A DNA stretch of 64,000 nucleotides from Arachidicoccus sp. BS20 (GTDB taxonomy: Bacteria > Bacteroidota > Bacteroidia > Chitinophagales > Chitinophagaceae): assembly GCF_001659705.1 (NCBI RefSeq), contig NZ_CP015971.1, positions 2,607,029 through 2,671,028 on the forward strand, written 5' to 3'. The notes under the pieces are model-generated. The model did not search any database. It was not told the DNA's origin and saw only the letters and a program-made list of their open reading frames with translations. The translations under genes and the position numbers were made by a program. This document shows positions 1 to 64,000 of the stretch, one piece after another. Position 1 is the first letter of the stretch. Each line of letters begins with the position of its first letter.

Positions 1-1046
1 GTTACATGTCCCATTTTACGTCCCGGTTTGGTATGTGTTTTTCCGTAAAGATGCAAAAACACGTTGTCCATTTTCAACACTTCGTCCAAGCCTTCGTATT
101 TGGCTTCGCCGGAAAACCCATCCGCACCAAGAATGTTTACAATGGATGACGGAATAATCGGTTTGGTATTTCCCAAAGGATATTGCAGCATAATTCGCCA
201 AAGCATATCGTACTGGCTGCAATAGTTTGCTTCAATAGTATGATGTCCGCTATTGTGTACACGCGGCGCAGTTTCATTTACCCACACATCATTACTCCTG
301 TCTACAAAAAGCTCCACGGCAAACAGTCCCGGACTTTGCAAGCCTTCCACTACTTTTTGTGCCATAGCTTCGGCTTTCCACAAAATCTGCTCCCCGATGC
401 GTGCCGGCGAAATCTGAAAGTCCAATAGGTTTAACTTGGAGTCAAACAGCATTTCCGTTGCCGGGAAAACGGCGAGGTCCCCACTATCGCTTTTGGCAAC
501 AATTACGGCAATTTCTTTTTGTATTTCTATCATTTTTTCCAAAACGGCAGGTGCATCAAAACCTCTGTCAATATCGGCTTTCGAGCGAATTACTTCTACG
601 CCTTTGCCATCGTAGCCGCCTTCGCCGAGCTTGTGAACGGCAGGTAAAAAACCTTCCTGTTTTGCTAATTCTTCTTTGCTGTTTGTAACAATAAACTCGG
701 GCGATGGAATTCCATTGCTTTTATAAAACTCTTTCTGTACAATTTTATTTTTAATGGTGCGGATAGCCGAAGGCTTCGGATATACGCGCACGCCTTGCTG
801 TTCCAACGTTTCCAGCGCATCTACATTTACCGATTCGATTTCGATGGTAATGGCATCCAAGCCTTTGCCGAAATTTACGACATCATCATAATTGCGAATA
901 TCGCCCTTCACGAAGTGATGACAAAGATGCGCCGCAGGACAGTTTTCATCATTCTCCAACACATAAGTTTCCACTACATAATTTGCCGAAGCCTGCAACA
1001 ACATTCTGCCCAACTGCCCACCGCCAAGTATCCCTATTTTTTGCAT
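1..1046 (-). CDS. purK: N5-carboxyaminoimidazole ribonucleotide synthase PurK (3' end outside window)
   Basis: ATP-dependent carboxylation of aminoimidazole ribonucleotide in purine biosynthesis; cytoplasmic. Translating the minus strand from the ATG at 1046 gives an uninterrupted 348 codons to the left edge. The start reads MQKIGILGGGQLGRML, the N-terminal nucleotide-binding loop of PurK. Next come the ATP-grasp loop GEGGYDGKG, the ligand-binding NETAPRVHNSGH segment, and near the edge YGKTHTKPGRKMGHVT, a PurK hallmark. Family members have about 375-395 residues, so only a short C-terminal piece is missing. A TAATTTTG box lies 22 bp upstream of the start. The usual partner purE is not visible and could lie beyond the edge. 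Identification is firm. Confidence 0.95.
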   Translation of the reverse strand, partial: MQKIGILGGGQLGRMLLQASANYVVETYVLENDENCPAAHLCHHFVKGDIRNYDDVVNFGKGLDAITIEIESVNVDALETLEQQGVRVYPKPSAIRTIKNKIVQKEFYKSNGIPSPEFIVTNSKEELAKQEGFLPAVHKLGEGGYDGKGVEVIRSKADIDRGFDAPAVLEKMIEIQKEIAVIVAKSDSGDLAVFPATEMLFDSKLNLLDFQISPARIGEQILWKAEAMAQKVVEGLQSPGLFAVELFVDRSNDVWVNETAPRVHNSGHHTIEANYCSQYDMLWRIMLQYPLGNTKPIIPSSIVNILGADGFSGEAKYEGLDEVLKMDNVFLHLYGKTHTKPGRKMGHV

Positions 1047-1067
1047 ATATAATTTTTATGAATCGTT

Positions 1068-1075
1068 CAAAATTA
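1068..1075 (-). promoter_or_regulatory. Bacteroidota -7 box (TAATTTTG) for purK
   Basis: On the minus strand this reads TAATTTTG, matching the Bacteroidota -7 consensus TAnnTTTG, 22 bp upstream of the purK ATG. I saw no clear -33 TTTG at the usual distance, so this rests on one element. Confidence 0.45.
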
Positions 1076-1178
1076 GTGATTGAAGTCCAATAAAGACATA
1101 GTTTTTATTTTTATGTTTAAGTTGTTTTCCGCATTTTTGCATACGCCTTGAAAAATATTCATTACAAAACTTTTTTCG

Positions 1179-1919
1179 ATGAAGCAACACATTTATCAGC
1201 AATTAGCGGAGCGCAAAAAATCTAAGCGAAAATCTTTTGCTGTGTTGATAGACCCCGACAAAATCAATAATACCCAAATCGACAAAATGGTAGCGCTCTC
1301 TATCGATGCCAAAGTGGACTATTTTTTTGTAGGCGGCAGCTTGGTTGTCATCAATAAAACAGATGATATTATTCAGCAAATAAAATCGAGCTGCGATATT
1401 CCCGTAGTACTGTTTCCCGGCGCGCCGTCTCAGGTTTCGCGCTATGCCGATGCACTGTTGTTTCTCTCGCTGATTTCGGGGCGTAATCCTGAATTGCTGA
1501 TAGGTCAGCACGTCATTAGCGCACCTATGATTAAACAAAGCGGGCTGGAAGTAATTCCTACAGGCTATATGGTCATTGACGGCGGTGCACCTACTTCCGT
1601 TTCGTACATAGCAAATACTTCTCCTATTCCCGCAGATAAAAATGATATTGCCATGTGTACGGCAATTGCGGGAGAAATGCTTGGTTTGAAACTGATTTAT
1701 ATGGATGCCGGCAGTGGCGCAAAAAATCCTGTGAACGAAAACATGATTACGCGCGTGGCACAAAATATTGATGCACCTTTAATTGTCGGCGGCGGCATTC
1801 TCACACCCGAAAAAGCATTGGCAAACTGTAATGCCGGTGCAGATGTAATTGTTGTAGGCAATGCCATTGAAAAAGATGCAAGCCTGATTAAAGAAATCGG
1901 CAATGCGGTGCATTCGTAA
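1179..1919 (+). CDS. Geranylgeranylglyceryl phosphate synthase (GGGPS/PcrB) family protein
   Basis: A 246-residue TIM-barrel protein of the family that joins a prenyl diphosphate to sn-glycerol-1-phosphate, the first ether-lipid step in archaea. Bacteroidota carry a group II homologue whose physiological product is less settled. Visible motifs in order: LIDPDK near residue 23, FVGGS near 50, GYMVIDGGAPTSVSYI near 128, MDAGSGAKNPV near 175, IVGGGI near 203 and VVGNAIE near 225; the late glycine-rich loops bind phosphate. Full length for the family. The gene converges on the following SDR gene with only 4 bp between stop codons. A near-consensus box, CATTTTTG, lies about 40 bp upstream. Family is sure; substrate is not. 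Confidence 0.9.
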   Translation: MKQHIYQQLAERKKSKRKSFAVLIDPDKINNTQIDKMVALSIDAKVDYFFVGGSLVVINKTDDIIQQIKSSCDIPVVLFPGAPSQVSRYADALLFLSLISGRNPELLIGQHVISAPMIKQSGLEVIPTGYMVIDGGAPTSVSYIANTSPIPADKNDIAMCTAIAGEMLGLKLIYMDAGSGAKNPVNENMITRVAQNIDAPLIVGGGILTPEKALANCNAGADVIVVGNAIEKDASLIKEIGNAVHS

Positions 1920-1923
1920 ACAA

Positions 1924-2622
1924 TTACAAATCGCCCAGTTGCGGTCTTAGAACAATATCTTCCATAACAGCCTGCGGCGAAAGATATGCTGCCGCATGAA
2001 TCATTTTCGCAATATCATTAGCTTCCATAATTCTTTTTTCATCAACGCCGCTTCCTTTCCAACTGTCGCTCATAGTTGCTCCGGGGTAAACGCCCGAAAC
2101 CTTGATTCCATGCGGCTTCAGTTCTTCCCGCAGATTTTTCGTAAAGCCTGCCAATGCAAACTTACTAATACTATAACTACCGCCGTTTTCATACGCTTTC
2201 AGAGAAGCGATAGAACACATATTAAAAATATGTCCCCGTTTCTTCTCCATCATTTTCGGCAGCAATGCCCGTGTAAGATGATAGGCGCTTAGTAAATTTA
2301 CACTCAGCATTTTTTCCAGCACACCGTCTTCTTCGTTGTAAGTACCTCCGGGAAAATAAATACCGGCATTATTGATAAGTATATCAACCGTACCGGAAAT
2401 AGATTTTGCAAATGAAAGTACTTGCAATTTATCACTCATATCACACGCAAAAACAGAAATGGCGTGCCGTGGAAATTGATGCACAAGTTCTGTTTTTAAA
2501 TGCTGTAAATCATTCTCGTTTCTTGCGCAAACAAAAAAATTATGTGATTGCACATCGTTTGCAAATGCAAATACAACAGCTCTTCCTATTCCTTTTGTAG
2601 CGCCTGTTATAACTATATTCAT
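1924..2622 (-). CDS. Short-chain dehydrogenase/reductase (SDR) family oxidoreductase
   Basis: A 232-residue classical SDR that uses NAD(P)H to reduce or oxidise an unidentified substrate in the cytoplasm. The cofactor loop TGATKGIG begins at residue 7. NNAGIY follows near residue 85. The catalytic Ser lies in the FNMCSIAS segment, followed by the YSISK Tyr-x-x-x-Lys pair near residues 150-154. The fold is complete though slightly short for the family (about 240-250). It converges on the GGGPS-family gene; this suggests no shared pathway. Substrate cannot be read from sequence. Confidence 0.9.
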   Translation of the reverse strand: MNIVITGATKGIGRAVVFAFANDVQSHNFFVCARNENDLQHLKTELVHQFPRHAISVFACDMSDKLQVLSFAKSISGTVDILINNAGIYFPGGTYNEEDGVLEKMLSVNLLSAYHLTRALLPKMMEKKRGHIFNMCSIASLKAYENGGSYSISKFALAGFTKNLREELKPHGIKVSGVYPGATMSDSWKGSGVDEKRIMEANDIAKMIHAAAYLSPQAVMEDIVLRPQLGDL

Positions 2623-2675
2623 GATAATAATTTTCTTTATTTTGAAATAAAAGAATATTCATCGAATGTAGTTTT

Positions 2676-2683
2676 TAATTTTG
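2676..2683 (+). promoter_or_regulatory. Bacteroidota -7 box (TAATTTTG) for the DUF502 gene
   Basis: TAATTTTG matches TAnnTTTG and lies 19 bp before the ATG at 2703. The nearest TTTG upstream is too far away for a standard -33 element. Confidence 0.4.
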
Positions 2684-2702
2684 AACCGTAAAATTTACCG
2701 TT

Positions 2703-3320
2703 ATGAATGAATCCATAAAATCTGTTCTCAAAAGAGCATTCCAGTACCTGTTCCAGGGAATTGTGGTAATCGCACCCATTGCCATTACGGTATATTGCGT
2801 GTTTTGGTTGTTCACAACTATTGACAGCCTGTTGCCCAACCTGTTTTCCAAGATTGCGCCAGGAACAGTGCCCGATGAACATCGTATGCCGGGAGTAGGT
2901 TTTATTGTGATTGTACTGTTACTGATGCTGATTGGTCGGGCGTCTTCGTCGTTTATTTTCGGACATTTGCTGGATTTTCTCGGCTCATTGCTGGAGAAGA
3001 CACCGGGCATTAAACTGATTTATTCTTCGGTAAAAGATTTTCTGAAAGCATTTTCGGGCAGCCAGAAAAAATTTGACAAGCCCGTAATGGTAAATGTCGA
3101 TGCCACAGATGTGTGGCGCATCGGGTTTATTACGCAAACAGATGCAAACAAGTTTCACTTGCCCGAACACGTGATTGTTTATGTTCCGTTTTCCTATGCA
3201 ATTTCGGGAATGACTTACCTTGTACCAAAAGATAAAATCAGGTTTATAGAAAATGAAATTCATTCTGCAGAGGCTATGAAATTTGTGATTTCGGGCGGTG
3301 TTACGGAATTGGAAAAATAG
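2703..3320 (+). CDS. DUF502 family membrane protein
   Basis: A 205-residue inner-membrane protein of unknown function. There are two hydrophobic segments, near residues 15-38 (GIVVIAPIAITVYCVFWLF) and 62-85 (GFIVIVLLLMLIG). A conserved soluble part follows, with GSLLEKTPGIKLIYSSVKDF near 96-113 and VPFSYAISGMTYLVP near 165; this arrangement is typical of DUF502. Length agrees with the family. It ends 16 bp before the convergent end of the histidine kinase gene. No function should be assigned. Confidence 0.85.
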   Translation: MNESIKSVLKRAFQYLFQGIVVIAPIAITVYCVFWLFTTIDSLLPNLFSKIAPGTVPDEHRMPGVGFIVIVLLLMLIGRASSSFIFGHLLDFLGSLLEKTPGIKLIYSSVKDFLKAFSGSQKKFDKPVMVNVDATDVWRIGFITQTDANKFHLPEHVIVYVPFSYAISGMTYLVPKDKIRFIENEIHSAEAMKFVISGGVTELEK

Positions 3321-3336
3321 ACTTTCTCCTTATTTA

Positions 3337-4674
3337 TTAAAAATGTAAACTAAAAATGGTTCCCTCGCCAACTATTGATTTTACTTGGATAGAGCCTTTG
3401 TGCAGCAACATAATCTGTTTACACAGGCTAAGCCCGATACCACTTCCGGCTTTTTTGGTGGTAAAAAAAGGAATGAAAATTTTATCAATCATTTCTTTGT
3501 CCATTCCATTGCCATTATCACGAACTTTAATAATAGGTTTATATTGTTCAAACGTTTCGCCAATCAATAAAATTTCTTTTTCGTCTTTGTCTTTAACGGC
3601 ATCTGCGGCGTTAAGCAGAAGATTAATCAGGAGCTGTTCCAGTAATTCTCTATCGGCTTGGATTTCAAGCGTAGGGTTTTTTAAGATAATATCAAACGAA
3701 ATATTTCGTTGTTCCATCATCGGACTCATCAGTGTGAGCAAAGATTCAAATAAATCGTGCAGATGAAAAACAGATGGATTTATTGCACCTATTTTATTCA
3801 GGTTTCTGTACGATTCTGCAAATTTCAACAAACCGTTGCTGCGCGATTTTATGGTTGCAATGCCATCTTCAAAATCCTGAAAGTCGCTTGCAGAAAGCTT
3901 TTCAGAAGATTCTACGCTATTCAACCTGTTTTGTAAAGTGGCTGCAACGGAAGAAATGGGCGCAATGGAATTCATGATTTCGTGCGTGAGCACGCGCAAC
4001 AATTTTTTCCACGCTTCCGATTCTGTAATATCCAGCGTTTCATCCACTTTTTGAACTGCAATCAGTTTAAATGTTTTTTCCTGAGTAGAAAATGTGCTTG
4101 CCGCAATCAAGAGTTTTAATTCATCTTCGGGTCGCGTTACGGTAATTACTTTTTGCTCTTTTGCAGGCATGGCAACAATTTCGGCAAAAACTTTCGGCGC
4201 ATATTTTTTGAGCGACTGCATATTTTTCAGAACAGGCGGACGCAAATAGTCTTTCATTAATTGGTTTATCCAAATCACTTCGCCGGAAACAATTTCATAC
4301 GCCATAATGCCTGTATCCACCATTTCCAGCACGTTTTGCAGGTAATGGAATTGGGTCGTTTTTTCAAAGCTCAGCTTTTTATATTCTTCTGCAATAGTAT
4401 TGAAACCACTTCTGAAAAGCTTTAAATGCTTAGGCGAGTGTTCAATCGAAAAACGTTGAGAAAGGTCCCGGTAACGCAACGCTTCCACAAAATCGAAAAA
4501 CTCTCTATAAATTTCTTTGATGATTCTGTATAAAAATAAAACTGTAATAAAAAATATTACAGTTAAAATACATCCCGCAATTTTATAATGGAAAACGAAC
4601 AGCAACGTCGCTGCAACAGCAGATATCATCAATATTCCAAGTAATGAGAAGATGTATTTTTTCGATTGTTTCAT
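3337..4674 (-). CDS. Membrane sensor histidine kinase, NtrB-like
   Basis: Sensor half of a two-component pair. Two hydrophobic helices lie near residues 8-30 and 33-50 with almost no periplasmic loop, so the signal is probably read in or near the membrane. A PAS-like segment follows (FHYLQNVLEMVDTGIMAYE, about 108-126). The HisKA phospho-acceptor is in LTHEIMNSIAPIS near residue 230. The HATPase has the N box LLINLLLNAADAV, the G1 box VRDNGNGMD, the FIPFFTTKK segment and the G2 box GSGIGLSLC. It starts 21 bp after the stop of the NtrC-like regulator gene, so the two are co-transcribed. The location beside the exporter island suggests it controls those genes; that is inference. Confidence 0.93.
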   Translation of the reverse strand: MKQSKKYIFSLLGILMISAVAATLLFVFHYKIAGCILTVIFFITVLFLYRIIKEIYREFFDFVEALRYRDLSQRFSIEHSPKHLKLFRSGFNTIAEEYKKLSFEKTTQFHYLQNVLEMVDTGIMAYEIVSGEVIWINQLMKDYLRPPVLKNMQSLKKYAPKVFAEIVAMPAKEQKVITVTRPEDELKLLIAASTFSTQEKTFKLIAVQKVDETLDITESEAWKKLLRVLTHEIMNSIAPISSVAATLQNRLNSVESSEKLSASDFQDFEDGIATIKSRSNGLLKFAESYRNLNKIGAINPSVFHLHDLFESLLTLMSPMMEQRNISFDIILKNPTLEIQADRELLEQLLINLLLNAADAVKDKDEKEILLIGETFEQYKPIIKVRDNGNGMDKEMIDKIFIPFFTTKKAGSGIGLSLCKQIMLLHKGSIQVKSIVGEGTIFSLHF

Positions 4675-4695
4675 GGAATGTATGCTACTTTAATT

Positions 4696-6045
4696 TCATA
4701 TCTCATGCTTGTTCAGTTTTCTGTAAAGCGCAGCCCGCGTTATTCCCAGGTCTTTTGCCGCTTTGGAGATATTGCCGTCGCGCCTTTCAATCGCTTTTAA
4801 TATTGCATTGCGTTCCACCAAAACGAGATTGGTTTCAACTTTATTTTCGACATTATCATACATATTTTCAATGGGCGAAAAAATAATTTCCCGTGCTTCT
4901 ATTTCATTTGTTTCGTTCATGATTACGGCGCGTTCAACTGCGTACTGCAATTCGCGAACATTGCCGGGAAAGTGATACAGTTCCATCTTCAGCATGGCTT
5001 CTTTGGAAAACCCAATGTTCAGCTTGCCGTATTTTTCGCCGTAGATTTTTGCAAAATGCTCTGCCAGCAAAGGAATGTCGCCAAAGCGTTCGCGCAATGG
5101 TGGCACATTAATTTCAACGGTGTTGATACGATAAATTAAATCTTTACGAAATTTTCGTTCATCGCCCAAAACATTAAGCGGCACATTGGTTGCACATATC
5201 AGGCGAATGTTCAAATCTGTCTTTTGATTGCTTCCCAAAGGAATGATGTAACGGCTTTGCAAAACAGTGAGCAACCTTGATTGCTGCGCCAGTGAAATAT
5301 TGCCGATTTCATCCAAAAACAAAGTGCCGTTGTTGGCTTCTTCAAACCGTCCGGTTCTGTCTTCTCGCGCATCGGTAAAGGCGCCTTTTTTGTGCCCGAA
5401 CAGTTCGCTTTCAAAAAGACTTTCGGTCAATGCGCCTACATCCACTTTTATATAAGGCTGTTTGCCTCGCAACGATTTTCGATGAATAGCTTCCGCAATT
5501 AAATCCTTTCCCGTTCCGTTTTCGCCGAGAATTAAAATATTGGCATCGGTAGGCGCTATTTTTTCGAGCTTATAAAAAACATCCTGCATTACGGCGCTGT
5601 TGCCAATCAGTTTATTGTCTGCAGCTCTTTGTTCATCAGCATTTCGCAGCAATGAGCTGTTTTTGTAAATTGATTTTATGCTTTCCAGCAACCTGTCGTT
5701 CTGCCAGGGTTTTACCATAAAATCGGTTGCGCCGAGCTTTAAAGATTTTACCGCAAGGTCAATATCGGCATAAGCCGTAATCATCACGATGGGTAAATCG
5801 GGATACAATTTTTTTATTTTTTGCAGCCAGTAAATTCCCTCGTTGCCGGTATTTACAGCCGATTTATAGTTCATGTCGAGGAACAACAAATCGACCTGTG
5901 TTTTTTCCAAAACAGATAACAGCAATTCAGGATTTTTTTCCGTGATAATTTCTTTGACTTCCGGTCGCAGAAGCAACCGCACGGCTGTCAATACATCCGT
6001 GTCGTCGTCCACAACCATAACGGTCGCTCTTTTTAAAGAAGACAT
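4696..6045 (-). CDS. Sigma-54-dependent response regulator, NtrC family
   Basis: A 449-residue transcription activator with three domains. The receiver (1-125) has VVDDD, the phospho-acceptor Asp in LFLDMNY, MITAYAD and VKPW. The AAA+ domain (about 145-380) has Walker A GENGTGKD, Walker B LFLDEIGNI and the sigma-54 contact loop as GAFTDA rather than GAFTGA. The C-terminal Fis-type helix-turn-helix is GNISKAAKDLGITRAALYRK. Phosphorylation by the adjacent kinase should drive ATP hydrolysis and open sigma-54 promoters. The likely targets are the paired 19-bp sites at 20660-20700 and 36564-36604; these targets are inferred from layout. The Asp in the contact loop also occurs, to my knowledge, in other Bacteroidota regulators, so loss of function is not implied. 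Confidence 0.94.
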   Translation of the reverse strand: MSSLKRATVMVVDDDTDVLTAVRLLLRPEVKEIITEKNPELLLSVLEKTQVDLLFLDMNYKSAVNTGNEGIYWLQKIKKLYPDLPIVMITAYADIDLAVKSLKLGATDFMVKPWQNDRLLESIKSIYKNSSLLRNADEQRAADNKLIGNSAVMQDVFYKLEKIAPTDANILILGENGTGKDLIAEAIHRKSLRGKQPYIKVDVGALTESLFESELFGHKKGAFTDAREDRTGRFEEANNGTLFLDEIGNISLAQQSRLLTVLQSRYIIPLGSNQKTDLNIRLICATNVPLNVLGDERKFRKDLIYRINTVEINVPPLRERFGDIPLLAEHFAKIYGEKYGKLNIGFSKEAMLKMELYHFPGNVRELQYAVERAVIMNETNEIEAREIIFSPIENMYDNVENKVETNLVLVERNAILKAIERRDGNISKAAKDLGITRAALYRKLNKHEI

Positions 6046-6123
6046 AAGCGCTCATTTTTATCGCATTAAAGTAACGAAAGTTTTTGTAGTTAAATGAAGC
6101 CATTTCCTATTTCTGACCTACAA

Positions 6124-7272
6124 CTAAAATAATTTTATATAAGGCTCAAAGGAATAGATACGATTACGCTTATATCCTGTAAGCTCAGTAAGTACGCCAA
6201 GTTGAACAAGGTCTGTAATTAACCTGTTAGCGGTAGATGCATGAACCTGCAATGTTTCCGCTATTTGTGCGCCGTCTGTTATCGGCTGCTTGTATAATTC
6301 ATTAACCAGCTTGCGCGCATCCTGCTGTTTTCTTCCGAGTGTTATCAATTTGTTCAATTCAACATCATTGCGTAGCTTAATAATATTTTGAAATGTATTG
6401 ATGCTTTTACAGGCTGTTTCTAAAACGCCTTCCAAAAAGAATTGTACCCATGGTTCCAATTCATTGTGTGTTCTTACCCTCATCAGCCTGTCGTAATATT
6501 CAGCACGATTCCGTTCAAAGAAATCCGACAAATAAAGTGTCGGATGCGAAAGTATTTTTTTATCGTGCAAATACAATGTGATGAGCAACCTGCCAATTCT
6601 GCCATTGCCGTCCAGAAACGGATGTATTGTTTCAAACTGATAATGGATAATTGCAATTTTTACCAGATGCGGAACGCGAACGGGCGACTCCATGATTTCC
6701 GCATTGATAAACTGTTCCAAATCATGCATCAGGTCCGGAATCTCATCGTGTGCAGGCGGAACAAAAACTGCATTTTTCAGGCTGCCGCCAATCCAGTTTT
6801 GACTGCTTCTGTATTCGCCCGGCATTTTGTCTTTACCCCTCACTCCTTGTAACAATTTCTCATGTGTCTGCCTGATAAGCCTTGTTGATATGGGCAATTT
6901 TTCCATAGCAGCAATAGCATCGTTTACAGCCTGTATGTAACTGTGAACTTCTTTCCAGTCATCTCTTTTTTCCGGATTAATATCAGACTCTTTGACGAGC
7001 GCTTCCTCAAAAGAAGTTTGGGTACCTTCAATTTTGGAAGAAACGGTCGCTTCTTTGGTTACATGCATTTTGATAAAATAATCTATGTTAGGGATTAATT
7101 CCGAAAATGCATCTAACCGACCTATATGCCTGTTGGCTTCGCTTAAAAGATTTTGCAAAACAGGATTCCCCACCAACCATTGCAGATTGATTTTATTGGG
7201 CATAAAGCTTTTATATTCAAGCCTTTGAACCCATTTTCCTGCTTCAAATTCCCTAATATCTTTTGTTTGCAT
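6124..7272 (-). CDS. Fic family protein with C-terminal winged helix (predicted AMP-transferase)
   Basis: Fic enzymes transfer AMP or another nucleotide moiety to a target protein. The core motif HPFLDGNGRIGR lies at residues 217-228, with the catalytic His and all phosphate-binding residues intact. An inhibitory-helix motif, SSKIEG (Ser78, Glu82, Gly83), precedes the core, as in class II self-inhibited Fic proteins. The last 60 or so residues (DGAQIAETLQVHASTANRLITDL as two runs of the HTH) look like a winged helix, suggesting DNA binding. I chose the ATG at 7272 (382 residues). The frame can be extended to a TTG at 7320, but that would put the upstream palindromic repeats inside the gene. 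It lies between the exporter ATPase gene and the two-component pair, with its own control region. Target protein unknown. Confidence 0.9.
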   Translation of the reverse strand: MQTKDIREFEAGKWVQRLEYKSFMPNKINLQWLVGNPVLQNLLSEANRHIGRLDAFSELIPNIDYFIKMHVTKEATVSSKIEGTQTSFEEALVKESDINPEKRDDWKEVHSYIQAVNDAIAAMEKLPISTRLIRQTHEKLLQGVRGKDKMPGEYRSSQNWIGGSLKNAVFVPPAHDEIPDLMHDLEQFINAEIMESPVRVPHLVKIAIIHYQFETIHPFLDGNGRIGRLLITLYLHDKKILSHPTLYLSDFFERNRAEYYDRLMRVRTHNELEPWVQFFLEGVLETACKSINTFQNIIKLRNDVELNKLITLGRKQQDARKLVNELYKQPITDGAQIAETLQVHASTANRLITDLVQLGVLTELTGYKRNRIYSFEPYIKLF

Positions 7273-7276
7273 AAGT

Positions 7277-7340
7277 GCAAATATAAATTTTCTTATTTGC
7301 AGTTGATTCAAAAACTGCAAATATAAATTTTCTTATTTGC
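7277..7340 (-). promoter_or_regulatory. Twin palindromic operator/promoter of the Fic gene
   Basis: Two identical 24-bp copies at 7277-7300 and 7317-7340, 40 bp start to start. Each is an imperfect palindrome with 7-bp arms GCAAATA/TATTTGC around a 10-bp centre. On the minus strand each copy contains TATATTTG, a perfect Bacteroidota -7 box. A TTTTTG lies about 23 bp upstream of the box in the gene-proximal copy. The gene-distal copy would give a leader of about 40 nt before the ATG at 7272. An operator that covers its promoter fits autoregulation by the winged helix of the Fic protein; that is inference. Confidence 0.7.
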
Positions 7341-7343
7341 GAT

Positions 7344-8012
7344 TTACACCGAAACAACCCTTCCGTCTAACAATTCTATGATGCGCGCCCCATACGCAGC
7401 GTTTTTTTCGGAGTGCGTCACCTGCACAATGGTTACGCCTTCTTCCTCGTTCAGTTGCTTGAAGAGTTGCATGATTTCTTCGCCTTGTTTAGAGTTGAGG
7501 TTTCCTGTCGGCTCATCAGCCAAAATCAATTTTGGTTTTGCGACCAACGCGCGCGCAATGCCCACAAGTTGTTGTTGCCCGCCGGAAAGCTGCGGCGGAA
7601 ACAAATCTTTTTTACCCACAATATTAAACTTATCAAGTATGTCCGCAACAATCGCTTGCCGTTCCGATGTTTTGATGCTTTGATACAACAAAGGCGTTTC
7701 GATGTTTTCATAAACCGTGAGTTCATCAATCAAATGATAAGCCTGAAACACAAAGCCGATGTGGTGTTTGTGCAATTCGCCTCTTTGTTTTTCTTTGAGT
7801 TTGAAAACATCTTCATCCATAAATGTATAAGCGCCTTCATCCGCGTCATCGAGCATACCGATAACATTGAGCAAAGTGGATTTGCCCGAACCGGAAGGTC
7901 CCATGATGGAAACAAATTCGCCCTGTTTGATTTCGAGATGAATGTCTTTCAAAAGAAATGTGCGCGCGTTACCTGTAGTAACCCATTTTGAAACGTGTTG
8001 TAGTTGTATCAT
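7344..8012 (-). CDS. ABC transporter ATPase, MacB/LolD type (first of two)
   Basis: Cytoplasmic energy subunit for MacB/FtsX-type permeases. Walker A is GPSGSGKST near residue 39, the Q loop is in GFVFQAYHL, the signature is LSGGQQQLVGIARA near 142, Walker B is LILADEPTG near 162 and the H loop is THSE near 200. Two positions differ from its paralogue at 15880-16578. The residue after LSGGQQQ is Leu-Val-Gly instead of Arg-Val-Ala. The D loop reads NLNS instead of NLDS. Catalytic Glu and Walker A are intact, so it may still be active. It is the last exporter gene of the island, 255 bp after the first permease gene. Confidence 0.92.
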   Translation of the reverse strand: MIQLQHVSKWVTTGNARTFLLKDIHLEIKQGEFVSIMGPSGSGKSTLLNVIGMLDDADEGAYTFMDEDVFKLKEKQRGELHKHHIGFVFQAYHLIDELTVYENIETPLLYQSIKTSERQAIVADILDKFNIVGKKDLFPPQLSGGQQQLVGIARALVAKPKLILADEPTGNLNSKQGEEIMQLFKQLNEEEGVTIVQVTHSEKNAAYGARIIELLDGRVVSV

Positions 8013-8062
8013 TATTTTTGTTTTATTGTTGTCTGTTATTTGTTATCGGTTGTCCGCTATGC

Positions 8063-8171
8063 CGTCATTCCGAACGAGGAACGAGTGAGGAATCTCATTA
8101 CACTTGTTGAGATTGCCACGTCAGTTCCTGAAATAAATTCAGGACAGGCTACCTTGCTCCTCGCAATGACG
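8063..8171. repeat. Palindromic spacer repeat (CGTCATT...AATGACG family)
   Basis: The outer arms CGTCATTCCGA and CGCAATGACG pair imperfectly. The left part (gaacgaggaacgagtgagg) is the same as in the copies at 15753 and 16648. The inner part differs and carries a second inverted pair, cctgaa/ttcagg. It occupies the middle of the spacer between the ATPase and permease genes. Confidence 0.7.
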
Positions 8172-8267
8172 TGCTGTCGGGTTCATGTTTTATATTCATC
8201 TTCATTCTTATCTTTTTATTTTCCTATTAATCATATAAATCCCATAAATCATGGTTCAGACAGACTA

Positions 8268-10724
8268 TCATTCATCGCGCAAACTATCGACAGGATTGGC
8301 TTTGGCGGCGGCAACGGATTTAAAGCCGATGCTTGCAAACGCGATGATAAAAGCAACAACACCCGCGATGGCAAATATCCACCAATAAATTTTTGTTTTG
8401 TTGGCATAGCCTTGCAGCCATTTATTCATGGCAATATACGCCAACGGCGTTGCAATGATGAATGAAATAATAATGAGCCGGATAAAATCTTTGCTGATGA
8501 GTAGTACAATATCTTTCACCGATGCGCCCATTATTTTACGAATGCCTATTTCTTTCGTTCTTTTACGAACCATTAAAGAGACCAAACTGAATAATCCCGT
8601 GCAGGAAATAATGATGGCAAGAAAAGCAAAAATGTTGAACAGCTTCGTGAGTCTTATTTCCAAGTCGTACAAATGCGCAATGCGGTCATCTACAAAAGAG
8701 AAGTCGAATTTATCTTTAGGAAAAAATTGTTTGAATTGTTTTGAAATATAATTAATGGTTGCATTGGTATTTGTTGCATTTATTCTTAAATAAGCTTGTC
8801 CTGCATATTCATTTGAATAACATCTTATCACAATAAACGGATTTTCTTCTTTCAAAGACATTCCTCTGAAATCTTTGATGATACCGATAATTGTTCCCTG
8901 AAACGCACCCATATGTACACGTTGCTCAATCGGATTTTCTAAACCAATTGCCTTGACTAAATTTTCCGAAACAATTACAGGTCTATTAGGTTCAATGGTT
9001 TCTAAAAAATTTACCATTGGTTCATGATTTTTCTTTCGGACTTCATTCTTTTTTTCTTCAATGTCTTCTAAAGCATTATAGTCAATTATATCCGAAGGAT
9101 GCTTTGTCGAAAAATCTCTCCCTTCAATTATTGGTATTTGGAATGTTTTAACAAAATTAAAATCAGCATCAATGAAAGCAAAGTTTAATTGCTTGGTAGA
9201 GTCTTTGGGATTATCCATTGAAGACGTTCCTCCATAATAATTCGCAATATGCAATCCTGAAAAAGTTAATAATTGAATATCGGAGTTTTGCAGCAGTTTA
9301 TTTGTAAATGCATCACTACCATGATTACCATAAGGAACTGAAAAGGTCAGCAAATTATTTTTATTAAAACCCAACGGCGCATTGTCCAGATAACTTAATT
9401 GTGTGTGTACCACAATGGTCGCTACAATCAGCATAATGGAAATGGTAAATTGAATTACAATCAACGATTTTCTCAAACCAAGACTTACACGGAAACCATT
9501 GCTCCTGCCGCCTCTCAGCGAACTCACAGGCTCCAACCGCGAAAGGAAAAACGCAGGATACCAGCTCGACAATAATGTTGAAAAAACACAAATACCGATA
9601 ATGATAAGCAATGTGCCAATGTTCATTAAAAAAGAAATATCCGCCTGAATATTGAGCAACGATGTAAAGGCTTGCCACAGAGTGTAAGCTAATAAAAATG
9701 CCACTGGTATGGCAATTGCAAAATACAATAACGATTCGCCAATAAACTGTAATATCAATTGTACTTTTTGCGCTCCAAACACTTTGCGCACGCCTACTTC
9801 TTTCGTTCTTTCCAAACTGCGCGCAATAGTAAGATTGATAAAATTGATACAGCCGATGATTAAGATAAGCAATGCAATACACCCGTAAATGTAGATGTAT
9901 TTTATGTCGCCTAAACGATAATTGTTTCCCTGGTCTTTTATGTCTGATGAGTGTAAATGTATTTTCTGTACAGGTTGAAATTCAAAATGGAAATTGTCCA
10001 TATTGTATTTGTGGCAAAGCTGTTTTATCTTCTGTGAAAGCGTTGTAACGGAAGCATTTTTACTTAAAAGAATAAAAGAGCTTGTTTCACTATAACCGCT
10101 TGAAACATCCAATGCGCCGTATTGTTCCTGATCTAAGAAAAAAGCGTCCGCAGTCATAAAACTGTTTGACGGAATGTCCTTGACAACGGCGGCAACTATG
10201 TAATGTTTATCATTTCCCCGCCCGTTAAAATCTTTTCCTACGGCATTATCTGTTCCATATATTTTTTTTGCCAACGACTGGGCAATTACAACATTATTTA
10301 CATTTGATAAAGCTGTTTTAGAATCGCCGTATAAAAATTGAAAATTGAATATTTGAAAAAACAAACTGTCGGCACGGCAGGCTTTTATTTGAACATACTC
10401 ATTCTTAATAAGCACATTTTTATTATAAAGAACAATGGGCGTTTGCGCTTCTATTTCAGGGATTTCGCGCGCAGCCGTTGCTCCGAAAGCATCGGGAATG
10501 CCTCCGGAACGCTCTTGCGCATTACCTCTTTTATCATCCGAAATAACTCTGTATATCCTGTCCGAATTACTATAGCTCGTATCAAACGAAGTTTCGTAAC
10601 GAATGTAACCCACAATCAGCATCACGCAAGTCAAACCTACAATCAATCCCGAAAGACTGATGAGCGCATTCGTCTTATCTTTTTTAAAGCTGCGCAGGGC
10701 AATGAGAAAATAATTCTTCAGCAT
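8268..10724 (-). CDS. ABC transporter permease 1, double MacB/FtsX type
   Basis: An 818-residue inner-membrane permease that lacks an ATPase domain. Architecture: TM1 after the start MLKNYFLIALRSFKKD, a large periplasmic domain, a three-TM bundle preceded by ERTKEVGVRKVFGA (about 310), TM5 near 430 (LIVIQFTISIMLIV), a second periplasmic domain, and a last three-TM bundle preceded by RTKEIGIRKIMGASV (about 705). It is thus two fused MacB-like halves. The C-terminus reads ANPVDSLRDE, unlike the ANPVKSLKTE shared by the other eight permeases, so it is the outlier of the set. The ATG at 10724 was chosen because it aligns with its paralogues; an upstream ATG at 10748 adds eight residues. Substrate unknown. 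Confidence 0.92.
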   Translation of the reverse strand: MLKNYFLIALRSFKKDKTNALISLSGLIVGLTCVMLIVGYIRYETSFDTSYSNSDRIYRVISDDKRGNAQERSGGIPDAFGATAAREIPEIEAQTPIVLYNKNVLIKNEYVQIKACRADSLFFQIFNFQFLYGDSKTALSNVNNVVIAQSLAKKIYGTDNAVGKDFNGRGNDKHYIVAAVVKDIPSNSFMTADAFFLDQEQYGALDVSSGYSETSSFILLSKNASVTTLSQKIKQLCHKYNMDNFHFEFQPVQKIHLHSSDIKDQGNNYRLGDIKYIYIYGCIALLILIIGCINFINLTIARSLERTKEVGVRKVFGAQKVQLILQFIGESLLYFAIAIPVAFLLAYTLWQAFTSLLNIQADISFLMNIGTLLIIIGICVFSTLLSSWYPAFFLSRLEPVSSLRGGRSNGFRVSLGLRKSLIVIQFTISIMLIVATIVVHTQLSYLDNAPLGFNKNNLLTFSVPYGNHGSDAFTNKLLQNSDIQLLTFSGLHIANYYGGTSSMDNPKDSTKQLNFAFIDADFNFVKTFQIPIIEGRDFSTKHPSDIIDYNALEDIEEKKNEVRKKNHEPMVNFLETIEPNRPVIVSENLVKAIGLENPIEQRVHMGAFQGTIIGIIKDFRGMSLKEENPFIVIRCYSNEYAGQAYLRINATNTNATINYISKQFKQFFPKDKFDFSFVDDRIAHLYDLEIRLTKLFNIFAFLAIIISCTGLFSLVSLMVRKRTKEIGIRKIMGASVKDIVLLISKDFIRLIIISFIIATPLAYIAMNKWLQGYANKTKIYWWIFAIAGVVAFIIAFASIGFKSVAAAKANPVDSLRDE

Positions 10725-10760
10725 GGTTTTTTGTTTATAGTTCGTCAATATTTTTCAGGC

Positions 10761-13145
10761 TTATTCTGTCTTCAAACTCTTGACAGGATTGGCGCGTGCG
10801 GCTTTTAATGCCTGATACAAAACGATGCCCATGGCGATTAAAAGCGTTATCAGCGAAGCGGACAAAAGCAACAGCCAGCTTATTTGAATGCGCGTAGCAA
10901 AATCCTGCAGCCATTTATTCATCAATATATAAACCAATGGCAGCGCAATTGCAGAAGCAATGCAAATAAGCATGAAATAATTTTGCGACAGCAACTTTAC
11001 AATACTTGCATTGCTGGCGCCGAATACTTTTCTGATACCTATTTCTTTCACACGTTGCTTTGCGAATAAATTTACCAATCCGAAAAGCCCCATCGAAGCA
11101 ATCACTATCAGCAAGAGCGAAACATAATTAGTTACTTTCAAAATACCGTCGAGCAAAGAGTATTGATGACTTATTTTATCGTCCAGCAGTTCATAGCTGA
11201 AAGTCCTGCGCGATGGTATTTTGGCAAACTCTTTTTGCAACAACTCTCCAACGGCTTTCACATGCTGCGCATCTGTTTTAATACTCAAATACTCTGCATT
11301 CAAACCTTGTTTGCCATTATAATACAAAAGCAACGGTCGTACATTCTGCATGAGATTGGCGTAATGAAAATCTTTTACAACGCCTATAATTGTTTCCATT
11401 TCACCCTTGCCGCTGCCGCCGCTGATTTGCTTGCCTACGGCATTTTGCCAGCCAAACGCTTTCATCGCGGCTTCGTTGATGATAACCTTTGCGCCCATTG
11501 ATTTTTGCGGAATGTTTGTAAAATTTTCTCCTTGCAGCAATTGCATTTTATAAGTCGGAAGCAAGCCTGCATCAACCGAAAAATATTGCAGGTGGATTTT
11601 TTTACTTGATACTGCATCCAGATAAGTATCGCTGTTATTGGAATAAGAAGACGGAATATCGTTACTTGTGGATACGCTTTTTATGTAAGGATTATTCTTC
11701 AGTTTGTTTAGCAATGCATCAAATTGCGCTGCCGCTGTTTTCTCATTTTTAAAAGCCAAATCCATATCGGCTGTAATAATATTTTCTTTGTCAAAGCCGA
11801 GCGCAGCACGCTTCATGTAATGAATCTGGCTGGTCAAAATCAATGTAACGCCGATACATATTATCGCCAAAACAAACTGTAACGTGATAAAAATATTCCG
11901 CCCGTAGCTTTTTTTATTCTTTCCTGAGATTTTTCCTTTAACTACATCCGTAATTTTTAAAGAGTTTAAATGAAACGCAGGATAACTTGCAACAACGACG
12001 GCAATTACAAATGAGCCTGCGATAAACCAAAGCAACAGCGGATAATCGTGTTGCATATCGGGAACCATTTTTCCGAATGTAGATTGTATGATATGATTGA
12101 TTTGCGGAAGCAGCAGGAAATAAAATAAGAATAATGACAACAGTAACGATGTGAAAATGATGATGCCGTTTTCAATACAGAACTGCATTACTATTTGCCT
12201 GCGCTTGCTTCCTATTATCTTTTTTACGGCGACTTCTTTGGCGCGGTTATACATCGTTGCCGTGTTAAGATTGACCAGGTTAATCATTAAAATCAGCAGT
12301 ATGAATATAATCATGCCTGCCTGTCCTTTTATCATTACGTTGGTAAGATTGCCCGATTCGTTGCGCACAAAATCCTTAAACGGCGTAAGCATTAAATACA
12401 AGTCTTTAGTATCGGACAAATAATTTTTTCGGGCAATTTCATTCAATTGTTTATTCAGCAAAGCCGTATCGGCATTGGGTTTTAACAGCAAATAACTTTC
12501 TGCAAAGGTGTTGTACCAGTTAGCATTGTTTATAAAACCTTTATTATCTTTCAGCAAACTTGTGGTCAATAATACATCGGGGCGAAGCGTTGTATTGGTT
12601 GGAATACTTTTCATAACACCGGTAACAGTTAGTGAAACCGAATCGTCCGCAACAAGGGTTTTCCCCACAGGATTGACATTACCGAAAAATTTTACGGCTT
12701 CTTCTTCGCTTAAAACAACGTTGTATTTATTACTTAATATAGACTGTATTTTTCCGTATTTAAGCGGAAAGGAAAATACTTTGAAGAAAGAAGAATCTAC
12801 AAAATAGGTCTCGTCCTGAAATTCCTTGTTGCCGACTTTCAACCACGGCGCATACCATTGTTGTAAATGCGTGCCTGCTTCTACTTGCGGACATTGTTTC
12901 AGCACCGCATCCAGGAACGGATAAGTTGTTTGCCGATAAACGGAGCCGTCCGAAATTTTGGTTCGCACATAAGCCATTCTGTCTTTGTTTTTGAACTGAC
13001 CGTTGGACGTCATTCCCTGATACATCAGAAACGATAAAGTAATAACACTTGCCAGTCCAAATGTTAGTCCTATTAAATTGATAACCGAAAAACTCTTATA
13101 TTTAGTAAGGTTTCTCCATGCTGTTTTAAAATAGAGCTTGAACAT
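10761..13145 (-). CDS. ABC transporter permease 2, double MacB/FtsX type
   Basis: A 794-residue permease starting MFKLYFKTAWRNLTKYKS. The first TM bundle is introduced by RAKEVAVKKIIGSKRRQIV near residue 305, the most divergent version of this motif in the island (KKIIG instead of RKVLG). The second is RVKEIGIRKVFGASN near 675, and the end is ANPVKSLKTE. The two periplasmic domains lie at about 45-280 and 450-650. Its stop is 36 bp before the ATG of permease 1, the tightest permease-permease junction here, so these two are surely co-transcribed. It may form a heteromer with permease 1; the sequence does not show this directly. Confidence 0.92.
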   Translation of the reverse strand: MFKLYFKTAWRNLTKYKSFSVINLIGLTFGLASVITLSFLMYQGMTSNGQFKNKDRMAYVRTKISDGSVYRQTTYPFLDAVLKQCPQVEAGTHLQQWYAPWLKVGNKEFQDETYFVDSSFFKVFSFPLKYGKIQSILSNKYNVVLSEEEAVKFFGNVNPVGKTLVADDSVSLTVTGVMKSIPTNTTLRPDVLLTTSLLKDNKGFINNANWYNTFAESYLLLKPNADTALLNKQLNEIARKNYLSDTKDLYLMLTPFKDFVRNESGNLTNVMIKGQAGMIIFILLILMINLVNLNTATMYNRAKEVAVKKIIGSKRRQIVMQFCIENGIIIFTSLLLSLFLFYFLLLPQINHIIQSTFGKMVPDMQHDYPLLLWFIAGSFVIAVVVASYPAFHLNSLKITDVVKGKISGKNKKSYGRNIFITLQFVLAIICIGVTLILTSQIHYMKRAALGFDKENIITADMDLAFKNEKTAAAQFDALLNKLKNNPYIKSVSTSNDIPSSYSNNSDTYLDAVSSKKIHLQYFSVDAGLLPTYKMQLLQGENFTNIPQKSMGAKVIINEAAMKAFGWQNAVGKQISGGSGKGEMETIIGVVKDFHYANLMQNVRPLLLYYNGKQGLNAEYLSIKTDAQHVKAVGELLQKEFAKIPSRRTFSYELLDDKISHQYSLLDGILKVTNYVSLLLIVIASMGLFGLVNLFAKQRVKEIGIRKVFGASNASIVKLLSQNYFMLICIASAIALPLVYILMNKWLQDFATRIQISWLLLLSASLITLLIAMGIVLYQALKAARANPVKSLKTE

Positions 13146-13192
13146 AGTCTAATAATTTGAAATTGATTTCTGAGTAAAACGAAAACCTTTGG

Positions 13193-13272
13193 CGTCATTG
13201 CGAGCGAAGCAATCTCGTAATGTTTGTTGAGATTGCTTCGTCGTTCATTCCTCTCTTTTTCCCGTAATGACG
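13193..13272. repeat. Palindromic spacer repeat with nested hairpin
   Basis: Outer arms CGTCATTGCGA and CGTAATGACG. Inside is a long inverted pair, gcgaagcaatctc against gagattgcttcgtc. It fills most of the 174-bp spacer between permeases 2 and 3. Confidence 0.7.
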
Positions 13273-13319
13273 TTCAAGTATGTTCATATTTCTTTAAATA
13301 ATCTTTATATCATGGTTCA

Positions 13320-15692
13320 TTATTCCGTTTTTAAACTCTTTACCGGATTGGTTCTTGCGGCTCTCAACGCTTGCGAACTCACGGTTACAAACGCAATCAG
13401 CATTGCCAATACTGCGGCTACTGCGAAAATGTACCAACTGATACCGGTGCGGTAAGCGTAGCTTTGCAGCCAATGGTGCATAAACCAAAACGCGAGCGGA
13501 AACGCAATAATGCACGACAGCAAAACCAGTTTCAAAAAATCTTTCGACAACAGCATCACAATAGACTTTACCGATGCGCCCAGCACTTTGCGCACGCCTA
13601 TTTCTTTGGTTCTTTGCTCTGCCATAAATGCCGATAAACCCAATAATCCCAAACAAGAAATAAAGACTGCCAACGCACCGAAAATGGTTGCCAGCGACCC
13701 AACAAACTGTTGCTGCCTGAACTTTTGTTCAAAGTCTTTATCCACAAAATGATAATCAAAAGGCTGCGAAGCATCTGCCTTACGGAAAACTTTTTGCAGC
13801 CTGGAAAGCGTTCCCTGTAAGTCCTGCGTGGGTTTCAGCTTCATGAAAATATAGTTACAGCCCGATGGATTGTTTTGAAATAACAAAGGCGCGGGATGCA
13901 TTTCATTCATCTCGTTATATACAAAATCTTTCGTAATTGCCTTGATGGTAACGGCTTGTTGCTGGTCATCGCCCCACCATATTTTTCCGCCTACGTGCCC
14001 TGCTTTTCCCATCAGTTTTGCAAAAGATTCGTTGATAATAACGTTCGTGCTATCCAGGCTTGGGTTTTCCGAAAAGGCGGTTCCGTCTTTTAGTTTTATA
14101 CCGAAAGTTTTGAGATAATCAGCATCGGCACTTACGTAAGTAACTAATACGTCTTCCGTTGCACTTTTGCCTTCCCAACTGGCGCCACCGCCGTTGTTGT
14201 ACATTTTCATCGGCGAATGAGAGCCGAGCGAAACATCGCTCACATCATTCGTACTTAAAATATTTTGCTTTAGCGATGGATAACCTTTCATCAAATTGGG
14301 CGTAACGCTTACATACAGCACATTATCTTTCTTAAATCCTAAGTCTCTGTTTTTGGTAAATTGAATTTGCTTATACACAACGATCACTGCAATAATGATA
14401 ATTACCGAAATGGTAAACTGCAACACCACCAATATTTTCCGCACAATGCCTGCATTGCCTGCGTTTTTCGTAATTTGGTTTTTCAATGCGCGCACCGGAT
14501 TGAACGATGATAAGTACAACGCAGGATAGCTGCCTGCAACAATTCCGCAAATGCCGCCGGTAATAATCAGGAACAAAATATGCGAAGGCGCCAATACATT
14601 TAATTGCAGATGAATGCCAATCAAGCTGCTGAACAAAGGCAATACGCAAGCCACAACAATAACCGCAAGTATTACGGCAACATAAGCCACAATCAACGAT
14701 TCGGACAACAGTCTGCCAACCAAATCTCTGCGCGTAGAACCCAGCACTTTGCGCATCCCTATTTCCTTTGCACGCTTCTCGCTGCGCGCGGTGGAAAGAT
14801 TCATAAAATTGATACAGGCGATAATTAAAATAATCAACGCGATGAATGAAAACATTTTTACATTTTGAATTGTTCCCAAAGAAGCGTCTTCTTTTCCATT
14901 GACAAACACACCATACAAATTCAATCTTTTTAAAGGATACAGCCACAAAACATTCGTATTGCCCGGGTCATTTTGCTTAATCAGTTTTTCAAGTTGCGCA
15001 TTTACCGAAGCATAATTTGCTTTCGGATTGAGTTGGACCCAAGTGCCGCAACTGTTATTTCCCCAACTGTCCCAGTTTTTATTTTCATTATAATTTACCT
15101 GAAACGGAAGAAAAAAATCCTTGCCGGCGAACTGAATATTCTGCGGAAAATCTTTGTACACGGCAGAAACTTTGTACGGCTTGTTGTCCACCAATAATGT
15201 TTTCCCGATTGCATCTTTATTGCCAAAATATGCCGTTGCCAGCTTTTGCGAAATGGCAATTTGCGATATATCGTTCAATATATTATTTGTATTTCCTTCC
15301 ACCAAAGGCAGTCCGAACATTTTAAAGAAAGCAGAATCTACATAGGCACCCGATTGCGACAAATGTTTATCGCCCAAAGCGATGGTAGCGCCTGCATCGC
15401 TGTAACGCGAAGCATTTTCCACGCCGGGAAACTGTTGAAGCAACGCATCTTTTACACGGAACGGCGTAGCGCGGAAAGTGTACATATCCTTACCGTAAGT
15501 CTGGTTATTCTCTATCAGGTAAATATTGTTCAAATCGGGAATGGAATGGTCATACGTTACATTGTATTCCACCCACAAAAAAATGAGGCTCGCGCACGCA
15601 ATGCCTACGGCAAGCCCGGCAATGTTCAATACGCTGAAAGTCTTGTTGCGTCTGAGATTGCGCCACGCCGATTTAAAATAACTGTTTGTCAT
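13320..15692 (-). CDS. ABC transporter permease 3, double MacB/FtsX type
   Basis: A 790-residue permease. Start MTNSYFKSAWRNLRRNKTF, then TM1 (about 20-42), the first periplasmic domain and the motif KRAKEIGMRKVLGSTRRDLV near 300. TM5 near 410 is VVLQFTISVIIIIAVIVV. The second periplasmic domain and RTKEIGVRKVLGASV near 672 follow, ending ANPVKSLKTE. It lies directly downstream of the second ATPase gene (187-bp spacer) and is the most likely regular partner of that ATPase by position. Its C-terminal third closely resembles those of permeases 8 and 9 (AVFISCLGLLGLSAFMAEQ). Confidence 0.92.
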   Translation of the reverse strand: MTNSYFKSAWRNLRRNKTFSVLNIAGLAVGIACASLIFLWVEYNVTYDHSIPDLNNIYLIENNQTYGKDMYTFRATPFRVKDALLQQFPGVENASRYSDAGATIALGDKHLSQSGAYVDSAFFKMFGLPLVEGNTNNILNDISQIAISQKLATAYFGNKDAIGKTLLVDNKPYKVSAVYKDFPQNIQFAGKDFFLPFQVNYNENKNWDSWGNNSCGTWVQLNPKANYASVNAQLEKLIKQNDPGNTNVLWLYPLKRLNLYGVFVNGKEDASLGTIQNVKMFSFIALIILIIACINFMNLSTARSEKRAKEIGMRKVLGSTRRDLVGRLLSESLIVAYVAVILAVIVVACVLPLFSSLIGIHLQLNVLAPSHILFLIITGGICGIVAGSYPALYLSSFNPVRALKNQITKNAGNAGIVRKILVVLQFTISVIIIIAVIVVYKQIQFTKNRDLGFKKDNVLYVSVTPNLMKGYPSLKQNILSTNDVSDVSLGSHSPMKMYNNGGGASWEGKSATEDVLVTYVSADADYLKTFGIKLKDGTAFSENPSLDSTNVIINESFAKLMGKAGHVGGKIWWGDDQQQAVTIKAITKDFVYNEMNEMHPAPLLFQNNPSGCNYIFMKLKPTQDLQGTLSRLQKVFRKADASQPFDYHFVDKDFEQKFRQQQFVGSLATIFGALAVFISCLGLLGLSAFMAEQRTKEIGVRKVLGASVKSIVMLLSKDFLKLVLLSCIIAFPLAFWFMHHWLQSYAYRTGISWYIFAVAAVLAMLIAFVTVSSQALRAARTNPVKSLKTE

Positions 15693-15752
15693 AATTTTTT
15701 AATTTGAAAATAAGACAATTTGAAAATGCTTTTGAAACCGGAACACGTTTGT

Positions 15753-15825
15753 CGTCATTGCGAACGAGGAACGAGTGAGGAATCTCATTGTGCTTGTTGA
15801 GATTTCTCCTGTCGTCGAAATGACG
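15753..15825. repeat. Palindromic spacer repeat, downstream partner of the pair around ATPase 2
   Basis: A 73-bp element with arms CGTCATTGCGA and CGAAATGACG. It matches the element at 16648-16720 at all but about three positions in the same orientation, so the second ATPase gene is bracketed by near-identical direct repeats. Confidence 0.8.
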
Positions 15826-15879
15826 GCGCAGCCGCGTTCATATTTCACTTTCGCGCTCAATTATTAATTACTAATTGAT

Positions 15880-16578
15880 TTAATCATGTACATAATCCAG
15901 TTCTCTCAAAATATTTTCCGTAACCTTTTCGCCGTCAAGCATACGGATGATGCGGTGCGCAAACTTTGCATCATGCTCGCTGTGCGTAACCATAATGATA
16001 GTAGTGCCTTGCTCATTGAGCGTGGTAAGCATATCCATCACTTCGCTGCCGTTGTGCGAATCGAGGTTTCCGGTAGGTTCATCCGCAAGTATAAGTTTCG
16101 GCTTATTCACTACGGCGCGGGCAACGGCTACACGCTGCTGCTGACCGCCCGAAAGCTGTTGCGGATAATGGTTTTTACGGTGCATAATTTGCATTTTGTC
16201 CAATGCTTCTTCTACCATTTCTTTTCTGTCCGAAGCCTTCACATTGTTGTAAATCAACGGCAGCTCTACGTTTTCGTAAGTCGTCAATTCGTCAATCAAA
16301 TTAAAGCTCTGGAACACAAAGCCGATGTTCTTCTTACGAAGGTCGGCGCGCTTTTGCTCGTTAAAGTTCGCAACTTCAATTCCGTCAAAGAGAAAACTTC
16401 CACCATTACAATCATCCAGCAAACCGAGAATATTGAGCAGTGTGGACTTGCCGCAGCCGGACGGTCCCATAATGGCAACAAATTCGCCTTTCTTTACGTC
16501 GAATGACATTTTGTTTAGTGCAACCGTTTCTATCAAATCGGTGCGGTACACCTTTTCGAGATTGGTAATTTTAATCAT
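15880..16578 (-). CDS. ABC transporter ATPase, MacB/LolD type (second of two)
   Basis: A 232-residue energy subunit with every catalytic motif in standard form: GPSGCGKST near residue 39, GFVFQSFNL, LSGGQQQRVAVARA near 143, LILADEPTGNLDS near 163 and THSEHD near 200. It ends with an extra tail after the family core (TENILRELDYVHD). This is probably the main ATPase for the nine permeases, most of which have no ATPase gene beside them; that sharing is inference. It lies between permeases 4 and 3, with a 392-bp upstream spacer holding two repeats and no visible promoter. Confidence 0.94.
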   Translation of the reverse strand: MIKITNLEKVYRTDLIETVALNKMSFDVKKGEFVAIMGPSGCGKSTLLNILGLLDDCNGGSFLFDGIEVANFNEQKRADLRKKNIGFVFQSFNLIDELTTYENVELPLIYNNVKASDRKEMVEEALDKMQIMHRKNHYPQQLSGGQQQRVAVARAVVNKPKLILADEPTGNLDSHNGSEVMDMLTTLNEQGTTIIMVTHSEHDAKFAHRIIRMLDGEKVTENILRELDYVHD

Positions 16579-16647
16579 TGTTTTATTTTTATTTGTTTTT
16601 GAAAATTTGTTGAATTGATTTATTGTTTAATTGTTATTTATTCTTCG

Positions 16648-16720
16648 CGTCATTCCGAACGAGGAACGAGTGAGGAATCTCATTTTGCTTGTTGAGATTT
16701 CTCCTATCGTCGAAATGACG
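16648..16720. repeat. Palindromic spacer repeat, upstream partner of the pair around ATPase 2
   Basis: 73 bp, arms CGTCATTCCGA and CGAAATGACG, about 70 of 73 positions equal to 15753-15825. It lies in the 392-bp spacer 16579-16970, which otherwise holds the repeat at 16808 and AT-rich sequence with no gene. Confidence 0.8.
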
Positions 16721-16807
16721 GGCGCTATCGTGTTCGCATTTTATTTTCTTGTTCAATTTTTTAATTTAATAATGTGATAATGCCATTGAAAACCGGAACA
16801 CCTTTGC

Positions 16808-16879
16808 CGTCATGCCGAATTTATTTCGGCATCTATATTATTTCTTCCTTTGAGATGCTGAAACGAGTTCAGCATGACG
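16808..16879. repeat. Palindromic spacer repeat, ATGCCGAA/TTCAGCAT subtype
   Basis: Arms CGTCATGCCGAA and TTCAGCATGACG pair at the ends. Each arm also folds on itself (CCGAAtttatTTCGG and GCTGAAacgagTTCAGC). Same outer TGACG ends as the other spacer repeats but a different interior; related elements lie at 19391 and 34984. Confidence 0.7.
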
Positions 16880-16970
16880 TGTGCCGGCGTGTTCATCGTT
16901 GATATTCTTGTTCATTATTATTTTTTCATTTTCCTATAAATCATATAAATCCAAATAATTCCAGTTCAGA

Positions 16971-19346
16971 CTATTCCGTTTTCAAACTCTTTACCGGATT
17001 GGCTCTTGCCGCTTTAAACGCTTTGAAGCCAATCGTCGCAAACGCAATCAGCATCACTATCACAGCCGCGATGATGAATGTGAATACGCCGATGCCTATT
17101 TTGTATGCAAAGCCCTGCAGCCATTTGTGCATTGCCCAGTAAGCCAACGGCGTTGCAATCACAACAGCGATAATTACAAGCTTTAAAAAATCTTTACTGA
17201 TGAGTTGTACTATGCTGCCGACACTTGCGCCCAACACTTTGCGAATGCCTATTTCTTTGGTTTTTACCTGCGCCGTGTAAGTTGCCAAGCCAAACAAACC
17301 GAGGCAGGAAATAAAAATAGCAATTGCTGCAAAGGTGGTAAACAGTGTGCCGGTGCGCTGCTGCGAACGGTAATGCGCTTCAAAACTTTTGTCCAAAAAG
17401 TTATAACTGAAAGGCGTTTTGCTCGTGTTGTATTTTTTATATTCTTTTTCCACAGCGGCAATGGCATTTTGCGCTTCAGTGCCGGTGGTGCGCACATACA
17501 ACATATTACCGTATCGCCAACTGTAAAATATAATTGGGCTGATAGCTTCGGTCAATGGCTCAAAATTAAAATCTTTCAGTACGCCAATAATTGGTCCTTT
17601 CCATTCGTGAAAAGTTATTTGCTGCCCCACATACGGCGGCTTTAATCCCATTGCCTTAACAGCTGTTTCGTTTAAAATAAATCTATTACTGTCGGCAGGC
17701 GTACCGGAAAAATTGCCGCCTTCGATAAAGTGATATTTCATGGTAGGAATAAAATCTTTATCTGCGAAAAGCTGAGAAATAACCATATTCTCATTTATCG
17801 GTTTACCACTCCATTCAATATCTCCAGTTGAGCTACCCACGTTTGAAATATCATAAGCATCGGAAGTTCCTGCGCTTAAAATGCCGTGTGTTTTTTGCAG
17901 TTCGGTTTTAATAGCGTCGAAATGCTGTACAGCCTCGTCGGGAAAGGAAACCGAGAATACATAACTTTTGTCGTAACCCAAATCTTTGTTGCGCATATAA
18001 CGCATTTGATTGCTCATAACTATGGTACTTACCAGTAGCGCAAACGAAATAGTAAATTGCAGCACCACCAGTATTTTGCGGAACGTAGCGGTTTTGAAAC
18101 CCGCGATTTTTGTTCCGCGCATCACGGCAAGCGGCTGGAACGACGACAGCAATATGGCAGGATAAATACTTGCTGCAAGCAGCGTCCCAACGAACACAAT
18201 AAATAAAATACCAAGCGTATGAATGTCCGACAACGAAAAACTTAGTTCTTTGCCTGAAATATTGTTGTACAAAGGCATCAGCACGAAAATCAAACCGATA
18301 GCAATCACACCGGCGCAGAGAAATAAGGCGACTGTTTCTACAATAAACTGAAAAAATAATTGCCGCTTGGACGCGCCGATAATTTTCTTGACGCTTACTT
18401 CTTTCAGCCGCATCAACGAGCGTGCCGTAGAAAGATTGACATAGTTGATGCTTGCAATTACTAAAATTAAAATGGCTACAAGCAACATTATTTCCACCAT
18501 TCGCAAAGCCGAAGTATCGCCATCGTTGCCGATAAGATGAACATCGCCAAGATTTTGCAGTTGAAAAGAAGTCTGGCTATCGCCGTTTCTTGCATTTTTA
18601 TATGCTGCGGTAAGAGCATTGCCTACGCTTTGCGGATTTCCATTAGAATTAAGCAGTGCAAAAATGGTATATCCATAATCGCCCAAATCCACATCAATAG
18701 TTTTCCATTTTCCATTACCGCCGTTCGCAGTAAAGCGTTGCGCATAATAAGCCATCGGAAAAATAGCATCTGCCTGAATATCCGAATTTTTTGGAATTTC
18801 TTTTAATACGGCAGTTACCGTAAAATTATTTTTATCATAACGAATTACTTTACCAATCACATTGTCCGTACCGAATATTTTTTTCGCAGTTTTTTCCGTA
18901 AGTGCAACGGAATACGTGTCGGACAAAAAATTATTTGGATTACCTTTCAATATTTTAAAATCAAAGATGCTCAAGAGACTACTATCGGCATAAATAATAT
19001 TATTCTTATCAATAATTTTTGTTTCAGTCTGGTTTGTCAAAATACCGCCTCCACCTGCAATACGCACCATTGACTGAATGCTTGGAATATTCTTTGCATA
19101 TACCGCCAACGGCGCAGGTACGCTACTCCAAATTATTTCTTTTCCGTTAGATGGAAAATGTGCGCTTAACTCGTAAATATTTTTATACTGCTTGTTGAAT
19201 TTGTTATAGCTAAATTCATTCTGCACCCAAAGCAGCAGCATAATGCCCGTAGCCAAACCAATAGCCAGCCCGGCAATATTGAGTGCGCTGTAAAACCTGT
19301 TTACTACAAGGCTGCGCCATGCCGTTTTAAAATAATGGAATAACAT
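16971..19346 (-). CDS. ABC transporter permease 4, double MacB/FtsX type
   Basis: A 791-residue permease starting MLFHYFKTAWRSLVVNRFY, with TM1 at about 20-42. The first bundle motif is MRLKEVSVKKIIGASKRQL near 305 and TM5 near 415 is LVVLQFTISFALLVSTIVM. The second motif is KTKEIGIRKVLGASV near 673, ending ANPVKSLKTE. It is the only permease directly behind the DUF4097 gene and belongs to the unit controlled from 20592-20700. Its stop codon is followed by a GTTCAGAC-type repeat that also follows several other stops in the island. Substrate unknown. Confidence 0.92.
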   Translation of the reverse strand: MLFHYFKTAWRSLVVNRFYSALNIAGLAIGLATGIMLLLWVQNEFSYNKFNKQYKNIYELSAHFPSNGKEIIWSSVPAPLAVYAKNIPSIQSMVRIAGGGGILTNQTETKIIDKNNIIYADSSLLSIFDFKILKGNPNNFLSDTYSVALTEKTAKKIFGTDNVIGKVIRYDKNNFTVTAVLKEIPKNSDIQADAIFPMAYYAQRFTANGGNGKWKTIDVDLGDYGYTIFALLNSNGNPQSVGNALTAAYKNARNGDSQTSFQLQNLGDVHLIGNDGDTSALRMVEIMLLVAILILVIASINYVNLSTARSLMRLKEVSVKKIIGASKRQLFFQFIVETVALFLCAGVIAIGLIFVLMPLYNNISGKELSFSLSDIHTLGILFIVFVGTLLAASIYPAILLSSFQPLAVMRGTKIAGFKTATFRKILVVLQFTISFALLVSTIVMSNQMRYMRNKDLGYDKSYVFSVSFPDEAVQHFDAIKTELQKTHGILSAGTSDAYDISNVGSSTGDIEWSGKPINENMVISQLFADKDFIPTMKYHFIEGGNFSGTPADSNRFILNETAVKAMGLKPPYVGQQITFHEWKGPIIGVLKDFNFEPLTEAISPIIFYSWRYGNMLYVRTTGTEAQNAIAAVEKEYKKYNTSKTPFSYNFLDKSFEAHYRSQQRTGTLFTTFAAIAIFISCLGLFGLATYTAQVKTKEIGIRKVLGASVGSIVQLISKDFLKLVIIAVVIATPLAYWAMHKWLQGFAYKIGIGVFTFIIAAVIVMLIAFATIGFKAFKAARANPVKSLKTE

Positions 19347-19390
19347 AGTTTTTAATTTGATAATGATTTTGAAAAATGGAACACTTCTGC

Positions 19391-19488
19391 CGTCATGCCG
19401 TCCTGAACCTGATTCAGGATTGTTTCGGCATCTTGATTATGAGATGCTGAATTGAAAATCGACGAAGTCAAATAAATTCAGCATGACG
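19391..19488. repeat. Palindromic spacer repeat, GCCGTC/CAGCATGACG subtype
   Basis: Outer arms CGTCATGCCG and CAGCATGACG, with inner pair cctgaacctgattcagg. Occupies nearly half of the 223-bp spacer between the DUF4097 gene and permease 4. Confidence 0.65.
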
Positions 19489-19569
19489 TGCGAGCGAGTT
19501 CATATTTCATTTTCTTGTTCATTTATTTTCCTGCACAAATCATATAAATCCCAAAACTCCCGGTTCAGG

Positions 19570-20541
19570 CTATTTAAAATTCAAACTCACACTACCCATA
19601 TTTGTTGAAGCAGCAAGGTTGGCGCCGCCGCCATTTATTTTGCCCTTAATATTTCTTTTGCCGGTGTCGCCGCTAAAATTGTACAACCTGTTGGCATTGA
19701 TATGCGAACCCTCAAGATCAAGGTTTGCGGCAATATCCTTCGGAACTTCTACATTTACGCTGCCGATAGATGTGGAAAGCGTAGCATCGTTTTTAAACGT
19801 ATCGAACTTTGCAGAAATGCTGCCCGTAGAAGTAGTCGCATACACTTTCGCCGTAATATTTTCAAGATGCAGGCTGCCGGTAGATGTTCTGGCATCCAGC
19901 ATTCCTTTGATATAGGAAGCGTGAACCGAGCCTGTGGATGTTTCTAATTTAATATTGCCGTTGCAATTATCTGCATGGATGCTGCCGGTGCTGGTGTGTC
20001 CATTGATGTCGCCGGAAATATTATCCAGATGCAGGCTACCCGTACTTACTTCAAAACGCTCATTACCCTGCAACGCAGCAAGATGAATACTGCCGGTAAC
20101 GGAATTCAAATCGGTACTTACATTTTTTGCCGTGTGGATTTTAAAGGAAACGCTTACTGTTTTTTGGTTGTTTCCGACGTGCTTGTTTTTAAAAATGGCT
20201 TTCGCAGTAAGCTTGCCGTTTTCGACAGAGATTTCAATGTTATAATCCCTGTTGATGATTTGCTGAATTTCGTCTTTGGACAAATGTTGATTGTTGTTTG
20301 CCTGCGCATACATTTCAACGGAGGCTTCGCCGGTTGCATCGCCCGTAACAGTGATAGAGCCGAGCGTGGTGGAAGCATTTACATTTTTAACTTCACTTAT
20401 ACCGAAACTTTTTGTTTGCATCAATACAGGTTCAGCGTTTGATTGTACAACGCCGATGATGTTGTTGAACATTTTGCCTGTCCATGAAATTGCGGTAAGT
20501 GCCACGCCGCAGGCAAGCGTAAAAATGAGTAACTTTTTCAT
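19570..20541 (-). CDS. DUF4097-type exported beta-repeat protein
   Basis: A 323-residue protein with a hydrophobic N-terminus (MKKLLIFTLACGVALTAISW), either a signal peptide or an anchor. The middle is built of 18-residue repeats, each beginning STGS: STGSLHLDN, STGSIHADN, STGSVHASY, STGSLHLEN, STGSISAKF, then a degenerate TSIGSVN. Such spacing predicts a right-handed beta-helix, as in the DUF4097 (putative adhesin) family. No catalytic residues are recognisable. It is the first gene of the second exporter unit, preceded by a candidate sigma-54 promoter and two activator-type sites. A periplasmic or surface role linked to export is inferred from position only. Confidence 0.85.
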   Translation of the reverse strand: MKKLLIFTLACGVALTAISWTGKMFNNIIGVVQSNAEPVLMQTKSFGISEVKNVNASTTLGSITVTGDATGEASVEMYAQANNNQHLSKDEIQQIINRDYNIEISVENGKLTAKAIFKNKHVGNNQKTVSVSFKIHTAKNVSTDLNSVTGSIHLAALQGNERFEVSTGSLHLDNISGDINGHTSTGSIHADNCNGNIKLETSTGSVHASYIKGMLDARTSTGSLHLENITAKVYATTSTGSISAKFDTFKNDATLSTSIGSVNVEVPKDIAANLDLEGSHINANRLYNFSGDTGKRNIKGKINGGGANLAASTNMGSVSLNFK

Positions 20542-20591
20542 TGTATATTTTTTTGTTGTTTAAAAAATTTGTGTCCGTTTGCAAAAAATGC

Positions 20592-20607
20592 TGCCACAGT
20601 AATGCCA
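20592..20607 (-). promoter_or_regulatory. Candidate sigma-54 (-24/-12) promoter for the DUF4097 unit
   Basis: The minus strand reads TGGCATTACTGTGGCA. This has GG and GC separated by exactly 10 bp, as sigma-54 requires. TGGCAT matches TGGCAC at five of six positions and TGGC matches TTGC at three of four. It predicts a start of transcription near 20580, about 40 nt before the ATG, with the paired sites 53-108 bp upstream of its -24 end. Confidence 0.5.
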
Positions 20608-20659
20608 AGTTTTTAACTAATTGAAAATCAATAAAGTAATATTTTTTTCACTTTTAAAA

Positions 20660-20700
20660 GTGTCCGCTTTTGATACACATAGTGTTCGGTTTTGATACAC
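20660..20700 (-). promoter_or_regulatory. Paired 19-bp GTGT-N11-ACAC activator sites upstream of the DUF4097 gene
   Basis: Plus strand GTGTCCGCTTTTGATACAC (20660-20678) and GTGTTCGGTTTTGATACAC (20682-20700), 22 bp start to start. The first is identical to the site at 36564. They lie 119 bp or more upstream of the start codon, where enhancer-type sites for NtrC-like activators are expected. Binding by the regulator at 4696-6045 is inferred. Confidence 0.7.
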
Positions 20701-20707
20701 TTTCATC

Positions 20708-20742
20708 CACCCCGGCACTCCAAAGGAGGGATTTAAGGAGGG
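20708..20742. repeat. CTCCAAAGGAGGGATTTA spacer repeat
   Basis: Contains ctccaaaggagggattta followed by aggaggg, the same core as the repeats at 23154-23284. It directly precedes the stop codon of permease 5 on the plus strand. Confidence 0.55.
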
Positions 20743-20744
20743 TT

Positions 20745-23135
20745 TTATTCCGTTTTCAAACTCTTGACGGGATTGGCACGCGCAGCTTTAATTGCCTGAA
20801 AAGCAACAGTTGCAATAGAAATAATAAATGCCGATATTCCTGCCAATAAAAATAAACTCCAGCCAAGGTTTATTTTATATGCAAAGCTCTGCAACCATCT
20901 ATTTGCGACAGTCCATGCAAGTGGCGTAGCAATCACTACAGCGATGATAACTAACTTTACGAAATCCATTGACAATAAAAGGGTAATATCTTTTACACTT
21001 GCGCCAAATACTTTTCTTATACCGATTTCTTTTGTACGCCTTTCGGCAAGAAAAGCTGTAAGTGCAAACAAACCGATTGCCGCAATGATGATGGAAATAA
21101 TGGTAAAGAATAAAATAATTTTAGCCAACTGTATATCGCCTGTAAACAACTTTTGAAAATCCTGGTCGAGAAATGAATAGCGAACAGGAAAATCAGGTTC
21201 CACATTCTTCCACACTTTTGTAATACCTGCAATTGTTTTTTGGGCATTGGCTGCATTTATTTTTACAAGAATAGCGCCGCCGGAACGATAATCCGTGCGC
21301 TTATTGGAAGTCGTGTAAATAGCCGGCTTTACGTGATGCTGCATTCCTTCCACATTAAAATCTTTTACCACGCCAACAATCGTGTACGGCAGCGAATCGA
21401 AATTATATAAACGAATCTGCTGACCTACCGGATTGTCAATATTCAATTCTTTTGCAGCTGTTTCATTAATGATTGCCGTATAATCCGTATCCTGTGAATA
21501 TGCATAATCAAACACGCGCCCTTGTGTTGCAGGTATGTCCAGCGTTCTGAAATAGTCGATGCTTACTCTCACAGAATTTAACCTGTATTCCTGTCCACGA
21601 AACTTATAATTATTGGTTGATGTATCAATATATTTATCGCCGGGAACTGTGGTGGATTTTGATACATATTCCACTCCCGGAATATCCAGCAGCTTTAATC
21701 TTGTTGCTTCAAAATTCTGTTCTCTTGTTGCTTGTGTCGTATATATTCTGACGACTTGCGAAGGATTGAAGCCAAGATTTTTTGTTTCTATAAAATGCAG
21801 CTGCCTTACAATTACTATCGAACCAATAATAAAAAAAGTAGATAAAGTAAGCTGGACTATTAATAAAACATTTCTGAAAAACAAGCCGCGCCTGCCTTTG
21901 TTTATTGAGCCTCTCAGTACTTCTGTCGCTTCAAACTTTGACAGAAACAATGCAGGATATAAACCTGCAAACAACACAATAAATACAAGGCAGGCAAGTA
22001 TTTGTAATAAAATAAAAACGATATGCCGGGCATCTAAAAACGAAAGCGATATATTAAACGCACGACTGAAATAATCCAATGCAACAGATGATAACAGCAA
22101 TGCAATCATCAGCGCCGCAAAGCATTGTAAACCGACTTCCAGCAAAGAATGCAAAACAATGTGTATGCGTTTTGAACCGAAAACTTTTCTCACACCCACT
22201 TCTTTCGCGCGGGTAAATGCACGCGCAATGGATAAGTTACTAAAATTGATAGCGCCTGCAATCAAAAGAAATACAGCTAAGACTAAAAGTACCAGCGTGA
22301 TTTTAAAATTGCTCTCGCCATGTTTTGGAAAATTATGCAATTGCTGTAAAGCATCGGTAAATAAAGAAGATTGGTTAGGTTGATTTTTATATTGTTCAAA
22401 AGTTTGGTTGCCTGTTTTAAGATGGTAATCATAAAATATTTTGTTCAGCTCATTGTCAAGCGCAGCCTGCGTTTCCGGGTGTTTTAATTTGATATAAGTT
22501 TGGTAAGAATAATTTTGCCAAAAATTATCTTGCTTCATAAAAGGGTCGCGATATACAAACTGCAAATTCAAATTTGCCGGTGCATCTGGCAGTTGTATAA
22601 TGCCCGTAACAGTAAAATCAATGTGATTATATACTTTTACGGTTTTGCCCATAGCATCGGCATTGCCGAAAAGTTTATGCGCAACATCTTTCGTCAAAAC
22701 CATTGTGTTGGGCGCATTCAAAGCCGTTGCAGCATTGCCTTCTGCAAAATGATACGGAAATACTTCAAAGAACAACGAATCTGCCGCAACAGAACCGCTT
22801 TGATAAATCTTCTTGTCTCCCGCACTTATGAGTAATTCATAATCTTCCGCCGGCTGAAAAGCCGATGCTGCTTCAATATTTGGGTCGTGTTGTTGTAAAA
22901 ATGCGGCAAGCGGAGCCTGTGTTGTTTCTTTAATATTATTACCTTCTTCCAGCGAAACTTTATATACTCTTTTCAGAGAAGTGTTCCACTTGTCATAATC
23001 CGTTTGATAATTAAAATACACCAGCATCACAATAAAACTTGCAAAGCTGATGGCTAAGCCTGAAATATTTACCAATGCGTAAAAGCGGTTCTTTTGCAGG
23101 TTCCGCCAAGCCGTTTTGAGATAATGTAGCCACAT
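20745..23135 (-). CDS. ABC transporter permease 5, double MacB/FtsX type
   Basis: A 796-residue permease starting MWLHYLKTAWRNLQKNRFY. The first bundle motif is RAKEVGVRKVFGSKRIHIV near 310 and TM5 near 428 is LLIVQLTLSTFFIIGSIVI. The second motif is RTKEIGIRKVFGASV near 678, ending ANPVKSLKTE. Its first bundle is followed by an unusually hydrophobic stretch (FILLQILACLVFIVLFAGLY). It is the last gene of the tolC-headed unit; the sites that control the DUF4097 unit lie just beyond its stop codon. Its first eleven residues are identical to those of permease 6. Confidence 0.92.
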   Translation of the reverse strand: MWLHYLKTAWRNLQKNRFYALVNISGLAISFASFIVMLVYFNYQTDYDKWNTSLKRVYKVSLEEGNNIKETTQAPLAAFLQQHDPNIEAASAFQPAEDYELLISAGDKKIYQSGSVAADSLFFEVFPYHFAEGNAATALNAPNTMVLTKDVAHKLFGNADAMGKTVKVYNHIDFTVTGIIQLPDAPANLNLQFVYRDPFMKQDNFWQNYSYQTYIKLKHPETQAALDNELNKIFYDYHLKTGNQTFEQYKNQPNQSSLFTDALQQLHNFPKHGESNFKITLVLLVLAVFLLIAGAINFSNLSIARAFTRAKEVGVRKVFGSKRIHIVLHSLLEVGLQCFAALMIALLLSSVALDYFSRAFNISLSFLDARHIVFILLQILACLVFIVLFAGLYPALFLSKFEATEVLRGSINKGRRGLFFRNVLLIVQLTLSTFFIIGSIVIVRQLHFIETKNLGFNPSQVVRIYTTQATREQNFEATRLKLLDIPGVEYVSKSTTVPGDKYIDTSTNNYKFRGQEYRLNSVRVSIDYFRTLDIPATQGRVFDYAYSQDTDYTAIINETAAKELNIDNPVGQQIRLYNFDSLPYTIVGVVKDFNVEGMQHHVKPAIYTTSNKRTDYRSGGAILVKINAANAQKTIAGITKVWKNVEPDFPVRYSFLDQDFQKLFTGDIQLAKIILFFTIISIIIAAIGLFALTAFLAERRTKEIGIRKVFGASVKDITLLLSMDFVKLVIIAVVIATPLAWTVANRWLQSFAYKINLGWSLFLLAGISAFIISIATVAFQAIKAARANPVKSLKTE

Positions 23136-23153
23136 GGTTTTTTGTTTTTAAGT

Positions 23154-23284
23154 GCCTCCCCAGCCCTCCAAAGGAGGGATTTAGGTAAGCGCGTTTTATA
23201 ATTTATTTCCTCGTCCATTATTAAAAATTTTTCGCTTTAATCCTCGTTTCAATAAGTCCCTCCTTTGGAGGGATTTAGGGAGGC
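23154..23284. repeat. GCCTCCC...GGGAGGC bounded spacer element
   Basis: Ends form an inverted pair GCCTCCC/GGGAGGC. Each end contains the self-complementary core ctccaaaggagg or cctcctttggagg followed by gatttagg. It fills almost the whole spacer between permeases 5 and 6. I see no gene or promoter in it. Confidence 0.65.
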
Positions 23285-23286
23285 TT

Positions 23287-25677
23287 TTATTCCGTTTTCA
23301 AACTCTTCACAGGATTGGCTTTTGCGGTTCTGTTGGTTTGAAAATAAATGGTTGCAAATGCAATCAACACCACCAACAAATCAGGAATGAAAAATATCCA
23401 CCAGCTCAACGAAATTCTGTATGTCATGCTTTGCAAAAATTTATATGCGGCAATCCAGGCAAACGGCGTTGAAATAATCAATGCGAGCAACACCAGTTTT
23501 AAAAAATCTTTCGATAATAATTTAATGATACTGCTGACCGATGCGCCGTACACTTTGCGTATACCGATTTCTTTGGTTCGTTTTTCTGCCGATAAAATGG
23601 ACAAACCAAATAAGCCGATACAAGAAATAAAAATCGTGAGTATGGCGCCGAACAAAACAATTTGTTTCCACTTGGCAATATCGCTGTATTGCTGCTTGTT
23701 CTCATCGTTCTTGAATGCGTAGGAATACGGGCTTAACGGGAACATTTGCCTGAATGTTTTTTGTATAAACTTCAGGCTTTCGCTTTCTGTGCCGGGTTTT
23801 ATTTTGATATAAAATGTTCCGTAAGAAAAATTGTTCCGCATAGTAAATAATTGCGGACCAATCTTTTCGTTCATCGATGCATAATGATAATCTTTTACCA
23901 AACCCACTACCTGATACGTTTTTTTATTATCCAAAAATTTAACTGTTTGCCCTATGGGATTTGCCCAACCCGCTTGCTTTGCAAACGCTTCATTTACCAA
24001 TATTGAATTGTTGGAATCGGAAGGAAATTGTGTCGAAAAATTTCTGCCTTGAATAATCGGGATTTTCAACGTAGGCAGAAATGATTCGTTAACGGTTTCG
24101 CCCCGGAACTGTATCGTTGAGTCATTACTTAGCGTACCAAGTGTATTGTACATACCGCCATTTTTTGCAGCAACGTTTTCAATATTCGGATTTTTCAGCA
24201 ACATTGTTTTCAATACCGATGCTTTGCTGTGCGATGCATCTTGATTAACCAACACAAGATTGCTATCATCATAACCCAATTTTGCGTGTGTCAGATGATT
24301 GAACTGCATATACATCACAAACGTGATAGTAATTAAAAATGCTGCCAGTACAAACTGCACCACCACCAATGTTTTCTGCAAATAATTTTTCCCTGAAAGG
24401 CTGAATTTGTTATACAAAATTTTTACAGGGTCAAAGCCCGACAACACCAATGCAGGATAAAAACCCGCAAGCAAGCCCGTGAAAACAAAGAGTAACACAT
24501 AAGCCGCAATTAATTTTGCATCAAACAAATAAGAAAACGCAAGCTGTTTGTTGGCAAGCGTGTTAAAGAACGGTAACACAAGTTTGGTAAGCAACAATGC
24601 CAATGCGAAAGCAATAAAGCAAAGCAAAAACGATTCACCTAAAAATTGTTTGATGAGTTGCTTTCTGTCGCCGCCGACGACTTTACGTATGCCGATTTCT
24701 TTAGCGCGCTTCACGGAACGTGCAACGGTAAGATTTACAAAATTGATGCACCCAATCAGCAATACAAACAGAGCGATACCGGAAAGAATGTAGGAATATA
24801 TAGGATTGCCTGCGCCGGTCATGCCATTTGTCGGACCATAATCTTTACTGAAATGCATGTCTGTATAAGGCTGTAAATAATAGCTGCCTGCATCGGTAAG
24901 CATATCGCCGAACTGTTTTTTCATATCGGCAAACGCTTGCTTTACATCCTGCTTATAAAAATTCTGCATTTGCTTTTCAACAGTTTTCGGATTGGCTTTA
25001 TTATCCAAAACAACAAACGTGTTTAAGTAATCACTGAACCATTGATGGTCGTCTTTTGCATCCGCATCTGAAATTTTGAGCGGCGCTAATGCTTCAAAAC
25101 GAATGGAAGAGTTTTGCGGGCAATTTTTTGCCACAGCGGTTACTTTGTAAGGAACGAATGCGCTGTCATCCTTCAACATTACAACTTTGCCAATGGCATT
25201 TGTTGTACCAAAATGTTTCTTAGCGGCATCTTCCGAGAGCACGATGGAATAAGGCTCTTTCAAACAAGTTGCAGGATTGCCGCTGACTAATGGAAAAGTA
25301 AAAACCGAGAAGAAATTTGAATCCACGCGAAACAATCTTTGAAATTGAATATCTGCGCCTATTTTCGTGTTTTCGCCTGCTTGCTGAAAGCGCACAAAAG
25401 CTTTAATGCCCGGAACATTTTGTGTAAAACGCGGTCCGGGCAATATTCCCGTAACGCTTGTTTTATTATCTTCTCCCTTAATCTTAAATTCTGTTACAAC
25501 CTGATAAATATTCTTCCCATTTTTGTGAAACTTGTCAAAGCTCGTTTCATCTTTTACATACAAAAGAATAAGCATGGCGCAGCAAAGTCCAATGCTCAAC
25601 CCGAAAATATTAATCACAGAAAAAATCCTGTTGCGCACCAGGTTGCGCCAGGCTGTTTTGAGATAGTGTAACCACAT
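23287..25677 (-). CDS. ABC transporter permease 6, double MacB/FtsX type
   Basis: A 796-residue permease starting MWLHYLKTAWRNLVRNRIF. The first bundle motif is RAKEIGIRKVVGGDRKQLI near 312, TM5 near 425 is VVVQFVLAAFLITITFVMY and the second motif is RTKEIGIRKVYGASV near 680, ending ANPVKSLKTE. It follows the adaptor gene in the same unit (255-bp spacer with one copy of the 178-bp direct repeat). The first periplasmic domain carries a rather charged insertion (KQAFADMKKQFGDML, near 235). Substrate unknown. Confidence 0.92.
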   Translation of the reverse strand: MWLHYLKTAWRNLVRNRIFSVINIFGLSIGLCCAMLILLYVKDETSFDKFHKNGKNIYQVVTEFKIKGEDNKTSVTGILPGPRFTQNVPGIKAFVRFQQAGENTKIGADIQFQRLFRVDSNFFSVFTFPLVSGNPATCLKEPYSIVLSEDAAKKHFGTTNAIGKVVMLKDDSAFVPYKVTAVAKNCPQNSSIRFEALAPLKISDADAKDDHQWFSDYLNTFVVLDNKANPKTVEKQMQNFYKQDVKQAFADMKKQFGDMLTDAGSYYLQPYTDMHFSKDYGPTNGMTGAGNPIYSYILSGIALFVLLIGCINFVNLTVARSVKRAKEIGIRKVVGGDRKQLIKQFLGESFLLCFIAFALALLLTKLVLPFFNTLANKQLAFSYLFDAKLIAAYVLLFVFTGLLAGFYPALVLSGFDPVKILYNKFSLSGKNYLQKTLVVVQFVLAAFLITITFVMYMQFNHLTHAKLGYDDSNLVLVNQDASHSKASVLKTMLLKNPNIENVAAKNGGMYNTLGTLSNDSTIQFRGETVNESFLPTLKIPIIQGRNFSTQFPSDSNNSILVNEAFAKQAGWANPIGQTVKFLDNKKTYQVVGLVKDYHYASMNEKIGPQLFTMRNNFSYGTFYIKIKPGTESESLKFIQKTFRQMFPLSPYSYAFKNDENKQQYSDIAKWKQIVLFGAILTIFISCIGLFGLSILSAEKRTKEIGIRKVYGASVSSIIKLLSKDFLKLVLLALIISTPFAWIAAYKFLQSMTYRISLSWWIFFIPDLLVVLIAFATIYFQTNRTAKANPVKSLKTE

Positions 25678-25754
25678 GTTTTTTTGTTTTTATTGTTTTG
25701 AAAATTGCTTTATTGTTGTATATTATCATTAGTCAAATAGTCATTAAGCCAGGA

Positions 25755-25932
25755 ATGAACACTTGTGCACCGTCATTGCGAGGAGCGAGGCACGAGCGAC
25801 GTGGCAATCTCAATGAGATTTCTCCCTTCGGTCGAAATGACGTGCCGGCGTGTTTATATCTTACTTTCATCTTTATTATCGTTTTTATAATTGTCGTTTT
25901 AATCATATAAATCCTAAAAATCTCCGTTCAGA
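25755..25932. repeat. 178-bp direct repeat, copy downstream of the adaptor gene
   Basis: Aligns without gaps to 27244-27421 with about two mismatches. It contains the palindrome CGTCATTGCGA...GAAATGACG (25771-25842) and ends at the base before the stop codon of the adaptor gene. The terminal portion has the GTTCAGA motif seen after many stop codons in this island. Confidence 0.88.
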
Positions 25933-27183
25933 TTACTTGATTATCAGTTCCTGATTATCTCCGAAGTTTTCGTAGCTGCTGGTAATTACCTGGTCGCCGG
26001 GTTCTAGCCCTTTTACAACTTCATAATAGTCGGGATTCTGACCGCCAAGCTGAATCTCTGCTTTGTACGCCGTAGTGCCGTCTTTACTTAGTTTGAAAAT
26101 CCAGTTACCGCCTGTTTGCTGATAAAACCCGCCGCGAGGCAACAATAATGCAGGTCTGTCGTCGCTAAGCGTAAGCAATATTTGCAGGCTTTGACCACGA
26201 TGAATAACATTAGGTGCTTTATTTTTAAATGCCATATCCACTTTAAACTTTCCATCGGCAACGGAAGGGTAAACTTTTTTCACAATCAGATTCAGCGTGT
26301 CGTTGCCCACAACAGCATTGCCCGTTAATCCCGGAAATACATTGTTGATATAATGTTCATCCACATCTACCTGCACTTTATAATCGCTGATGACGTCGAT
26401 TTGCCCAAGCCTCGTTCCCGCGGGTTTGTTTTGTCCTACTTCCGCGTCGAGCGAAGTCAATTGTCCATCCACCGGAGCGCGAACAATCAGGTCGCCTACT
26501 TTTTTCTGCATTAAACTAAGTGCATCGTTTGCACCGGCATACAATTTATTTTGCTGCACCAATTGTTGCGCCTTGTTTACAGAATCCTGCGACAATAAAT
26601 TTTCCTGTAATTCTTTTTTCTTTACCAGATAATCGTAGCTGATTTTCGATTGCTGATATGTTTGATAATCGAGCGCTTTTTGCTCATACAATTTTTTATT
26701 CAAATCGTACAGGCGCTTTGCCTCCTGTAACTGTTGCTCTACATCTGCCATCTGGTTCATATTGCTTACCGATGTCTGGCGTGCGCTGTTTTGCGCAATC
26801 TGCTCCTGCATCAAAGTGTTATACACACTATTTTGCTGTTCCACCAGGCTCATCATCAAATCAGTATTTGAAAGACGAAGAATAGGCTGACCTTTCTTCA
26901 TCATAGCGCCGTCTTCCACATAGCGTTCTTCTACACGACCGCCTTCCGTTACGTCGAGGTAGATGGTTGAAATAGGCATTACCACGCCGTTTACGGGAAT
27001 ATAATTTTTAAACTGCCCTTTGGTTACCTCGCTGATGGTAATCCGTTCTTTATCTACATTTAGCTTGCTGCCGCCGCGCGCGTAGTAAAAACTTGCGCCT
27101 ATTAACGCAACCAAAGCCACAATTCCGACGATGGTCAATATGCGTTTCCTGTTCCATTTTTTTTGTTCAATTACTCTGTCCAC
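25933..27183 (-). CDS. Periplasmic adaptor (membrane fusion) protein, HlyD/MacA type
   Basis: A 416-residue adaptor that should link an inner-membrane permease to the TolC-type channel. A single N-terminal TM (ILTIVGIVALVALIGASFYY, about residues 14-33) anchors it. Next come one half of the lipoyl/barrel-sandwich domain (EGGRVEERYVEDGAMMKKGQ near 75-95), a long Gln-rich coiled-coil hairpin (about 110-230), the other lipoyl half (VRAPVDGQLTSLDAEVGQ near 240), then beta-barrel and membrane-proximal domains ending in EPGDQVITSS. It is the only adaptor in the island, so it is presumably shared by several permeases. Near-identical 178-bp repeats lie on both sides of the gene. Confidence 0.92.
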   Translation of the reverse strand: MDRVIEQKKWNRKRILTIVGIVALVALIGASFYYARGGSKLNVDKERITISEVTKGQFKNYIPVNGVVMPISTIYLDVTEGGRVEERYVEDGAMMKKGQPILRLSNTDLMMSLVEQQNSVYNTLMQEQIAQNSARQTSVSNMNQMADVEQQLQEAKRLYDLNKKLYEQKALDYQTYQQSKISYDYLVKKKELQENLLSQDSVNKAQQLVQQNKLYAGANDALSLMQKKVGDLIVRAPVDGQLTSLDAEVGQNKPAGTRLGQIDVISDYKVQVDVDEHYINNVFPGLTGNAVVGNDTLNLIVKKVYPSVADGKFKVDMAFKNKAPNVIHRGQSLQILLTLSDDRPALLLPRGGFYQQTGGNWIFKLSKDGTTAYKAEIQLGGQNPDYYEVVKGLEPGDQVITSSYENFGDNQELIIK

Positions 27184-27243
27184 TGTTTTTGATTTTTATT
27201 GTTTATTAATTTGTTTTATTGTTGAATTGCCATTAAGTCAATG

Positions 27244-27421
27244 ATGAACACTTGTGCACCGTCATTGCGAGGAGTGTGGCACGAGCGACGTGGCAATCTC
27301 AATGAGATTTCTCCCTTCGGTCGAAATGACGTGCCGGCGTGTTTATATCTTACTTTCATCTTTATTATCGTTTTTATAATTGTCGTTTTAATCATATAAA
27401 TCCTAAAAATCTCCGTTCAGA
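27244..27421. repeat. 178-bp direct repeat, copy upstream of the adaptor gene
   Basis: Same orientation as 25755-25932, offset 1489 bp with no gaps. It spans from 61 bp before the adaptor start to the base before the stop region of permease 7. Recombination between the copies would remove the adaptor gene. Confidence 0.88.
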
Positions 27422-27422
27422 C

Positions 27423-29849
27423 TCATTCCGTTTTTAAACTCTTTACGGGGTTTTCTTTTGCCGATTTCCATGCGCGCATTGCAAGCACCGATAACGCAAT
27501 CAACATCATGCCCGCAGCGCTTGCGATGAATACCCACCAGCCGACACTTATTTTATAAGCAAACCCATTTAACCATTCATGTGAAAAATACCACGCAAAT
27601 GGAAACGCAATCAACGATGCTATAACGACCAATTGCAACATACTTTTCGACAGCATTGCCACAATTTGATATACCGATGCACCTAACACTTTGCGGATAC
27701 CGATTTCTTTTCTGCGCCGGTTTGCCATGAATGTAACCAAGCCGAACAAGCCAAGACAGGATATAAAAATTGTCAAACCTGTTGCCCACGTTAGCACCTG
27801 CGAAATGGCGATATCCTCTTTGTACAATTTCTCAATCGACTGGTCTAAAAAGGTGTAGTCAAATGTATTGCCCGGATATAAAGCATGATAAACGGCTTGT
27901 ATCTTCCGGAGAGTTGCCTGCCAGTCATCGGGTTCGCCCGATAAAAGGATATGGACAAAACCTGCGTGCGGCGCATCATAAAAATAAAGCATCGGTTTGA
28001 TGGAGGACTTGGTCGAACCCATACTAAAATCGTGCAGCACACCTCTAATAATTACTTTATTCCCATCGAAGTCAAATACCTGATTGACGGCATTTAAAGG
28101 AGAGGAATAACCTATCTGCCTGGCAAATGTTTCATTGACCAGCACCCCAAAAGGGTCCGCCGCCATATTGGTCGTGATATTGGAACCTGCTGTAAGCGGA
28201 ATGCCAAAAAGATGAATATAATTTGTATCGCCCAAAAACTGCCATACACTAAAATGCAATTCTTTTCCTTTTACGATAGTAGAAGCAACCGAAATACTTT
28301 GTATAGCAGAGGTTGGCGCGGCGCTGCCCAGGCTTACCTCTGAAACGCCCGGCAATTGCTGTAACTTATTTACCAGGACATATTTATTGCTTTTTACTTT
28401 TCTTGCGTCCGGCGCATAAAACGAGATAATGCCTTTTATATTTTTATATCCCAAATCTTTATTCAGCGAATAATGAATTTGTCTGCTTACAGTTATTACC
28501 AATACCAATAAAATTTGTGCTACCGCAAACTGGCTGATAATTAAAATCTTTCTGGTAAGACTGTTTTTATATCCTTTGCCTGAAGTATTGCCCTTCAAAA
28601 CTTTTACGGGTTCAAACCTTGCCAAAACCAACGCAGGATAAATACCGGCAACAAATGTGAGCGCGACCATCAATACAGTTAAGCAACCGATTCCTTCTGC
28701 ATTTAATACGTTGAAGAAAGTAAATCCTTTAGGAATATAACCGGCAAACCCTTTCATCAGTAAAGGCACAAGCACAACCGCCAATAATGCCGAAAGCAAA
28801 GTAATCACAAATGTTTCCATAAGAAATTGAAACCTTATTTGCCGTTCGCTGCCACCAAATGTTTTGCGCACGCCTACTTCTTTTGCACGCAAGCTTGACT
28901 GTGCCGTAGATAAATTGATATAATTGATAACAGCCAGCGATAAAATAAACAAAGCGATTAATGATAAATTAAACAGAGTAGCTTTCGATATAGTTCCGTC
29001 AACATCCATTGCATAATGATTTTGACTTATGGGCAACAACTTTGGTTCATCGCCGCTCATTCCCGGGTCAGGCTTATTATTAGCATAGTCTATCTCTTTT
29101 AATTGCTTCTCAACAAGTGCCGGGTTCGTTCCGTCTTTTAACCGCACCACACAAAGCGAAGCGTAGCTTACGTGCCCCCAATGTTCCCAGCCATAAAGTT
29201 TCTTTAGTCGTTCGCTGCTTGTAATGGTTGGGTAAGAAATGAAAATTTTATAATTAAAATCGCTGTTCTCTTTCAAATCGTCCACAATACCGGAAACGGT
29301 TACGTTGATACTATCACTGAAAATAATGCGCTTGCCGATGATGTCGGATAAATTTTGTTTAGGAAAAAAAATTTCGGCTGACGATTTGGAAATCACTATC
29401 GTGTTCGGAACATCCAGCGCGCTTTTCGGATTACCTACAAGCCATTTATGCGGGAAAACAGAAAAGAAACCGGCATCGGCAAAGACAACGCCGTTATTTT
29501 TGGGAAAAGGCTTCATAGCGCCTTTCCCCGTTTCCACAAGCGCAGCGGAAGAACCGTTCAATAAAAGTACATGAGATACCACATCCACGCCCGCAACCTT
29601 GTCCCTGATGGCTTGCGGCAATGCCGTAGTTACACCGGAATTAATGTCGTCTGCTCCCGAATAAGTATATACGCGATAGACGTTTTGGTTGTGCGGTTCC
29701 CATTTATCAAAGCTGCTGTCGTAGCGTACAATCATAAAAATAATCAGCGAGGCGCTTATGCCAATTGCCAGTCCAAGAATATTGATAAAGCTTGCGGCTG
29801 TATTTTTACGCAGATTAATCCATGCGACTTTGAGATAATGTGTGAACAT
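27423..29849 (-). CDS. ABC transporter permease 7, double MacB/FtsX type
   Basis: An 808-residue permease. The ATG at 29849 (MFTHYLKVAWINLRKN) was chosen because it aligns with the paralogues; the frame is open for 28 more codons to 29933 without family resemblance. The first bundle motif is RAKEVGVRKTFGGSERQI near 325 and TM5 near 435 is KILIISQFAVAQILLVLVI. The second motif is RRKEIGIRKVLGASV near 690, with Arg-Arg-Arg where others have QRT. It ends NPVKSLKTE after a shortened WKSAKE helix. It lies immediately upstream of the adaptor gene in the transcript. Confidence 0.91.
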   Translation of the reverse strand: MFTHYLKVAWINLRKNTAASFINILGLAIGISASLIIFMIVRYDSSFDKWEPHNQNVYRVYTYSGADDINSGVTTALPQAIRDKVAGVDVVSHVLLLNGSSAALVETGKGAMKPFPKNNGVVFADAGFFSVFPHKWLVGNPKSALDVPNTIVISKSSAEIFFPKQNLSDIIGKRIIFSDSINVTVSGIVDDLKENSDFNYKIFISYPTITSSERLKKLYGWEHWGHVSYASLCVVRLKDGTNPALVEKQLKEIDYANNKPDPGMSGDEPKLLPISQNHYAMDVDGTISKATLFNLSLIALFILSLAVINYINLSTAQSSLRAKEVGVRKTFGGSERQIRFQFLMETFVITLLSALLAVVLVPLLMKGFAGYIPKGFTFFNVLNAEGIGCLTVLMVALTFVAGIYPALVLARFEPVKVLKGNTSGKGYKNSLTRKILIISQFAVAQILLVLVITVSRQIHYSLNKDLGYKNIKGIISFYAPDARKVKSNKYVLVNKLQQLPGVSEVSLGSAAPTSAIQSISVASTIVKGKELHFSVWQFLGDTNYIHLFGIPLTAGSNITTNMAADPFGVLVNETFARQIGYSSPLNAVNQVFDFDGNKVIIRGVLHDFSMGSTKSSIKPMLYFYDAPHAGFVHILLSGEPDDWQATLRKIQAVYHALYPGNTFDYTFLDQSIEKLYKEDIAISQVLTWATGLTIFISCLGLFGLVTFMANRRRKEIGIRKVLGASVYQIVAMLSKSMLQLVVIASLIAFPFAWYFSHEWLNGFAYKISVGWWVFIASAAGMMLIALSVLAMRAWKSAKENPVKSLKTE

Positions 29850-29911
29850 AGTATTGAATTTTTTTATTGTTTGGAAAATTGTTTTATTGCTCAATTGTTT
29901 TGTTGTTTTAC

Positions 29912-29977
29912 CACAACGGCGTTGCGCCACCAATGATTCACAACGTTGTGATTTCGTCGTGTCTTTGTACCGTTGTG
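29912..29977. repeat. CACAACG palindromic spacer element
   Basis: Outer arms CACAACGG (29912) and CCGTTGTG (29970) enclose a perfect 12-bp palindrome, CACAACGTTGTG, at 29939-29950. It lies between permeases 7 and 8 and is unrelated to the TGACG family. Confidence 0.55.
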
Positions 29978-30033
29978 TTTCTGCTCTCTTTCATATTTCA
30001 TTTTCCTATAAATCCTGAAAATTATGGTTCAGA

Positions 30034-32436
30034 CTATTCCGTTTTCAAACTCTTTACGGGATTGGCTCTTGCAGCTTTGATGGCGTGATAACTTACCGTA
30101 ACCAAAGCAATAGCCAAAGCAAATAATGCAGGAACAGCCAATACCCACCAACTGATTGCGGTTCTGTATTCGTATTTCTGCAACCATTTGTGCATACAAA
30201 GCCATGCAACAGGTGCAGCGATGGCACAAGAAATCAAAACCAATACAATAAAGTCTTTGGATAATAATTTCCATAAACCGAATACCGATGCGCCTAATAC
30301 TTTTCTGATACCGATTTCTTTTGTTCTTTGCTCTGCCATGAAAGACGCTAAACCAAACAAGCCCAAACAACTGATGAATACCGCCAATGCCGCAAAGAAT
30401 GTGGCGAGCTTACCGATGCGCTCTTCCGTAGCAAACTTTTGGGCGTACTCCTCGTTTACAAAATTGTAAGTAAAGGGTGCTTCTGTAATATATTTTTTAA
30501 ATACTTTTCCTATTGTTTCAATGGCTTCGTGTGCGCTTTTGCTGGGATTGAGCCGCAAATAAAACAGGCCAATATCACTCGGATATTTATTAAGAACATA
30601 GAACGCCTGTTGCACGGGCGTATATGCCGAACCCGAAACAATATCCTGCACTACACCGATGACGGTATAATGTACCGAACTGTCATATGTATCGCCTATA
30701 ATGGTGCCCACAGGATTTTTTAGTCCCATATATTTTACAGCAGCTTCGTTGATAATTAACGATGACGAATCCGAAACACCCGTTGCATAAAAATCCCTTC
30801 CCCTTGTTATATGCCAGCCAACTGTATTTCCGAAGTCGGTAGAAACGCTCGTTTGTACAAAATCCTGTGTAAGGTTCGGGTCTTTTCCTGCCCATGTCAA
30901 TCCGTTCGTGCTTGACCAAACATTGGTAACAGGCGCTGTACTGTTTGCCATATTTGTAATGGCGCCGCTTGCCAATAATTCATTTTTTATGGCGGAAAAA
31001 TATTTTGCATATTCCGGCGTATTCACATACATATCTATCAGCGCGTTTTGATTATAACCCACAGGTCTGTTTTGGGAAAATTTTATTTGTTTGTAAACAA
31101 CAAGCGTTCCGATTATCAGAATAAGGGAAATGGTAAATTGCGAAATGATGAGGATTTTTCTCGGCAATGAAGCATTTCGTCCTGCGCGGAAGCTGCCCTT
31201 CAACACTTTTACGGGATTGAAGGAAGACAGATACAACGCAGGATAACTGCCTGCAATGATTCCCGTGAAAAGAATAAAAATTACGGAAGTCAACCAAAAG
31301 AAAACATTTCCCCATGGAATAATCATTCTTTTGTCGGATAATGTATTGAACCACGGAAGTGTCAATCTTGTTAATAACAATGCAATCGCAAATGCAATCA
31401 CAACCATTAATATGGATTCAAAATAAAATTGTTTGATAAGCATAGAACGGAGCGAGCCTACGACCTTGCGGATACCCACTTCCTTTGCCCGTTTTTCGCT
31501 ACGCGCCGTTGAGAGATTCATAAAATTGATGCAAGCCAACAACAGTACGAACATCCCGATGATTCCAAACATCCATACATACACAATTTTTCCGCCTGTC
31601 TGTACGCCGTTTTCGTAGTTGTCATGTAAATGCCAGTCTTTCATCGGTGCAAGAAACATTTGTGCATGATATTTCTTTTCACCTGCGCTTACTTCGTTTA
31701 ATTTTATATCGGCTATTTTTTTGCTTACCTCTTGCATATCTGTATGGTCTGCCATCTGTACAAATACCCGGAAGGAATTATTGTCCCACCTTGTTTGGTT
31801 GTTCTTAATCCAGCTTTCAGATGTTACATACAAGTCCCACGGCGCAATAAAATCCAATCCGCTAAAGTCTGTGTTATAAGGAATGTCTTCGTAAACGCCG
31901 GCGACTTTTACATCGAGTTTATTATCGATTTTTAACTGCTTGTTCATAGGGTCGGCGTTGCCAAACAGCGCTTTGGCTGTAGATGCAGAAATATAAACAT
32001 CGTTCGGCTGACTAAGCGCACCGTATCTGCCTTTCAGCATTTTAAGTGAGAGCATATCATCCGCACCTTTATCCATATAAGCGCCTGATTTTATGATGTT
32101 TTTCATGCCCAAATTAAGCACGTGGTCGCCCTGCCAGGAACTCATGATTACATGCTTGAAATCGCTTCCGTATTTTGTTTGCAATGCTTTGCCCAGAGGA
32201 AACGGGTCAGCCTGTTGTGTATAAATCTTTCCTTCTACCGTTTGGTTTTGCAGTACCTGCGCAATGGTATTATAGTTTTTAAATGAAGTGTTAAATGAGA
32301 CTTCACTGTAAATCCAAAGACCAATCAATAAGGCAACAGCCATGCCTACGGCAAGCCCGCCGATGTTGATAACGGAAAATGTTTTGTTTCTAAACAAATT
32401 GCGCCACGCGGTTTTGAGATAATGTGCGATAATCAT
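30034..32436 (-). CDS. ABC transporter permease 8, double MacB/FtsX type
   Basis: An 800-residue permease. Start MIIAHYLKTAWRNLFRNKTF at 32436, preferred over an ATG nine codons upstream that adds MSNKTKSKA. The first bundle motif is RAKEVGIRKVVGSLRSMLI near 315 and TM5 near 425 is LIISQFTISLILIIGTLVV. The second motif is RTKEIGIRKVLGASVFGLW near 680, ending ANPVKSLKTE. The two periplasmic domains (about 45-290 and 455-650) are well conserved in size. It lies between permeases 9 and 7 in the tolC-headed unit. Substrate unknown. Confidence 0.92.
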   Translation of the reverse strand: MIIAHYLKTAWRNLFRNKTFSVINIGGLAVGMAVALLIGLWIYSEVSFNTSFKNYNTIAQVLQNQTVEGKIYTQQADPFPLGKALQTKYGSDFKHVIMSSWQGDHVLNLGMKNIIKSGAYMDKGADDMLSLKMLKGRYGALSQPNDVYISASTAKALFGNADPMNKQLKIDNKLDVKVAGVYEDIPYNTDFSGLDFIAPWDLYVTSESWIKNNQTRWDNNSFRVFVQMADHTDMQEVSKKIADIKLNEVSAGEKKYHAQMFLAPMKDWHLHDNYENGVQTGGKIVYVWMFGIIGMFVLLLACINFMNLSTARSEKRAKEVGIRKVVGSLRSMLIKQFYFESILMVVIAFAIALLLTRLTLPWFNTLSDKRMIIPWGNVFFWLTSVIFILFTGIIAGSYPALYLSSFNPVKVLKGSFRAGRNASLPRKILIISQFTISLILIIGTLVVYKQIKFSQNRPVGYNQNALIDMYVNTPEYAKYFSAIKNELLASGAITNMANSTAPVTNVWSSTNGLTWAGKDPNLTQDFVQTSVSTDFGNTVGWHITRGRDFYATGVSDSSSLIINEAAVKYMGLKNPVGTIIGDTYDSSVHYTVIGVVQDIVSGSAYTPVQQAFYVLNKYPSDIGLFYLRLNPSKSAHEAIETIGKVFKKYITEAPFTYNFVNEEYAQKFATEERIGKLATFFAALAVFISCLGLFGLASFMAEQRTKEIGIRKVLGASVFGLWKLLSKDFIVLVLISCAIAAPVAWLCMHKWLQKYEYRTAISWWVLAVPALFALAIALVTVSYHAIKAARANPVKSLKTE

Positions 32437-32544
32437 TGCTTTTGATTTTGTTTTATTGCTCAATTGTTTTGTGGTTTACTGTTTTCCCTATTTCATTTTC
32501 AATATTCCTTTTAATCCAAAAAATCCTGCAAATCCTCGTTCAGA

Positions 32545-34917
32545 CTATTCCGTTTTCAAACTCTTTACAGGATTGGCTCTTGCGGCTTTAAATGCTTGCG
32601 AACTCACGGTGATGAAGGCAATCAGCAACGCCAGCGCGGCAGCAATGATAAATACATACCATTCAACGCCGATGCGGTATTGATAGTTCTGCAACCAACT
32701 GCGCATCAATAAATACGCCGCCGGAAATGCGATAATGCACGATAGCGCAACGAGCTTCAAAAAATCTTTTGAAAGCAGCTGCACAATGGATTTTACCGAT
32801 GCGCCCAATACTTTGCGAATGCCGATTTCTTTTGTTCTTTGCTCTGCCATAAATGCCGACAAACCAAACAAACCCAAACAGGAAATAATGATTGCCAAAC
32901 CGCCGAAAACAAAAGCAAGATTTCCCAGCATTTCTTCGCTTTGGAAGAAGGTTTCAAACTCTTTGTCCACAAACTTGTAATTGAACGGATTTTCGGGTTC
33001 TTCTTTGTCGTACAACGATTTTATTTTGGCTATATCGCTTGCCACGTCTGTGTTTGCTTTGAGGCGTATGAATAACTCCATGTAATTATCAGCCGGACTA
33101 ACACAATAAAAAAACATAGGGTCTGGTTGTACACTACTCATATTGTTGTACACAAAATTTTTCAATACACCGATGATATTAATTTTGTTGCCGCCGCCAT
33201 CATATATTACACCACCAACGCGACCATTCTTTTCTCCAATCAATTTGGCAAAACTTTCATTAATAATGATATTGGCGCTGTCCGTAGCCGGCGATTGAAA
33301 ATCTCTCCCTTCCATCAAATGAAATCCGGCGGTGGTAATATAATGCGGCGTTATACGGTTCAGGCTTATTAATATTTTTTCATTTGCGGCTTGCCCATCC
33401 CAATGATAATCGCTCGAGCCGCTTCCTATTTGCAAAGGCGAAGACCAAGACATACTTGCATCTTCCACTAAACCTGTTTGCAAAAGCTCATTACGAAACG
33501 CTTCAAAGTGCTGTGAAATATTGTCGCCCGGTTGTGGTAAATAAATCAAATGTTCTTTATCAAAACCCAAATCTCTTATTTTGGTATGTTGTATTTGTTG
33601 GTAAATAATAATAGTGGAAATGATTAAAATAATGGATGCGGAAAACTGTACAACCACTAACGCCTTTCGCACAAAACCGCCGCCCGACGAGGTTTTGGAC
33701 GATTGCCTGCGCAATGCTTTAATAGGATTGAACGATGATAAATACAGCGCGGGATAACTGCCTGCCAGCACTCCGCAAACAATGGTTATCAACAATAAAC
33801 CAACAATGTGCGCGGTGGTATTGATATGAAAAGCTATTTCCGTTTTGAATACGGAATTGAACAAAGGTAACGTTACATACACCAGTCCAACAGCGATGAA
33901 CATGGCAATGAATGAAACCATCAGCGCTTCGGTTAAAAATTGTTTCATTAATGTTTGACGCCTCGCGCCGAATACTTTGCGTACGCCTACTTCTTTGGAA
34001 CGATTTTGCGCACGCGCCGTCGAGAGATTCATAAAATTGATGCAGGCAATCAGTAAAATAATAAACCCGACAAACGAAAACATTTTTACATATTTTATTT
34101 GTCCGGAACCCGTAGGTTTTCCATTCGCAAAATCGTGATACAAATGCGTTTTAGATAATGGAAACAGCCAAAATTCTGCGGAGTTGTCACTGCCGTTTGC
34201 TTTTGCTGTAAATTGTATTTTTTTATTTATGGCATCCACATTTGCGTTCGGATATAGTTCTACAAAAATTTCCAACGAATTACTGCCCCAGTTTTCCTGA
34301 TAGGCATAATCGCCATGGACATCCATTTTTATAATGTAGTCATAATTGAAAGTCATATTCTTCGGCATATCTTTTATCACGGCTTTTACCGTGAAAAGCT
34401 TGTTGCCGTTCATCTTTAATGTTTTGCCCACCGCAGGTTTGTTGCCGAAAAAAGCCATTGCCATTTTTTGTGAAATCACGATACCGTTATTGTCATTCAG
34501 CGCATTTTTGAGACTTCCTTCCACAACAGGGAAATTGAAGATTTGGAAAAATGTGCTATCTGCTTCCGTGCCTTGCTCGGCTATTTTTTTATTACCGAGT
34601 GAAAAAGCCGAACTATGTGTCCAATCGACGCTTACTGCGTTTTTAATTTCCGGAACAGATTGTTTCAATGCAGCTACCAAAGGGTGTGGACTTGCATCAA
34701 ACGTGATATAGTTACCGTTATATTTTTGGTTGTCCATTACCTGGTAAATATTCGCGGCATTGTTAAACTGCTTATTGTAATCCAACTGGTTTTCCACCCA
34801 AAGCAAAATGAGCGCAACGCAGGCAATGCCAATGGCAAGCCCGCCAATGTTGAGAACAGTAAAGATTTTGTTCTTCTTTAAAATCTTCGACGCTGTTTTA
34901 AAATAATGTAAGAACAT
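32545..34917 (-). CDS. ABC transporter permease 9, double MacB/FtsX type
   Basis: A 790-residue permease starting MFLHYFKTASKILKKNKIF. TM1 is about 20-40. The first bundle motif is RSKEVGVRKVFGARRQTLM near 302, TM5 near 412 is VVVQFSASIILIISTIII and the second motif is RTKEIGIRKVLGASV near 673, ending ANPVKSLKTE. It is the first permease after the outer-membrane channel gene. Its second half is very like that of permease 3, suggesting a fairly recent duplication or gene conversion. The two lie about 19 kb apart in the same orientation. Confidence 0.92.
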   Translation of the reverse strand: MFLHYFKTASKILKKNKIFTVLNIGGLAIGIACVALILLWVENQLDYNKQFNNAANIYQVMDNQKYNGNYITFDASPHPLVAALKQSVPEIKNAVSVDWTHSSAFSLGNKKIAEQGTEADSTFFQIFNFPVVEGSLKNALNDNNGIVISQKMAMAFFGNKPAVGKTLKMNGNKLFTVKAVIKDMPKNMTFNYDYIIKMDVHGDYAYQENWGSNSLEIFVELYPNANVDAINKKIQFTAKANGSDNSAEFWLFPLSKTHLYHDFANGKPTGSGQIKYVKMFSFVGFIILLIACINFMNLSTARAQNRSKEVGVRKVFGARRQTLMKQFLTEALMVSFIAMFIAVGLVYVTLPLFNSVFKTEIAFHINTTAHIVGLLLITIVCGVLAGSYPALYLSSFNPIKALRRQSSKTSSGGGFVRKALVVVQFSASIILIISTIIIYQQIQHTKIRDLGFDKEHLIYLPQPGDNISQHFEAFRNELLQTGLVEDASMSWSSPLQIGSGSSDYHWDGQAANEKILISLNRITPHYITTAGFHLMEGRDFQSPATDSANIIINESFAKLIGEKNGRVGGVIYDGGGNKINIIGVLKNFVYNNMSSVQPDPMFFYCVSPADNYMELFIRLKANTDVASDIAKIKSLYDKEEPENPFNYKFVDKEFETFFQSEEMLGNLAFVFGGLAIIISCLGLFGLSAFMAEQRTKEIGIRKVLGASVKSIVQLLSKDFLKLVALSCIIAFPAAYLLMRSWLQNYQYRIGVEWYVFIIAAALALLIAFITVSSQAFKAARANPVKSLKTE

Positions 34918-34983
34918 GGTCTTGAAATTTTATTGGTTTAGAAATATTGTTTTATTGTTACCGATAAATTGAAACATGTTTGC

Positions 34984-35080
34984 CGTCATGCCGAACTCGT
35001 TTCGGCATCTCCTGTCCAATTTTAATTCTGTGTATTTGAGATGCTGAAATAATCCTGAATCAAGTTCAGGACAGCATGAT
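34984..35080. repeat. Palindromic spacer repeat, CGTCATGCCGAA subtype
   Basis: Left arm CGTCATGCCGAA, inner hairpin ccgaactcgtttcgg, right arm with GATGCTGAAA and an imperfect AGCATGATGAG end. It is a decayed relative of 16808-16879 and fills half of the spacer between tolC and permease 9. Confidence 0.6.
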
Positions 35081-35124
35081 GAGCGCATTCGTATTCATAT
35101 TTCATTTTCCTGTTCATTTGAATA

Positions 35125-36471
35125 TTAAAATGAAAGTTCCCCTTGGTAATAACTCAAAACTTTCGTGTTAAAGATGTAGGTATATTTATCTACAATCAAG
35201 GTAATTTCCGCCTGTTCAAATTTTGTTTTGTCCACGAGATAATCCGTCGCGTTGATGGCGCCTGCGTTAAATTTTATCTCATCTACGCGCATCAGTTCTT
35301 TATATGCATCTACCTGCTTTTGCTGTTGTTGCCAGGCATTCAGCGCTGCATCGGCATCGGATGATGCTTTCACTATATTTGATTTCAGATTATTCTTTAC
35401 AGTCTTAGTGTTGAACGTTGCTTTTGCTGCAAGAATTTTGGCAACCTTTACATTTGTTCTTGTTTGCAAACCGTTGAAAATGGGGATATTCAGCGTAAGA
35501 CCGAAATATGTTCCATAGTTGTTTTTCAACTGGTTGAAATAACCGATTTTATTACCGAAATTATCGGTTGCAGTATTGGTATAAGTAGTTGCAATGCCCG
35601 CGCCAAACTGCAAATACGGATAATAATCAGCCTTGTTAATTTGCACATATTTGTATGCGCTTTGCTCCTGCAATTCGGCTTCCTTTATCATCGGCAGGTT
35701 TTGCAGCGAGCGGGCATAAATATCATCCACAGACCCGTTTTGTTCCAACTGAATATCAGTAAGAGATTGTGGTCTGTCCAGCACAGCATCAGTATTTACA
35801 GGCACGTTCATCAAGTTAAATAGAGTGATTTTTGCATCCTTTACTGCATTTTCCTGCTGCACAATGGCTATCTGGTTTCCACTCAACTGCCCTTGCATAT
35901 TGGCAATATCATCGGGCTTTGCAGCTCCGGCTTTGTTCATTGAATCGAGACGATTCATCTGCGCCTGTGTGCTTAATAACTGTTGTTGATAATTTTCCAA
36001 TTGGTCTTCCTGATTCAGCACATTCAAATAAGCAACAATTACCTGCAACGTAATCTGGTCTTTCATGTTTTTCAAATCGTACTGACTTGCCTTAAAATCC
36101 AAATCGGTTTTCTTGATATTATTCCTGTATTTAAACGCATTGAAAATCGGAACGTTTGCCGATAAATTATAGTTTGCCGAAGTAAAGCTTTGCGTAGAAT
36201 AACTGTTGTCGGACGAATTAATGTTGCGCCCGCTATTGAGGGAATGGTCAATCGAGCCGTTCACGGATGGAAAAAGTGCGGCTTGCGCCTGCGTGCGATA
36301 AGCTTTGCTTTGCTGCGATTGAAAATTGGAATTGTTGATGTCTGCATTATTGCGCAAAGCCATTTGCACACACTTTTCCAACGAAAGATTCAATGTGCTG
36401 TCCACGTCCACGTCCTGCGCTTGTACATAAACAGAGAAAAAAAGAAAAGAGATAATTAATAATTGCTTCAT
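35125..36471 (-). CDS. TolC family outer-membrane efflux protein
   Basis: A 448-residue outer-membrane channel. The ATG at 36471 gives a clear signal peptide (MKQLLIISFLFFSVYVQAQ); the frame is open for 15 more codons but those spoil the signal. The first TolC repeat opens with LSLEKCVQMALRNNADINNS, and long Gln/Asn-rich helices with coiled-coil character follow (about 150-210 and 345-420). The second half has NLPMIKEAELQEQSAYKYVQ, the counterpart of the first repeat. It ends GELSF with a terminal Phe, as outer-membrane proteins often do. First gene of the larger exporter unit, 93 bp downstream of a pair of activator-type sites. Confidence 0.93.
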   Translation of the reverse strand: MKQLLIISFLFFSVYVQAQDVDVDSTLNLSLEKCVQMALRNNADINNSNFQSQQSKAYRTQAQAALFPSVNGSIDHSLNSGRNINSSDNSYSTQSFTSANYNLSANVPIFNAFKYRNNIKKTDLDFKASQYDLKNMKDQITLQVIVAYLNVLNQEDQLENYQQQLLSTQAQMNRLDSMNKAGAAKPDDIANMQGQLSGNQIAIVQQENAVKDAKITLFNLMNVPVNTDAVLDRPQSLTDIQLEQNGSVDDIYARSLQNLPMIKEAELQEQSAYKYVQINKADYYPYLQFGAGIATTYTNTATDNFGNKIGYFNQLKNNYGTYFGLTLNIPIFNGLQTRTNVKVAKILAAKATFNTKTVKNNLKSNIVKASSDADAALNAWQQQQKQVDAYKELMRVDEIKFNAGAINATDYLVDKTKFEQAEITLIVDKYTYIFNTKVLSYYQGELSF

Positions 36472-36563
36472 GTGAAAACTATTTTCCCAAAAAGCAACAG
36501 CAAGCATGCCAATCAAATAACAAATTGATAATCAATTAATTGTTATTTTTTATGTTTTCAAAA

Positions 36564-36604
36564 GTGTCCGCTTTTGATACACCTGGTGTCCGCTTTTGGT
36601 ACAC
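36564..36604 (-). promoter_or_regulatory. Paired 19-bp GTGT-N11-ACAC activator sites upstream of tolC
   Basis: Plus strand GTGTCCGCTTTTGATACAC (36564-36582) and GTGTCCGCTTTTGGTACAC (36586-36604), again 22 bp start to start. The first copy equals 20660-20678 exactly. The -24-like TGGCAT at 36506-36511 lies downstream, but its -12 element is not correctly spaced, so the promoter itself is not clear. The sites also lie upstream of the divergent small secreted gene at 36697. Confidence 0.7.
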
Positions 36605-36640
36605 TTTTGAGAAAAATAAACAATAGAAGCAGCTCCACGA

Positions 36641-36674
36641 TTTGTGCAATAAACAGCTGCATTGCATATCTTTG
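36641..36674 (+). promoter_or_regulatory. Housekeeping-type promoter of the small secreted gene
   Basis: TTTG at 36641-36644 and TATCTTTG at 36667-36674, separated by 22 bp, match the Bacteroidota -33/-7 pattern (TTTG, TAnnTTTG). Transcription would start near 36680, which favours the ATG at 36697 over the one at 36676. Confidence 0.65.
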
Positions 36675-36696
36675 AATGAACAATGATAAACGGACT

Positions 36697-37014
36697 ATGA
36701 AGAAAATAATAATACTGTTTTTCTCAATGACTATGACTTTAGTTATTACAAAAGCACAGCAAAAGACTACTCCAAACAACGATTCCATACCAAAGGTTGA
36801 TTCAACAATTTTCGTAAGGAGAATGTTTTTCAAAAATCCTTTGGCTAATTACAACTATTATAACCAAATGGGAATTATGTGCAAGGCTGAATATAAAATG
36901 CAACACGCTATAAAAATTCCGCTTTGCTTCAGGGTTGGAAGCTTGGAAGAGTGTAAGAAAATGGAAACCATTCCGCAAAAATTTTCTTATGAACAACATT
37001 CGGCTGTGCGCTGA
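36697..37014 (+). CDS. Small secreted protein of unknown function
   Basis: 105 residues. A signal peptide is evident (MKKIIILFFSMTMTLVITKAQ), then a low-complexity Asn/Asp/Pro linker. The mature part includes two Tyr-rich turns (NYNYYNQMG) and ends in CFRVGSLEECKKMETIPQKF. That last segment resembles a short motif (FRLGS.EYVN.LEGK) that I recall from other small Bacteroidota exported proteins, so a family may exist; this is weak. There are two Cys after the signal peptide. It is divergent from tolC, and the paired activator sites lie in the shared control region. A frame-extending ATG at 36676 adds seven residues before the signal peptide and is less likely. Confidence 0.65.
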   Translation: MKKIIILFFSMTMTLVITKAQQKTTPNNDSIPKVDSTIFVRRMFFKNPLANYNYYNQMGIMCKAEYKMQHAIKIPLCFRVGSLEECKKMETIPQKFSYEQHSAVR

Positions 37015-37145
37015 AAGTATTGAAAATATTGGCTTGCAGAAGAACTATTCAAATTTTATTGTTTTTATCATAGCATAAAAAAATCAGCCCAAGAAATTTT
37101 TTCATAGAAAATATTCCTGGACTAATTCACTTATAAATCTTGTAG

Positions 37146-39062
37146 TTACAACTTTCCTTCCTTAATTTCTTCCACCACTTTCGGGTCGAGCAATGTAGAA
37201 GTATCGCCGAGATTTTCGGTTTCATTCTCCGCAATTTTCCGCAGAATGCGCCGCATGATTTTGCCGCTGCGTGTTTTTGGCAAGCCGCTTACAAACTGTA
37301 TTTTATCGGGCTTTGAAATAGGACCGATGATGCGCGTAACTGTTGCCGTAATGTCTTTTCTGATTAAATCTTCATCGCCGGCATTGTGATTGCCATTGTA
37401 AATTACATACGCATAAATACCTTGTCCTTTGATGTCGTGCGGATAACCTACCACAGCGCTTTCCACCACGCCTGCGTGCATATTGATGGCGTTTTCCACT
37501 TCCGCCGTTCCTATTCTGTGTCCGCTCACATTCAGCACATCATCTACGCGACCCGTGATTTTATAATTGCCGTCTTCATCGCGCAAGGCTCCGTCTCCGG
37601 TAAAATATTTATTCGGATAAGTGCTGAAATACGTTTGCTTACAACGTTCGTGGTCTCCGTAAGTTGTACGAATCATCGAGGGCCAGGGAAATTTTATACA
37701 AAGATTTCCGCTGCCGGCGCCTTCAATTTCGTTTCCGTTTTCATCCACCAAAGCGGGTTGAATGCCGGGCAATGGAAGCGTAGCCCAGCTCGTTCTTTCG
37801 GGCGTTGCATTTGCCAAATTGGAAATCATAAAACCGCCGGTTTCGGTTTGCCACCAGGTGTCCACGAGCGGACATTTTCCTTTTCCTATTTTTTCGTGAA
37901 ACCAATGCCATGCTTCTTCATTAATCGGTTCGCCCACAGAGCCAAGCACTTTCAATGTTGATAAATCTTTTCCTTGTAAAGGTTCATCGCCAAAGCTCAT
38001 CAGGCTGCGAATTGCCGTAGGCGCCGTATAAATAATATTCACACGATGCTTGTCCACAATGTCCCAAAAACGTCCCGCATCGGGATAGGTGGGCACGCCT
38101 TCAAACATCAACGTAGTTGCACCCGCGCTCAGCGGACCGTAAACAACATAACTGTGTCCGGTAATCCAGCCAATATCCGCCGTGCAGAAGTACACATCGC
38201 CTTGCTTGTAATTAAAAGCATTTACGAAACTGTATGTAGTATAAATCATGTAGCCTGCGCACGTATGCACCACGCCTTTCGGCTTGCCTGTTGAACCCGA
38301 AGTGTATAAAATAAACAACGGGTCTTCGGCGTCCATTTCTTCCGCAACGGCGGGCGCCATACCAAGTGTTTCCACTTTTTTAATTTCATCTTCCCACCAT
38401 ACATCACGACCTTTAATCATTGAAATAGGTGTGCGTGTTCTTGTACAGACAATCACTCTTTTTACAAACGGGCAACTCTCCAAAGCATCGTCAATCAAGG
38501 ATTTCAGCGGAATGTCTTTGCCGCCGCGGAATGCGCCATCGCAGGTAATTACAAACTCTGCATTCGCATTTTGCAATCTGTCCGCAATGCTGCGCGCAGA
38601 AAATCCACCGAAGATTACAGAATGAATGGCGCCCACTCTCGCGCAAGCCAACACAGCAATGGCGAGTTCGGGAATCATGCCCATGTACAAACATATACGG
38701 TCGCCTTTTTTCACGCCGTTGTTTTTTAAGACGTTGGCAAACTGCGTTACTTTATTATATAAATCGTTGTAAGTGAGAATGCGGTAATGTTCATCGGGAT
38801 TGTTCGGTTCCCAAATAATCGCGGGCTTGTTGCCGAGCTTTTCCAAATGCCGGTCGATGCAGTTTTCCGTGATATTGAGTTTTGCGCCTTTGAACCATTT
38901 TACGTCAAGGTCTTTGAAATTCCATTCGAGAACAGTGTCCCATTTTCTGCGCCATTGAAAATTGCTGGCAATATCCGCCCAAAAATTTTGCGGTTGACGC
39001 ACGCTTCTTTCGTAAACTTCCTTGTATTCTTCAAACGATTTAATCTGATACGGGTATGACAT
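37146..39062 (-). CDS. acs: Acetyl-CoA synthetase (acetate-CoA ligase, AMP-forming)
   Basis: A 638-residue cytoplasmic enzyme activating acetate to acetyl-CoA through acetyl-AMP. N-terminal ACAS domain (YEEVYERSV-like start, ENCIDRHLEKLGNKPAIIWE). Then the P-loop YTSGSTGKPKGV near residue 260, VDTWWQTETGG near 410, the hinge region YFTGDGALRDEDGNY near 495 and the C-terminal PKTRSGKIMRR near 600, whose Lys is the usual acetylation target. Full length for Acs. A TATGTTTG -7 box lies 57-64 bp upstream, and a LacI-like site is just beyond it. Proximity to the glycan locus may mean joint control with sugar use, since fermentation yields acetate. Confidence 0.96.
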   Translation of the reverse strand: MSYPYQIKSFEEYKEVYERSVRQPQNFWADIASNFQWRRKWDTVLEWNFKDLDVKWFKGAKLNITENCIDRHLEKLGNKPAIIWEPNNPDEHYRILTYNDLYNKVTQFANVLKNNGVKKGDRICLYMGMIPELAIAVLACARVGAIHSVIFGGFSARSIADRLQNANAEFVITCDGAFRGGKDIPLKSLIDDALESCPFVKRVIVCTRTRTPISMIKGRDVWWEDEIKKVETLGMAPAVAEEMDAEDPLFILYTSGSTGKPKGVVHTCAGYMIYTTYSFVNAFNYKQGDVYFCTADIGWITGHSYVVYGPLSAGATTLMFEGVPTYPDAGRFWDIVDKHRVNIIYTAPTAIRSLMSFGDEPLQGKDLSTLKVLGSVGEPINEEAWHWFHEKIGKGKCPLVDTWWQTETGGFMISNLANATPERTSWATLPLPGIQPALVDENGNEIEGAGSGNLCIKFPWPSMIRTTYGDHERCKQTYFSTYPNKYFTGDGALRDEDGNYKITGRVDDVLNVSGHRIGTAEVENAINMHAGVVESAVVGYPHDIKGQGIYAYVIYNGNHNAGDEDLIRKDITATVTRIIGPISKPDKIQFVSGLPKTRSGKIMRRILRKIAENETENLGDTSTLLDPKVVEEIKEGKL

Positions 39063-39118
39063 AACACAAATTTTTCAGGGATAATATTACAAAGATTTTT
39101 CGGGAAACCTACTTAAAA

Positions 39119-39126
39119 CAAACATA
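39119..39126 (-). promoter_or_regulatory. -7 box (TATGTTTG) for acs
   Basis: Minus strand TATGTTTG matches TAnnTTTG and gives a leader of about 50 nt. No clear -33 element is seen; the LacI-like site lies where it would be. Confidence 0.5.
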
Positions 39127-39134
39127 AGTTTTTG

Positions 39135-39150
39135 GGAAACGATTGCGTAA
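39135..39150. promoter_or_regulatory. LacI-like operator in the acs control region
   Basis: Plus strand GGAAACGATTGCGTAA. The AAACGATTG core is shared with the sites at 45988 and 56523; the centre CG with AA/TT flanks is typical of LacI-family operators. It lies 9 bp beyond the -7 box, so a bound protein would block polymerase. Confidence 0.45.
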
Positions 39151-39223
39151 TGTGGTTCTTTGAAACCGGCTTTGTCATATTTGTAAATCCTAAAGAACAG
39201 AACATTGCAAAACAATTTTTATA

Positions 39224-41494
39224 TTAATCGTTTTTCAGCACAATTGTTCCTCCTTTTTGGAAAACAATTTTCATCAGCCCATTGGTTATTTCTGTTGAAA
39301 CAACGCCCTGCTTTTTTTCAATATTTTGGATTTTAAAAGGAAGTTTTAATAGAGCTGTTCCGCCTTTTTCCGAAACGATTTTTATTTCGGAAACAACACC
39401 ATTATTTTTCTTTGCACTTACAAGAAAAGCGCCTTCTGCCCGAAGATTATTGAAAGATATATTTTTCCACCCGTCCGGCACAGCGGGAAAAACCTCTGTA
39501 ACACCGGAATAGCTTTGTAACAGCATTTGTTGCACGCCTTCTGCAAAAGCAAAATTGCCTTCTAATGTGAAAGGTCGGTAAGTAAAGCCGGAAAATTGTC
39601 CGCCTTTCTGGTCGCCGTTCAAATGAAAGCTGTTGGGCGAACAAAAATTGCTTGCGAAAATGCGCAACTCTTTTGCAGCATTTTCTCCGTCTTTTGCACG
39701 GGCATATAAGCACGCAGCCCAGCTAAATGAGTAGCCGCACCATTCGCGCGTTCCCGTATGTTGCAGCCAATGCAGCGAGCTGTCGATAACAGCTTTGTCC
39801 GAAGAACGTTCGGGGTTTAATAAACCTAAAGGAAAAATTGCCATCAGGTTGGAATGATGACGATGCGAAACCGTTCTGTCTTCGCCGGGCGCCATCATCA
39901 AACCAGTGCTGTCAACAGCCAGTGGCGGAAGCTGCGACAAATCTTTTTTCCATTGTTCCGTCTCGTTTTTTTTACCTGCAGCTTCGGCTATTTCGGCTGC
40001 GGCGCCAAAAGCAAAACGCATGAGCGCCACATCGTAATTGGTATTTCCCTGTGTGTACCAAGCAGAAATATCATTGTCGTGATATTCAGGACTTGAGCTT
40101 AATGGCAATACACGCTTTCCATTTTTCAACACTGTAATTTCCGACAAATACGCAGCTACATCATGTATATAAGGATACGCCCGCCGCATTAGAAAATTTT
40201 TGTCCATCGAGTATTTCCATTGCCAGTAAAAATATTGAGAGAGCCACGCGCTAATCGTAGGAGATAAAGAATATTGAATCCATCCGCCCATCGGTTTGCC
40301 GGAAAGCGTTGCCACACCGGGAACATTCAAGCCATCGGTTTGAAAATATTGCTTCGTAAATTTTTTGTTTTCTTCACGCACATTCCAAAGCCAGTCGGTG
40401 AAAGAAGCCGCTTCCTGCAAATGATTGCCGGCAAATGAAAGCCAATAGCTCAACTGTGTATTCAGGTCGTTGTGAATATCGCCTTTCCAGGGCGGAAGCA
40501 AACCGTTGTCGGCAGTCCACACAGCTTGCAAAGTTACGGGCGGCGCGCCTCTGCGGGCAACACAGCCAAATTTGTATAGCTCTGAATAATATTGTTTTTG
40601 CAATAAGGTATCGGGAATTTCTACCGATGATTTTGCCCAATAATTTTTCCACCATTGTACATGCGAAGGCAATATTTTTTGATAGCCGTGCGCTAATTTA
40701 TCCGTACATATTTTCTCGGCAACGTAATTTTTTTTTTCGTCTTTTTGATAAGAAGCGATGCTCCAAATGCCTTCGAGCGTATCGTTTTTATATTTCCACG
40801 AAATGCTTACTTCATAACGAAAACCATTGCTGCCGGGTTGTATGTAAGTGATATGATGTTTATCTTTTTCAACCATTCCCTTGGCATAACCCAAATTAAC
40901 CAAAGCCTGACCATTAACCGTACTGTTGCCATTATTTTCTTTTTTAAGTTGATAAGCGGGCATTAATAATTGCGGCAATATTCCGGGAGAAACGTGTATA
41001 AGCCGAAACGCGCCAAACGGCTCTGTTGCGTGAATAAAAGCATCTAATTTTGCACCGTTTTTCCAAATAACTTTTGCCGTTGCCGTAGCAATATCCACCG
41101 AAGCAGAATTTACTTCGCCTAAAGAAGCAATATTAAACTCCAGCGCGGCGGCGGGTATTTTGGTAGGGTAGGGAATAGCGTCGTAAGGCACATCGCCGAG
41201 CTGCTGAACGGTGTCGTATTGATGTTTCATTACTTGCTGTTCTACCCATTTGAAATTGAATTTAGAAATATCGAGCGCTTGCCTTTCGTCCCACAAGTCG
41301 GCTCTGTCTATGGAGAAACGCAGAGCATCGCCTTTTTGCCAAATGAGCGCGCCCAACATTCCGTTGCCCAAAGGCAAAGCTTCGTCCCAGCGTTTCGGTA
41401 ATGAAGCAAATGTAATGTTGTACCCGGGCAAAGACTGAGCTTGTACAGATAAACTACATACAATAAAAATGATAACTGGCATGCCCTTTTTCAT
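39224..41494 (-). CDS. Glycoside hydrolase family 95-like protein (predicted alpha-L-fucosidase)
   Basis: A 756-residue secreted or periplasmic enzyme with a signal peptide (MKKGMPVIIFIVCSLSVQAQ). The N-terminal domain matches the GH95/65N type: WDEALPLGNGMLGALIW near 36-52 and FSIDRADLWDER near 60-71. The (alpha/alpha)6 catalytic part includes PPWKGDIHNDLNTQLSYW near 335. In canonical GH95 the corresponding region reads DINTEMNYW, so this is a divergent branch and the linkage or sugar may differ. HRHHSNLMAIFPLG near 545 and GDQKGGQFSGFTYRPFTLEGN near 625 (in two runs) follow. Last gene of the GH20-GH29-GH95 unit. I favour a fucosidase by context; an alpha-galactosidase-like activity is possible. 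Confidence 0.85.
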   Translation of the reverse strand: MKKGMPVIIFIVCSLSVQAQSLPGYNITFASLPKRWDEALPLGNGMLGALIWQKGDALRFSIDRADLWDERQALDISKFNFKWVEQQVMKHQYDTVQQLGDVPYDAIPYPTKIPAAALEFNIASLGEVNSASVDIATATAKVIWKNGAKLDAFIHATEPFGAFRLIHVSPGILPQLLMPAYQLKKENNGNSTVNGQALVNLGYAKGMVEKDKHHITYIQPGSNGFRYEVSISWKYKNDTLEGIWSIASYQKDEKKNYVAEKICTDKLAHGYQKILPSHVQWWKNYWAKSSVEIPDTLLQKQYYSELYKFGCVARRGAPPVTLQAVWTADNGLLPPWKGDIHNDLNTQLSYWLSFAGNHLQEAASFTDWLWNVREENKKFTKQYFQTDGLNVPGVATLSGKPMGGWIQYSLSPTISAWLSQYFYWQWKYSMDKNFLMRRAYPYIHDVAAYLSEITVLKNGKRVLPLSSSPEYHDNDISAWYTQGNTNYDVALMRFAFGAAAEIAEAAGKKNETEQWKKDLSQLPPLAVDSTGLMMAPGEDRTVSHRHHSNLMAIFPLGLLNPERSSDKAVIDSSLHWLQHTGTREWCGYSFSWAACLYARAKDGENAAKELRIFASNFCSPNSFHLNGDQKGGQFSGFTYRPFTLEGNFAFAEGVQQMLLQSYSGVTEVFPAVPDGWKNISFNNLRAEGAFLVSAKKNNGVVSEIKIVSEKGGTALLKLPFKIQNIEKKQGVVSTEITNGLMKIVFQKGGTIVLKND

Positions 41495-41530
41495 CCGTAA
41501 TTTTTTATCTTGGTTAAAAGCAAAAACGTC

Positions 41531-43453
41531 TTATTCAAATCCCAGTTCTGCAATAGTTGGACTTTGATTATCTACGGTGTGCAAAATGCCGAATTTAAAA
41601 TACCTTGCATTAACTGTAGCCGAAAATGTTACAGTTTGTAAATTAAGGCTTGCCTTTATATTGGAAAACTCGCCTGATGAAAGCTTGCTCCACGTTTTTC
41701 CGTCAGCGCTTGCAGAAAGTTCATATCTGTCGATAATGCCGCCGGTTTGATTGTCTTGTCTTGGCAAATAACTGAAAGAAGAAATGGTTTTTGTTTTGCC
41801 TAAATCAACAATTACATTCTGTGGGAAATTTGCATTGTTGCTTTGCCAGAATGTTGCGGAGTTATTATCAATAATGGCATTTGCATTTTTGATATTGGTA
41901 ATTTTCCAATCCGATTTTGAAACGGTTTTTTCTTTCTTACGAACAGTTTCATATTCACTCAAATCAGGCTGACTGAATAAGGCGAAATCGCTCAAAGCCA
42001 CGCATACCGGCGATTTTACAACGGTCAATCTTAATTTGTTTGTCGTAATTTTTTTGTTCAGCAGTACCAGTCGTTCACTGCCAATGCTGTTAGCGCCTGC
42101 AATGTTTTGCCATTGATTATCGATAAAAGCATCAATGGAAACAGAATCAATACGCTGACCGAGTTTTGTATTTTCTTTCAAACGAATAATATCAAATGTC
42201 CTTGCTTCGGGCAGCGTTATAGTGAGTTGAGGTGTGTGAATATCATCATCTGTAGCCCAATAACTAAATTGATCATTGTCCAATAAATTTTTTGTTCCGT
42301 AGTGTTTATTATCATTGCCGCGAACGTTGGAAGCCTTGATGCGTGCGCCTTTCGCAAGGTTTACGGCGAATGTTTCTTTGAGAACATCCCCAAATTCTTT
42401 TAAGTTAATGGAATCTGTTTTATAAACCAATCCGTCTCTGTCCGGCGGCACATTCAATATTAACGCAGCACCACGACCAACAGTAACCAGGTAATGTTTC
42501 CACAGATCTGCTACAGAACGCACTTTATCGTTTTGACTCTGATGCCAAAACCATCCCGGACGTATAGAAAGGTCAGACTCCGCCGGCATCCAGTATCGTC
42601 CGTTACGTGTACCATTTGTTGAAAGTTCGGACTTAATAGTTCCATTTGACGGCGCTTTACCGGGAATGTTGGATATTGGTGTAAACGTTTGCCAGCAGGG
42701 GATTCCGGCATAGCCTTGTTCATTGCCCACCCAGCGAAGGTCGGCACCTATGTCGCCGAAAATCAATGCGTGCGGTTGTAATTTCCGTTCCAGTTGCCAC
42801 ACGCTCGGCCAGTTGTAATAAGTAGTGCGGTCTATTTTTCTTTCTTCTCGCGCACCGCCGTAATAGCCGTCTCCACCGTTGGCGCCATCGTGCCATATTT
42901 CAAAAACAGGTCCGTAATTGGTAAGCAATTCTTTTAATTGTTCGCGATATATTTTGTTTACATAATCCTGCGTTCCGTAGCTTGGATTATTTCTGTCCCA
43001 GGGCGAGAGATATACGCCAAAGCGCAATCCGTATTTACGGCAGGCTTCTTCGATTTCTTTTACCAAATCGCCTTTGCCGTTGCGGAACGGGCTTTTTGTA
43101 ATATTATGTTCTGTGGTTTTGGTGGGCCACAAGCAAAAACCATCGTGATGCTTGCACGTAAGCACAATGCCCGTAAAGCCGCCCTGCTTGATGCTGCGTA
43201 CAATTTGGTCGGCATCGAAATGTTTGGGATTGAAAAGCGCAGGGTCTTCATCGCCATAACCCCATTCTTTATCAGTAAAAGTATTGAGTCCGAAATGAAT
43301 AAAAGCATACAAATTATTTTCCTGCCAGTTCAACTGGTTTTCATTGGGCAATACGCCGTAAGGCTTGGGCGGCGCTATTTTTTGCGCGCTGATAACTGTT
43401 ACAAACAAGCAAAACGTAAGCAGAAATGCAAACAATATTTTTTTATTCATCAT
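41531..43453 (-). CDS. GH29 alpha-L-fucosidase with two C-terminal discoidin domains
   Basis: A 640-residue exported enzyme that removes alpha-linked L-fucose. The ATG at 43453 gives a signal peptide (MMNKKILFAFLLTFCLFVTV). The catalytic barrel shows FIHFGLNTFTDKEWGYG near 54-70, TCKHHDGFCLWPTKTT near 100-115, YLSPWDRN near 145 and EIWHDGANG near 178, whose Asp is the nucleophile. The absence of a long first-half insertion and the WHDGANGG context suggest the GH29-B subfamily (alpha-1,3/4 specific), with moderate certainty. Two F5/8-type C domains follow, at about 375-500 and 520-640; these usually bind sugar. Central gene of the GH20-GH29-GH95 unit. Confidence 0.93.
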   Translation of the reverse strand: MMNKKILFAFLLTFCLFVTVISAQKIAPPKPYGVLPNENQLNWQENNLYAFIHFGLNTFTDKEWGYGDEDPALFNPKHFDADQIVRSIKQGGFTGIVLTCKHHDGFCLWPTKTTEHNITKSPFRNGKGDLVKEIEEACRKYGLRFGVYLSPWDRNNPSYGTQDYVNKIYREQLKELLTNYGPVFEIWHDGANGGDGYYGGAREERKIDRTTYYNWPSVWQLERKLQPHALIFGDIGADLRWVGNEQGYAGIPCWQTFTPISNIPGKAPSNGTIKSELSTNGTRNGRYWMPAESDLSIRPGWFWHQSQNDKVRSVADLWKHYLVTVGRGAALILNVPPDRDGLVYKTDSINLKEFGDVLKETFAVNLAKGARIKASNVRGNDNKHYGTKNLLDNDQFSYWATDDDIHTPQLTITLPEARTFDIIRLKENTKLGQRIDSVSIDAFIDNQWQNIAGANSIGSERLVLLNKKITTNKLRLTVVKSPVCVALSDFALFSQPDLSEYETVRKKEKTVSKSDWKITNIKNANAIIDNNSATFWQSNNANFPQNVIVDLGKTKTISSFSYLPRQDNQTGGIIDRYELSASADGKTWSKLSSGEFSNIKASLNLQTVTFSATVNARYFKFGILHTVDNQSPTIAELGFE

Positions 43454-43564
43454 TATAATTGTTTTTAAATTAAAATAAAAATAGGTTACAACAAGCAATA
43501 TTAATTAGCCTGTCCCTATTTATTTTATGTGAAAAAATATTTTACTAATTTACCATGTATTTTC

Positions 43565-45895
43565 TCAGTTCATATTTCTGATTTCAGTTTCAGAGAGAAC
43601 ACGGTTCCAAATCTTCAGTTCATCTATTTTGCCATTAAAACCACCTACTTGCTGAAGCGGGAAAAATAAAGTTTCGACCAATCTTCTTTTGGTGCTGTCC
43701 TTATCATGGAATTGAATAAAATGATCGTAAAGATGATCTTGCAATTTACCGTTTACATACAAATCCGTACCCTTATTTGTTCCGGCTATAACTATGTGTG
43801 TCCATACATTTGCCGGTACGGCATAATTAAAGCTAAAATTATAGCCGTCTCTTGAAAAGCCCATTAATCCGGAGTTGCCTTGTTTAAGTTTAAGCACCGC
43901 ATCCGGCGATGAAAATATAGAAGCATTGTCATTATTATTACCGGAAGGATTGATGAAAAAAGAAACGGTGTAATTATAACCGGCTTCTGTAACAAGAAGC
44001 TCGGCATAACTATTTTTCCCGTCGAATAAAAGTGCGTGCCCTTTCAAGCCTTTTACAAAAGAAGCATTTACCGTTTTTATTTGTTTGCCGGCTTTGTCAA
44101 AACTAAAATACAAAGTGCTATCCGGCAACCTTCCGCGAATATTGAGTCCGGGGCCTTCCCCAACCAACAAGCTTGAGTCTTTAAATGCATCAAATGCCAT
44201 TTTGGGTTTGTTGCCGTTCCACATTTTCTGCGACAATACCTGCACGGCAGGAAAAACACGGTCGTTTACGTCTTTTTCGCTTACACCGTTGCCCACGACA
44301 TCGTTCCACTCGGCAAAAGCAGCCCCTTCAATGGTAGGATCGCCTGCTTTGAAATGAACGTTACCCACAGAAACCAGAGGCGACCATTCATTATAAAGCT
44401 TTTTCAGGTCGAGATAATCGTAATAATAGCCGGCAGCCGGCACGATATACAACCAGGCATCCGGTGTACTGATTTGTCTGAAACCCAGTCTTTTCATTTC
44501 GCGCGGTTCAGAGAAATCCTTAGACCAAATATCTATTGTAACGCCCTTGCTTCGTACAGGCGTCTTTCCCGGCGACCAGGTTAAACCACCCCACATTCTC
44601 ACTTCTTTTCCGTAAGACTGGACAAATTTTATCATACGATCTGTAAAAGCCCGATAAGCCTCCGCATCTTTTTTGTTATATTCGTCTGTCCCTATATTTA
44701 CTGCAGGGCCGGTAAACACAGGATGAGGACCTTCCAGATATTCCCTGAACACTTGTTGGATAACGGAATCGGTAAGCGGATTGTGCAAGTCCAAATGATC
44801 GCGCCCGTATTCCTTGCTTCCGATAGCAGGAACCGCTTTGGTAAATGCCAGCGAATGCGCAGGAACATCTATTTCGGGAACAATATTCACACCGTACTCA
44901 TCGGCCAGTTTTTGTAAATCACGGAACTCTTGCTTCGTGTAAGAGCCGTCTTTGGCGGTCAAACCCGGGAAGCTTTCATTTTCCAATCTGAACGCCGAAT
45001 AGGTGCTGTCCCAGTTGTAACCGAAAAAAGAATTAAAGCCGTTATCGTTCAAATGAATCTGGAAATCGTTCATCTTATAATACGACAGGAGCTTTACATA
45101 ATCCCTCAGAAACGTTAAACTGAAAAATTTTCTCCCGTCGTCCAGGACAAACCCTCTTACTTTGAATTGGGGATAATCCCTCGCAGTTCCTTGAGGAATA
45201 TTTTTTGACCTTGACAATAACTGCAACAGCGTTCTTGTTCCCCAAAACAGTCCTTGATATGCCGTTGCGCTTATTTTAATTTTATCGCTTACAGAAAAAT
45301 AATAACCTTCGCTGCCAATTGAACGGTCTTTTTCTTTCAGGGATAAACAGATATCGCCCTTCTGCGCTTTGGCGTCTGCGATTTGCAGATGTAACCCTGT
45401 TACTTCTTTAATATCTTTTTGTAAGATTGTGGCGGCTTGCATCGTTTCTTTGGAAGATGCATCGGCAATAATCCTTATGGCCGATGAGAAAATATACTCT
45501 CCTTTGTCGCCGTACCATTCCTGCAACGAGGGAATTATGAAAGGTTTTGGATTGGTTCCTTCATCTGTATATTTACCGGAAACGTTTATTTTTTTTGAAA
45601 TATCCGTAATATCTGTATCGTTTTTTTCATTTACAAGATTCAGGTACAATTCAACATCGGTATTCACCAACGGAACATGCACATCGCCTGCGGTATCGAT
45701 AATTGACGAATGGTCGCTGCCCTTGTATATTAATTTATAGCCTGCAGGAGCAGCGGGCAACTCGATTTTATTTTGGCCGATAGTTATTTTTTGCGAAAGA
45801 CTTTGTATAACGCTGTCGCCGGTTTGCGCCTTTGACTGGTTCGTTATTAATAACACTGCCGTTAATAGTACTTGATGCCTAAGAAAATATTTCAT
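43565..45895 (-). CDS. GH20 family beta-N-acetylhexosaminidase-like enzyme with C-terminal LamG domain
   Basis: A 776-residue exported enzyme. Signal peptide after the ATG at 45895 (MKYFLRHQVLLTAVLLITN). N-terminal GH20b-like domain (about 130-225: LQEWYGDKGEYIF, AQKGDICLSL). The catalytic barrel starts with VRGFVLDDGRKFFSLTF near 235, then YKMNDFQIHLND near 266 and NIVPEIDVPAHSL near 340. The catalytic Asp-Glu pair lies in VNIGTDEYN near 400, where most GH20 enzymes have GGDE. The last 190 residues form a concanavalin-like LamG domain (ALLFDGKNSYAELL through FNGKIDELKIWN). GH20 includes lacto-N-biosidases, which this variant motif leaves open. First gene of its unit, 93 bp after a LacI-like site. 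Confidence 0.88.
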   Translation of the reverse strand: MKYFLRHQVLLTAVLLITNQSKAQTGDSVIQSLSQKITIGQNKIELPAAPAGYKLIYKGSDHSSIIDTAGDVHVPLVNTDVELYLNLVNEKNDTDITDISKKINVSGKYTDEGTNPKPFIIPSLQEWYGDKGEYIFSSAIRIIADASSKETMQAATILQKDIKEVTGLHLQIADAKAQKGDICLSLKEKDRSIGSEGYYFSVSDKIKISATAYQGLFWGTRTLLQLLSRSKNIPQGTARDYPQFKVRGFVLDDGRKFFSLTFLRDYVKLLSYYKMNDFQIHLNDNGFNSFFGYNWDSTYSAFRLENESFPGLTAKDGSYTKQEFRDLQKLADEYGVNIVPEIDVPAHSLAFTKAVPAIGSKEYGRDHLDLHNPLTDSVIQQVFREYLEGPHPVFTGPAVNIGTDEYNKKDAEAYRAFTDRMIKFVQSYGKEVRMWGGLTWSPGKTPVRSKGVTIDIWSKDFSEPREMKRLGFRQISTPDAWLYIVPAAGYYYDYLDLKKLYNEWSPLVSVGNVHFKAGDPTIEGAAFAEWNDVVGNGVSEKDVNDRVFPAVQVLSQKMWNGNKPKMAFDAFKDSSLLVGEGPGLNIRGRLPDSTLYFSFDKAGKQIKTVNASFVKGLKGHALLFDGKNSYAELLVTEAGYNYTVSFFINPSGNNNDNASIFSSPDAVLKLKQGNSGLMGFSRDGYNFSFNYAVPANVWTHIVIAGTNKGTDLYVNGKLQDHLYDHFIQFHDKDSTKRRLVETLFFPLQQVGGFNGKIDELKIWNRVLSETEIRNMN

Positions 45896-45987
45896 AAAGA
45901 AGTATTTAGAGATACTTACCAATCTCCGCCGGCTATAAAAATAAAAGTGTTACAACAAAAAACAGCAGAATCAGAAAGAAATCCGGA

Positions 45988-46003
45988 CAAACGATTGTGT
46001 AGC
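45988..46003. promoter_or_regulatory. LacI-like operator upstream of the GH20-GH29-GH95 unit
   Basis: CAAACGATTGTGTAGC, identical over 16 bp to 56523-56538. The inner CAAACGATTG is a near-palindrome around CG. It lies 93 bp upstream of the GH20 start codon. Confidence 0.6.
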
Positions 46004-46275
46004 AGTTTCCTTACCGGTTATTATCTGCATATCGGATAAGTCACGTTTTTCAGTATGAAAAATCTGATAAACCCTGAAATAAATAAGTTTCACTGTAATT
46101 ACACAAAGCTGACAGAGATAGTATTCCAATATGCGGACACGCTATTTCCGACACGGAACGCGCGATTAACGGCATGCAATACATTATTCCTATGGTGGAA
46201 TACGCGTATTGTATAACCAAACTGTGCCGAAGCGTAACGGAATTCGCGTGTTTTATTACGCAACAGCGGTTGAAA

Positions 46276-46300
46276 AAGCCCGCCCACAGGGAGCAGGCTT
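46276..46300 (-). terminator. Rho-independent terminator of the Sus operon
   Basis: Stem AAGCCCGC/GCAGGCTT (one mismatch) with a 9-nt loop. On the minus strand it is followed by TTTTTC. It lies 89 bp beyond the stop of the last Sus-operon gene. The A/T runs on both sides could make it bidirectional. Confidence 0.6.
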
Positions 46301-46388
46301 GTTTTATGGCAAAGGGTATGCTATTGTTTTTATAACCTCCCATAATATCGGATTTGTGCGAACACAACCACAGCATTAATATTTATTC

Positions 46389-47423
46389 TTACGGATTAAG
46401 AAAAGTATAAGTTTCATTCATAACATCTCCGTAAGGATCTTGCCACCAGGCAGTGATCACACCTGTTTTCGGATTGAAATTATTCCGGAAATCAGAATAA
46501 CCCGATACGTCTAAGACTGGACAATCCACTGTAACTTTATATGTTGAAAGATCAATATTATATGAAGGCGGGTATGCACTATAACCGGAATAACCAGCCA
46601 GATATGCAGCATTTAAACGGAAAGGGTTATCCGTACTGCTTGATAAAATAACAGTTGATGTACCGGAGTTTACATTATTACCGCTTAAAGCTGTCCAAGT
46701 ATATGTTCCGGCAAAACGATAGTTTACAATTAATGTATCAGGCTTAGAAGTATAAAAAGTATCGGGAGAATTGCTTGATGGTTTATACCCGGATTGGTAG
46801 TACACTGTAGAATTGAGTACCATATTTGGAATTTTCATCAGACCACTACTGTCGGCGGGAATGAAAATGGTTTGAACTTTTCCGGATTTATCGGTGTACC
46901 AGACCTTAGTAGTAAGGTTTGAGGTATCGGTGTTTGCAAACCAGTTAAGATAAGTTGTGTCATTGCCTCCTCCAAAGTAATCGTAAGTAAATCCTCTGTT
47001 GGTAAGATTACTGCTGTATATCGAACCGTATACAACTGCATTCTGCAATTCTACGGGTATTGACTTGTTTCCTTTCGCATCATAAGAATAAATACTAATT
47101 GTATATACATCCGTCTCGGAAAGGTTATCAATAAAAACGCTGTCAAGCCCGGTTTTTCCGGAAGGAGGAGTGTACGACATAGAATCGGCTCCGCCGCCGT
47201 TGTTCCAGTAAATTTCATACTTCACTACCGACGGGTCAACCTGTGGACCCCAAACCAACAGCAATCTGTTCAGTCCGCCGTATGCGTGTAAATCCGGCGC
47301 AGTAGCGGGATATACATCCTGCCCGTAAGCGTAGTATTTACGATAGTCAGTAGACTTGGTACACGCCTGCAATAAAAGCGCGACACTGAAAATAATTAAA
47401 CCCGATATTTTTATATTCTTCAT
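46389..47423 (-). CDS. DUF4998 domain surface lipoprotein
   Basis: A 344-residue predicted lipoprotein (lipobox LLLQAC at residues 17-22). After the N-terminal Cys comes the DUF4998-like segment typical of Bacteroidota glycan loci: GGLNRLLLVWGPQVDPSV near 49 and VKYEIYWNNG near 67 (a fibronectin-like fold), then LDSVFIDNLSETDVYTISIYS (two runs) near 92. The C-terminal half has a beta-rich part (AGTYTWTALSGNNV near 232) with conserved aromatic residues and a closing WWQDPYGDVMNETYTF. It probably binds glycan at the cell surface or is structural. Last gene of the Sus operon; a terminator follows. Confidence 0.75.
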   Translation of the reverse strand: MKNIKISGLIIFSVALLLQACTKSTDYRKYYAYGQDVYPATAPDLHAYGGLNRLLLVWGPQVDPSVVKYEIYWNNGGGADSMSYTPPSGKTGLDSVFIDNLSETDVYTISIYSYDAKGNKSIPVELQNAVVYGSIYSSNLTNRGFTYDYFGGGNDTTYLNWFANTDTSNLTTKVWYTDKSGKVQTIFIPADSSGLMKIPNMVLNSTVYYQSGYKPSSNSPDTFYTSKPDTLIVNYRFAGTYTWTALSGNNVNSGTSTVILSSSTDNPFRLNAAYLAGYSGYSAYPPSYNIDLSTYKVTVDCPVLDVSGYSDFRNNFNPKTGVITAWWQDPYGDVMNETYTFLNP

Positions 47424-47460
47424 ATCTTCTGTATTAAAGCTTTAAATAAATTTGATAAGA

Positions 47461-48711
47461 TTACCACGCAGTATTACCATAAAATGTAAGCTCTGCAGTA
47501 ATGTTATTGGTAATACCGGTATAGCTGTCCAACGCTTCAAATCGGATGTATCTTACCGGCGGGTTTTGCGAACTGAGACCATATTCAAAACCTGCAGCCG
47601 CAAACGCCTGGTCTGCCGCAGTAGTCTGTCCCATAGGTAAGCCGGATGGTTTTGCAGGCGGTTCAAAATTGCCCAGGTTCGTCCAGTCGCCCACAACGTC
47701 TCCTCTTTCGGATTGCAATGGCAATTGTGCATCATGCGGATTAGCAACATTGCTTCCCCAAATGGCAAAATGCTGACAGTTCTCGTTTTGCCAGGGCCAC
47801 GTTCCGAGTCGGGGCCAGTATATAAAGCGGCTTAGTTTGGCTGTTACGCCCATATCGAAAGTACACACCACAGGAAAACCGGTTGTTGAGATGCCGCGCC
47901 AGTCACTTGATGCATCGCTGCCGCCGTCCGCGCTGTAACGTTCATCCCAGAGTTGGCTTACAGGCCAGTTTGCCGGCGCATCAGAAGCCAACACATAAGT
48001 ACGGAACAGAGATTTATCTAATTTTATTTCCGGCAGCGGCGTAAGTGTCGAATAAGTTGTATCGGAAGCATTGCCGTATTGGTCAGTATAATAAACTGCA
48101 AATTTGGACGGCTCGCTGGGAAATCCTCTCACATTATATTCCATCAGGCTGTCTTTTGAATATGCCTGATAAAAATGCTGATAAGTTTGTGTTGTTGAAT
48201 CGAAATAAAGAATTACATATTGAACTGCCTCCGATGTATCGGTATTTATCGCAGTTACATAAGGACCTCCGAAATCAGGAGTTAAAGAAGCTGTCTCGCT
48301 GGCAATCAAATATGGCGGAGTCTCCGGGTGTACGGTAACAACAACAGAATCGGAAGATACATTCGCATTGGTTACTACCTTCAAAGATACCTTATAGTCT
48401 TGGCTTTTCTGGAATCCGCGCAATCTCATAGAGTCTAACAGGTAGCTTGCTTTCTTGGTCTGTACCACATTTCTGTCATTGCTGATGTAAGTTGCCTGCA
48501 CATATAAAACATTGGGCGAATTAGGAAGTGTGTAAGAAATATTAGCACCTCCCGGTGTATTGGTTACTTTTATATTGGTTACAACGCCCGGCTTTGTTTT
48601 ATCGCCGGAAGTTATAATGTTGAAATCGCTCTTGCCATTGCACGATACAAAAAGTATAGCAAGCAAGCAAAGGCATTGATACAGATTTATATTATTGAAC
48701 ATCTTTTTCAT
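47461..48711 (-). CDS. DUF4959/DUF5000 surface glycan-binding lipoprotein
   Basis: A 416-residue predicted lipoprotein starting MKKMFNNINLYQCLCLLAIL (ATG at 48711), lipobox ILFVSC. The order is DUF4959 (about 40-125, with GVVTNIKVTNTPGGANISYT), a DUF5126-like middle domain, and C-terminal DUF5000 (about 270-416), a discoidin-like fold visible as WDERYSADGG, FDMGVTAKLSRFIYWPR and NPPVRYIRFEALDSYTG. This layout is common just after SusD in Bacteroidota loci, where such proteins capture glycan on the cell surface. It starts 131 bp after the SusD stop. The frame extends 29 codons upstream without resemblance to a signal. Confidence 0.85.
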   Translation of the reverse strand: MKKMFNNINLYQCLCLLAILFVSCNGKSDFNIITSGDKTKPGVVTNIKVTNTPGGANISYTLPNSPNVLYVQATYISNDRNVVQTKKASYLLDSMRLRGFQKSQDYKVSLKVVTNANVSSDSVVVTVHPETPPYLIASETASLTPDFGGPYVTAINTDTSEAVQYVILYFDSTTQTYQHFYQAYSKDSLMEYNVRGFPSEPSKFAVYYTDQYGNASDTTYSTLTPLPEIKLDKSLFRTYVLASDAPANWPVSQLWDERYSADGGSDASSDWRGISTTGFPVVCTFDMGVTAKLSRFIYWPRLGTWPWQNENCQHFAIWGSNVANPHDAQLPLQSERGDVVGDWTNLGNFEPPAKPSGLPMGQTTAADQAFAAAGFEYGLSSQNPPVRYIRFEALDSYTGITNNITAELTFYGNTAW

Positions 48712-48842
48712 GTGTTTCTTTTTTATATTTTTTAAATTGTCACATGGAATGCCGTTAAAACAATTACCGCTTTGGGTATGTCGAAGATTTATGGGCATTT
48801 CATCTTCATTAATTTTTTATTTTTCTGTACAAGAATTTATTT

Positions 48843-50735
48843 TTACCAACCGATATTTTGAACTAATTGGTTATCGTTAATCAAAGTATTGGTATTAATG
48901 GGCCAGAAATAATCCTTTGTAGACATATAAGGGACAAAAGCAACAAAAAACTGATAATACTGCTGCGGTGTAGTAACATGTACAAAACCGCTCCATCCTC
49001 GGACAGACTGCCCTGCAAACAATGGCACGTATTCCTTCCACCGGCGTAAGTCCCAACCGATTTCGCCTTCGAAGCACAGTTCAATTCTTCTTTCCTGATG
49101 AATAATTGATCGTAAGCCGGACTGAGAGAGTGGCTTATTGGGATTATTGGAATATTGCGACCAGGATTCAACCACGCCTTGTAAACCTGCGCGTACACGT
49201 ACGGAATCGACATAAGCGTAGGCATCTGCGGTAGGACCATTCGCTTCATTTGATGCTTCTGCATATAAAAGATATAAATCCGACAACCTCATTACCGGCG
49301 GGTAATAGGTAGAATATACAAGGTTGGAAGACAGACCGGAAGTGGTATAAGGAGTCAGTTTCTTGGGCCAATAGCCGGTAAGATTATTGCCATAAGTGGG
49401 AGTAAGCGCATTTTGATACTGGAGCTTCGTAGTATCCGTTACGCCGAAACCGTACCATACTCCTCCATCAAAAGCAAGATCGGCATAAAATCTCGGCTCG
49501 CGGTTTAAATGCAATTTTATAGTGTTATAGCCGGCGTGTACCTGGTATTTGGTAATGTTATCACTCGGTGCTGCCGTGATTGAATACCTGTTGTTATAAT
49601 CATAATTTTTGTCTTCGTTGATAGGAACACCGTTGTTTGTGTAGAATAATTCTGCTATTGCCTCGGGTACTGCCAACTGCGTAGTTCCTTCATCTGCTCC
49701 CCCTGAAACATAAGTTCCCGGCAAATCAGGCATCCAGGCTGCCTGCAGGCCACTTGTTACGGCTACATTGCCGGGCCAGATATTTTCAGGTATCTGCAAA
49801 GACTGAGGTCCGGTAATAGGGTCTTGTATCGAGAACTGTTGCCTTATTGCGTTGGGAACAACCGATGTGGGATTGCTGTAATAGAGATAAATACCATTTT
49901 GATGGGCAGCATCTACCGCAGCTTTGCATGCTGCTGCTGCAATCTTCCATTTATTCGGGTCGGCTGTCGCGGGGAAAAGTTGTTCGCCGTCGGATCCTTT
50001 TAGCTTTGCTTCATTCGGATCGCCATTAAATAGGGGGCTTGCCTGTGTTACCAATGCTTTTGCTTTCAAGGCAAGTGCCATAATACTGGTAGCCCTGCCG
50101 TATTCTGCTACGGCAGATATAGTCGGCGGCAACACGGCTGCTGCACTATCCAATAATTGAACTACATAACTGAACACGCTATCCGATGGTGCTCTGGGGA
50201 TTTTTGCCTCATCCGTCGGAGTGTTGATGGGCATATTTTCTTTTACAATAGGCACAGGTCCGTATTGACGCAGCAACAGAAAATAATAATAGGCTTTCAA
50301 GAAAAGGACTTCACCTATCCATCTGTCTTTCTCGCCTTGGGTAAGATCTACCGGCTTGTCAACATTCTCAAGAAAAGTATTGCATTTACGGATGGCTTTA
50401 TAAAGGTTCTCAAAATTGTCATACACGGGAGCATCCGCCGTTTGTATGCCACGCAGATAACGCCATATTGCAGGGTTGCTGAAAATATAATCGCCGGCAC
50501 CTAAGGTATTGTCTATAATTTCTCCTGAAGTTGTAAATCCGGGATTTGCATATAATGTTTCCTGCGACTGCATATAACTGTAACAGGTATACAGATAATT
50601 TAAGGCATCATTTCTGTTATCAAATGCCATATCTATGGTAGCAACATCGTCCGGAACAATATCCAGGTACTTTTTACATGAAGCACAGGACATTACCACC
50701 ACTATAATTAAAAATATATTCTTTACTTTTTTCAT
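48843..50735 (-). CDS. SusD/RagB family glycan-binding outer-membrane lipoprotein
   Basis: A 630-residue surface lipoprotein that caps the SusC pore and captures glycan. Signal and lipobox (MKKVKNIFLIIVVVMSCASC). The N-terminal SusD-like part has KYLDIVPDDVATIDMAFDNR and DRWIGEVLFLKAYYYFLLLRQYG (in two runs), the latter the standard TPR helix near residue 135. The C-terminal RagB part has YYPPVMRLSDLYLLYAEASN near 485 and HQERRIELCFEGEIGWDLRRW near 550. Full length. Its start lies 45 bp after the SusC stop. It is intact although its SusC partner is interrupted. Confidence 0.95.
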   Translation of the reverse strand: MKKVKNIFLIIVVVMSCASCKKYLDIVPDDVATIDMAFDNRNDALNYLYTCYSYMQSQETLYANPGFTTSGEIIDNTLGAGDYIFSNPAIWRYLRGIQTADAPVYDNFENLYKAIRKCNTFLENVDKPVDLTQGEKDRWIGEVLFLKAYYYFLLLRQYGPVPIVKENMPINTPTDEAKIPRAPSDSVFSYVVQLLDSAAAVLPPTISAVAEYGRATSIMALALKAKALVTQASPLFNGDPNEAKLKGSDGEQLFPATADPNKWKIAAAACKAAVDAAHQNGIYLYYSNPTSVVPNAIRQQFSIQDPITGPQSLQIPENIWPGNVAVTSGLQAAWMPDLPGTYVSGGADEGTTQLAVPEAIAELFYTNNGVPINEDKNYDYNNRYSITAAPSDNITKYQVHAGYNTIKLHLNREPRFYADLAFDGGVWYGFGVTDTTKLQYQNALTPTYGNNLTGYWPKKLTPYTTSGLSSNLVYSTYYPPVMRLSDLYLLYAEASNEANGPTADAYAYVDSVRVRAGLQGVVESWSQYSNNPNKPLSQSGLRSIIHQERRIELCFEGEIGWDLRRWKEYVPLFAGQSVRGWSGFVHVTTPQQYYQFFVAFVPYMSTKDYFWPINTNTLINDNQLVQNIGW

Positions 50736-50780
50736 AAAATATCTTTTATTTTATATTTTAATCCTTGATAATTTAATACG

Positions 50781-53700
50781 TTATAAAGTAAGGTTAATGC
50801 CTACGTTATAAACTTTTTGGATAGGGTATGCAAATCCACTGCCTCCTTGTTCCACATCCCACATTTTAAATTTGCTGAAAGTGAGCAGGTTCATTCCGCT
50901 GAAGTAAATCCTGCAATTGCTTAGATGGAATGTTTTGAGCCACTTACGGGGAAGCGTGTAACCGGCTTCCAAAGATTTTAATCTGAGGAAAGCGCCGTTG
51001 CGCATCCACCAACTGCTTGCCTGCAGGTTATTTACCATATCTGCGACCGTAGTTCCCAATCTCGGATATTCTGCATAGAGATTCTGATTTTGCAGGCTCC
51101 AGTGATTATTAGCAAATTCCGTAAGTACCTGTGCATTGGATTGAGCTATAAACGACTGGGCATTGCCATCGTACTGTTGTATAAACGGGCTTACTGAGCT
51201 TGCATCTATAAAGAAAGAAACCATTGCGTTGCCCTGGAAAAAGAAGTCAAGGTCGAACTGCTTGTATCGTATGCTTCCGCCAAATCCGTAAGTGATTTCC
51301 GGTACAGTCGGATACCCCAACGGCACTTGGTCAAAGCTGCTTATCTGACCGTCATTATTAATATCCTTATATTTAATGTCGCCGCCCATTGCCGCATTTC
51401 CGGGAATATTTTTGTAGGTAAACTGCTGTCTGGGAGAATTTGCCGCTTCCGCATCATCTACAAAAAGACGGTCTGCCACATAGCCGAATTGCTGCCCAAT
51501 GAGTGTCCCGGATTTGTACATCCACGGATAAGGATAATCCGGCTCTTCATATTTCCCATATCTGTTCTGTGCAAAAGTGAAATTGCCTCTTGCAACAAAG
51601 CTCCAGTCTTGCCCGATGGATTTTGAATAATCCATTTGAATCTCCATACCTTTTTGTGTAGCCGTACCTAAGTTGGCGCCAACACTTGCTTCAAGCCCTA
51701 ACGTCGGAATATCAATACGGTTTTGATATATGTCCGAACGGTGGTTATCATAAACATCTACCGTAAGGTTCAGGCTGTTAAAGAAAGAAACCTCCATACC
51801 AAGGTCTAATTGTTTGGACTTTTCCCACGTAACATCCGGGTTGGCATAATTGGTAATGCTTACACCATTTTCAGAAAATGTACCTACGCCATTTACGCCG
51901 GTTGTCGCCGGAGCTCCCCCGTTGAGATTAACACTTGACATATAGAAAAAACGTGCAGACGATATATTATCATAACCAATTAATCCGTAAGAGCCTCTCA
52001 ATTTCAGTCTGGTAATTACATCGTTTATTTTCTTGCCTTTCCAGAATTTCTCATTGGAAATATTCCATGCCGCACCAATGGTGGGAAAGAAGCCAAACCT
52101 GTGGTCACTTGAAAAACGCTCGGAACCGTTATAGGCAAAACTCGGCTCTATCACATAACGGTTATCGTAAGTATAACTTAAACGTACAGAAGAGTTCAGA
52201 TTTCTATGCGGAAGCGACAATTCCAATGCTGTATTCACTCCGTCAGAAGCAGGATTGGAATATAATATCTGCTGGCTTTGTCCTACTGCAGTAGCATTTA
52301 ACCTGTGCTTCCCAAAAGACCTATCATAAGTGAGTATTCCCTGAAAACTAGTCTGAGTTGTAATACTGGGTGTAGTAGGCGTGTAACTTAAATTACTGGC
52401 AGCTTGACCCGGCTGACTGTTGAGTCATGATAATTTGTATTGATTGTTATAAATATCATACTGGCTTACCTGGTAATAATAAGGGCTGTATTGTCTTACG
52501 GCGTTAAAATACGAATAGCGCTGCGTATAAAATGTTCCTTTGAATGCAAGCCCTTTAGTTAAAAAATCTAATTTTTGAGAAAGATTAACCTGCGCATTCA
52601 TCGTTGATTGGGAATATTGCGAATAGCCTTTTAGCAAGTCTGCATAAGGGTTATCATATAATGAACTGGTACCTCCTGCCGAATATGTTGAGTTTCCGAA
52701 AAGAATCCATTTGTCATAGATATTTGCCGAATCCGGCTCAAAATAAGCAGGAAATAATACCGGCGATGCATACATGATTCTTTGCCACAAATCAGAGGCT
52801 CCCGACGGGTCGGAAGTAATAGGTCCGGTATAATCATTAAAATTGCCCCATAATGCTACTGAAAGCAAGGTTGATTTAGTAAGATTAATATCTACATTGG
52901 AGCGAAACTGAGCGTTTTGCAATTTTACGTTGTTATTAAAATTGTTTACGGGACTTACTTTTAAGATACCATTGTCCAGATTATAAGAGCCGGAAACATA
53001 GTAGGTGGCAACCTGTCCGCCGCCGCGAAAACTTACATTGGCTCTTTGATTGGATGTATGGTCTTTAAACAAATCCTCCTCCCAATTCTCGGCAGGGTAC
53101 ACATACGGATTGCTTCCCTGCGCATGTTTCATCGTTTGTTCCGTATTGTATATTTTATTTGCATCAAATACCTCCGGCGTTGTTGGACTACGGGTGGTAA
53201 TTGCTTCATTAAATAAATTTTCATAAGTTACGGGGTCAACCACGGAGAGTTGCTTTGTAGGCATCGAAAAAGAATTTTCTAATTTTACATACATCTGCAC
53301 CTTACCTTCTTTTCCTCTTTTTGTTGTTACCAACAACACGCCGTTTGCACCACGGGAGCCATACAATGCGGTAGCGCTCGCATCTTTTAACAAAGAGAAA
53401 GATGAAATATCATCTACCTGCAGATTTGCTAAGTCGGTAGAACTGGATTCTATGTTATCTATCAGTATCAACGGGCTTGCACTGTAACCGAAAGTGGCAA
53501 CACCACGCACAAAAAACTGTGAGTTATTAAACCCCGGCTGGCCGTTTGCCTGGTAAGCGATAATACCGGGCACTGCGCCGGCTAAGGCATTGGTAAGGTT
53601 ACTGGAAGGTATTTTCAAATCTTCAACTTTTACCGACGTAACGGCGCCTGTTACAGATTCTTTTGTTTGTCTTTGCCCAAAGGCAGTAACAACCACTTCC

Positions 53701-54329
53701 TGACCGGCAGAAACTATAGCAGGATGCAATACCACATTTACATTCGAGGTACTGCCGTTAAACAATACAGTGTCCGGTTCATATCCCACAAAACTGAACA
53801 CCACCGGACTATTTACCGGAACATCCAAAACATATTTACCATTGTTATCCGTGAAAGTACCGATTTTGGTACCCGGCACAGTTATACTTACTCCGCTAAG
53901 TATTTTAGAAGTAGTGTCTCTTACTGTTCCTATAATTGATACTTGGGGCGCACCGGTTACAGGTGCACTCTTTTTGGGTATAGCTCCGGCAGCCGGAACG
54001 GAATCCAAATCGATAAGAATGGAAAGAGGTTCATTACTCTTGATTGTTTGCCCGGGTATAGTTTTTACAACATAGCCGGCAGCCGTTACTGCAAAATCAA
54101 TATTGCCCTCCGGCAACTGATAAAAAATAAACTTTCCCTGTTTGTCCGATAAAACGGAAGAAACGGTATCGCCGTCTTTGACAGCTTTTACCTTGGCAAA
54201 GGGAATCGGGCTTAGCGACGACTTATTGCGTACAATACCGGATGCAGCTACATTCTGCTGCGCATAAAGCAGTCCGCCACCTAAGCTGAACAATAATAAT
54301 AGCAAGCCGTATTTTAGTTTTTCACTCAT
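50781..54329 (-). pseudogene. SusC/RagA TonB-dependent transporter interrupted by one in-frame TGA
   Basis: TonB-linked outer-membrane glycan transporter. The frame from ATG 54329 runs 634 codons to a TGA at 52425-52427 and then continues in the same frame, with no further stop, to 50781 (about 1,182 codons). Translation across the stop reads NNQYKLS, stop, LNSQPGQAASN. Domains: signal peptide, one carboxypeptidase-D-like domain (about 28-110), a second (about 131-210), the plug with GQRQTKESVTGAVTSV near 220 and LKDASATALYGSRGANGVLL near 315, then the barrel, ending NVGINLTL. There is no STN domain although a FecR gene precedes it. A nonsense mutation, a sequencing error or readthrough are the options. 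A GTG at 52238 could start a separate barrel fragment, which would not insert as a channel. Confidence 0.85.
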
Positions 54330-54664
54330 AAGGGATTTTTTAATCTTTCTTGAACAAATTATTAATACGTTAATAATAGTATTACGAAAGATTTAACCCT
54401 TTTACCCTAATCGGTGTGAAAAAATATTTAAGTTTTTTTTGAAAACTACAAATTATATAAAATAATTATTATGTGATAGTGAGATAATTTGTTAATACAG
54501 GTTTTGTTTAAAGGGTGGTATAAAGCAGATTCTTTTTGGCGTTGCAATAACTCATCAAAATATTCTTATACATTAATTTTATGGTTAGTTATTGGTCATT
54601 GCTGAGCCAAGACCAATAACGGCGGAAAACCACTCTAAGAAAGTTCCATTTTGTACACAAAAAA
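54330..54664. other. 335-bp intergenic region between susC and fecR
   Basis: Strongly AT-rich near susC. It holds the hairpin at 54588-54620 and should hold the promoter read by the locus ECF sigma factor. I see no TAnnTTTG box facing susC, which is consistent with a different sigma factor, and no small gene. Confidence 0.5.
54588..54620 (-). terminator. Perfect 10-bp hairpin after fecR (terminator or attenuator)
   Basis: GTTATTGGTC and GACCAATAAC pair perfectly around a 13-nt loop, 45 bp beyond the fecR stop. There is no run of T after the stem on the minus strand, so a simple intrinsic terminator is doubtful; it may be an mRNA stabiliser or a Rho-linked stop. Confidence 0.4.
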
Positions 54665-55720
54665 TTACCGCAAAGTAAATACTCTGACTGCAGAAGTGCT
54701 GTCAACAGAAAGCTTCATGCCGTTCATAAGCGAAATATTTTCCAAAATACTTTCGACAGATTCTTTATCATACAGCGTTCCTACAAATCTTACCTGAGCA
54801 ATACTATTTTCCGGATAAATAATTTTGACACGATATTTCTCTGCCAAATAATTTAAAACCTCCGCCAGGCTTCTATCGTCAAATTGTTTGTACTTTTCAA
54901 CAGAAACAGCTCTTGGCTTATTATTTAAAGCTACATCTTCTTCAAATGTATTCTTCGTTCTGTCAAACAGTATTGTTTTACCGGGCAGCATATAATATAT
55001 TTTGTGACTTGTCGAAGAATCTGCTTGTGTAGAACGTACCAATATTTTGCCTTCAATCAGTTTTACAGATATTTTATTTCCATTGGAGTTTACTTTAAAC
55101 TCTGTTCCCAACGCCGTTGTAGCAACTTCATTGCAAAAGACGGTAAAGGGTCTTTTGGCATCCTTGGCTACTTTAAAAACAGCGGTTCCTACAAGAAATA
55201 TATCACGCTTTTCAATATCAAAATTTTCCTTATAGCTTATTTTACCTCCTGCAAACAGTTGAACACGGGAACTATCGGGCAGGGTTATATATTCTGTTTT
55301 GTCCGAAAGATTTTCCCTGGTTATTATTGGAACCTCGTGCTTAATATTTATTGGCGGTGGCGTATTTAATACCTCGTTTACATTTTTCGAAGCAATAATT
55401 CTTTGTTTTCCGATTTTATTTTGACCCATGAAAAAGAATAGCAGAATACAGGCGGCAGTTGCAGCAACAGTAAAGTATATACGTTTAAATGTTGCCTTGC
55501 TTTTTTGTGGGTGGGAAGTATCCGAAAAGTTATCTGATGAAATCTTTTCATTACCGGGTGTTTGTTTTATAGTTGACAGAAATATATTCCATTCGTCTTC
55601 CGAAAAATATTCCAAAAATTCAGACGGATGATTTTTCAGATATCGATAAATCTCTGTCTTTTCCTCGTCGGAGCAATGTTCGTTTTCGCTGAAATATTTT
55701 TTAATTAATTTCTCTACCAC
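54665..55720 (-). CDS. FecR family anti-sigma factor
   Basis: A 351-residue inner-membrane regulator. The cytoplasmic N-terminus (about 1-85) holds the sigma-binding part (SDEEKTEIYRYLKNHPSEF). One TM follows at about 87-108 (IYFTVAATAACILLFFFMG). The periplasmic FecR domain has LPDSSRVQLFAGGKISYKEN near 148, GTAVFKVAKDAKRPFTVF near 178 and TTALGTEFKVN near 203. The C-terminal DUF4974 domain has FDDRSLAEVLNYLAEKY near 278. It would hold the adjacent ECF sigma factor until SusC signals substrate. It lies 118 bp downstream of the sigma gene in the same direction. Confidence 0.93.
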   Translation of the reverse strand: MVEKLIKKYFSENEHCSDEEKTEIYRYLKNHPSEFLEYFSEDEWNIFLSTIKQTPGNEKISSDNFSDTSHPQKSKATFKRIYFTVAATAACILLFFFMGQNKIGKQRIIASKNVNEVLNTPPPINIKHEVPIITRENLSDKTEYITLPDSSRVQLFAGGKISYKENFDIEKRDIFLVGTAVFKVAKDAKRPFTVFCNEVATTALGTEFKVNSNGNKISVKLIEGKILVRSTQADSSTSHKIYYMLPGKTILFDRTKNTFEEDVALNNKPRAVSVEKYKQFDDRSLAEVLNYLAEKYRVKIIYPENSIAQVRFVGTLYDKESVESILENISLMNGMKLSVDSTSAVRVFTLR

Positions 55721-55838
55721 AAAACAAAAGTATTTAATTGTAAAACGTTTTCAAAAGCTCATTTATAGAAAACGGAAGAAATTTTTATCCGAAAAAGTTT
55801 TTTATAAAACAAAAATAATGTATATTAAAAAGGACACA

Positions 55839-56387
55839 TTATTTGACAAAAAAGAACAACAAAACAAAAAGTACGTTGAGGTATGGCTCTAATTGTTTTC
55901 TTGCAAGTTCCAAATGCTTATTTACCGTTTTAACGGAGATTGATAATGTGCACGCAATTTCTTTATAGCTGAAATGTTGTATTCTCAAATTGAACACTTT
56001 TTGCCTCATGGGCGGCATTTGTTTCAGAATGTCTTCTAAAATTCTTTTGGCATTATAACCATTAATCAATTCGTTTCCGGATGTTTTTTCCATTTCTCTG
56101 CTTTCGGCAAATGAATTGATTTTGATTCTTTCCTTCTCTGTTTTTCTCAACACATCTATCAGCGTCGATTTTGCCATCTGAAATATCTGGGCTCCCATCG
56201 GAACATCGTTTTTCAGCTCTTCCCGAGATTTCCACAACTTAATAAAAGTCATTTGTACTACCTCATTTGCATAAAACTCCGAGTTGGTTTTCATGTAAAT
56301 AAAATCGTACAGTTTGGCACTGTAATCGTTATACATTTGGTTAAAAAAAGTAAGGTCATTTGTTTTAAGCTTAATAATGGTATTCAT
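55839..56387 (-). CDS. ECF sigma factor (RpoE-like, Bacteroidota FecI type)
   Basis: A 182-residue sigma-70 family factor without region 1 or 3. Region 2 spans FNQMYNDYSAKLYDFIYMK near 15 and VVQMTFIKLWKSREEL near 44. Region 4 has FNLRIQHFSYKEIACTLSIS near 130 and VKTVNKHLELARKQL, the helix-turn-helix. The last residues (LNVLFVLLFFFVK) form an unusual hydrophobic tail that could touch the membrane near FecR. It should direct polymerase to the susC promoter. A LacI-like site lies 136 bp upstream. Confidence 0.94.
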   Translation of the reverse strand: MNTIIKLKTNDLTFFNQMYNDYSAKLYDFIYMKTNSEFYANEVVQMTFIKLWKSREELKNDVPMGAQIFQMAKSTLIDVLRKTEKERIKINSFAESREMEKTSGNELINGYNAKRILEDILKQMPPMRQKVFNLRIQHFSYKEIACTLSISVKTVNKHLELARKQLEPYLNVLFVLLFFFVK

Positions 56388-56522
56388 TGTCTGGTTACCG
56401 AAATTTACAAGTTAAGAAAATGGCTATCGGGTCTCTACCTTGTTATTATTATAACAACAATTACAAGTGAAACAAAACTATAATAAAATACAACCAACTA
56501 ACACCCATAAACAAAATTTGAG

Positions 56523-56538
56523 CAAACGATTGTGTAGC
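56523..56538. promoter_or_regulatory. LacI-like operator between the ECF sigma gene and the HAD gene
   Basis: CAAACGATTGTGTAGC, identical to 45988-46003. It lies 136 bp upstream of the sigma factor start and 133 bp upstream of the divergent HAD gene, so either or both could be controlled. Confidence 0.6.
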
Positions 56539-56658
56539 CGGATTTCTCAAAAAATCTCCTACATACATGGAACAAGGCACATAACATTGATAAATTTTTT
56601 AATGTGTAAAGTAGTCGGCAGATTCGTATTCTTCATTAACAACCTTCCCGCTTTTCTC

Positions 56659-56666
56659 TATATTTG
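56659..56666 (+). promoter_or_regulatory. -7 box (TATATTTG) directly before the HAD gene
   Basis: TATATTTG ends four bases before the ATG at 56671, so the transcript would be leaderless or nearly so. No -33 TTTG is visible at 17-23 bp. Confidence 0.45.
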
Positions 56667-56670
56667 TCCC

Positions 56671-57216
56671 ATGATAAATAAAGAATGGACGCTGTTTCTC
56701 GACCGCGACGGCGTATTAAATAAAGATGTAGTTAATGGCATAGGTTATGTAATAGGCGTGGAAAATATGAATGTATTGCCGGGCGTGCCGGAAGCCATGC
56801 AAAAACTATCTTTACTTTTCGGAACCATCGTCATCTGCACCAACCAACGAAGTATCGGCAAAGGACTTTTGTCCCTGGAAGAATTTCACAGGATGAACGA
56901 AAAAATGTTAAGCGTGCTTGAGCCCGCCGGCGGAAGAATCGACAAAATATATTTTGCCCCCGATTTGGAAGACGATGCTTTTAACCGCAAACCCAAACCC
57001 GGTATGGCTTTGCAGGCGAAGCAGGATTTTCCGCATATCGATTTTTCCAAAAGCGTAATGGTGGGAAACAACCTCAGCGATATGCAATTTGCACGCAATG
57101 CCGGTATTAACGAAACCGTTTTTGTAACGACAACAATCCCTGACGTTCCGTACCCGAATCCTCTGATTGATAAAAAATTCGACAGTTTGAAAGCCTATGC
57201 CGACAGCCTTGGATAA
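56671..57216 (+). CDS. HAD-IIIA family phosphatase, GmhB-like
   Basis: A 181-residue cytoplasmic HAD hydrolase. Motif I is LFLDRDGVLN at residues 8-17 (nucleophile and acid Asp). Motif II is TIVICTNQRSIGKG near 50. The Lys of motif III lies in NRKPKPGMA near 107 and motif IV is VMVGNNLSDMQFARNAG near 130. The nearest family is D-glycero-D-manno-heptose-1,7-bisphosphate phosphatase of LPS heptose synthesis. The Cys/His zinc loop of classical GmhB, expected before RKPKPGM, is missing here (APDLEDDAFN), so the substrate may differ (histidinol-phosphate-type or another sugar phosphate). The ATG at 56671 was chosen over an extension to 56467 with no family resemblance. Confidence 0.85.
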   Translation: MINKEWTLFLDRDGVLNKDVVNGIGYVIGVENMNVLPGVPEAMQKLSLLFGTIVICTNQRSIGKGLLSLEEFHRMNEKMLSVLEPAGGRIDKIYFAPDLEDDAFNRKPKPGMALQAKQDFPHIDFSKSVMVGNNLSDMQFARNAGINETVFVTTTIPDVPYPNPLIDKKFDSLKAYADSLG

Positions 57217-57257
57217 ATATAAGGATAAAATAAAATTTTTAAATATTGAATATTTAT

Positions 57258-57265
57258 TATTTTTG
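57258..57265 (+). promoter_or_regulatory. -7 box (TATTTTTG) for mscL
   Basis: TATTTTTG matches TAnnTTTG 41 bp before the mscL ATG, giving a leader of roughly 35 nt. The -33 element is not clear. Confidence 0.45.
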
Positions 57266-57306
57266 AAATGAATAACCTATTTCATCCACCCGCAAAAAAT
57301 TAAAAC

Positions 57307-57738
57307 ATGGGATTCGCAAAAGAATTTAAAGAATTTGCCGTAAAAGGCAACGCCATTGACCTTGCAGTAGGCGTTATCATCGGCGGTGCATTCGGCACTA
57401 TCGTTACCAGTGTAATTAACGATTTAATTATGCCCGTCGTAGGCGCAATCATCGGCAAGCCCGATTTCAGCAGCTTGTACATCGTATTGAAGGGCAATGT
57501 ACCACCCGGGACAAAACTGGAAGAGGCACGCAAAATTGCCGACACATCCATCTTTGCTTACGGAAATTTCATTACGGTTGCCATTAATTTCTTATTGCTG
57601 GCTTTGGTTGTGTTTTTCCTGGTTAGAGCTATCAACAAAATGAAAAAAGCGCCGGCACCGGTTGATGCAGCACCACCTGCTCCAACTCCTACAGAAGCGC
57701 TGCTTACTGAAATCAGAGACGCGCTGAAAAGCAAATAA
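57307..57738 (+). CDS. mscL: Large-conductance mechanosensitive channel MscL
   Basis: A 143-residue inner-membrane channel that opens under membrane tension to release solutes during osmotic downshock. The N-terminal amphipathic helix MGFAKEFKEFAVKGNAIDLA leads into TM1 (AVGVIIGGAFGTIVTSVIND, about 20-40), the most conserved MscL segment. A short periplasmic loop (VLKGNVPPGTKLEEARK) follows. TM2 is FITVAINFLLLALVVFFLV near 80-98. The cytoplasmic tail begins RAINKMKK and has a Pro/Ala linker before a terminal helix (TEALLTEIRDALKSK). Slightly longer than the E. coli protein because of that linker. An intrinsic terminator follows. Confidence 0.97.
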   Translation: MGFAKEFKEFAVKGNAIDLAVGVIIGGAFGTIVTSVINDLIMPVVGAIIGKPDFSSLYIVLKGNVPPGTKLEEARKIADTSIFAYGNFITVAINFLLLALVVFFLVRAINKMKKAPAPVDAAPPAPTPTEALLTEIRDALKSK

Positions 57739-57764
57739 CTTATTATCATTATATCGTACTTTCG

Positions 57765-57805
57765 CAAAATCCCGGAACAAAATATTTTCGGGATTTTGTT
57801 TTTCT
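57765..57805 (+). terminator. Rho-independent terminator after mscL
   Basis: Perfect 10-bp stem CAAAATCCCG/CGGGATTTTG with a 14-nt loop followed by TTTTTCTGTTT. It lies 27 bp after the mscL stop and ends about 20 bp before the scpA start. Confidence 0.85.
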
Positions 57806-57824
57806 GTTTAAAAATTAAAAACAT

Positions 57825-58637
57825 TTGAGTCAGGATACTTTTCAGATAAAACTGCCGCAGTTTGAAGGTCCGTTCGACCTCTTGCTTTTCTTTATCGAAA
57901 GAGACGAGCTGGATATTTACAATATCCCCATTACAAAAATTACCAACGATTTTCTTGATTATATCCATCATCAGGAACATCTGAACATTGAACTAAGCAG
58001 CGAATTTATTCTGTTTATTTCCACGCTTATGCGCATCAAAGCAAAGATGCTTTTGCCAAGAAAAGAAGTGGACGCGCAGGGCAATGAAATAGACCCGCGC
58101 CAGGAACTTGTAGATAAAATTCTCGAATACAAAAAATTCAAAGAAGCGGCGCAGGAACTCGCTTTGAAAGAATCGCTTCGCCAGATGATGCAGAAGCGCG
58201 GCAACCTGCAAAAAGAACTAACCCAAATAGGCGAAGAAGCCGCCGAAGGAACTGAAATTCAAACTGTCAATCTGTACAAACTGATGAAAACGTTTGAAAA
58301 GGTAATGCAGCGCCTGCATGATAGAAACAATAAACCCGTTCACACCGTTATCCGCTACAACCACACAATGGAAGGCAGCCGCGAATATGTTTTAACCGAA
58401 GTGAAGAATGCGCAATCGCTTTCGTTTGAAAAAATATTTTCGGTATGTGAAGACAGGATTCACGCGCTGTTTCTCTTTCTTTCTCTGCTTGAGCTATCGC
58501 AAATGCGCTTTATGACTTTACGGGTGGGCGAAGGCAGAAATAATTTCATTATCGAATGGAACAACAACCGCGACGAAGAAATTGCCGGAACAAACATCAA
58601 CGACAATTTTGACAATACAGGCTTTTCGGACAATTAA
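57825..58637 (+). CDS. scpA: Segregation and condensation protein A (ScpA)
   Basis: Kleisin subunit of the SMC-ScpAB condensin that organises and segregates the chromosome. The N-terminal family hallmark KLPQFEGPFDLLLFFIERDE is at residues 9-28, followed by LDIYNIPITKITNDFL. The middle helices (LIRIKAKMLLPR-like, STLMRIKAKMLLPRKE) and the C-terminal winged helix (FLFLSLLELSQMRF near 220) complete the protein at 270 residues, a normal length. The start is TTG at 57825: an in-frame TAA nine bases upstream rules out any earlier start and no ATG precedes the conserved region. A terminator follows at 58660. scpB is not in this window. Confidence 0.94.
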   Translation: MSQDTFQIKLPQFEGPFDLLLFFIERDELDIYNIPITKITNDFLDYIHHQEHLNIELSSEFILFISTLMRIKAKMLLPRKEVDAQGNEIDPRQELVDKILEYKKFKEAAQELALKESLRQMMQKRGNLQKELTQIGEEAAEGTEIQTVNLYKLMKTFEKVMQRLHDRNNKPVHTVIRYNHTMEGSREYVLTEVKNAQSLSFEKIFSVCEDRIHALFLFLSLLELSQMRFMTLRVGEGRNNFIIEWNNNRDEEIAGTNINDNFDNTGFSDN

Positions 58638-58659
58638 TGTTTCCCCTTAGCATATTTGT

Positions 58660-58690
58660 AAAGCGCTTTTAATAAAGGCGCTTTTTTATT
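58660..58690 (+). terminator. Rho-independent terminator after scpA
   Basis: Stem AAAGCGC/GCGCTTT with an 11-nt loop, followed by TTTTATTTTA. It lies 22 bp after the scpA stop. Confidence 0.8.
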
Positions 58691-58845
58691 TTAAAAATTT
58701 TTATCCAAAATATTTATGGAAAATTCTCTTTTTATCATCTTATAAAGGAACAGGGTTGCAACCGTTTTTGTTCGAAGCATTATTACACAGACTAAAAAAT
58801 TGTGTGATAGTCTAATTATTTAATTAATAAACTAAAAAGAACAAA

Positions 58846-59691
58846 ATGGAAGCAGCTAAAATTTTGCAGACATCTCTGCTCGACATTGTTTTTGAAAACA
58901 GAAACAAATCCTACGGCGCTTACGCATTACGCAAAAATTACCGCAAACAACTCATGTTTGCCATGGCAATTACAATAGCAATAGTTGCCGCATTTTTATT
59001 CATCGCACTGCGTAGCCCAAAACACATAGCAACACACGTACCGCTTCGCGGAACAGTAGTAACCATTGCACCTTTGCCGCAAGTAAAGCCACTTAAAAAG
59101 AAAAAAGTCGTAGTGCCGAAACCACCAAAATCCGAAGCAGCGCCCAAAATCAAAATGACCCAGCTCACTAAAATTGTAGTTGCACCGGACAAAGATGTTA
59201 CAGTTGCACCGCCACGCCAGGACGAAAAACTAACTATCGGACCCATAACACAGAATGGGAAAAATGCTAAAGGGTTGCTCTCTGCGCCACCCGAAGTAAA
59301 AGGCATTGGCGGCAACGGCAAAGGGCTTACTAACGCTGCCGGCGACGGCGACGAAGAAAGCGAGTTTCATACCATAGAAATAGAGGCAAAGTTTCCCGGC
59401 GGCGATGAAGCGTGGCACAAATATTTATTAAGCCATCTAAGGGAAAATGTTCCCGTAGATAATGGCGCGCCGGCTGGCTTATACGCTATTACGGTCTCTT
59501 TTCTCGTAAGTACGGACGGAAGTATTTCGGACGTGAAAGCAGTGAATCCGCCCAACCCCGACTATGGTGCGGCAGCTGAAGCCGTGCGTGTAATTGAACG
59601 CGGACCCAACTGGATTCCCGCCATGCAAAACGGAAGAAGAGTAGCGATTCGTCAAACACAGCGAATTATTTTCCAGGTTCATCAGGATTGA
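58846..59691 (+). CDS. TonB family energy-transducing protein
   Basis: A 281-residue inner-membrane protein that spans the periplasm to energise TonB-dependent transporters. Short cytoplasmic start with the FENRNKSYGAYALRKNY motif (16-32) common in Bacteroidota TonB proteins. One TM at about 36-60 (FAMAITIAIVAAFLFIALR) and a Pro/Lys linker (LPQVKPLKKKKVVVPKPPK, about 80-98) follow. The C-terminal TonB domain (about 180-281) has AKFPGGDEAWHKYL, FLVSTDGSISDVKAVN and WIPAMQNGRRVAIRQTQRI. exbB/exbD are not adjacent, so this may be an orphan or serve a remote complex. It could serve the SusC of this window; that link is only by proximity. Confidence 0.9.
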   Translation: MEAAKILQTSLLDIVFENRNKSYGAYALRKNYRKQLMFAMAITIAIVAAFLFIALRSPKHIATHVPLRGTVVTIAPLPQVKPLKKKKVVVPKPPKSEAAPKIKMTQLTKIVVAPDKDVTVAPPRQDEKLTIGPITQNGKNAKGLLSAPPEVKGIGGNGKGLTNAAGDGDEESEFHTIEIEAKFPGGDEAWHKYLLSHLRENVPVDNGAPAGLYAITVSFLVSTDGSISDVKAVNPPNPDYGAAAEAVRVIERGPNWIPAMQNGRRVAIRQTQRIIFQVHQD

Positions 59692-59721
59692 TTAAAAGGC
59701 TATTAAAATTGGAAATAATTA

Positions 59722-59863
59722 TAACCACATAGAAACATAGTTTTTGTATAGATGACCGTAGCGAAAGATAAAGTTGCACACAATAGATTTTCTGCCTGTT
59801 TACATAATAAACACATCCCTACTTCTTATGCTTCGGCTAAATGTCTATGTCGCTATGCGGTTA
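59722..59863. repeat. AACCACATAG-bounded palindromic element, copy 1
   Basis: 142 bp. The left end TAACCACATAGAAACATAG pairs with a degenerate right end, CTATGTCGCTATGCGGTTA. Inside, tagatgaccgtagcgaaagataaagttgcacac matches copy 2 (in runs). It lies between tonB and corA. Confidence 0.7.
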
Positions 59864-59873
59864 AATATTATTT

Positions 59874-60959
59874 CTAAAACCAACCTCTTTTTTTAAAAAC
59901 ATAAATCATCCAAATCGGGATGAGCAACATCGCCGCCGCGCAAACATAGAAGCCATAAGGGTCGTGGAGAAACGGCATTTGCGAAAAGTTCATCCCGAAT
60001 ATGCCGCCAAGCACAGCCGCCGGTGCAAGCAGGCAGGTAACAACTGCCATCACTTTCATAGACTCGTTCATCTTCAGGTTCGCCTGATTCATGTGTAAGT
60101 CTTGCAGGTTTGCCATACCTTCGCGATAGTTTTCGACCATTTCCGTTGCCTGAAAAATATGGTCGTAAATGTCTTTTAAGTAACGCAAGGTTCGTTTATC
60201 AAACAGTTCGTTTTCATTTTTATTCAGGCTGCTGATAACGTCGCGTGCGGCATATATCGTTCTGCGGAAAACAAGCAATTCTTTCCGTAAAAACAAAATG
60301 AACGGCATACTTATTCTGGATAAATCGTGTATGGTTTGGTCTTCTGCTTTTTCCACTTTTTCGGCAAACACATCCATCGCAATAAAGTAATCATCTACAA
60401 TAGCATCGAGCAAAGCGTAATATAAAAAATCTGCACCGTATTGCTGCATTTTATTTGCTTTATTGCGCAATCGCTGGCGTACTTTGTCGAAAGAATCTTT
60501 CTCGGCTTCATCCTGAAAAGTAAGCACAAAATTTTTGCCGAGTATCAGGGAAATTTGTTCTTTGTTCAACACATCTTTTTCTTCGCTGTATGAGAGCATG
60601 AACATAAGGCAATAAACAAAATTGTCAAACATATCCGACTTGGAACGCTGACCGATGCTTAAAATATCTTCTTCAATCAAAGGGTCAATCTGAAATATGG
60701 CGCAAAGCGATTTTACGTCGGTGCGGCGCAAGCCGTCAATATTTATCCAGATATTTTTTGAAGAATTGATGAACTGGCTGCATTCATTTATTTCATTCAA
60801 ATGATATTCATTTACAGTTTGGCTGTCATACTCAAACACAGTAATGACGGACTTTTCCGCGTCTTGACGCAATTCATTATCCGTCGGATTCATATAGCGG
60901 AATTGATGCGACGATTTATTTTTCCAAAGATTGTAAAAAGAAAATTTTGTGCTGCTCAT
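59874..60959 (-). CDS. corA: Magnesium/cobalt transporter CorA
   Basis: A 361-residue inner-membrane channel for divalent cations. A long cytoplasmic funnel domain (about 1-290) with a coiled-coil helix (ENYREGMANLQDLHMNQANL near 280) leads to TM1 (MAVVTCLLAPAAVLGGIFG). The diagnostic GMN is in FGMNFSQMP near 326, then TM2 (YVCAAAMLLIPIWMIYVF) and the basic end KKRGWF. The fit is full length. Two copies of a palindromic element flank the gene, one after its stop and one before its start. Confidence 0.95.
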   Translation of the reverse strand: MSSTKFSFYNLWKNKSSHQFRYMNPTDNELRQDAEKSVITVFEYDSQTVNEYHLNEINECSQFINSSKNIWINIDGLRRTDVKSLCAIFQIDPLIEEDILSIGQRSKSDMFDNFVYCLMFMLSYSEEKDVLNKEQISLILGKNFVLTFQDEAEKDSFDKVRQRLRNKANKMQQYGADFLYYALLDAIVDDYFIAMDVFAEKVEKAEDQTIHDLSRISMPFILFLRKELLVFRRTIYAARDVISSLNKNENELFDKRTLRYLKDIYDHIFQATEMVENYREGMANLQDLHMNQANLKMNESMKVMAVVTCLLAPAAVLGGIFGMNFSQMPFLHDPYGFYVCAAAMLLIPIWMIYVFKKRGWF

Positions 60960-60993
60960 AAATTAAGTTTATGAAAAGATACCAACGAAAATT

Positions 60994-61153
60994 AACCACA
61001 TAGAAACATAGTTTCATAGATGAACGAAGCGAATAATAAAGTTGCACACCAGCGTTTCATCTTCGATGAAACTACTATGATTGGCTTTTATTTAAATATC
61101 AAACAAGTTTCAATTCTTACTTCTACAATTAAATTCTATGTGTCTATGTGGTT
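60994..61153. repeat. AACCACATAG-bounded palindromic element, copy 2
   Basis: 160 bp with terminal inverted repeats AACCACATAGAAACATAG (60994) and CTATGTGTCTATGTGGTT (61136), 17 of 18 paired. An inner hairpin, GTTTCATCttcGATGAAAC, is also present. It separates corA from rodA. No reading frame inside. Confidence 0.8.
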
Positions 61154-61160
61154 TGTTTAA

Positions 61161-62501
61161 TTACCGTAAAATCATTTGCCTGTCGGCATCCAGGCGCACG
61201 AGAATAAAAATCAAAATGGTAAATGTAACCATCGACGAACCACCGTAACTTATCAACGGCAACGGAATGCCGACTACGGGAAATAATCCGACAGTCATAC
61301 ACACATTGATAGTAATGTGCATCAACAAAATACTTGCAACACAATACGCATATACACGTGAGAAAACACTCCGCTGCCGCTCCGCCATTCTTACAATGCG
61401 AAACAAGAGAAACAAATACAACAGCAAAAAAACGGCGCATCCCACAAAGCCAAATGCTTCGCCTAAAGATGTAAACACAAAATCGGTTTGCTGTTCCGGT
61501 ACATATTTGCCGCGCGTTTGTGTTCCTTTTAAAAATCCGCGTCCAAGCAATCCGCCGGAACCAATCGCAATCTTACTTTGACGTACATTATAATCATCAG
61601 GCTTTGCGTATGATTTATTATTTTCTTCCCGTTCGATACTATGCTTGTTTTGGCTGCAATCGTAATTTTTTCCAACCATTGCATAAATACGCGTTGATTG
61701 ATAGCACTGAAAAACATTATTAAAAATATACGGAACCGCAAAGCGCTGAACTCCCACACACACGAACCATATTCCGATAACCAAGGCAAGTAAGCCTTTG
61801 TTTCTTTTGATTTTTTTTCGCAGCACATAAACTGTAACAATTGCGATTACAGTTAAAATAATTGCCAATGTATTCGGCTCCATTATCAAAGTTGCAACCA
61901 CTAAAACGCCGAAAGAAAATCCTACCAATAAAATCCATCCTGGCAATCCTTCGCGGAACATTACAATGAAAAAACAAAAATACACAATTGCCAATCCAGT
62001 TTCATTTTGGAGAACGGAAAGCATGGCGGGAAACAGCGAAATGCCAATGGCAATCATACGTGAGCGCACTTTGGAAAAATCCAAGTCCTGCATGGACAGA
62101 TATTTTGCCAAAGCCAATGAAGTAAAAATAATACAAAGTTGCGCGGGTTGTAGATTAAAACCTCCGCCAAGCGGAATCCAGCTTCTTGAACCATTGATAT
62201 TTTTCCCGACGGCAAATGTGGCAAACATCAGCAATATGCCGAAGAGATAAGAAAGATTGGCGAATGCCGTGTATAATTTGCTGTCACTAAGTAAAATAAA
62301 AATCGCCAATACAACACACACACCCGCAAAAATAAACTGCTTACTATACTCGGTTTTCCCTGAAAGAAACGATGCTGCCCAGTTTATATCAGGATTATAT
62401 TCCACCATGAAAATGCACAATATACCCGTGCAAACGAGTATCGCATACAACAATACGACTATCCAATCCACGCCTTTTGCAAGTTGTTCCTGTTGCTTCA
62501 T
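61161..62501 (-). CDS. rodA: Rod-shape-determining protein RodA (SEDS glycosyltransferase)
   Basis: A 446-residue polytopic membrane protein of the SEDS family that polymerises lipid II glycan strands for side-wall growth. About ten TM segments are seen. Signatures: GSRSWIPLGGGFNLQPAQLC near 110-130 (contains the NLQPAE-type motif), GRGFLKGTQTRGKYVPEQQTDF (in two runs) near 315, FVFTSLGEAFGFVGC near 340 and GIPLPLISYGGSSMV near 420. Longer than E. coli RodA (370) because of an extracytoplasmic insertion (about 270-310, YDCSQNKHSIEREENNK). The start ATG overlaps the stop of the PBP2 gene (ATGA), so the two are translationally coupled. Confidence 0.95.
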   Translation of the reverse strand: MKQQEQLAKGVDWIVVLLYAILVCTGILCIFMVEYNPDINWAASFLSGKTEYSKQFIFAGVCVVLAIFILLSDSKLYTAFANLSYLFGILLMFATFAVGKNINGSRSWIPLGGGFNLQPAQLCIIFTSLALAKYLSMQDLDFSKVRSRMIAIGISLFPAMLSVLQNETGLAIVYFCFFIVMFREGLPGWILLVGFSFGVLVVATLIMEPNTLAIILTVIAIVTVYVLRKKIKRNKGLLALVIGIWFVCVGVQRFAVPYIFNNVFQCYQSTRIYAMVGKNYDCSQNKHSIEREENNKSYAKPDDYNVRQSKIAIGSGGLLGRGFLKGTQTRGKYVPEQQTDFVFTSLGEAFGFVGCAVFLLLYLFLLFRIVRMAERQRSVFSRVYAYCVASILLMHITINVCMTVGLFPVVGIPLPLISYGGSSMVTFTILIFILVRLDADRQMILR

Positions 62502-64000
62502 TTATTTGTTTTTACGGATTTTGATTGGGAAGATATTTTTGCCTTGTCCGATAAAATTGCGGGCGACGAATGCTCTGAATCTTTTGCGGGAGCTTTTTTA
62601 TTTTTATTTGCCAGCGCCATTTTCAGACTGTCTTCCTTACGTGCTAAAGCAATAGAATCTATACGCCTTGCTTCTTCGCGCAAGCGAACGGCTTTGAAAG
62701 AATCTTTTCTTCTGCGCCATTCATAAATCTGCGATGGAAATAAGTCGGCTTTGGAAAGCCTTTCTACATCAGCTTGGGTTTCACTTGTAAGCGTATCGTT
62801 CAGGTATAGTTCCATCATATGCGCAGCAATAGGACCTGCCCAAGTAGCACCGTAACCTGCATTTTCCACATACACAGCCATTGCAATTTTAGGATTATCA
62901 ACAGGCGCATAAGCAATGAACACCGCAAGGTTTTTGAGCTTCGGAACTTGCGCCGTCCCTGTTTTTGCAGCATATCTTACACCCGGAATTGTTATGTTGT
63001 GCGCCGTCCCTATTTCTGTTACATCTTCCATACCTTCCTGTACCGAGCGGTAATCTTCGTCGCTGATATGCAATGGCTGGTGTTTCACATGATACTTCGC
63101 CAGGTAAACCGTATCATCTTCGGTTTGATTTTCTATACTGTCCACAAAATGCGGCGTGTAATACCAACCTTTATTGGCAATGATGCACGCTTCGTTGGCA
63201 GATTGTAAAGGCGTCAGCAACATCTTGTCCTGACCAATGCCCATTGTGATTAAATTACAGGCGACCCAACGAGAACCATAGGCTTCATTATATACCATCG
63301 TGTCCGGAATATTGCCTTGTTTTTCCCCGGGAATATCAACACCCAAGGCTCTGCCAAAACCAAAACTGTGCATATAATTTTGCCATACAGCATAGCCTTT
63401 TCTCGGAGAGTTATATGCGGGGTTGTCCAGCGTAAGTTTGAAGATATGACAAAAATAGGAGTTGTAAGAATGTGCAATAGCGGGTTTCAGCGTTTCATGT
63501 TCGCTGCCGTTTTCGTCGTTATGTACCAATTTTCCGCCGCAGGAATAAGGTCTGCTGCAATCATATTCTGTTTTCGGCGTAATCAATCCCTCATCCAATG
63601 CTATGAGTGCGCCTATCGGTTTATAAGTTGAGCCGGGCGGGTAGCCCCCACTCACGGCGCGGTTGTACATTGGCTGGCTGGTATCGGTTACCAAAAATCC
63701 TATGTGCTTCCTGTATTCGCTCGGCGACAAATCATTGGGGTCAAAACTCGGCGCCGTCACCATGGCAATGATGCCTCCGGTTTTCGGGTTGATAGCAACC
63801 GCAGCACCCAATTTTCCCTGAAACATTTTTTCGCCCAAAGCCTGCACTTTAATGTCGATACTGGTATATAAATTTCGTCCGGCAACGGCTGTGGTATCGA
63901 AATCGCCGTTGGCATAAGGACCTTGTATGCGTGCGCGGTTGTCGCGCAGAAACCGTTGTACCCCGCGCTGTCCCATCAATACTTTTTCGTACGATTTTTC
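62498..64000 (-). CDS. mrdA: Penicillin-binding protein 2 (MrdA), 5' end outside window
   Basis: Transpeptidase partner of RodA in elongation; the frame is open to the right edge (500 codons). At the edge it reads EKSYEKVLMGQRGVQRFLRD, the end of the dimerisation domain, so about 120-150 N-terminal residues with the TM anchor are missing. Catalytic motifs are intact: SxxK in PGSTYKP, SxN in HSYNSYF and KTG in AAKTGTAQV. After the transpeptidase domain there is a basic, Ser/Lys-rich tail (about 60 residues, ending SQSKSVKTNK). Coupled to rodA by a 4-bp overlap. Confidence 0.96.
   Translation of the reverse strand, partial: EKSYEKVLMGQRGVQRFLRDNRARIQGPYANGDFDTTAVAGRNLYTSIDIKVQALGEKMFQGKLGAAVAINPKTGGIIAMVTAPSFDPNDLSPSEYRKHIGFLVTDTSQPMYNRAVSGGYPPGSTYKPIGALIALDEGLITPKTEYDCSRPYSCGGKLVHNDENGSEHETLKPAIAHSYNSYFCHIFKLTLDNPAYNSPRKGYAVWQNYMHSFGFGRALGVDIPGEKQGNIPDTMVYNEAYGSRWVACNLITMGIGQDKMLLTPLQSANEACIIANKGWYYTPHFVDSIENQTEDDTVYLAKYHVKHQPLHISDEDYRSVQEGMEDVTEIGTAHNITIPGVRYAAKTGTAQVPKLKNLAVFIAYAPVDNPKIAMAVYVENAGYGATWAGPIAAHMMELYLNDTLTSETQADVERLSKADLFPSQIYEWRRRKDSFKAVRLREEARRIDSIALARKEDSLKMALANKNKKAPAKDSEHSSPAILSDKAKISSQSKSVKTNK

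Follow-up and report, generated by a model that had tools for sequence, protein, structure and literature searches.

Pairs of a 19-bp site, GTGT-N11-ACAC, precede exporter gene runs in Arachidicoccus sp. BS20 and, judging from sequence comparisons, very likely act as enhancers at which the two-component regulator encoded at 4696-6045 would switch on these genes, likely via sigma-54. What computation establishes is that the pairs exist, how they are spaced, that they are linked to the regulator and that a -24-like element lies at a fixed distance from them. The whole 64,000-nucleotide stretch of DNA that was analyzed is referred to as the window. It had originally been predicted to hold an undescribed regulon of the NtrC-like activator of the exporter island, and this view is supported by the co-occurrence of motif and regulator, by pairs in front of 75 of 90 regulator orthologs, and by the -24-like element at a fixed distance from the pairs.

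Two site pairs precede two exporter gene runs in the window

A re-scan of the window found the four GTGT-N11-ACAC sites where they had been predicted, at 20660, 20682, 36564 and 36586. Pair 1 consists of candidate regulator-binding sites at 20660..20678 and 20682..20700, and pair 2 of candidate sites at 36564..36582 and 36586..36604, all on the plus strand; they were located by motif search of both the window and the genome. The coordinates of all four sites reproduced exactly the 22-bp period of both pairs, and the two sites described as identical over 19 bp turned out to be those at 20660 and 36564. The motif gave 4 matches in the window at 0 mismatches and a fifth (21649) at 3 mismatches. 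With up to 3 mismatches allowed, 100 shuffled windows had a mean of 0.67 matches, and no shuffle had as many as 5. The bare GTGT-N11-ACAC with at most 1 mismatch showed no excess over chance in the window (19 found versus 15.2 expected). When up to 3 mismatches were allowed, the pair pattern was found at exactly the two known pairs, versus 0.09 expected; unlike the loose single motif, it is far beyond chance in the window. An Rfam search of the window returned no family match.

The distance from pair to start codon, claimed to be 90-120 bp, came to 118 bp at the 19570-20541 gene and, with the ATG at 36471 as the start, to 92 bp at tolC. The pairs face the first genes of the two runs, as claimed, but the label DUF4097 given to the 19570-20541 product was not borne out. 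This product had no Pfam match above the cut-off, and DUF4097 was absent among its matches at E 0.5. We call the gene (19570..20541, minus strand), the first of unit 1, LiaG/DUF4097-like on the basis of a weak match to the LiaG family (E 5.6e-9), far below the curated cut-off (35.6 of 285 bits). Behind it on the minus strand, the MacB periplasmic domain search identified duplicated FtsX/MacB-type permeases at 16971..19346, 13320..15692, 10761..13145 and 8268..10748, and NCBIfam models identified two ABC exporter ATPases, DarD-like though below the cut-off, at 15880..16578 and 7344..8012. The regulator gene (4696..6045, minus strand) ends unit 1. A Fic-family gene at 6124-7320, SoFic-like but below the equivalog cut-off, sits between the exporter ATPase and the regulator.

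Unit 2, also on the minus strand, begins with the gene for a TolC-family outer-membrane channel (35125..36471; domain match, likely ATG start). It continues with duplicated FtsX/MacB-type permeases at 32545..34917 (MacB periplasmic domain and NCBIfam), 30034..32463 and 27423..29933, a HlyD/MacA-type periplasmic adaptor (25933..27183; in relatives, homologous genes and the regulator often have one enhancer pair in common), and two further permeases of the same type at 23287..25677 and 20745..23135, the latter being the last gene of the unit. Except for 32545..34917, these permeases were assigned by the MacB periplasmic domain search.

Two other features of the window were recorded. A small frame on the plus strand, 36676-37011, begins at a distance of 71 bases from pair 2, on the opposite side from tolC; it had no -24-like element at 48-58 bases and no Pfam match. 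The frames 50781-52238 and 52425-54329 (window 50781-54329) were taken by eye to be a SusC-like outer-membrane receptor split in two, in surroundings that we presume from the translations to be a polysaccharide-type locus. They may represent a broken gene or a sequencing error.

Two further pairs precede permease genes elsewhere in the genome

The genome (3,492,500 bases, one contig) contained the pair pattern with at most 2 mismatches at 4 places, and the reversed control at 1. The genome-wide search for 22-bp pairs suggested with the original prediction thus gave four pairs, each in front of an exporter-type run. A random placement of the motif across the genome was not observed: the fuller motif GTGTNCGNTTTTGNTACAC had 7 exact matches, and 7 of 7 were within the four pairs, where the eighth partner had 1 mismatch. 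When looser matches were included, the genome total was 47, versus 49 for the reversed control; these looser matches are therefore background.

Pair 3 (C1:2825287-2825327; L035 9288-9328) precedes the FtsX/MacB-type permease L035 6732-9173, and pair 4 (C1:2020376-2020416; L036 9377-9417) precedes the FtsX/MacB-type permease L036 6860-9265, behind which a second permease is also present. The asymmetric cores of the sites have the same orientation in both window pairs and the opposite orientation in both outside pairs. The MacB periplasmic domain had 24 matches in the genome, in 13 frames of at least 790 codons and a few shorter frames. Of the 13 long frames, the window island has nine, L036 has two and L035 has one, and the last is at C1:1171524. 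Because only C1:1171524 lies elsewhere, 12 of the 13 are in same-strand runs that start at a pair. An extension of the regulon beyond the island, to two further permease loci, is thereby supported.

The regulator and the promoters below the pairs

The NtrC-like activator gene predicted in the same island was confirmed as 4696-6045. Its product has a receiver domain (PF00072, E 1.8e-19) with the phospho-acceptor Asp at D57 in LLFLDMNY, a sigma-54 interaction AAA+ domain (PF00158, E 1.8e-62) and a Fis-type helix-turn-helix (HTH) domain (PF02954, E 9.6e-13), and it is 91% identical to a protein of an Arachidicoccus assembly. The adjoining gene encodes a histidine kinase (3337..4674, minus strand; HATPase_c E 2.1e-20), the putative partner of the regulator. 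The L1 loop of the regulator reads GAFTDA, not GAFTGA. Among 93 distinct ortholog proteins, the loop was GAFTDA in 88, GAYTDA in 3, GAFTGA in 1 and GSFTGA in 1; with duplicates counted, GAFTDA was found in 111 of 118 orthologs. The genome has one rpoN gene (PF04552, E 1.2e-53) and two strong sigma-54 activators by PF00158, namely, 4696-6045 (231.8 bits) and C1:1970922 (212.2 bits); two other matches were weak (35.3 and 20.2 bits). The second strong activator (L038) has a GSFTGA loop and, by eye, no receiver. The gene beside it is presumably miaB-like.

All four promoters of the genome show the same order in the direction of the gene: two sites, TTGATT in an A/T-rich linker, and TTGGCAT. The -24-like TTGGCAT begins 51, 51, 51 and 50 bases past the second site. 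At the -12 place, a G is found ten bases past GG in all four, and the next base is C only at the 19570-20541 promoter. In the window, the sigma-54-like promoter of the 19570-20541 gene is at 20592..20608 (minus strand; TTGGCAT at 20602-20608 plus G at the canonical -12 place) and that of tolC at 36496..36512 (minus strand; TTGGCAT at 36506-36512 plus G at the canonical -12 place). The tolC promoter sits between the listed start, TTG at 36516, and the ATG at 36471. The TTG is therefore unlikely to be used, and the ATG at 36471 is the likely start. Neither sigma-70-type promoters nor terminator-like sites stood out in the island, where both were about as frequent as in shuffled sequence and so did not mark operon limits.

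The conserved TTGATT is part of an IHF-like element between pair 1 and its promoter (20626..20631, minus strand; one mismatch to the consensus) and between pair 2 and its promoter (36530..36535, minus strand; alignment of the four promoters). Across relatives, a strict IHF-like element was present in the linkers of 15/61 adaptor, 3/13 permease, 2/5 tolC and 1/77 regulator sides of pairs. In the adaptor linkers it occupied two fixed places (15/61 versus 0.18 expected from shuffles), and the enrichment was limited to the exporter side. A DNA bend between pair and promoter is possible. Classical two-subunit IHF is not evident, because only one PF00216 gene was found in the genome.

Motif and regulator co-occur in the family

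The comparison with ortholog-bearing genomes that the original prediction had called for was made in evenly drawn samples of 294 genomes of the family and 395 genomes of the phylum. In the family, a protein was counted as an ortholog of the window regulator at E below 1e-120, a limit that includes five genomes at about 46-48% identity. Orthologs were found in 139 of the 294 genomes and the motif TGTNCGNTTTYGATACA in 134; in the same scan, the reversed-control motif was found in 4. The motif was present in 132 of the 139 genomes with an ortholog and in 2 of the 155 without one, which leaves 7 genomes with the ortholog alone and 153 with neither (Fisher P = 4e-72, n = 294). With orthologs required to have at least 55% identity, so that the five low-identity genomes counted as non-orthologs, the numbers of genomes with both, with the ortholog alone, with the motif alone and with neither were 128/6/6/154 (P = 3e-67). 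Because related genomes are not independent, we also compared genomes within genera. Among 18 genera of mixed ortholog content, motif and ortholog were concordant in every member of 14 and not in 4. Other activators do not explain the motif pattern, because they are present throughout the family: some match to the regulator at E 1e-40 was found in all 294 genomes. The strict pair pattern was found in 18 of the 294 genomes and its reversed control in 5. Some of the 18 are therefore chance matches, and L046, L056 and L058 look so.

The association is much weaker outside the family than inside it. In the phylum sample, 23 of 395 genomes had the motif, of which 6 belong to the family, 11 to the same class and 6 to more distant groups. 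Among 74 same-class genomes outside the family, with orthologs taken at no less than 56% identity, 14 had the ortholog, 11 had the motif and 8 had both (Fisher P = 2.5e-5); 6 of the 14 orthologs were without the motif. In 6 of the 8 genomes with both, the motif was 97-177 bases from the regulator. When the family's E cut-off was applied to these 74 genomes, the four numbers, in the order given above, were 8/24/3/39 (P = 0.048); because of this drop, it is mainly proximity that supports the link outside the family. None of the six motif-bearing genomes from more distant groups had an ortholog at 56% identity (best, 50%), and their single motifs may be due to chance or to another system.

Pairs lie beside regulator orthologs at a fixed distance from -24-like elements

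We scanned 500 bases upstream of the regulator orthologs with a matrix built from the eight sites of the BS20 genome only, none of which is directly before a regulator gene. From 118 loci with a regulator match, 116 passed limits on identity, length and start, 92 of these differed in sequence, and 90 had 530 bases; these 90 regions belong to the 139 ortholog-bearing genomes. A 22-bp pair of at least 18 bits was found upstream of 75 of the 90 distinct orthologs (median, 31.8 bits). Other spacings from 10 to 49 bp had medians of 9.5-19.3 bits, and 8 to 29 of the 90 regions reached 18 bits, except at 11 bp, half the true spacing, where 52 did. The 150 recovered sites had the consensus nTGTATCAAAAnCGnACAn, with C13 in 143, G14 in 149, A16 in 149 and C17 in 146 of them. 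In 99 loci (1.75 Mb), the number of pairs was 85 for the 22-bp spacing, 10 for the 21-bp spacing and 0-3 for each of ten other spacings; these loci were picked around regulators and pairs, and the matrix used included recovered ortholog sites. No pair was found by position matrix directly upstream of the window's own regulator gene, and self-control would therefore need read-through from 20541. A doubt that the window regulator binds the pairs was raised by the lack of GTGT pairs (at most 2 mismatches) around its closest named relatives (L060-L067). It was dropped when the matrix found pairs with degenerate outer bases in Arachidicoccus relatives.

In total, 108 distinct pairs were catalogued from 91 loci plus the window; the spacing is 22 bp in 97 and 21 bp in 11. 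Fifty-five of the 108 lie between a divergent regulator gene and a homolog of the window adaptor (25933-27183), and 3 lie between the regulator and tolC, all in the genus of the window. Among ATG frames of 100 codons or more that start 30-500 bases from the pair, the longest was taken as the target. Counted as sides of pairs rather than genes, and with L260 counted twice (22 and 21 bp), the targets were the regulator (77), adaptor (61), permease (13), tolC (5), LiaG-like protein (2), ATPase (1) and others (15), and none was found for 41 sides. GGYA was found 48-58 bases from the pair in 61/61 adaptor sides (all at 51-54), 56/77 regulator sides, 12/13 permease sides, 5/5 tolC sides, 2/2 LiaG-like sides, 1/1 ATPase sides and 19/41 targetless sides. 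For the 55 pairs shared by regulator and adaptor, it was present on both sides in 43 and missing on one or both in 12. Of the 82 exporter-side tails, 74 had TGGCAY at 46-60 bp, compared with 0/82 and 1/82 at two control positions.

Several loci departed from the common layout. The 21-bp pairs form a minor class (11/108) that includes L175, L260, L261, L263 and L267, among others, and some loci (L243, L244, L249 and L258) have two pairs near the regulator. One pair, L291 1500-1540, lies before a laminin-G-like lectin gene. Pair L173 6281-6321 lies before a gene for an S41 peptidase and pair L182 3254-3294 before one for a periplasmic-binding-like protein. Because the sides in L173 and L182 are without GGYA at 48-58 bases, these two genes may not be targets.

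Sigma-54 dependence and alternative explanations

The fixed position of the -24-like element, the rpoN gene and the domains of the regulator suggest that the pair-linked promoters are likely to depend on sigma-54. The -12 element is variable. In adaptor sides, position 10 is always T, and TT(G/T) comes one base nearer than in the canonical layout; the -12 G is present in 50 of the 56 regulator sides that have GGYA. TATAATTG was found in 18 of the 77 regulator sides; it resembles a Bacteroidota -7 box and is possibly a housekeeping element. A degenerate or shifted -12 element, the GAFTDA loop and this likeness would fit a regulator that binds the pairs without sigma-54, acting with a housekeeping sigma factor or as a repressor. 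We consider such a mode unlikely, given that the genome has rpoN and that TGGCAY is fixed at 51-54 bp in all 61 adaptor sides. The literature on the loop points both ways. An RpoN pull-down with a GAFTDA regulator did not recover sigma-54, according to an excerpt of PMC10714721. In excerpts of PMC4641369, GAFTDA is listed among the loop variants expected to keep activity, and Desulfovibrio DVU2106, which has this loop, is listed with sigma-54 target operons, which speaks against a sigma-54-independent mode. So does the enrichment of sigma-54 promoters before FtsX-like (COG0577) permeases in Bacteroidia, given in an excerpt of a 2025 in-silico study (PMC12316311).

As for the protein that binds the pairs, it is very probably the 4696-6045 regulator, as far as comparative data tell. 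Co-occurrence by itself cannot name a protein, so a different transcription factor that always travels with the regulator would leave the same phyletic pattern. This is very improbable, because the pair has the placement that activators of this class would lead one to expect, directly before the regulator and an enhancer's distance from a -24-like element, and because the ortholog is present in 8 of the 11 motif-bearing same-class genomes outside the family, with the motif 97-177 bases from it in 6. The other strong PF00158 protein, C1:1970922, is the sole alternative activator of this strength in the genome and has a GSFTGA loop, but was rejected as the binder on the phyletic pattern: activators exist in all 294 family genomes, yet 153 of the 155 without a window-type ortholog have no motif, and 75 of 90 window-type orthologs have the pair immediately in front of them. 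Its involvement is extremely improbable. An origin of the sites as mere repeats, hairpins or chance palindromes that play no part in regulation is scarcely credible, even though the loose single site is no commoner than chance in the window, in view of the exact 22-bp pairing, the position before exporter genes, the fixed promoter distance and the conservation across genera.

Proposed mechanism

With the 4696-6045 regulator as the binder and sigma-54 as its partner, the regulon may work as follows. In response to a signal, the kinase (3337-4674) would lead to phosphorylation of the regulator, which would then bind two sites about two helical turns apart and assemble there. The assembled regulator would contact RNA polymerase-sigma-54 at the -24/-12-like element about 50 bp downstream, possibly assisted by a bend in the A/T-rich linker. 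The genes switched on would be those for TolC, the HlyD/MacA-type adaptor, the duplicated FtsX/MacB-type permeases, the ABC ATPases and the LiaG-like protein, read from four promoters, two of them in the island and two at other places in the genome. Many relatives have a single pair between divergent genes, which would serve both adaptor and regulator. We infer binding, phosphorylation, the use of sigma-54, activation rather than repression and read-through along the operons. From the targets, one may guess that the triggering signal is envelope stress or an antimicrobial or toxic compound.

More tentatively, Chitinophagaceae and some neighboring families might share one enhancer grammar across the lineage. 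A 22-bp pair would have a -24-like element on each side at a fixed distance of 51-56 bp, a GAFTDA activator would drive divergent exporter and regulator promoters at once, and this activator would tolerate a -24/-12 spacing one base below the classical value. We regard this wider proposal as somewhat doubtful.

Comparison with known systems

To our knowledge, the control and substrates of such duplicated FtsX/MacB-type exporter clusters are poorly known. For a large cluster of this type, the regulon supplies a regulator together with its operator sequence and its targets, and it suggests which permeases, out of many, pair with which TolC and adaptor. Because its layout is rigid, it also lends itself to tests of the GAFTDA loop, of the geometry of sigma-54 enhancers and of enhancers common to divergent promoters.

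The exporter resembles that of darobactin. Among NCBIfam models ranked by E-value, the adaptor matched DarC best and both ATPases matched DarD best, and the permease matched ADOP best, followed by DarB. The scores were below the DarBCD equivalog cut-offs (DarC, 161.5 of 450 bits; DarD, 256.3 and 295.7 of 375 bits; DarB, 139.4 of 700 bits), and the permease was also below the curated cut-off of the ADOP model. The adaptor passed the general RND_mfp model. The link between sigma-54 promoters and FtsX-like (COG0577) permeases of Bacteroidia is shared with PMC12316311; unlike here, the excerpt of that study names no regulator or enhancer motif for those permeases, and its main text does not contain Chitinophag, TolC or MacB. 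We found no description of this regulator or motif in open-access literature text. The regulon and its regulator are very probably real, and they belong to a known kind, NtrC-type control of exporter genes. As in NtrC/ZraR/AtoC-type regulons, the regulator combines a receiver, an AAA+ domain and a Fis-type HTH, a kinase gene is adjacent, and paired near-palindromic sites lie upstream of a -24-like element. Unlike the members of those families, it falls under the curated cut-off of 25 of 25 NCBIfam families among the best 25 of 87. The regulon further differs from theirs in having its own motif, a GAFTDA loop and a pair that is often common to divergent promoters, and its targets are duplicated FtsX/MacB-type permeases, an adaptor and TolC.
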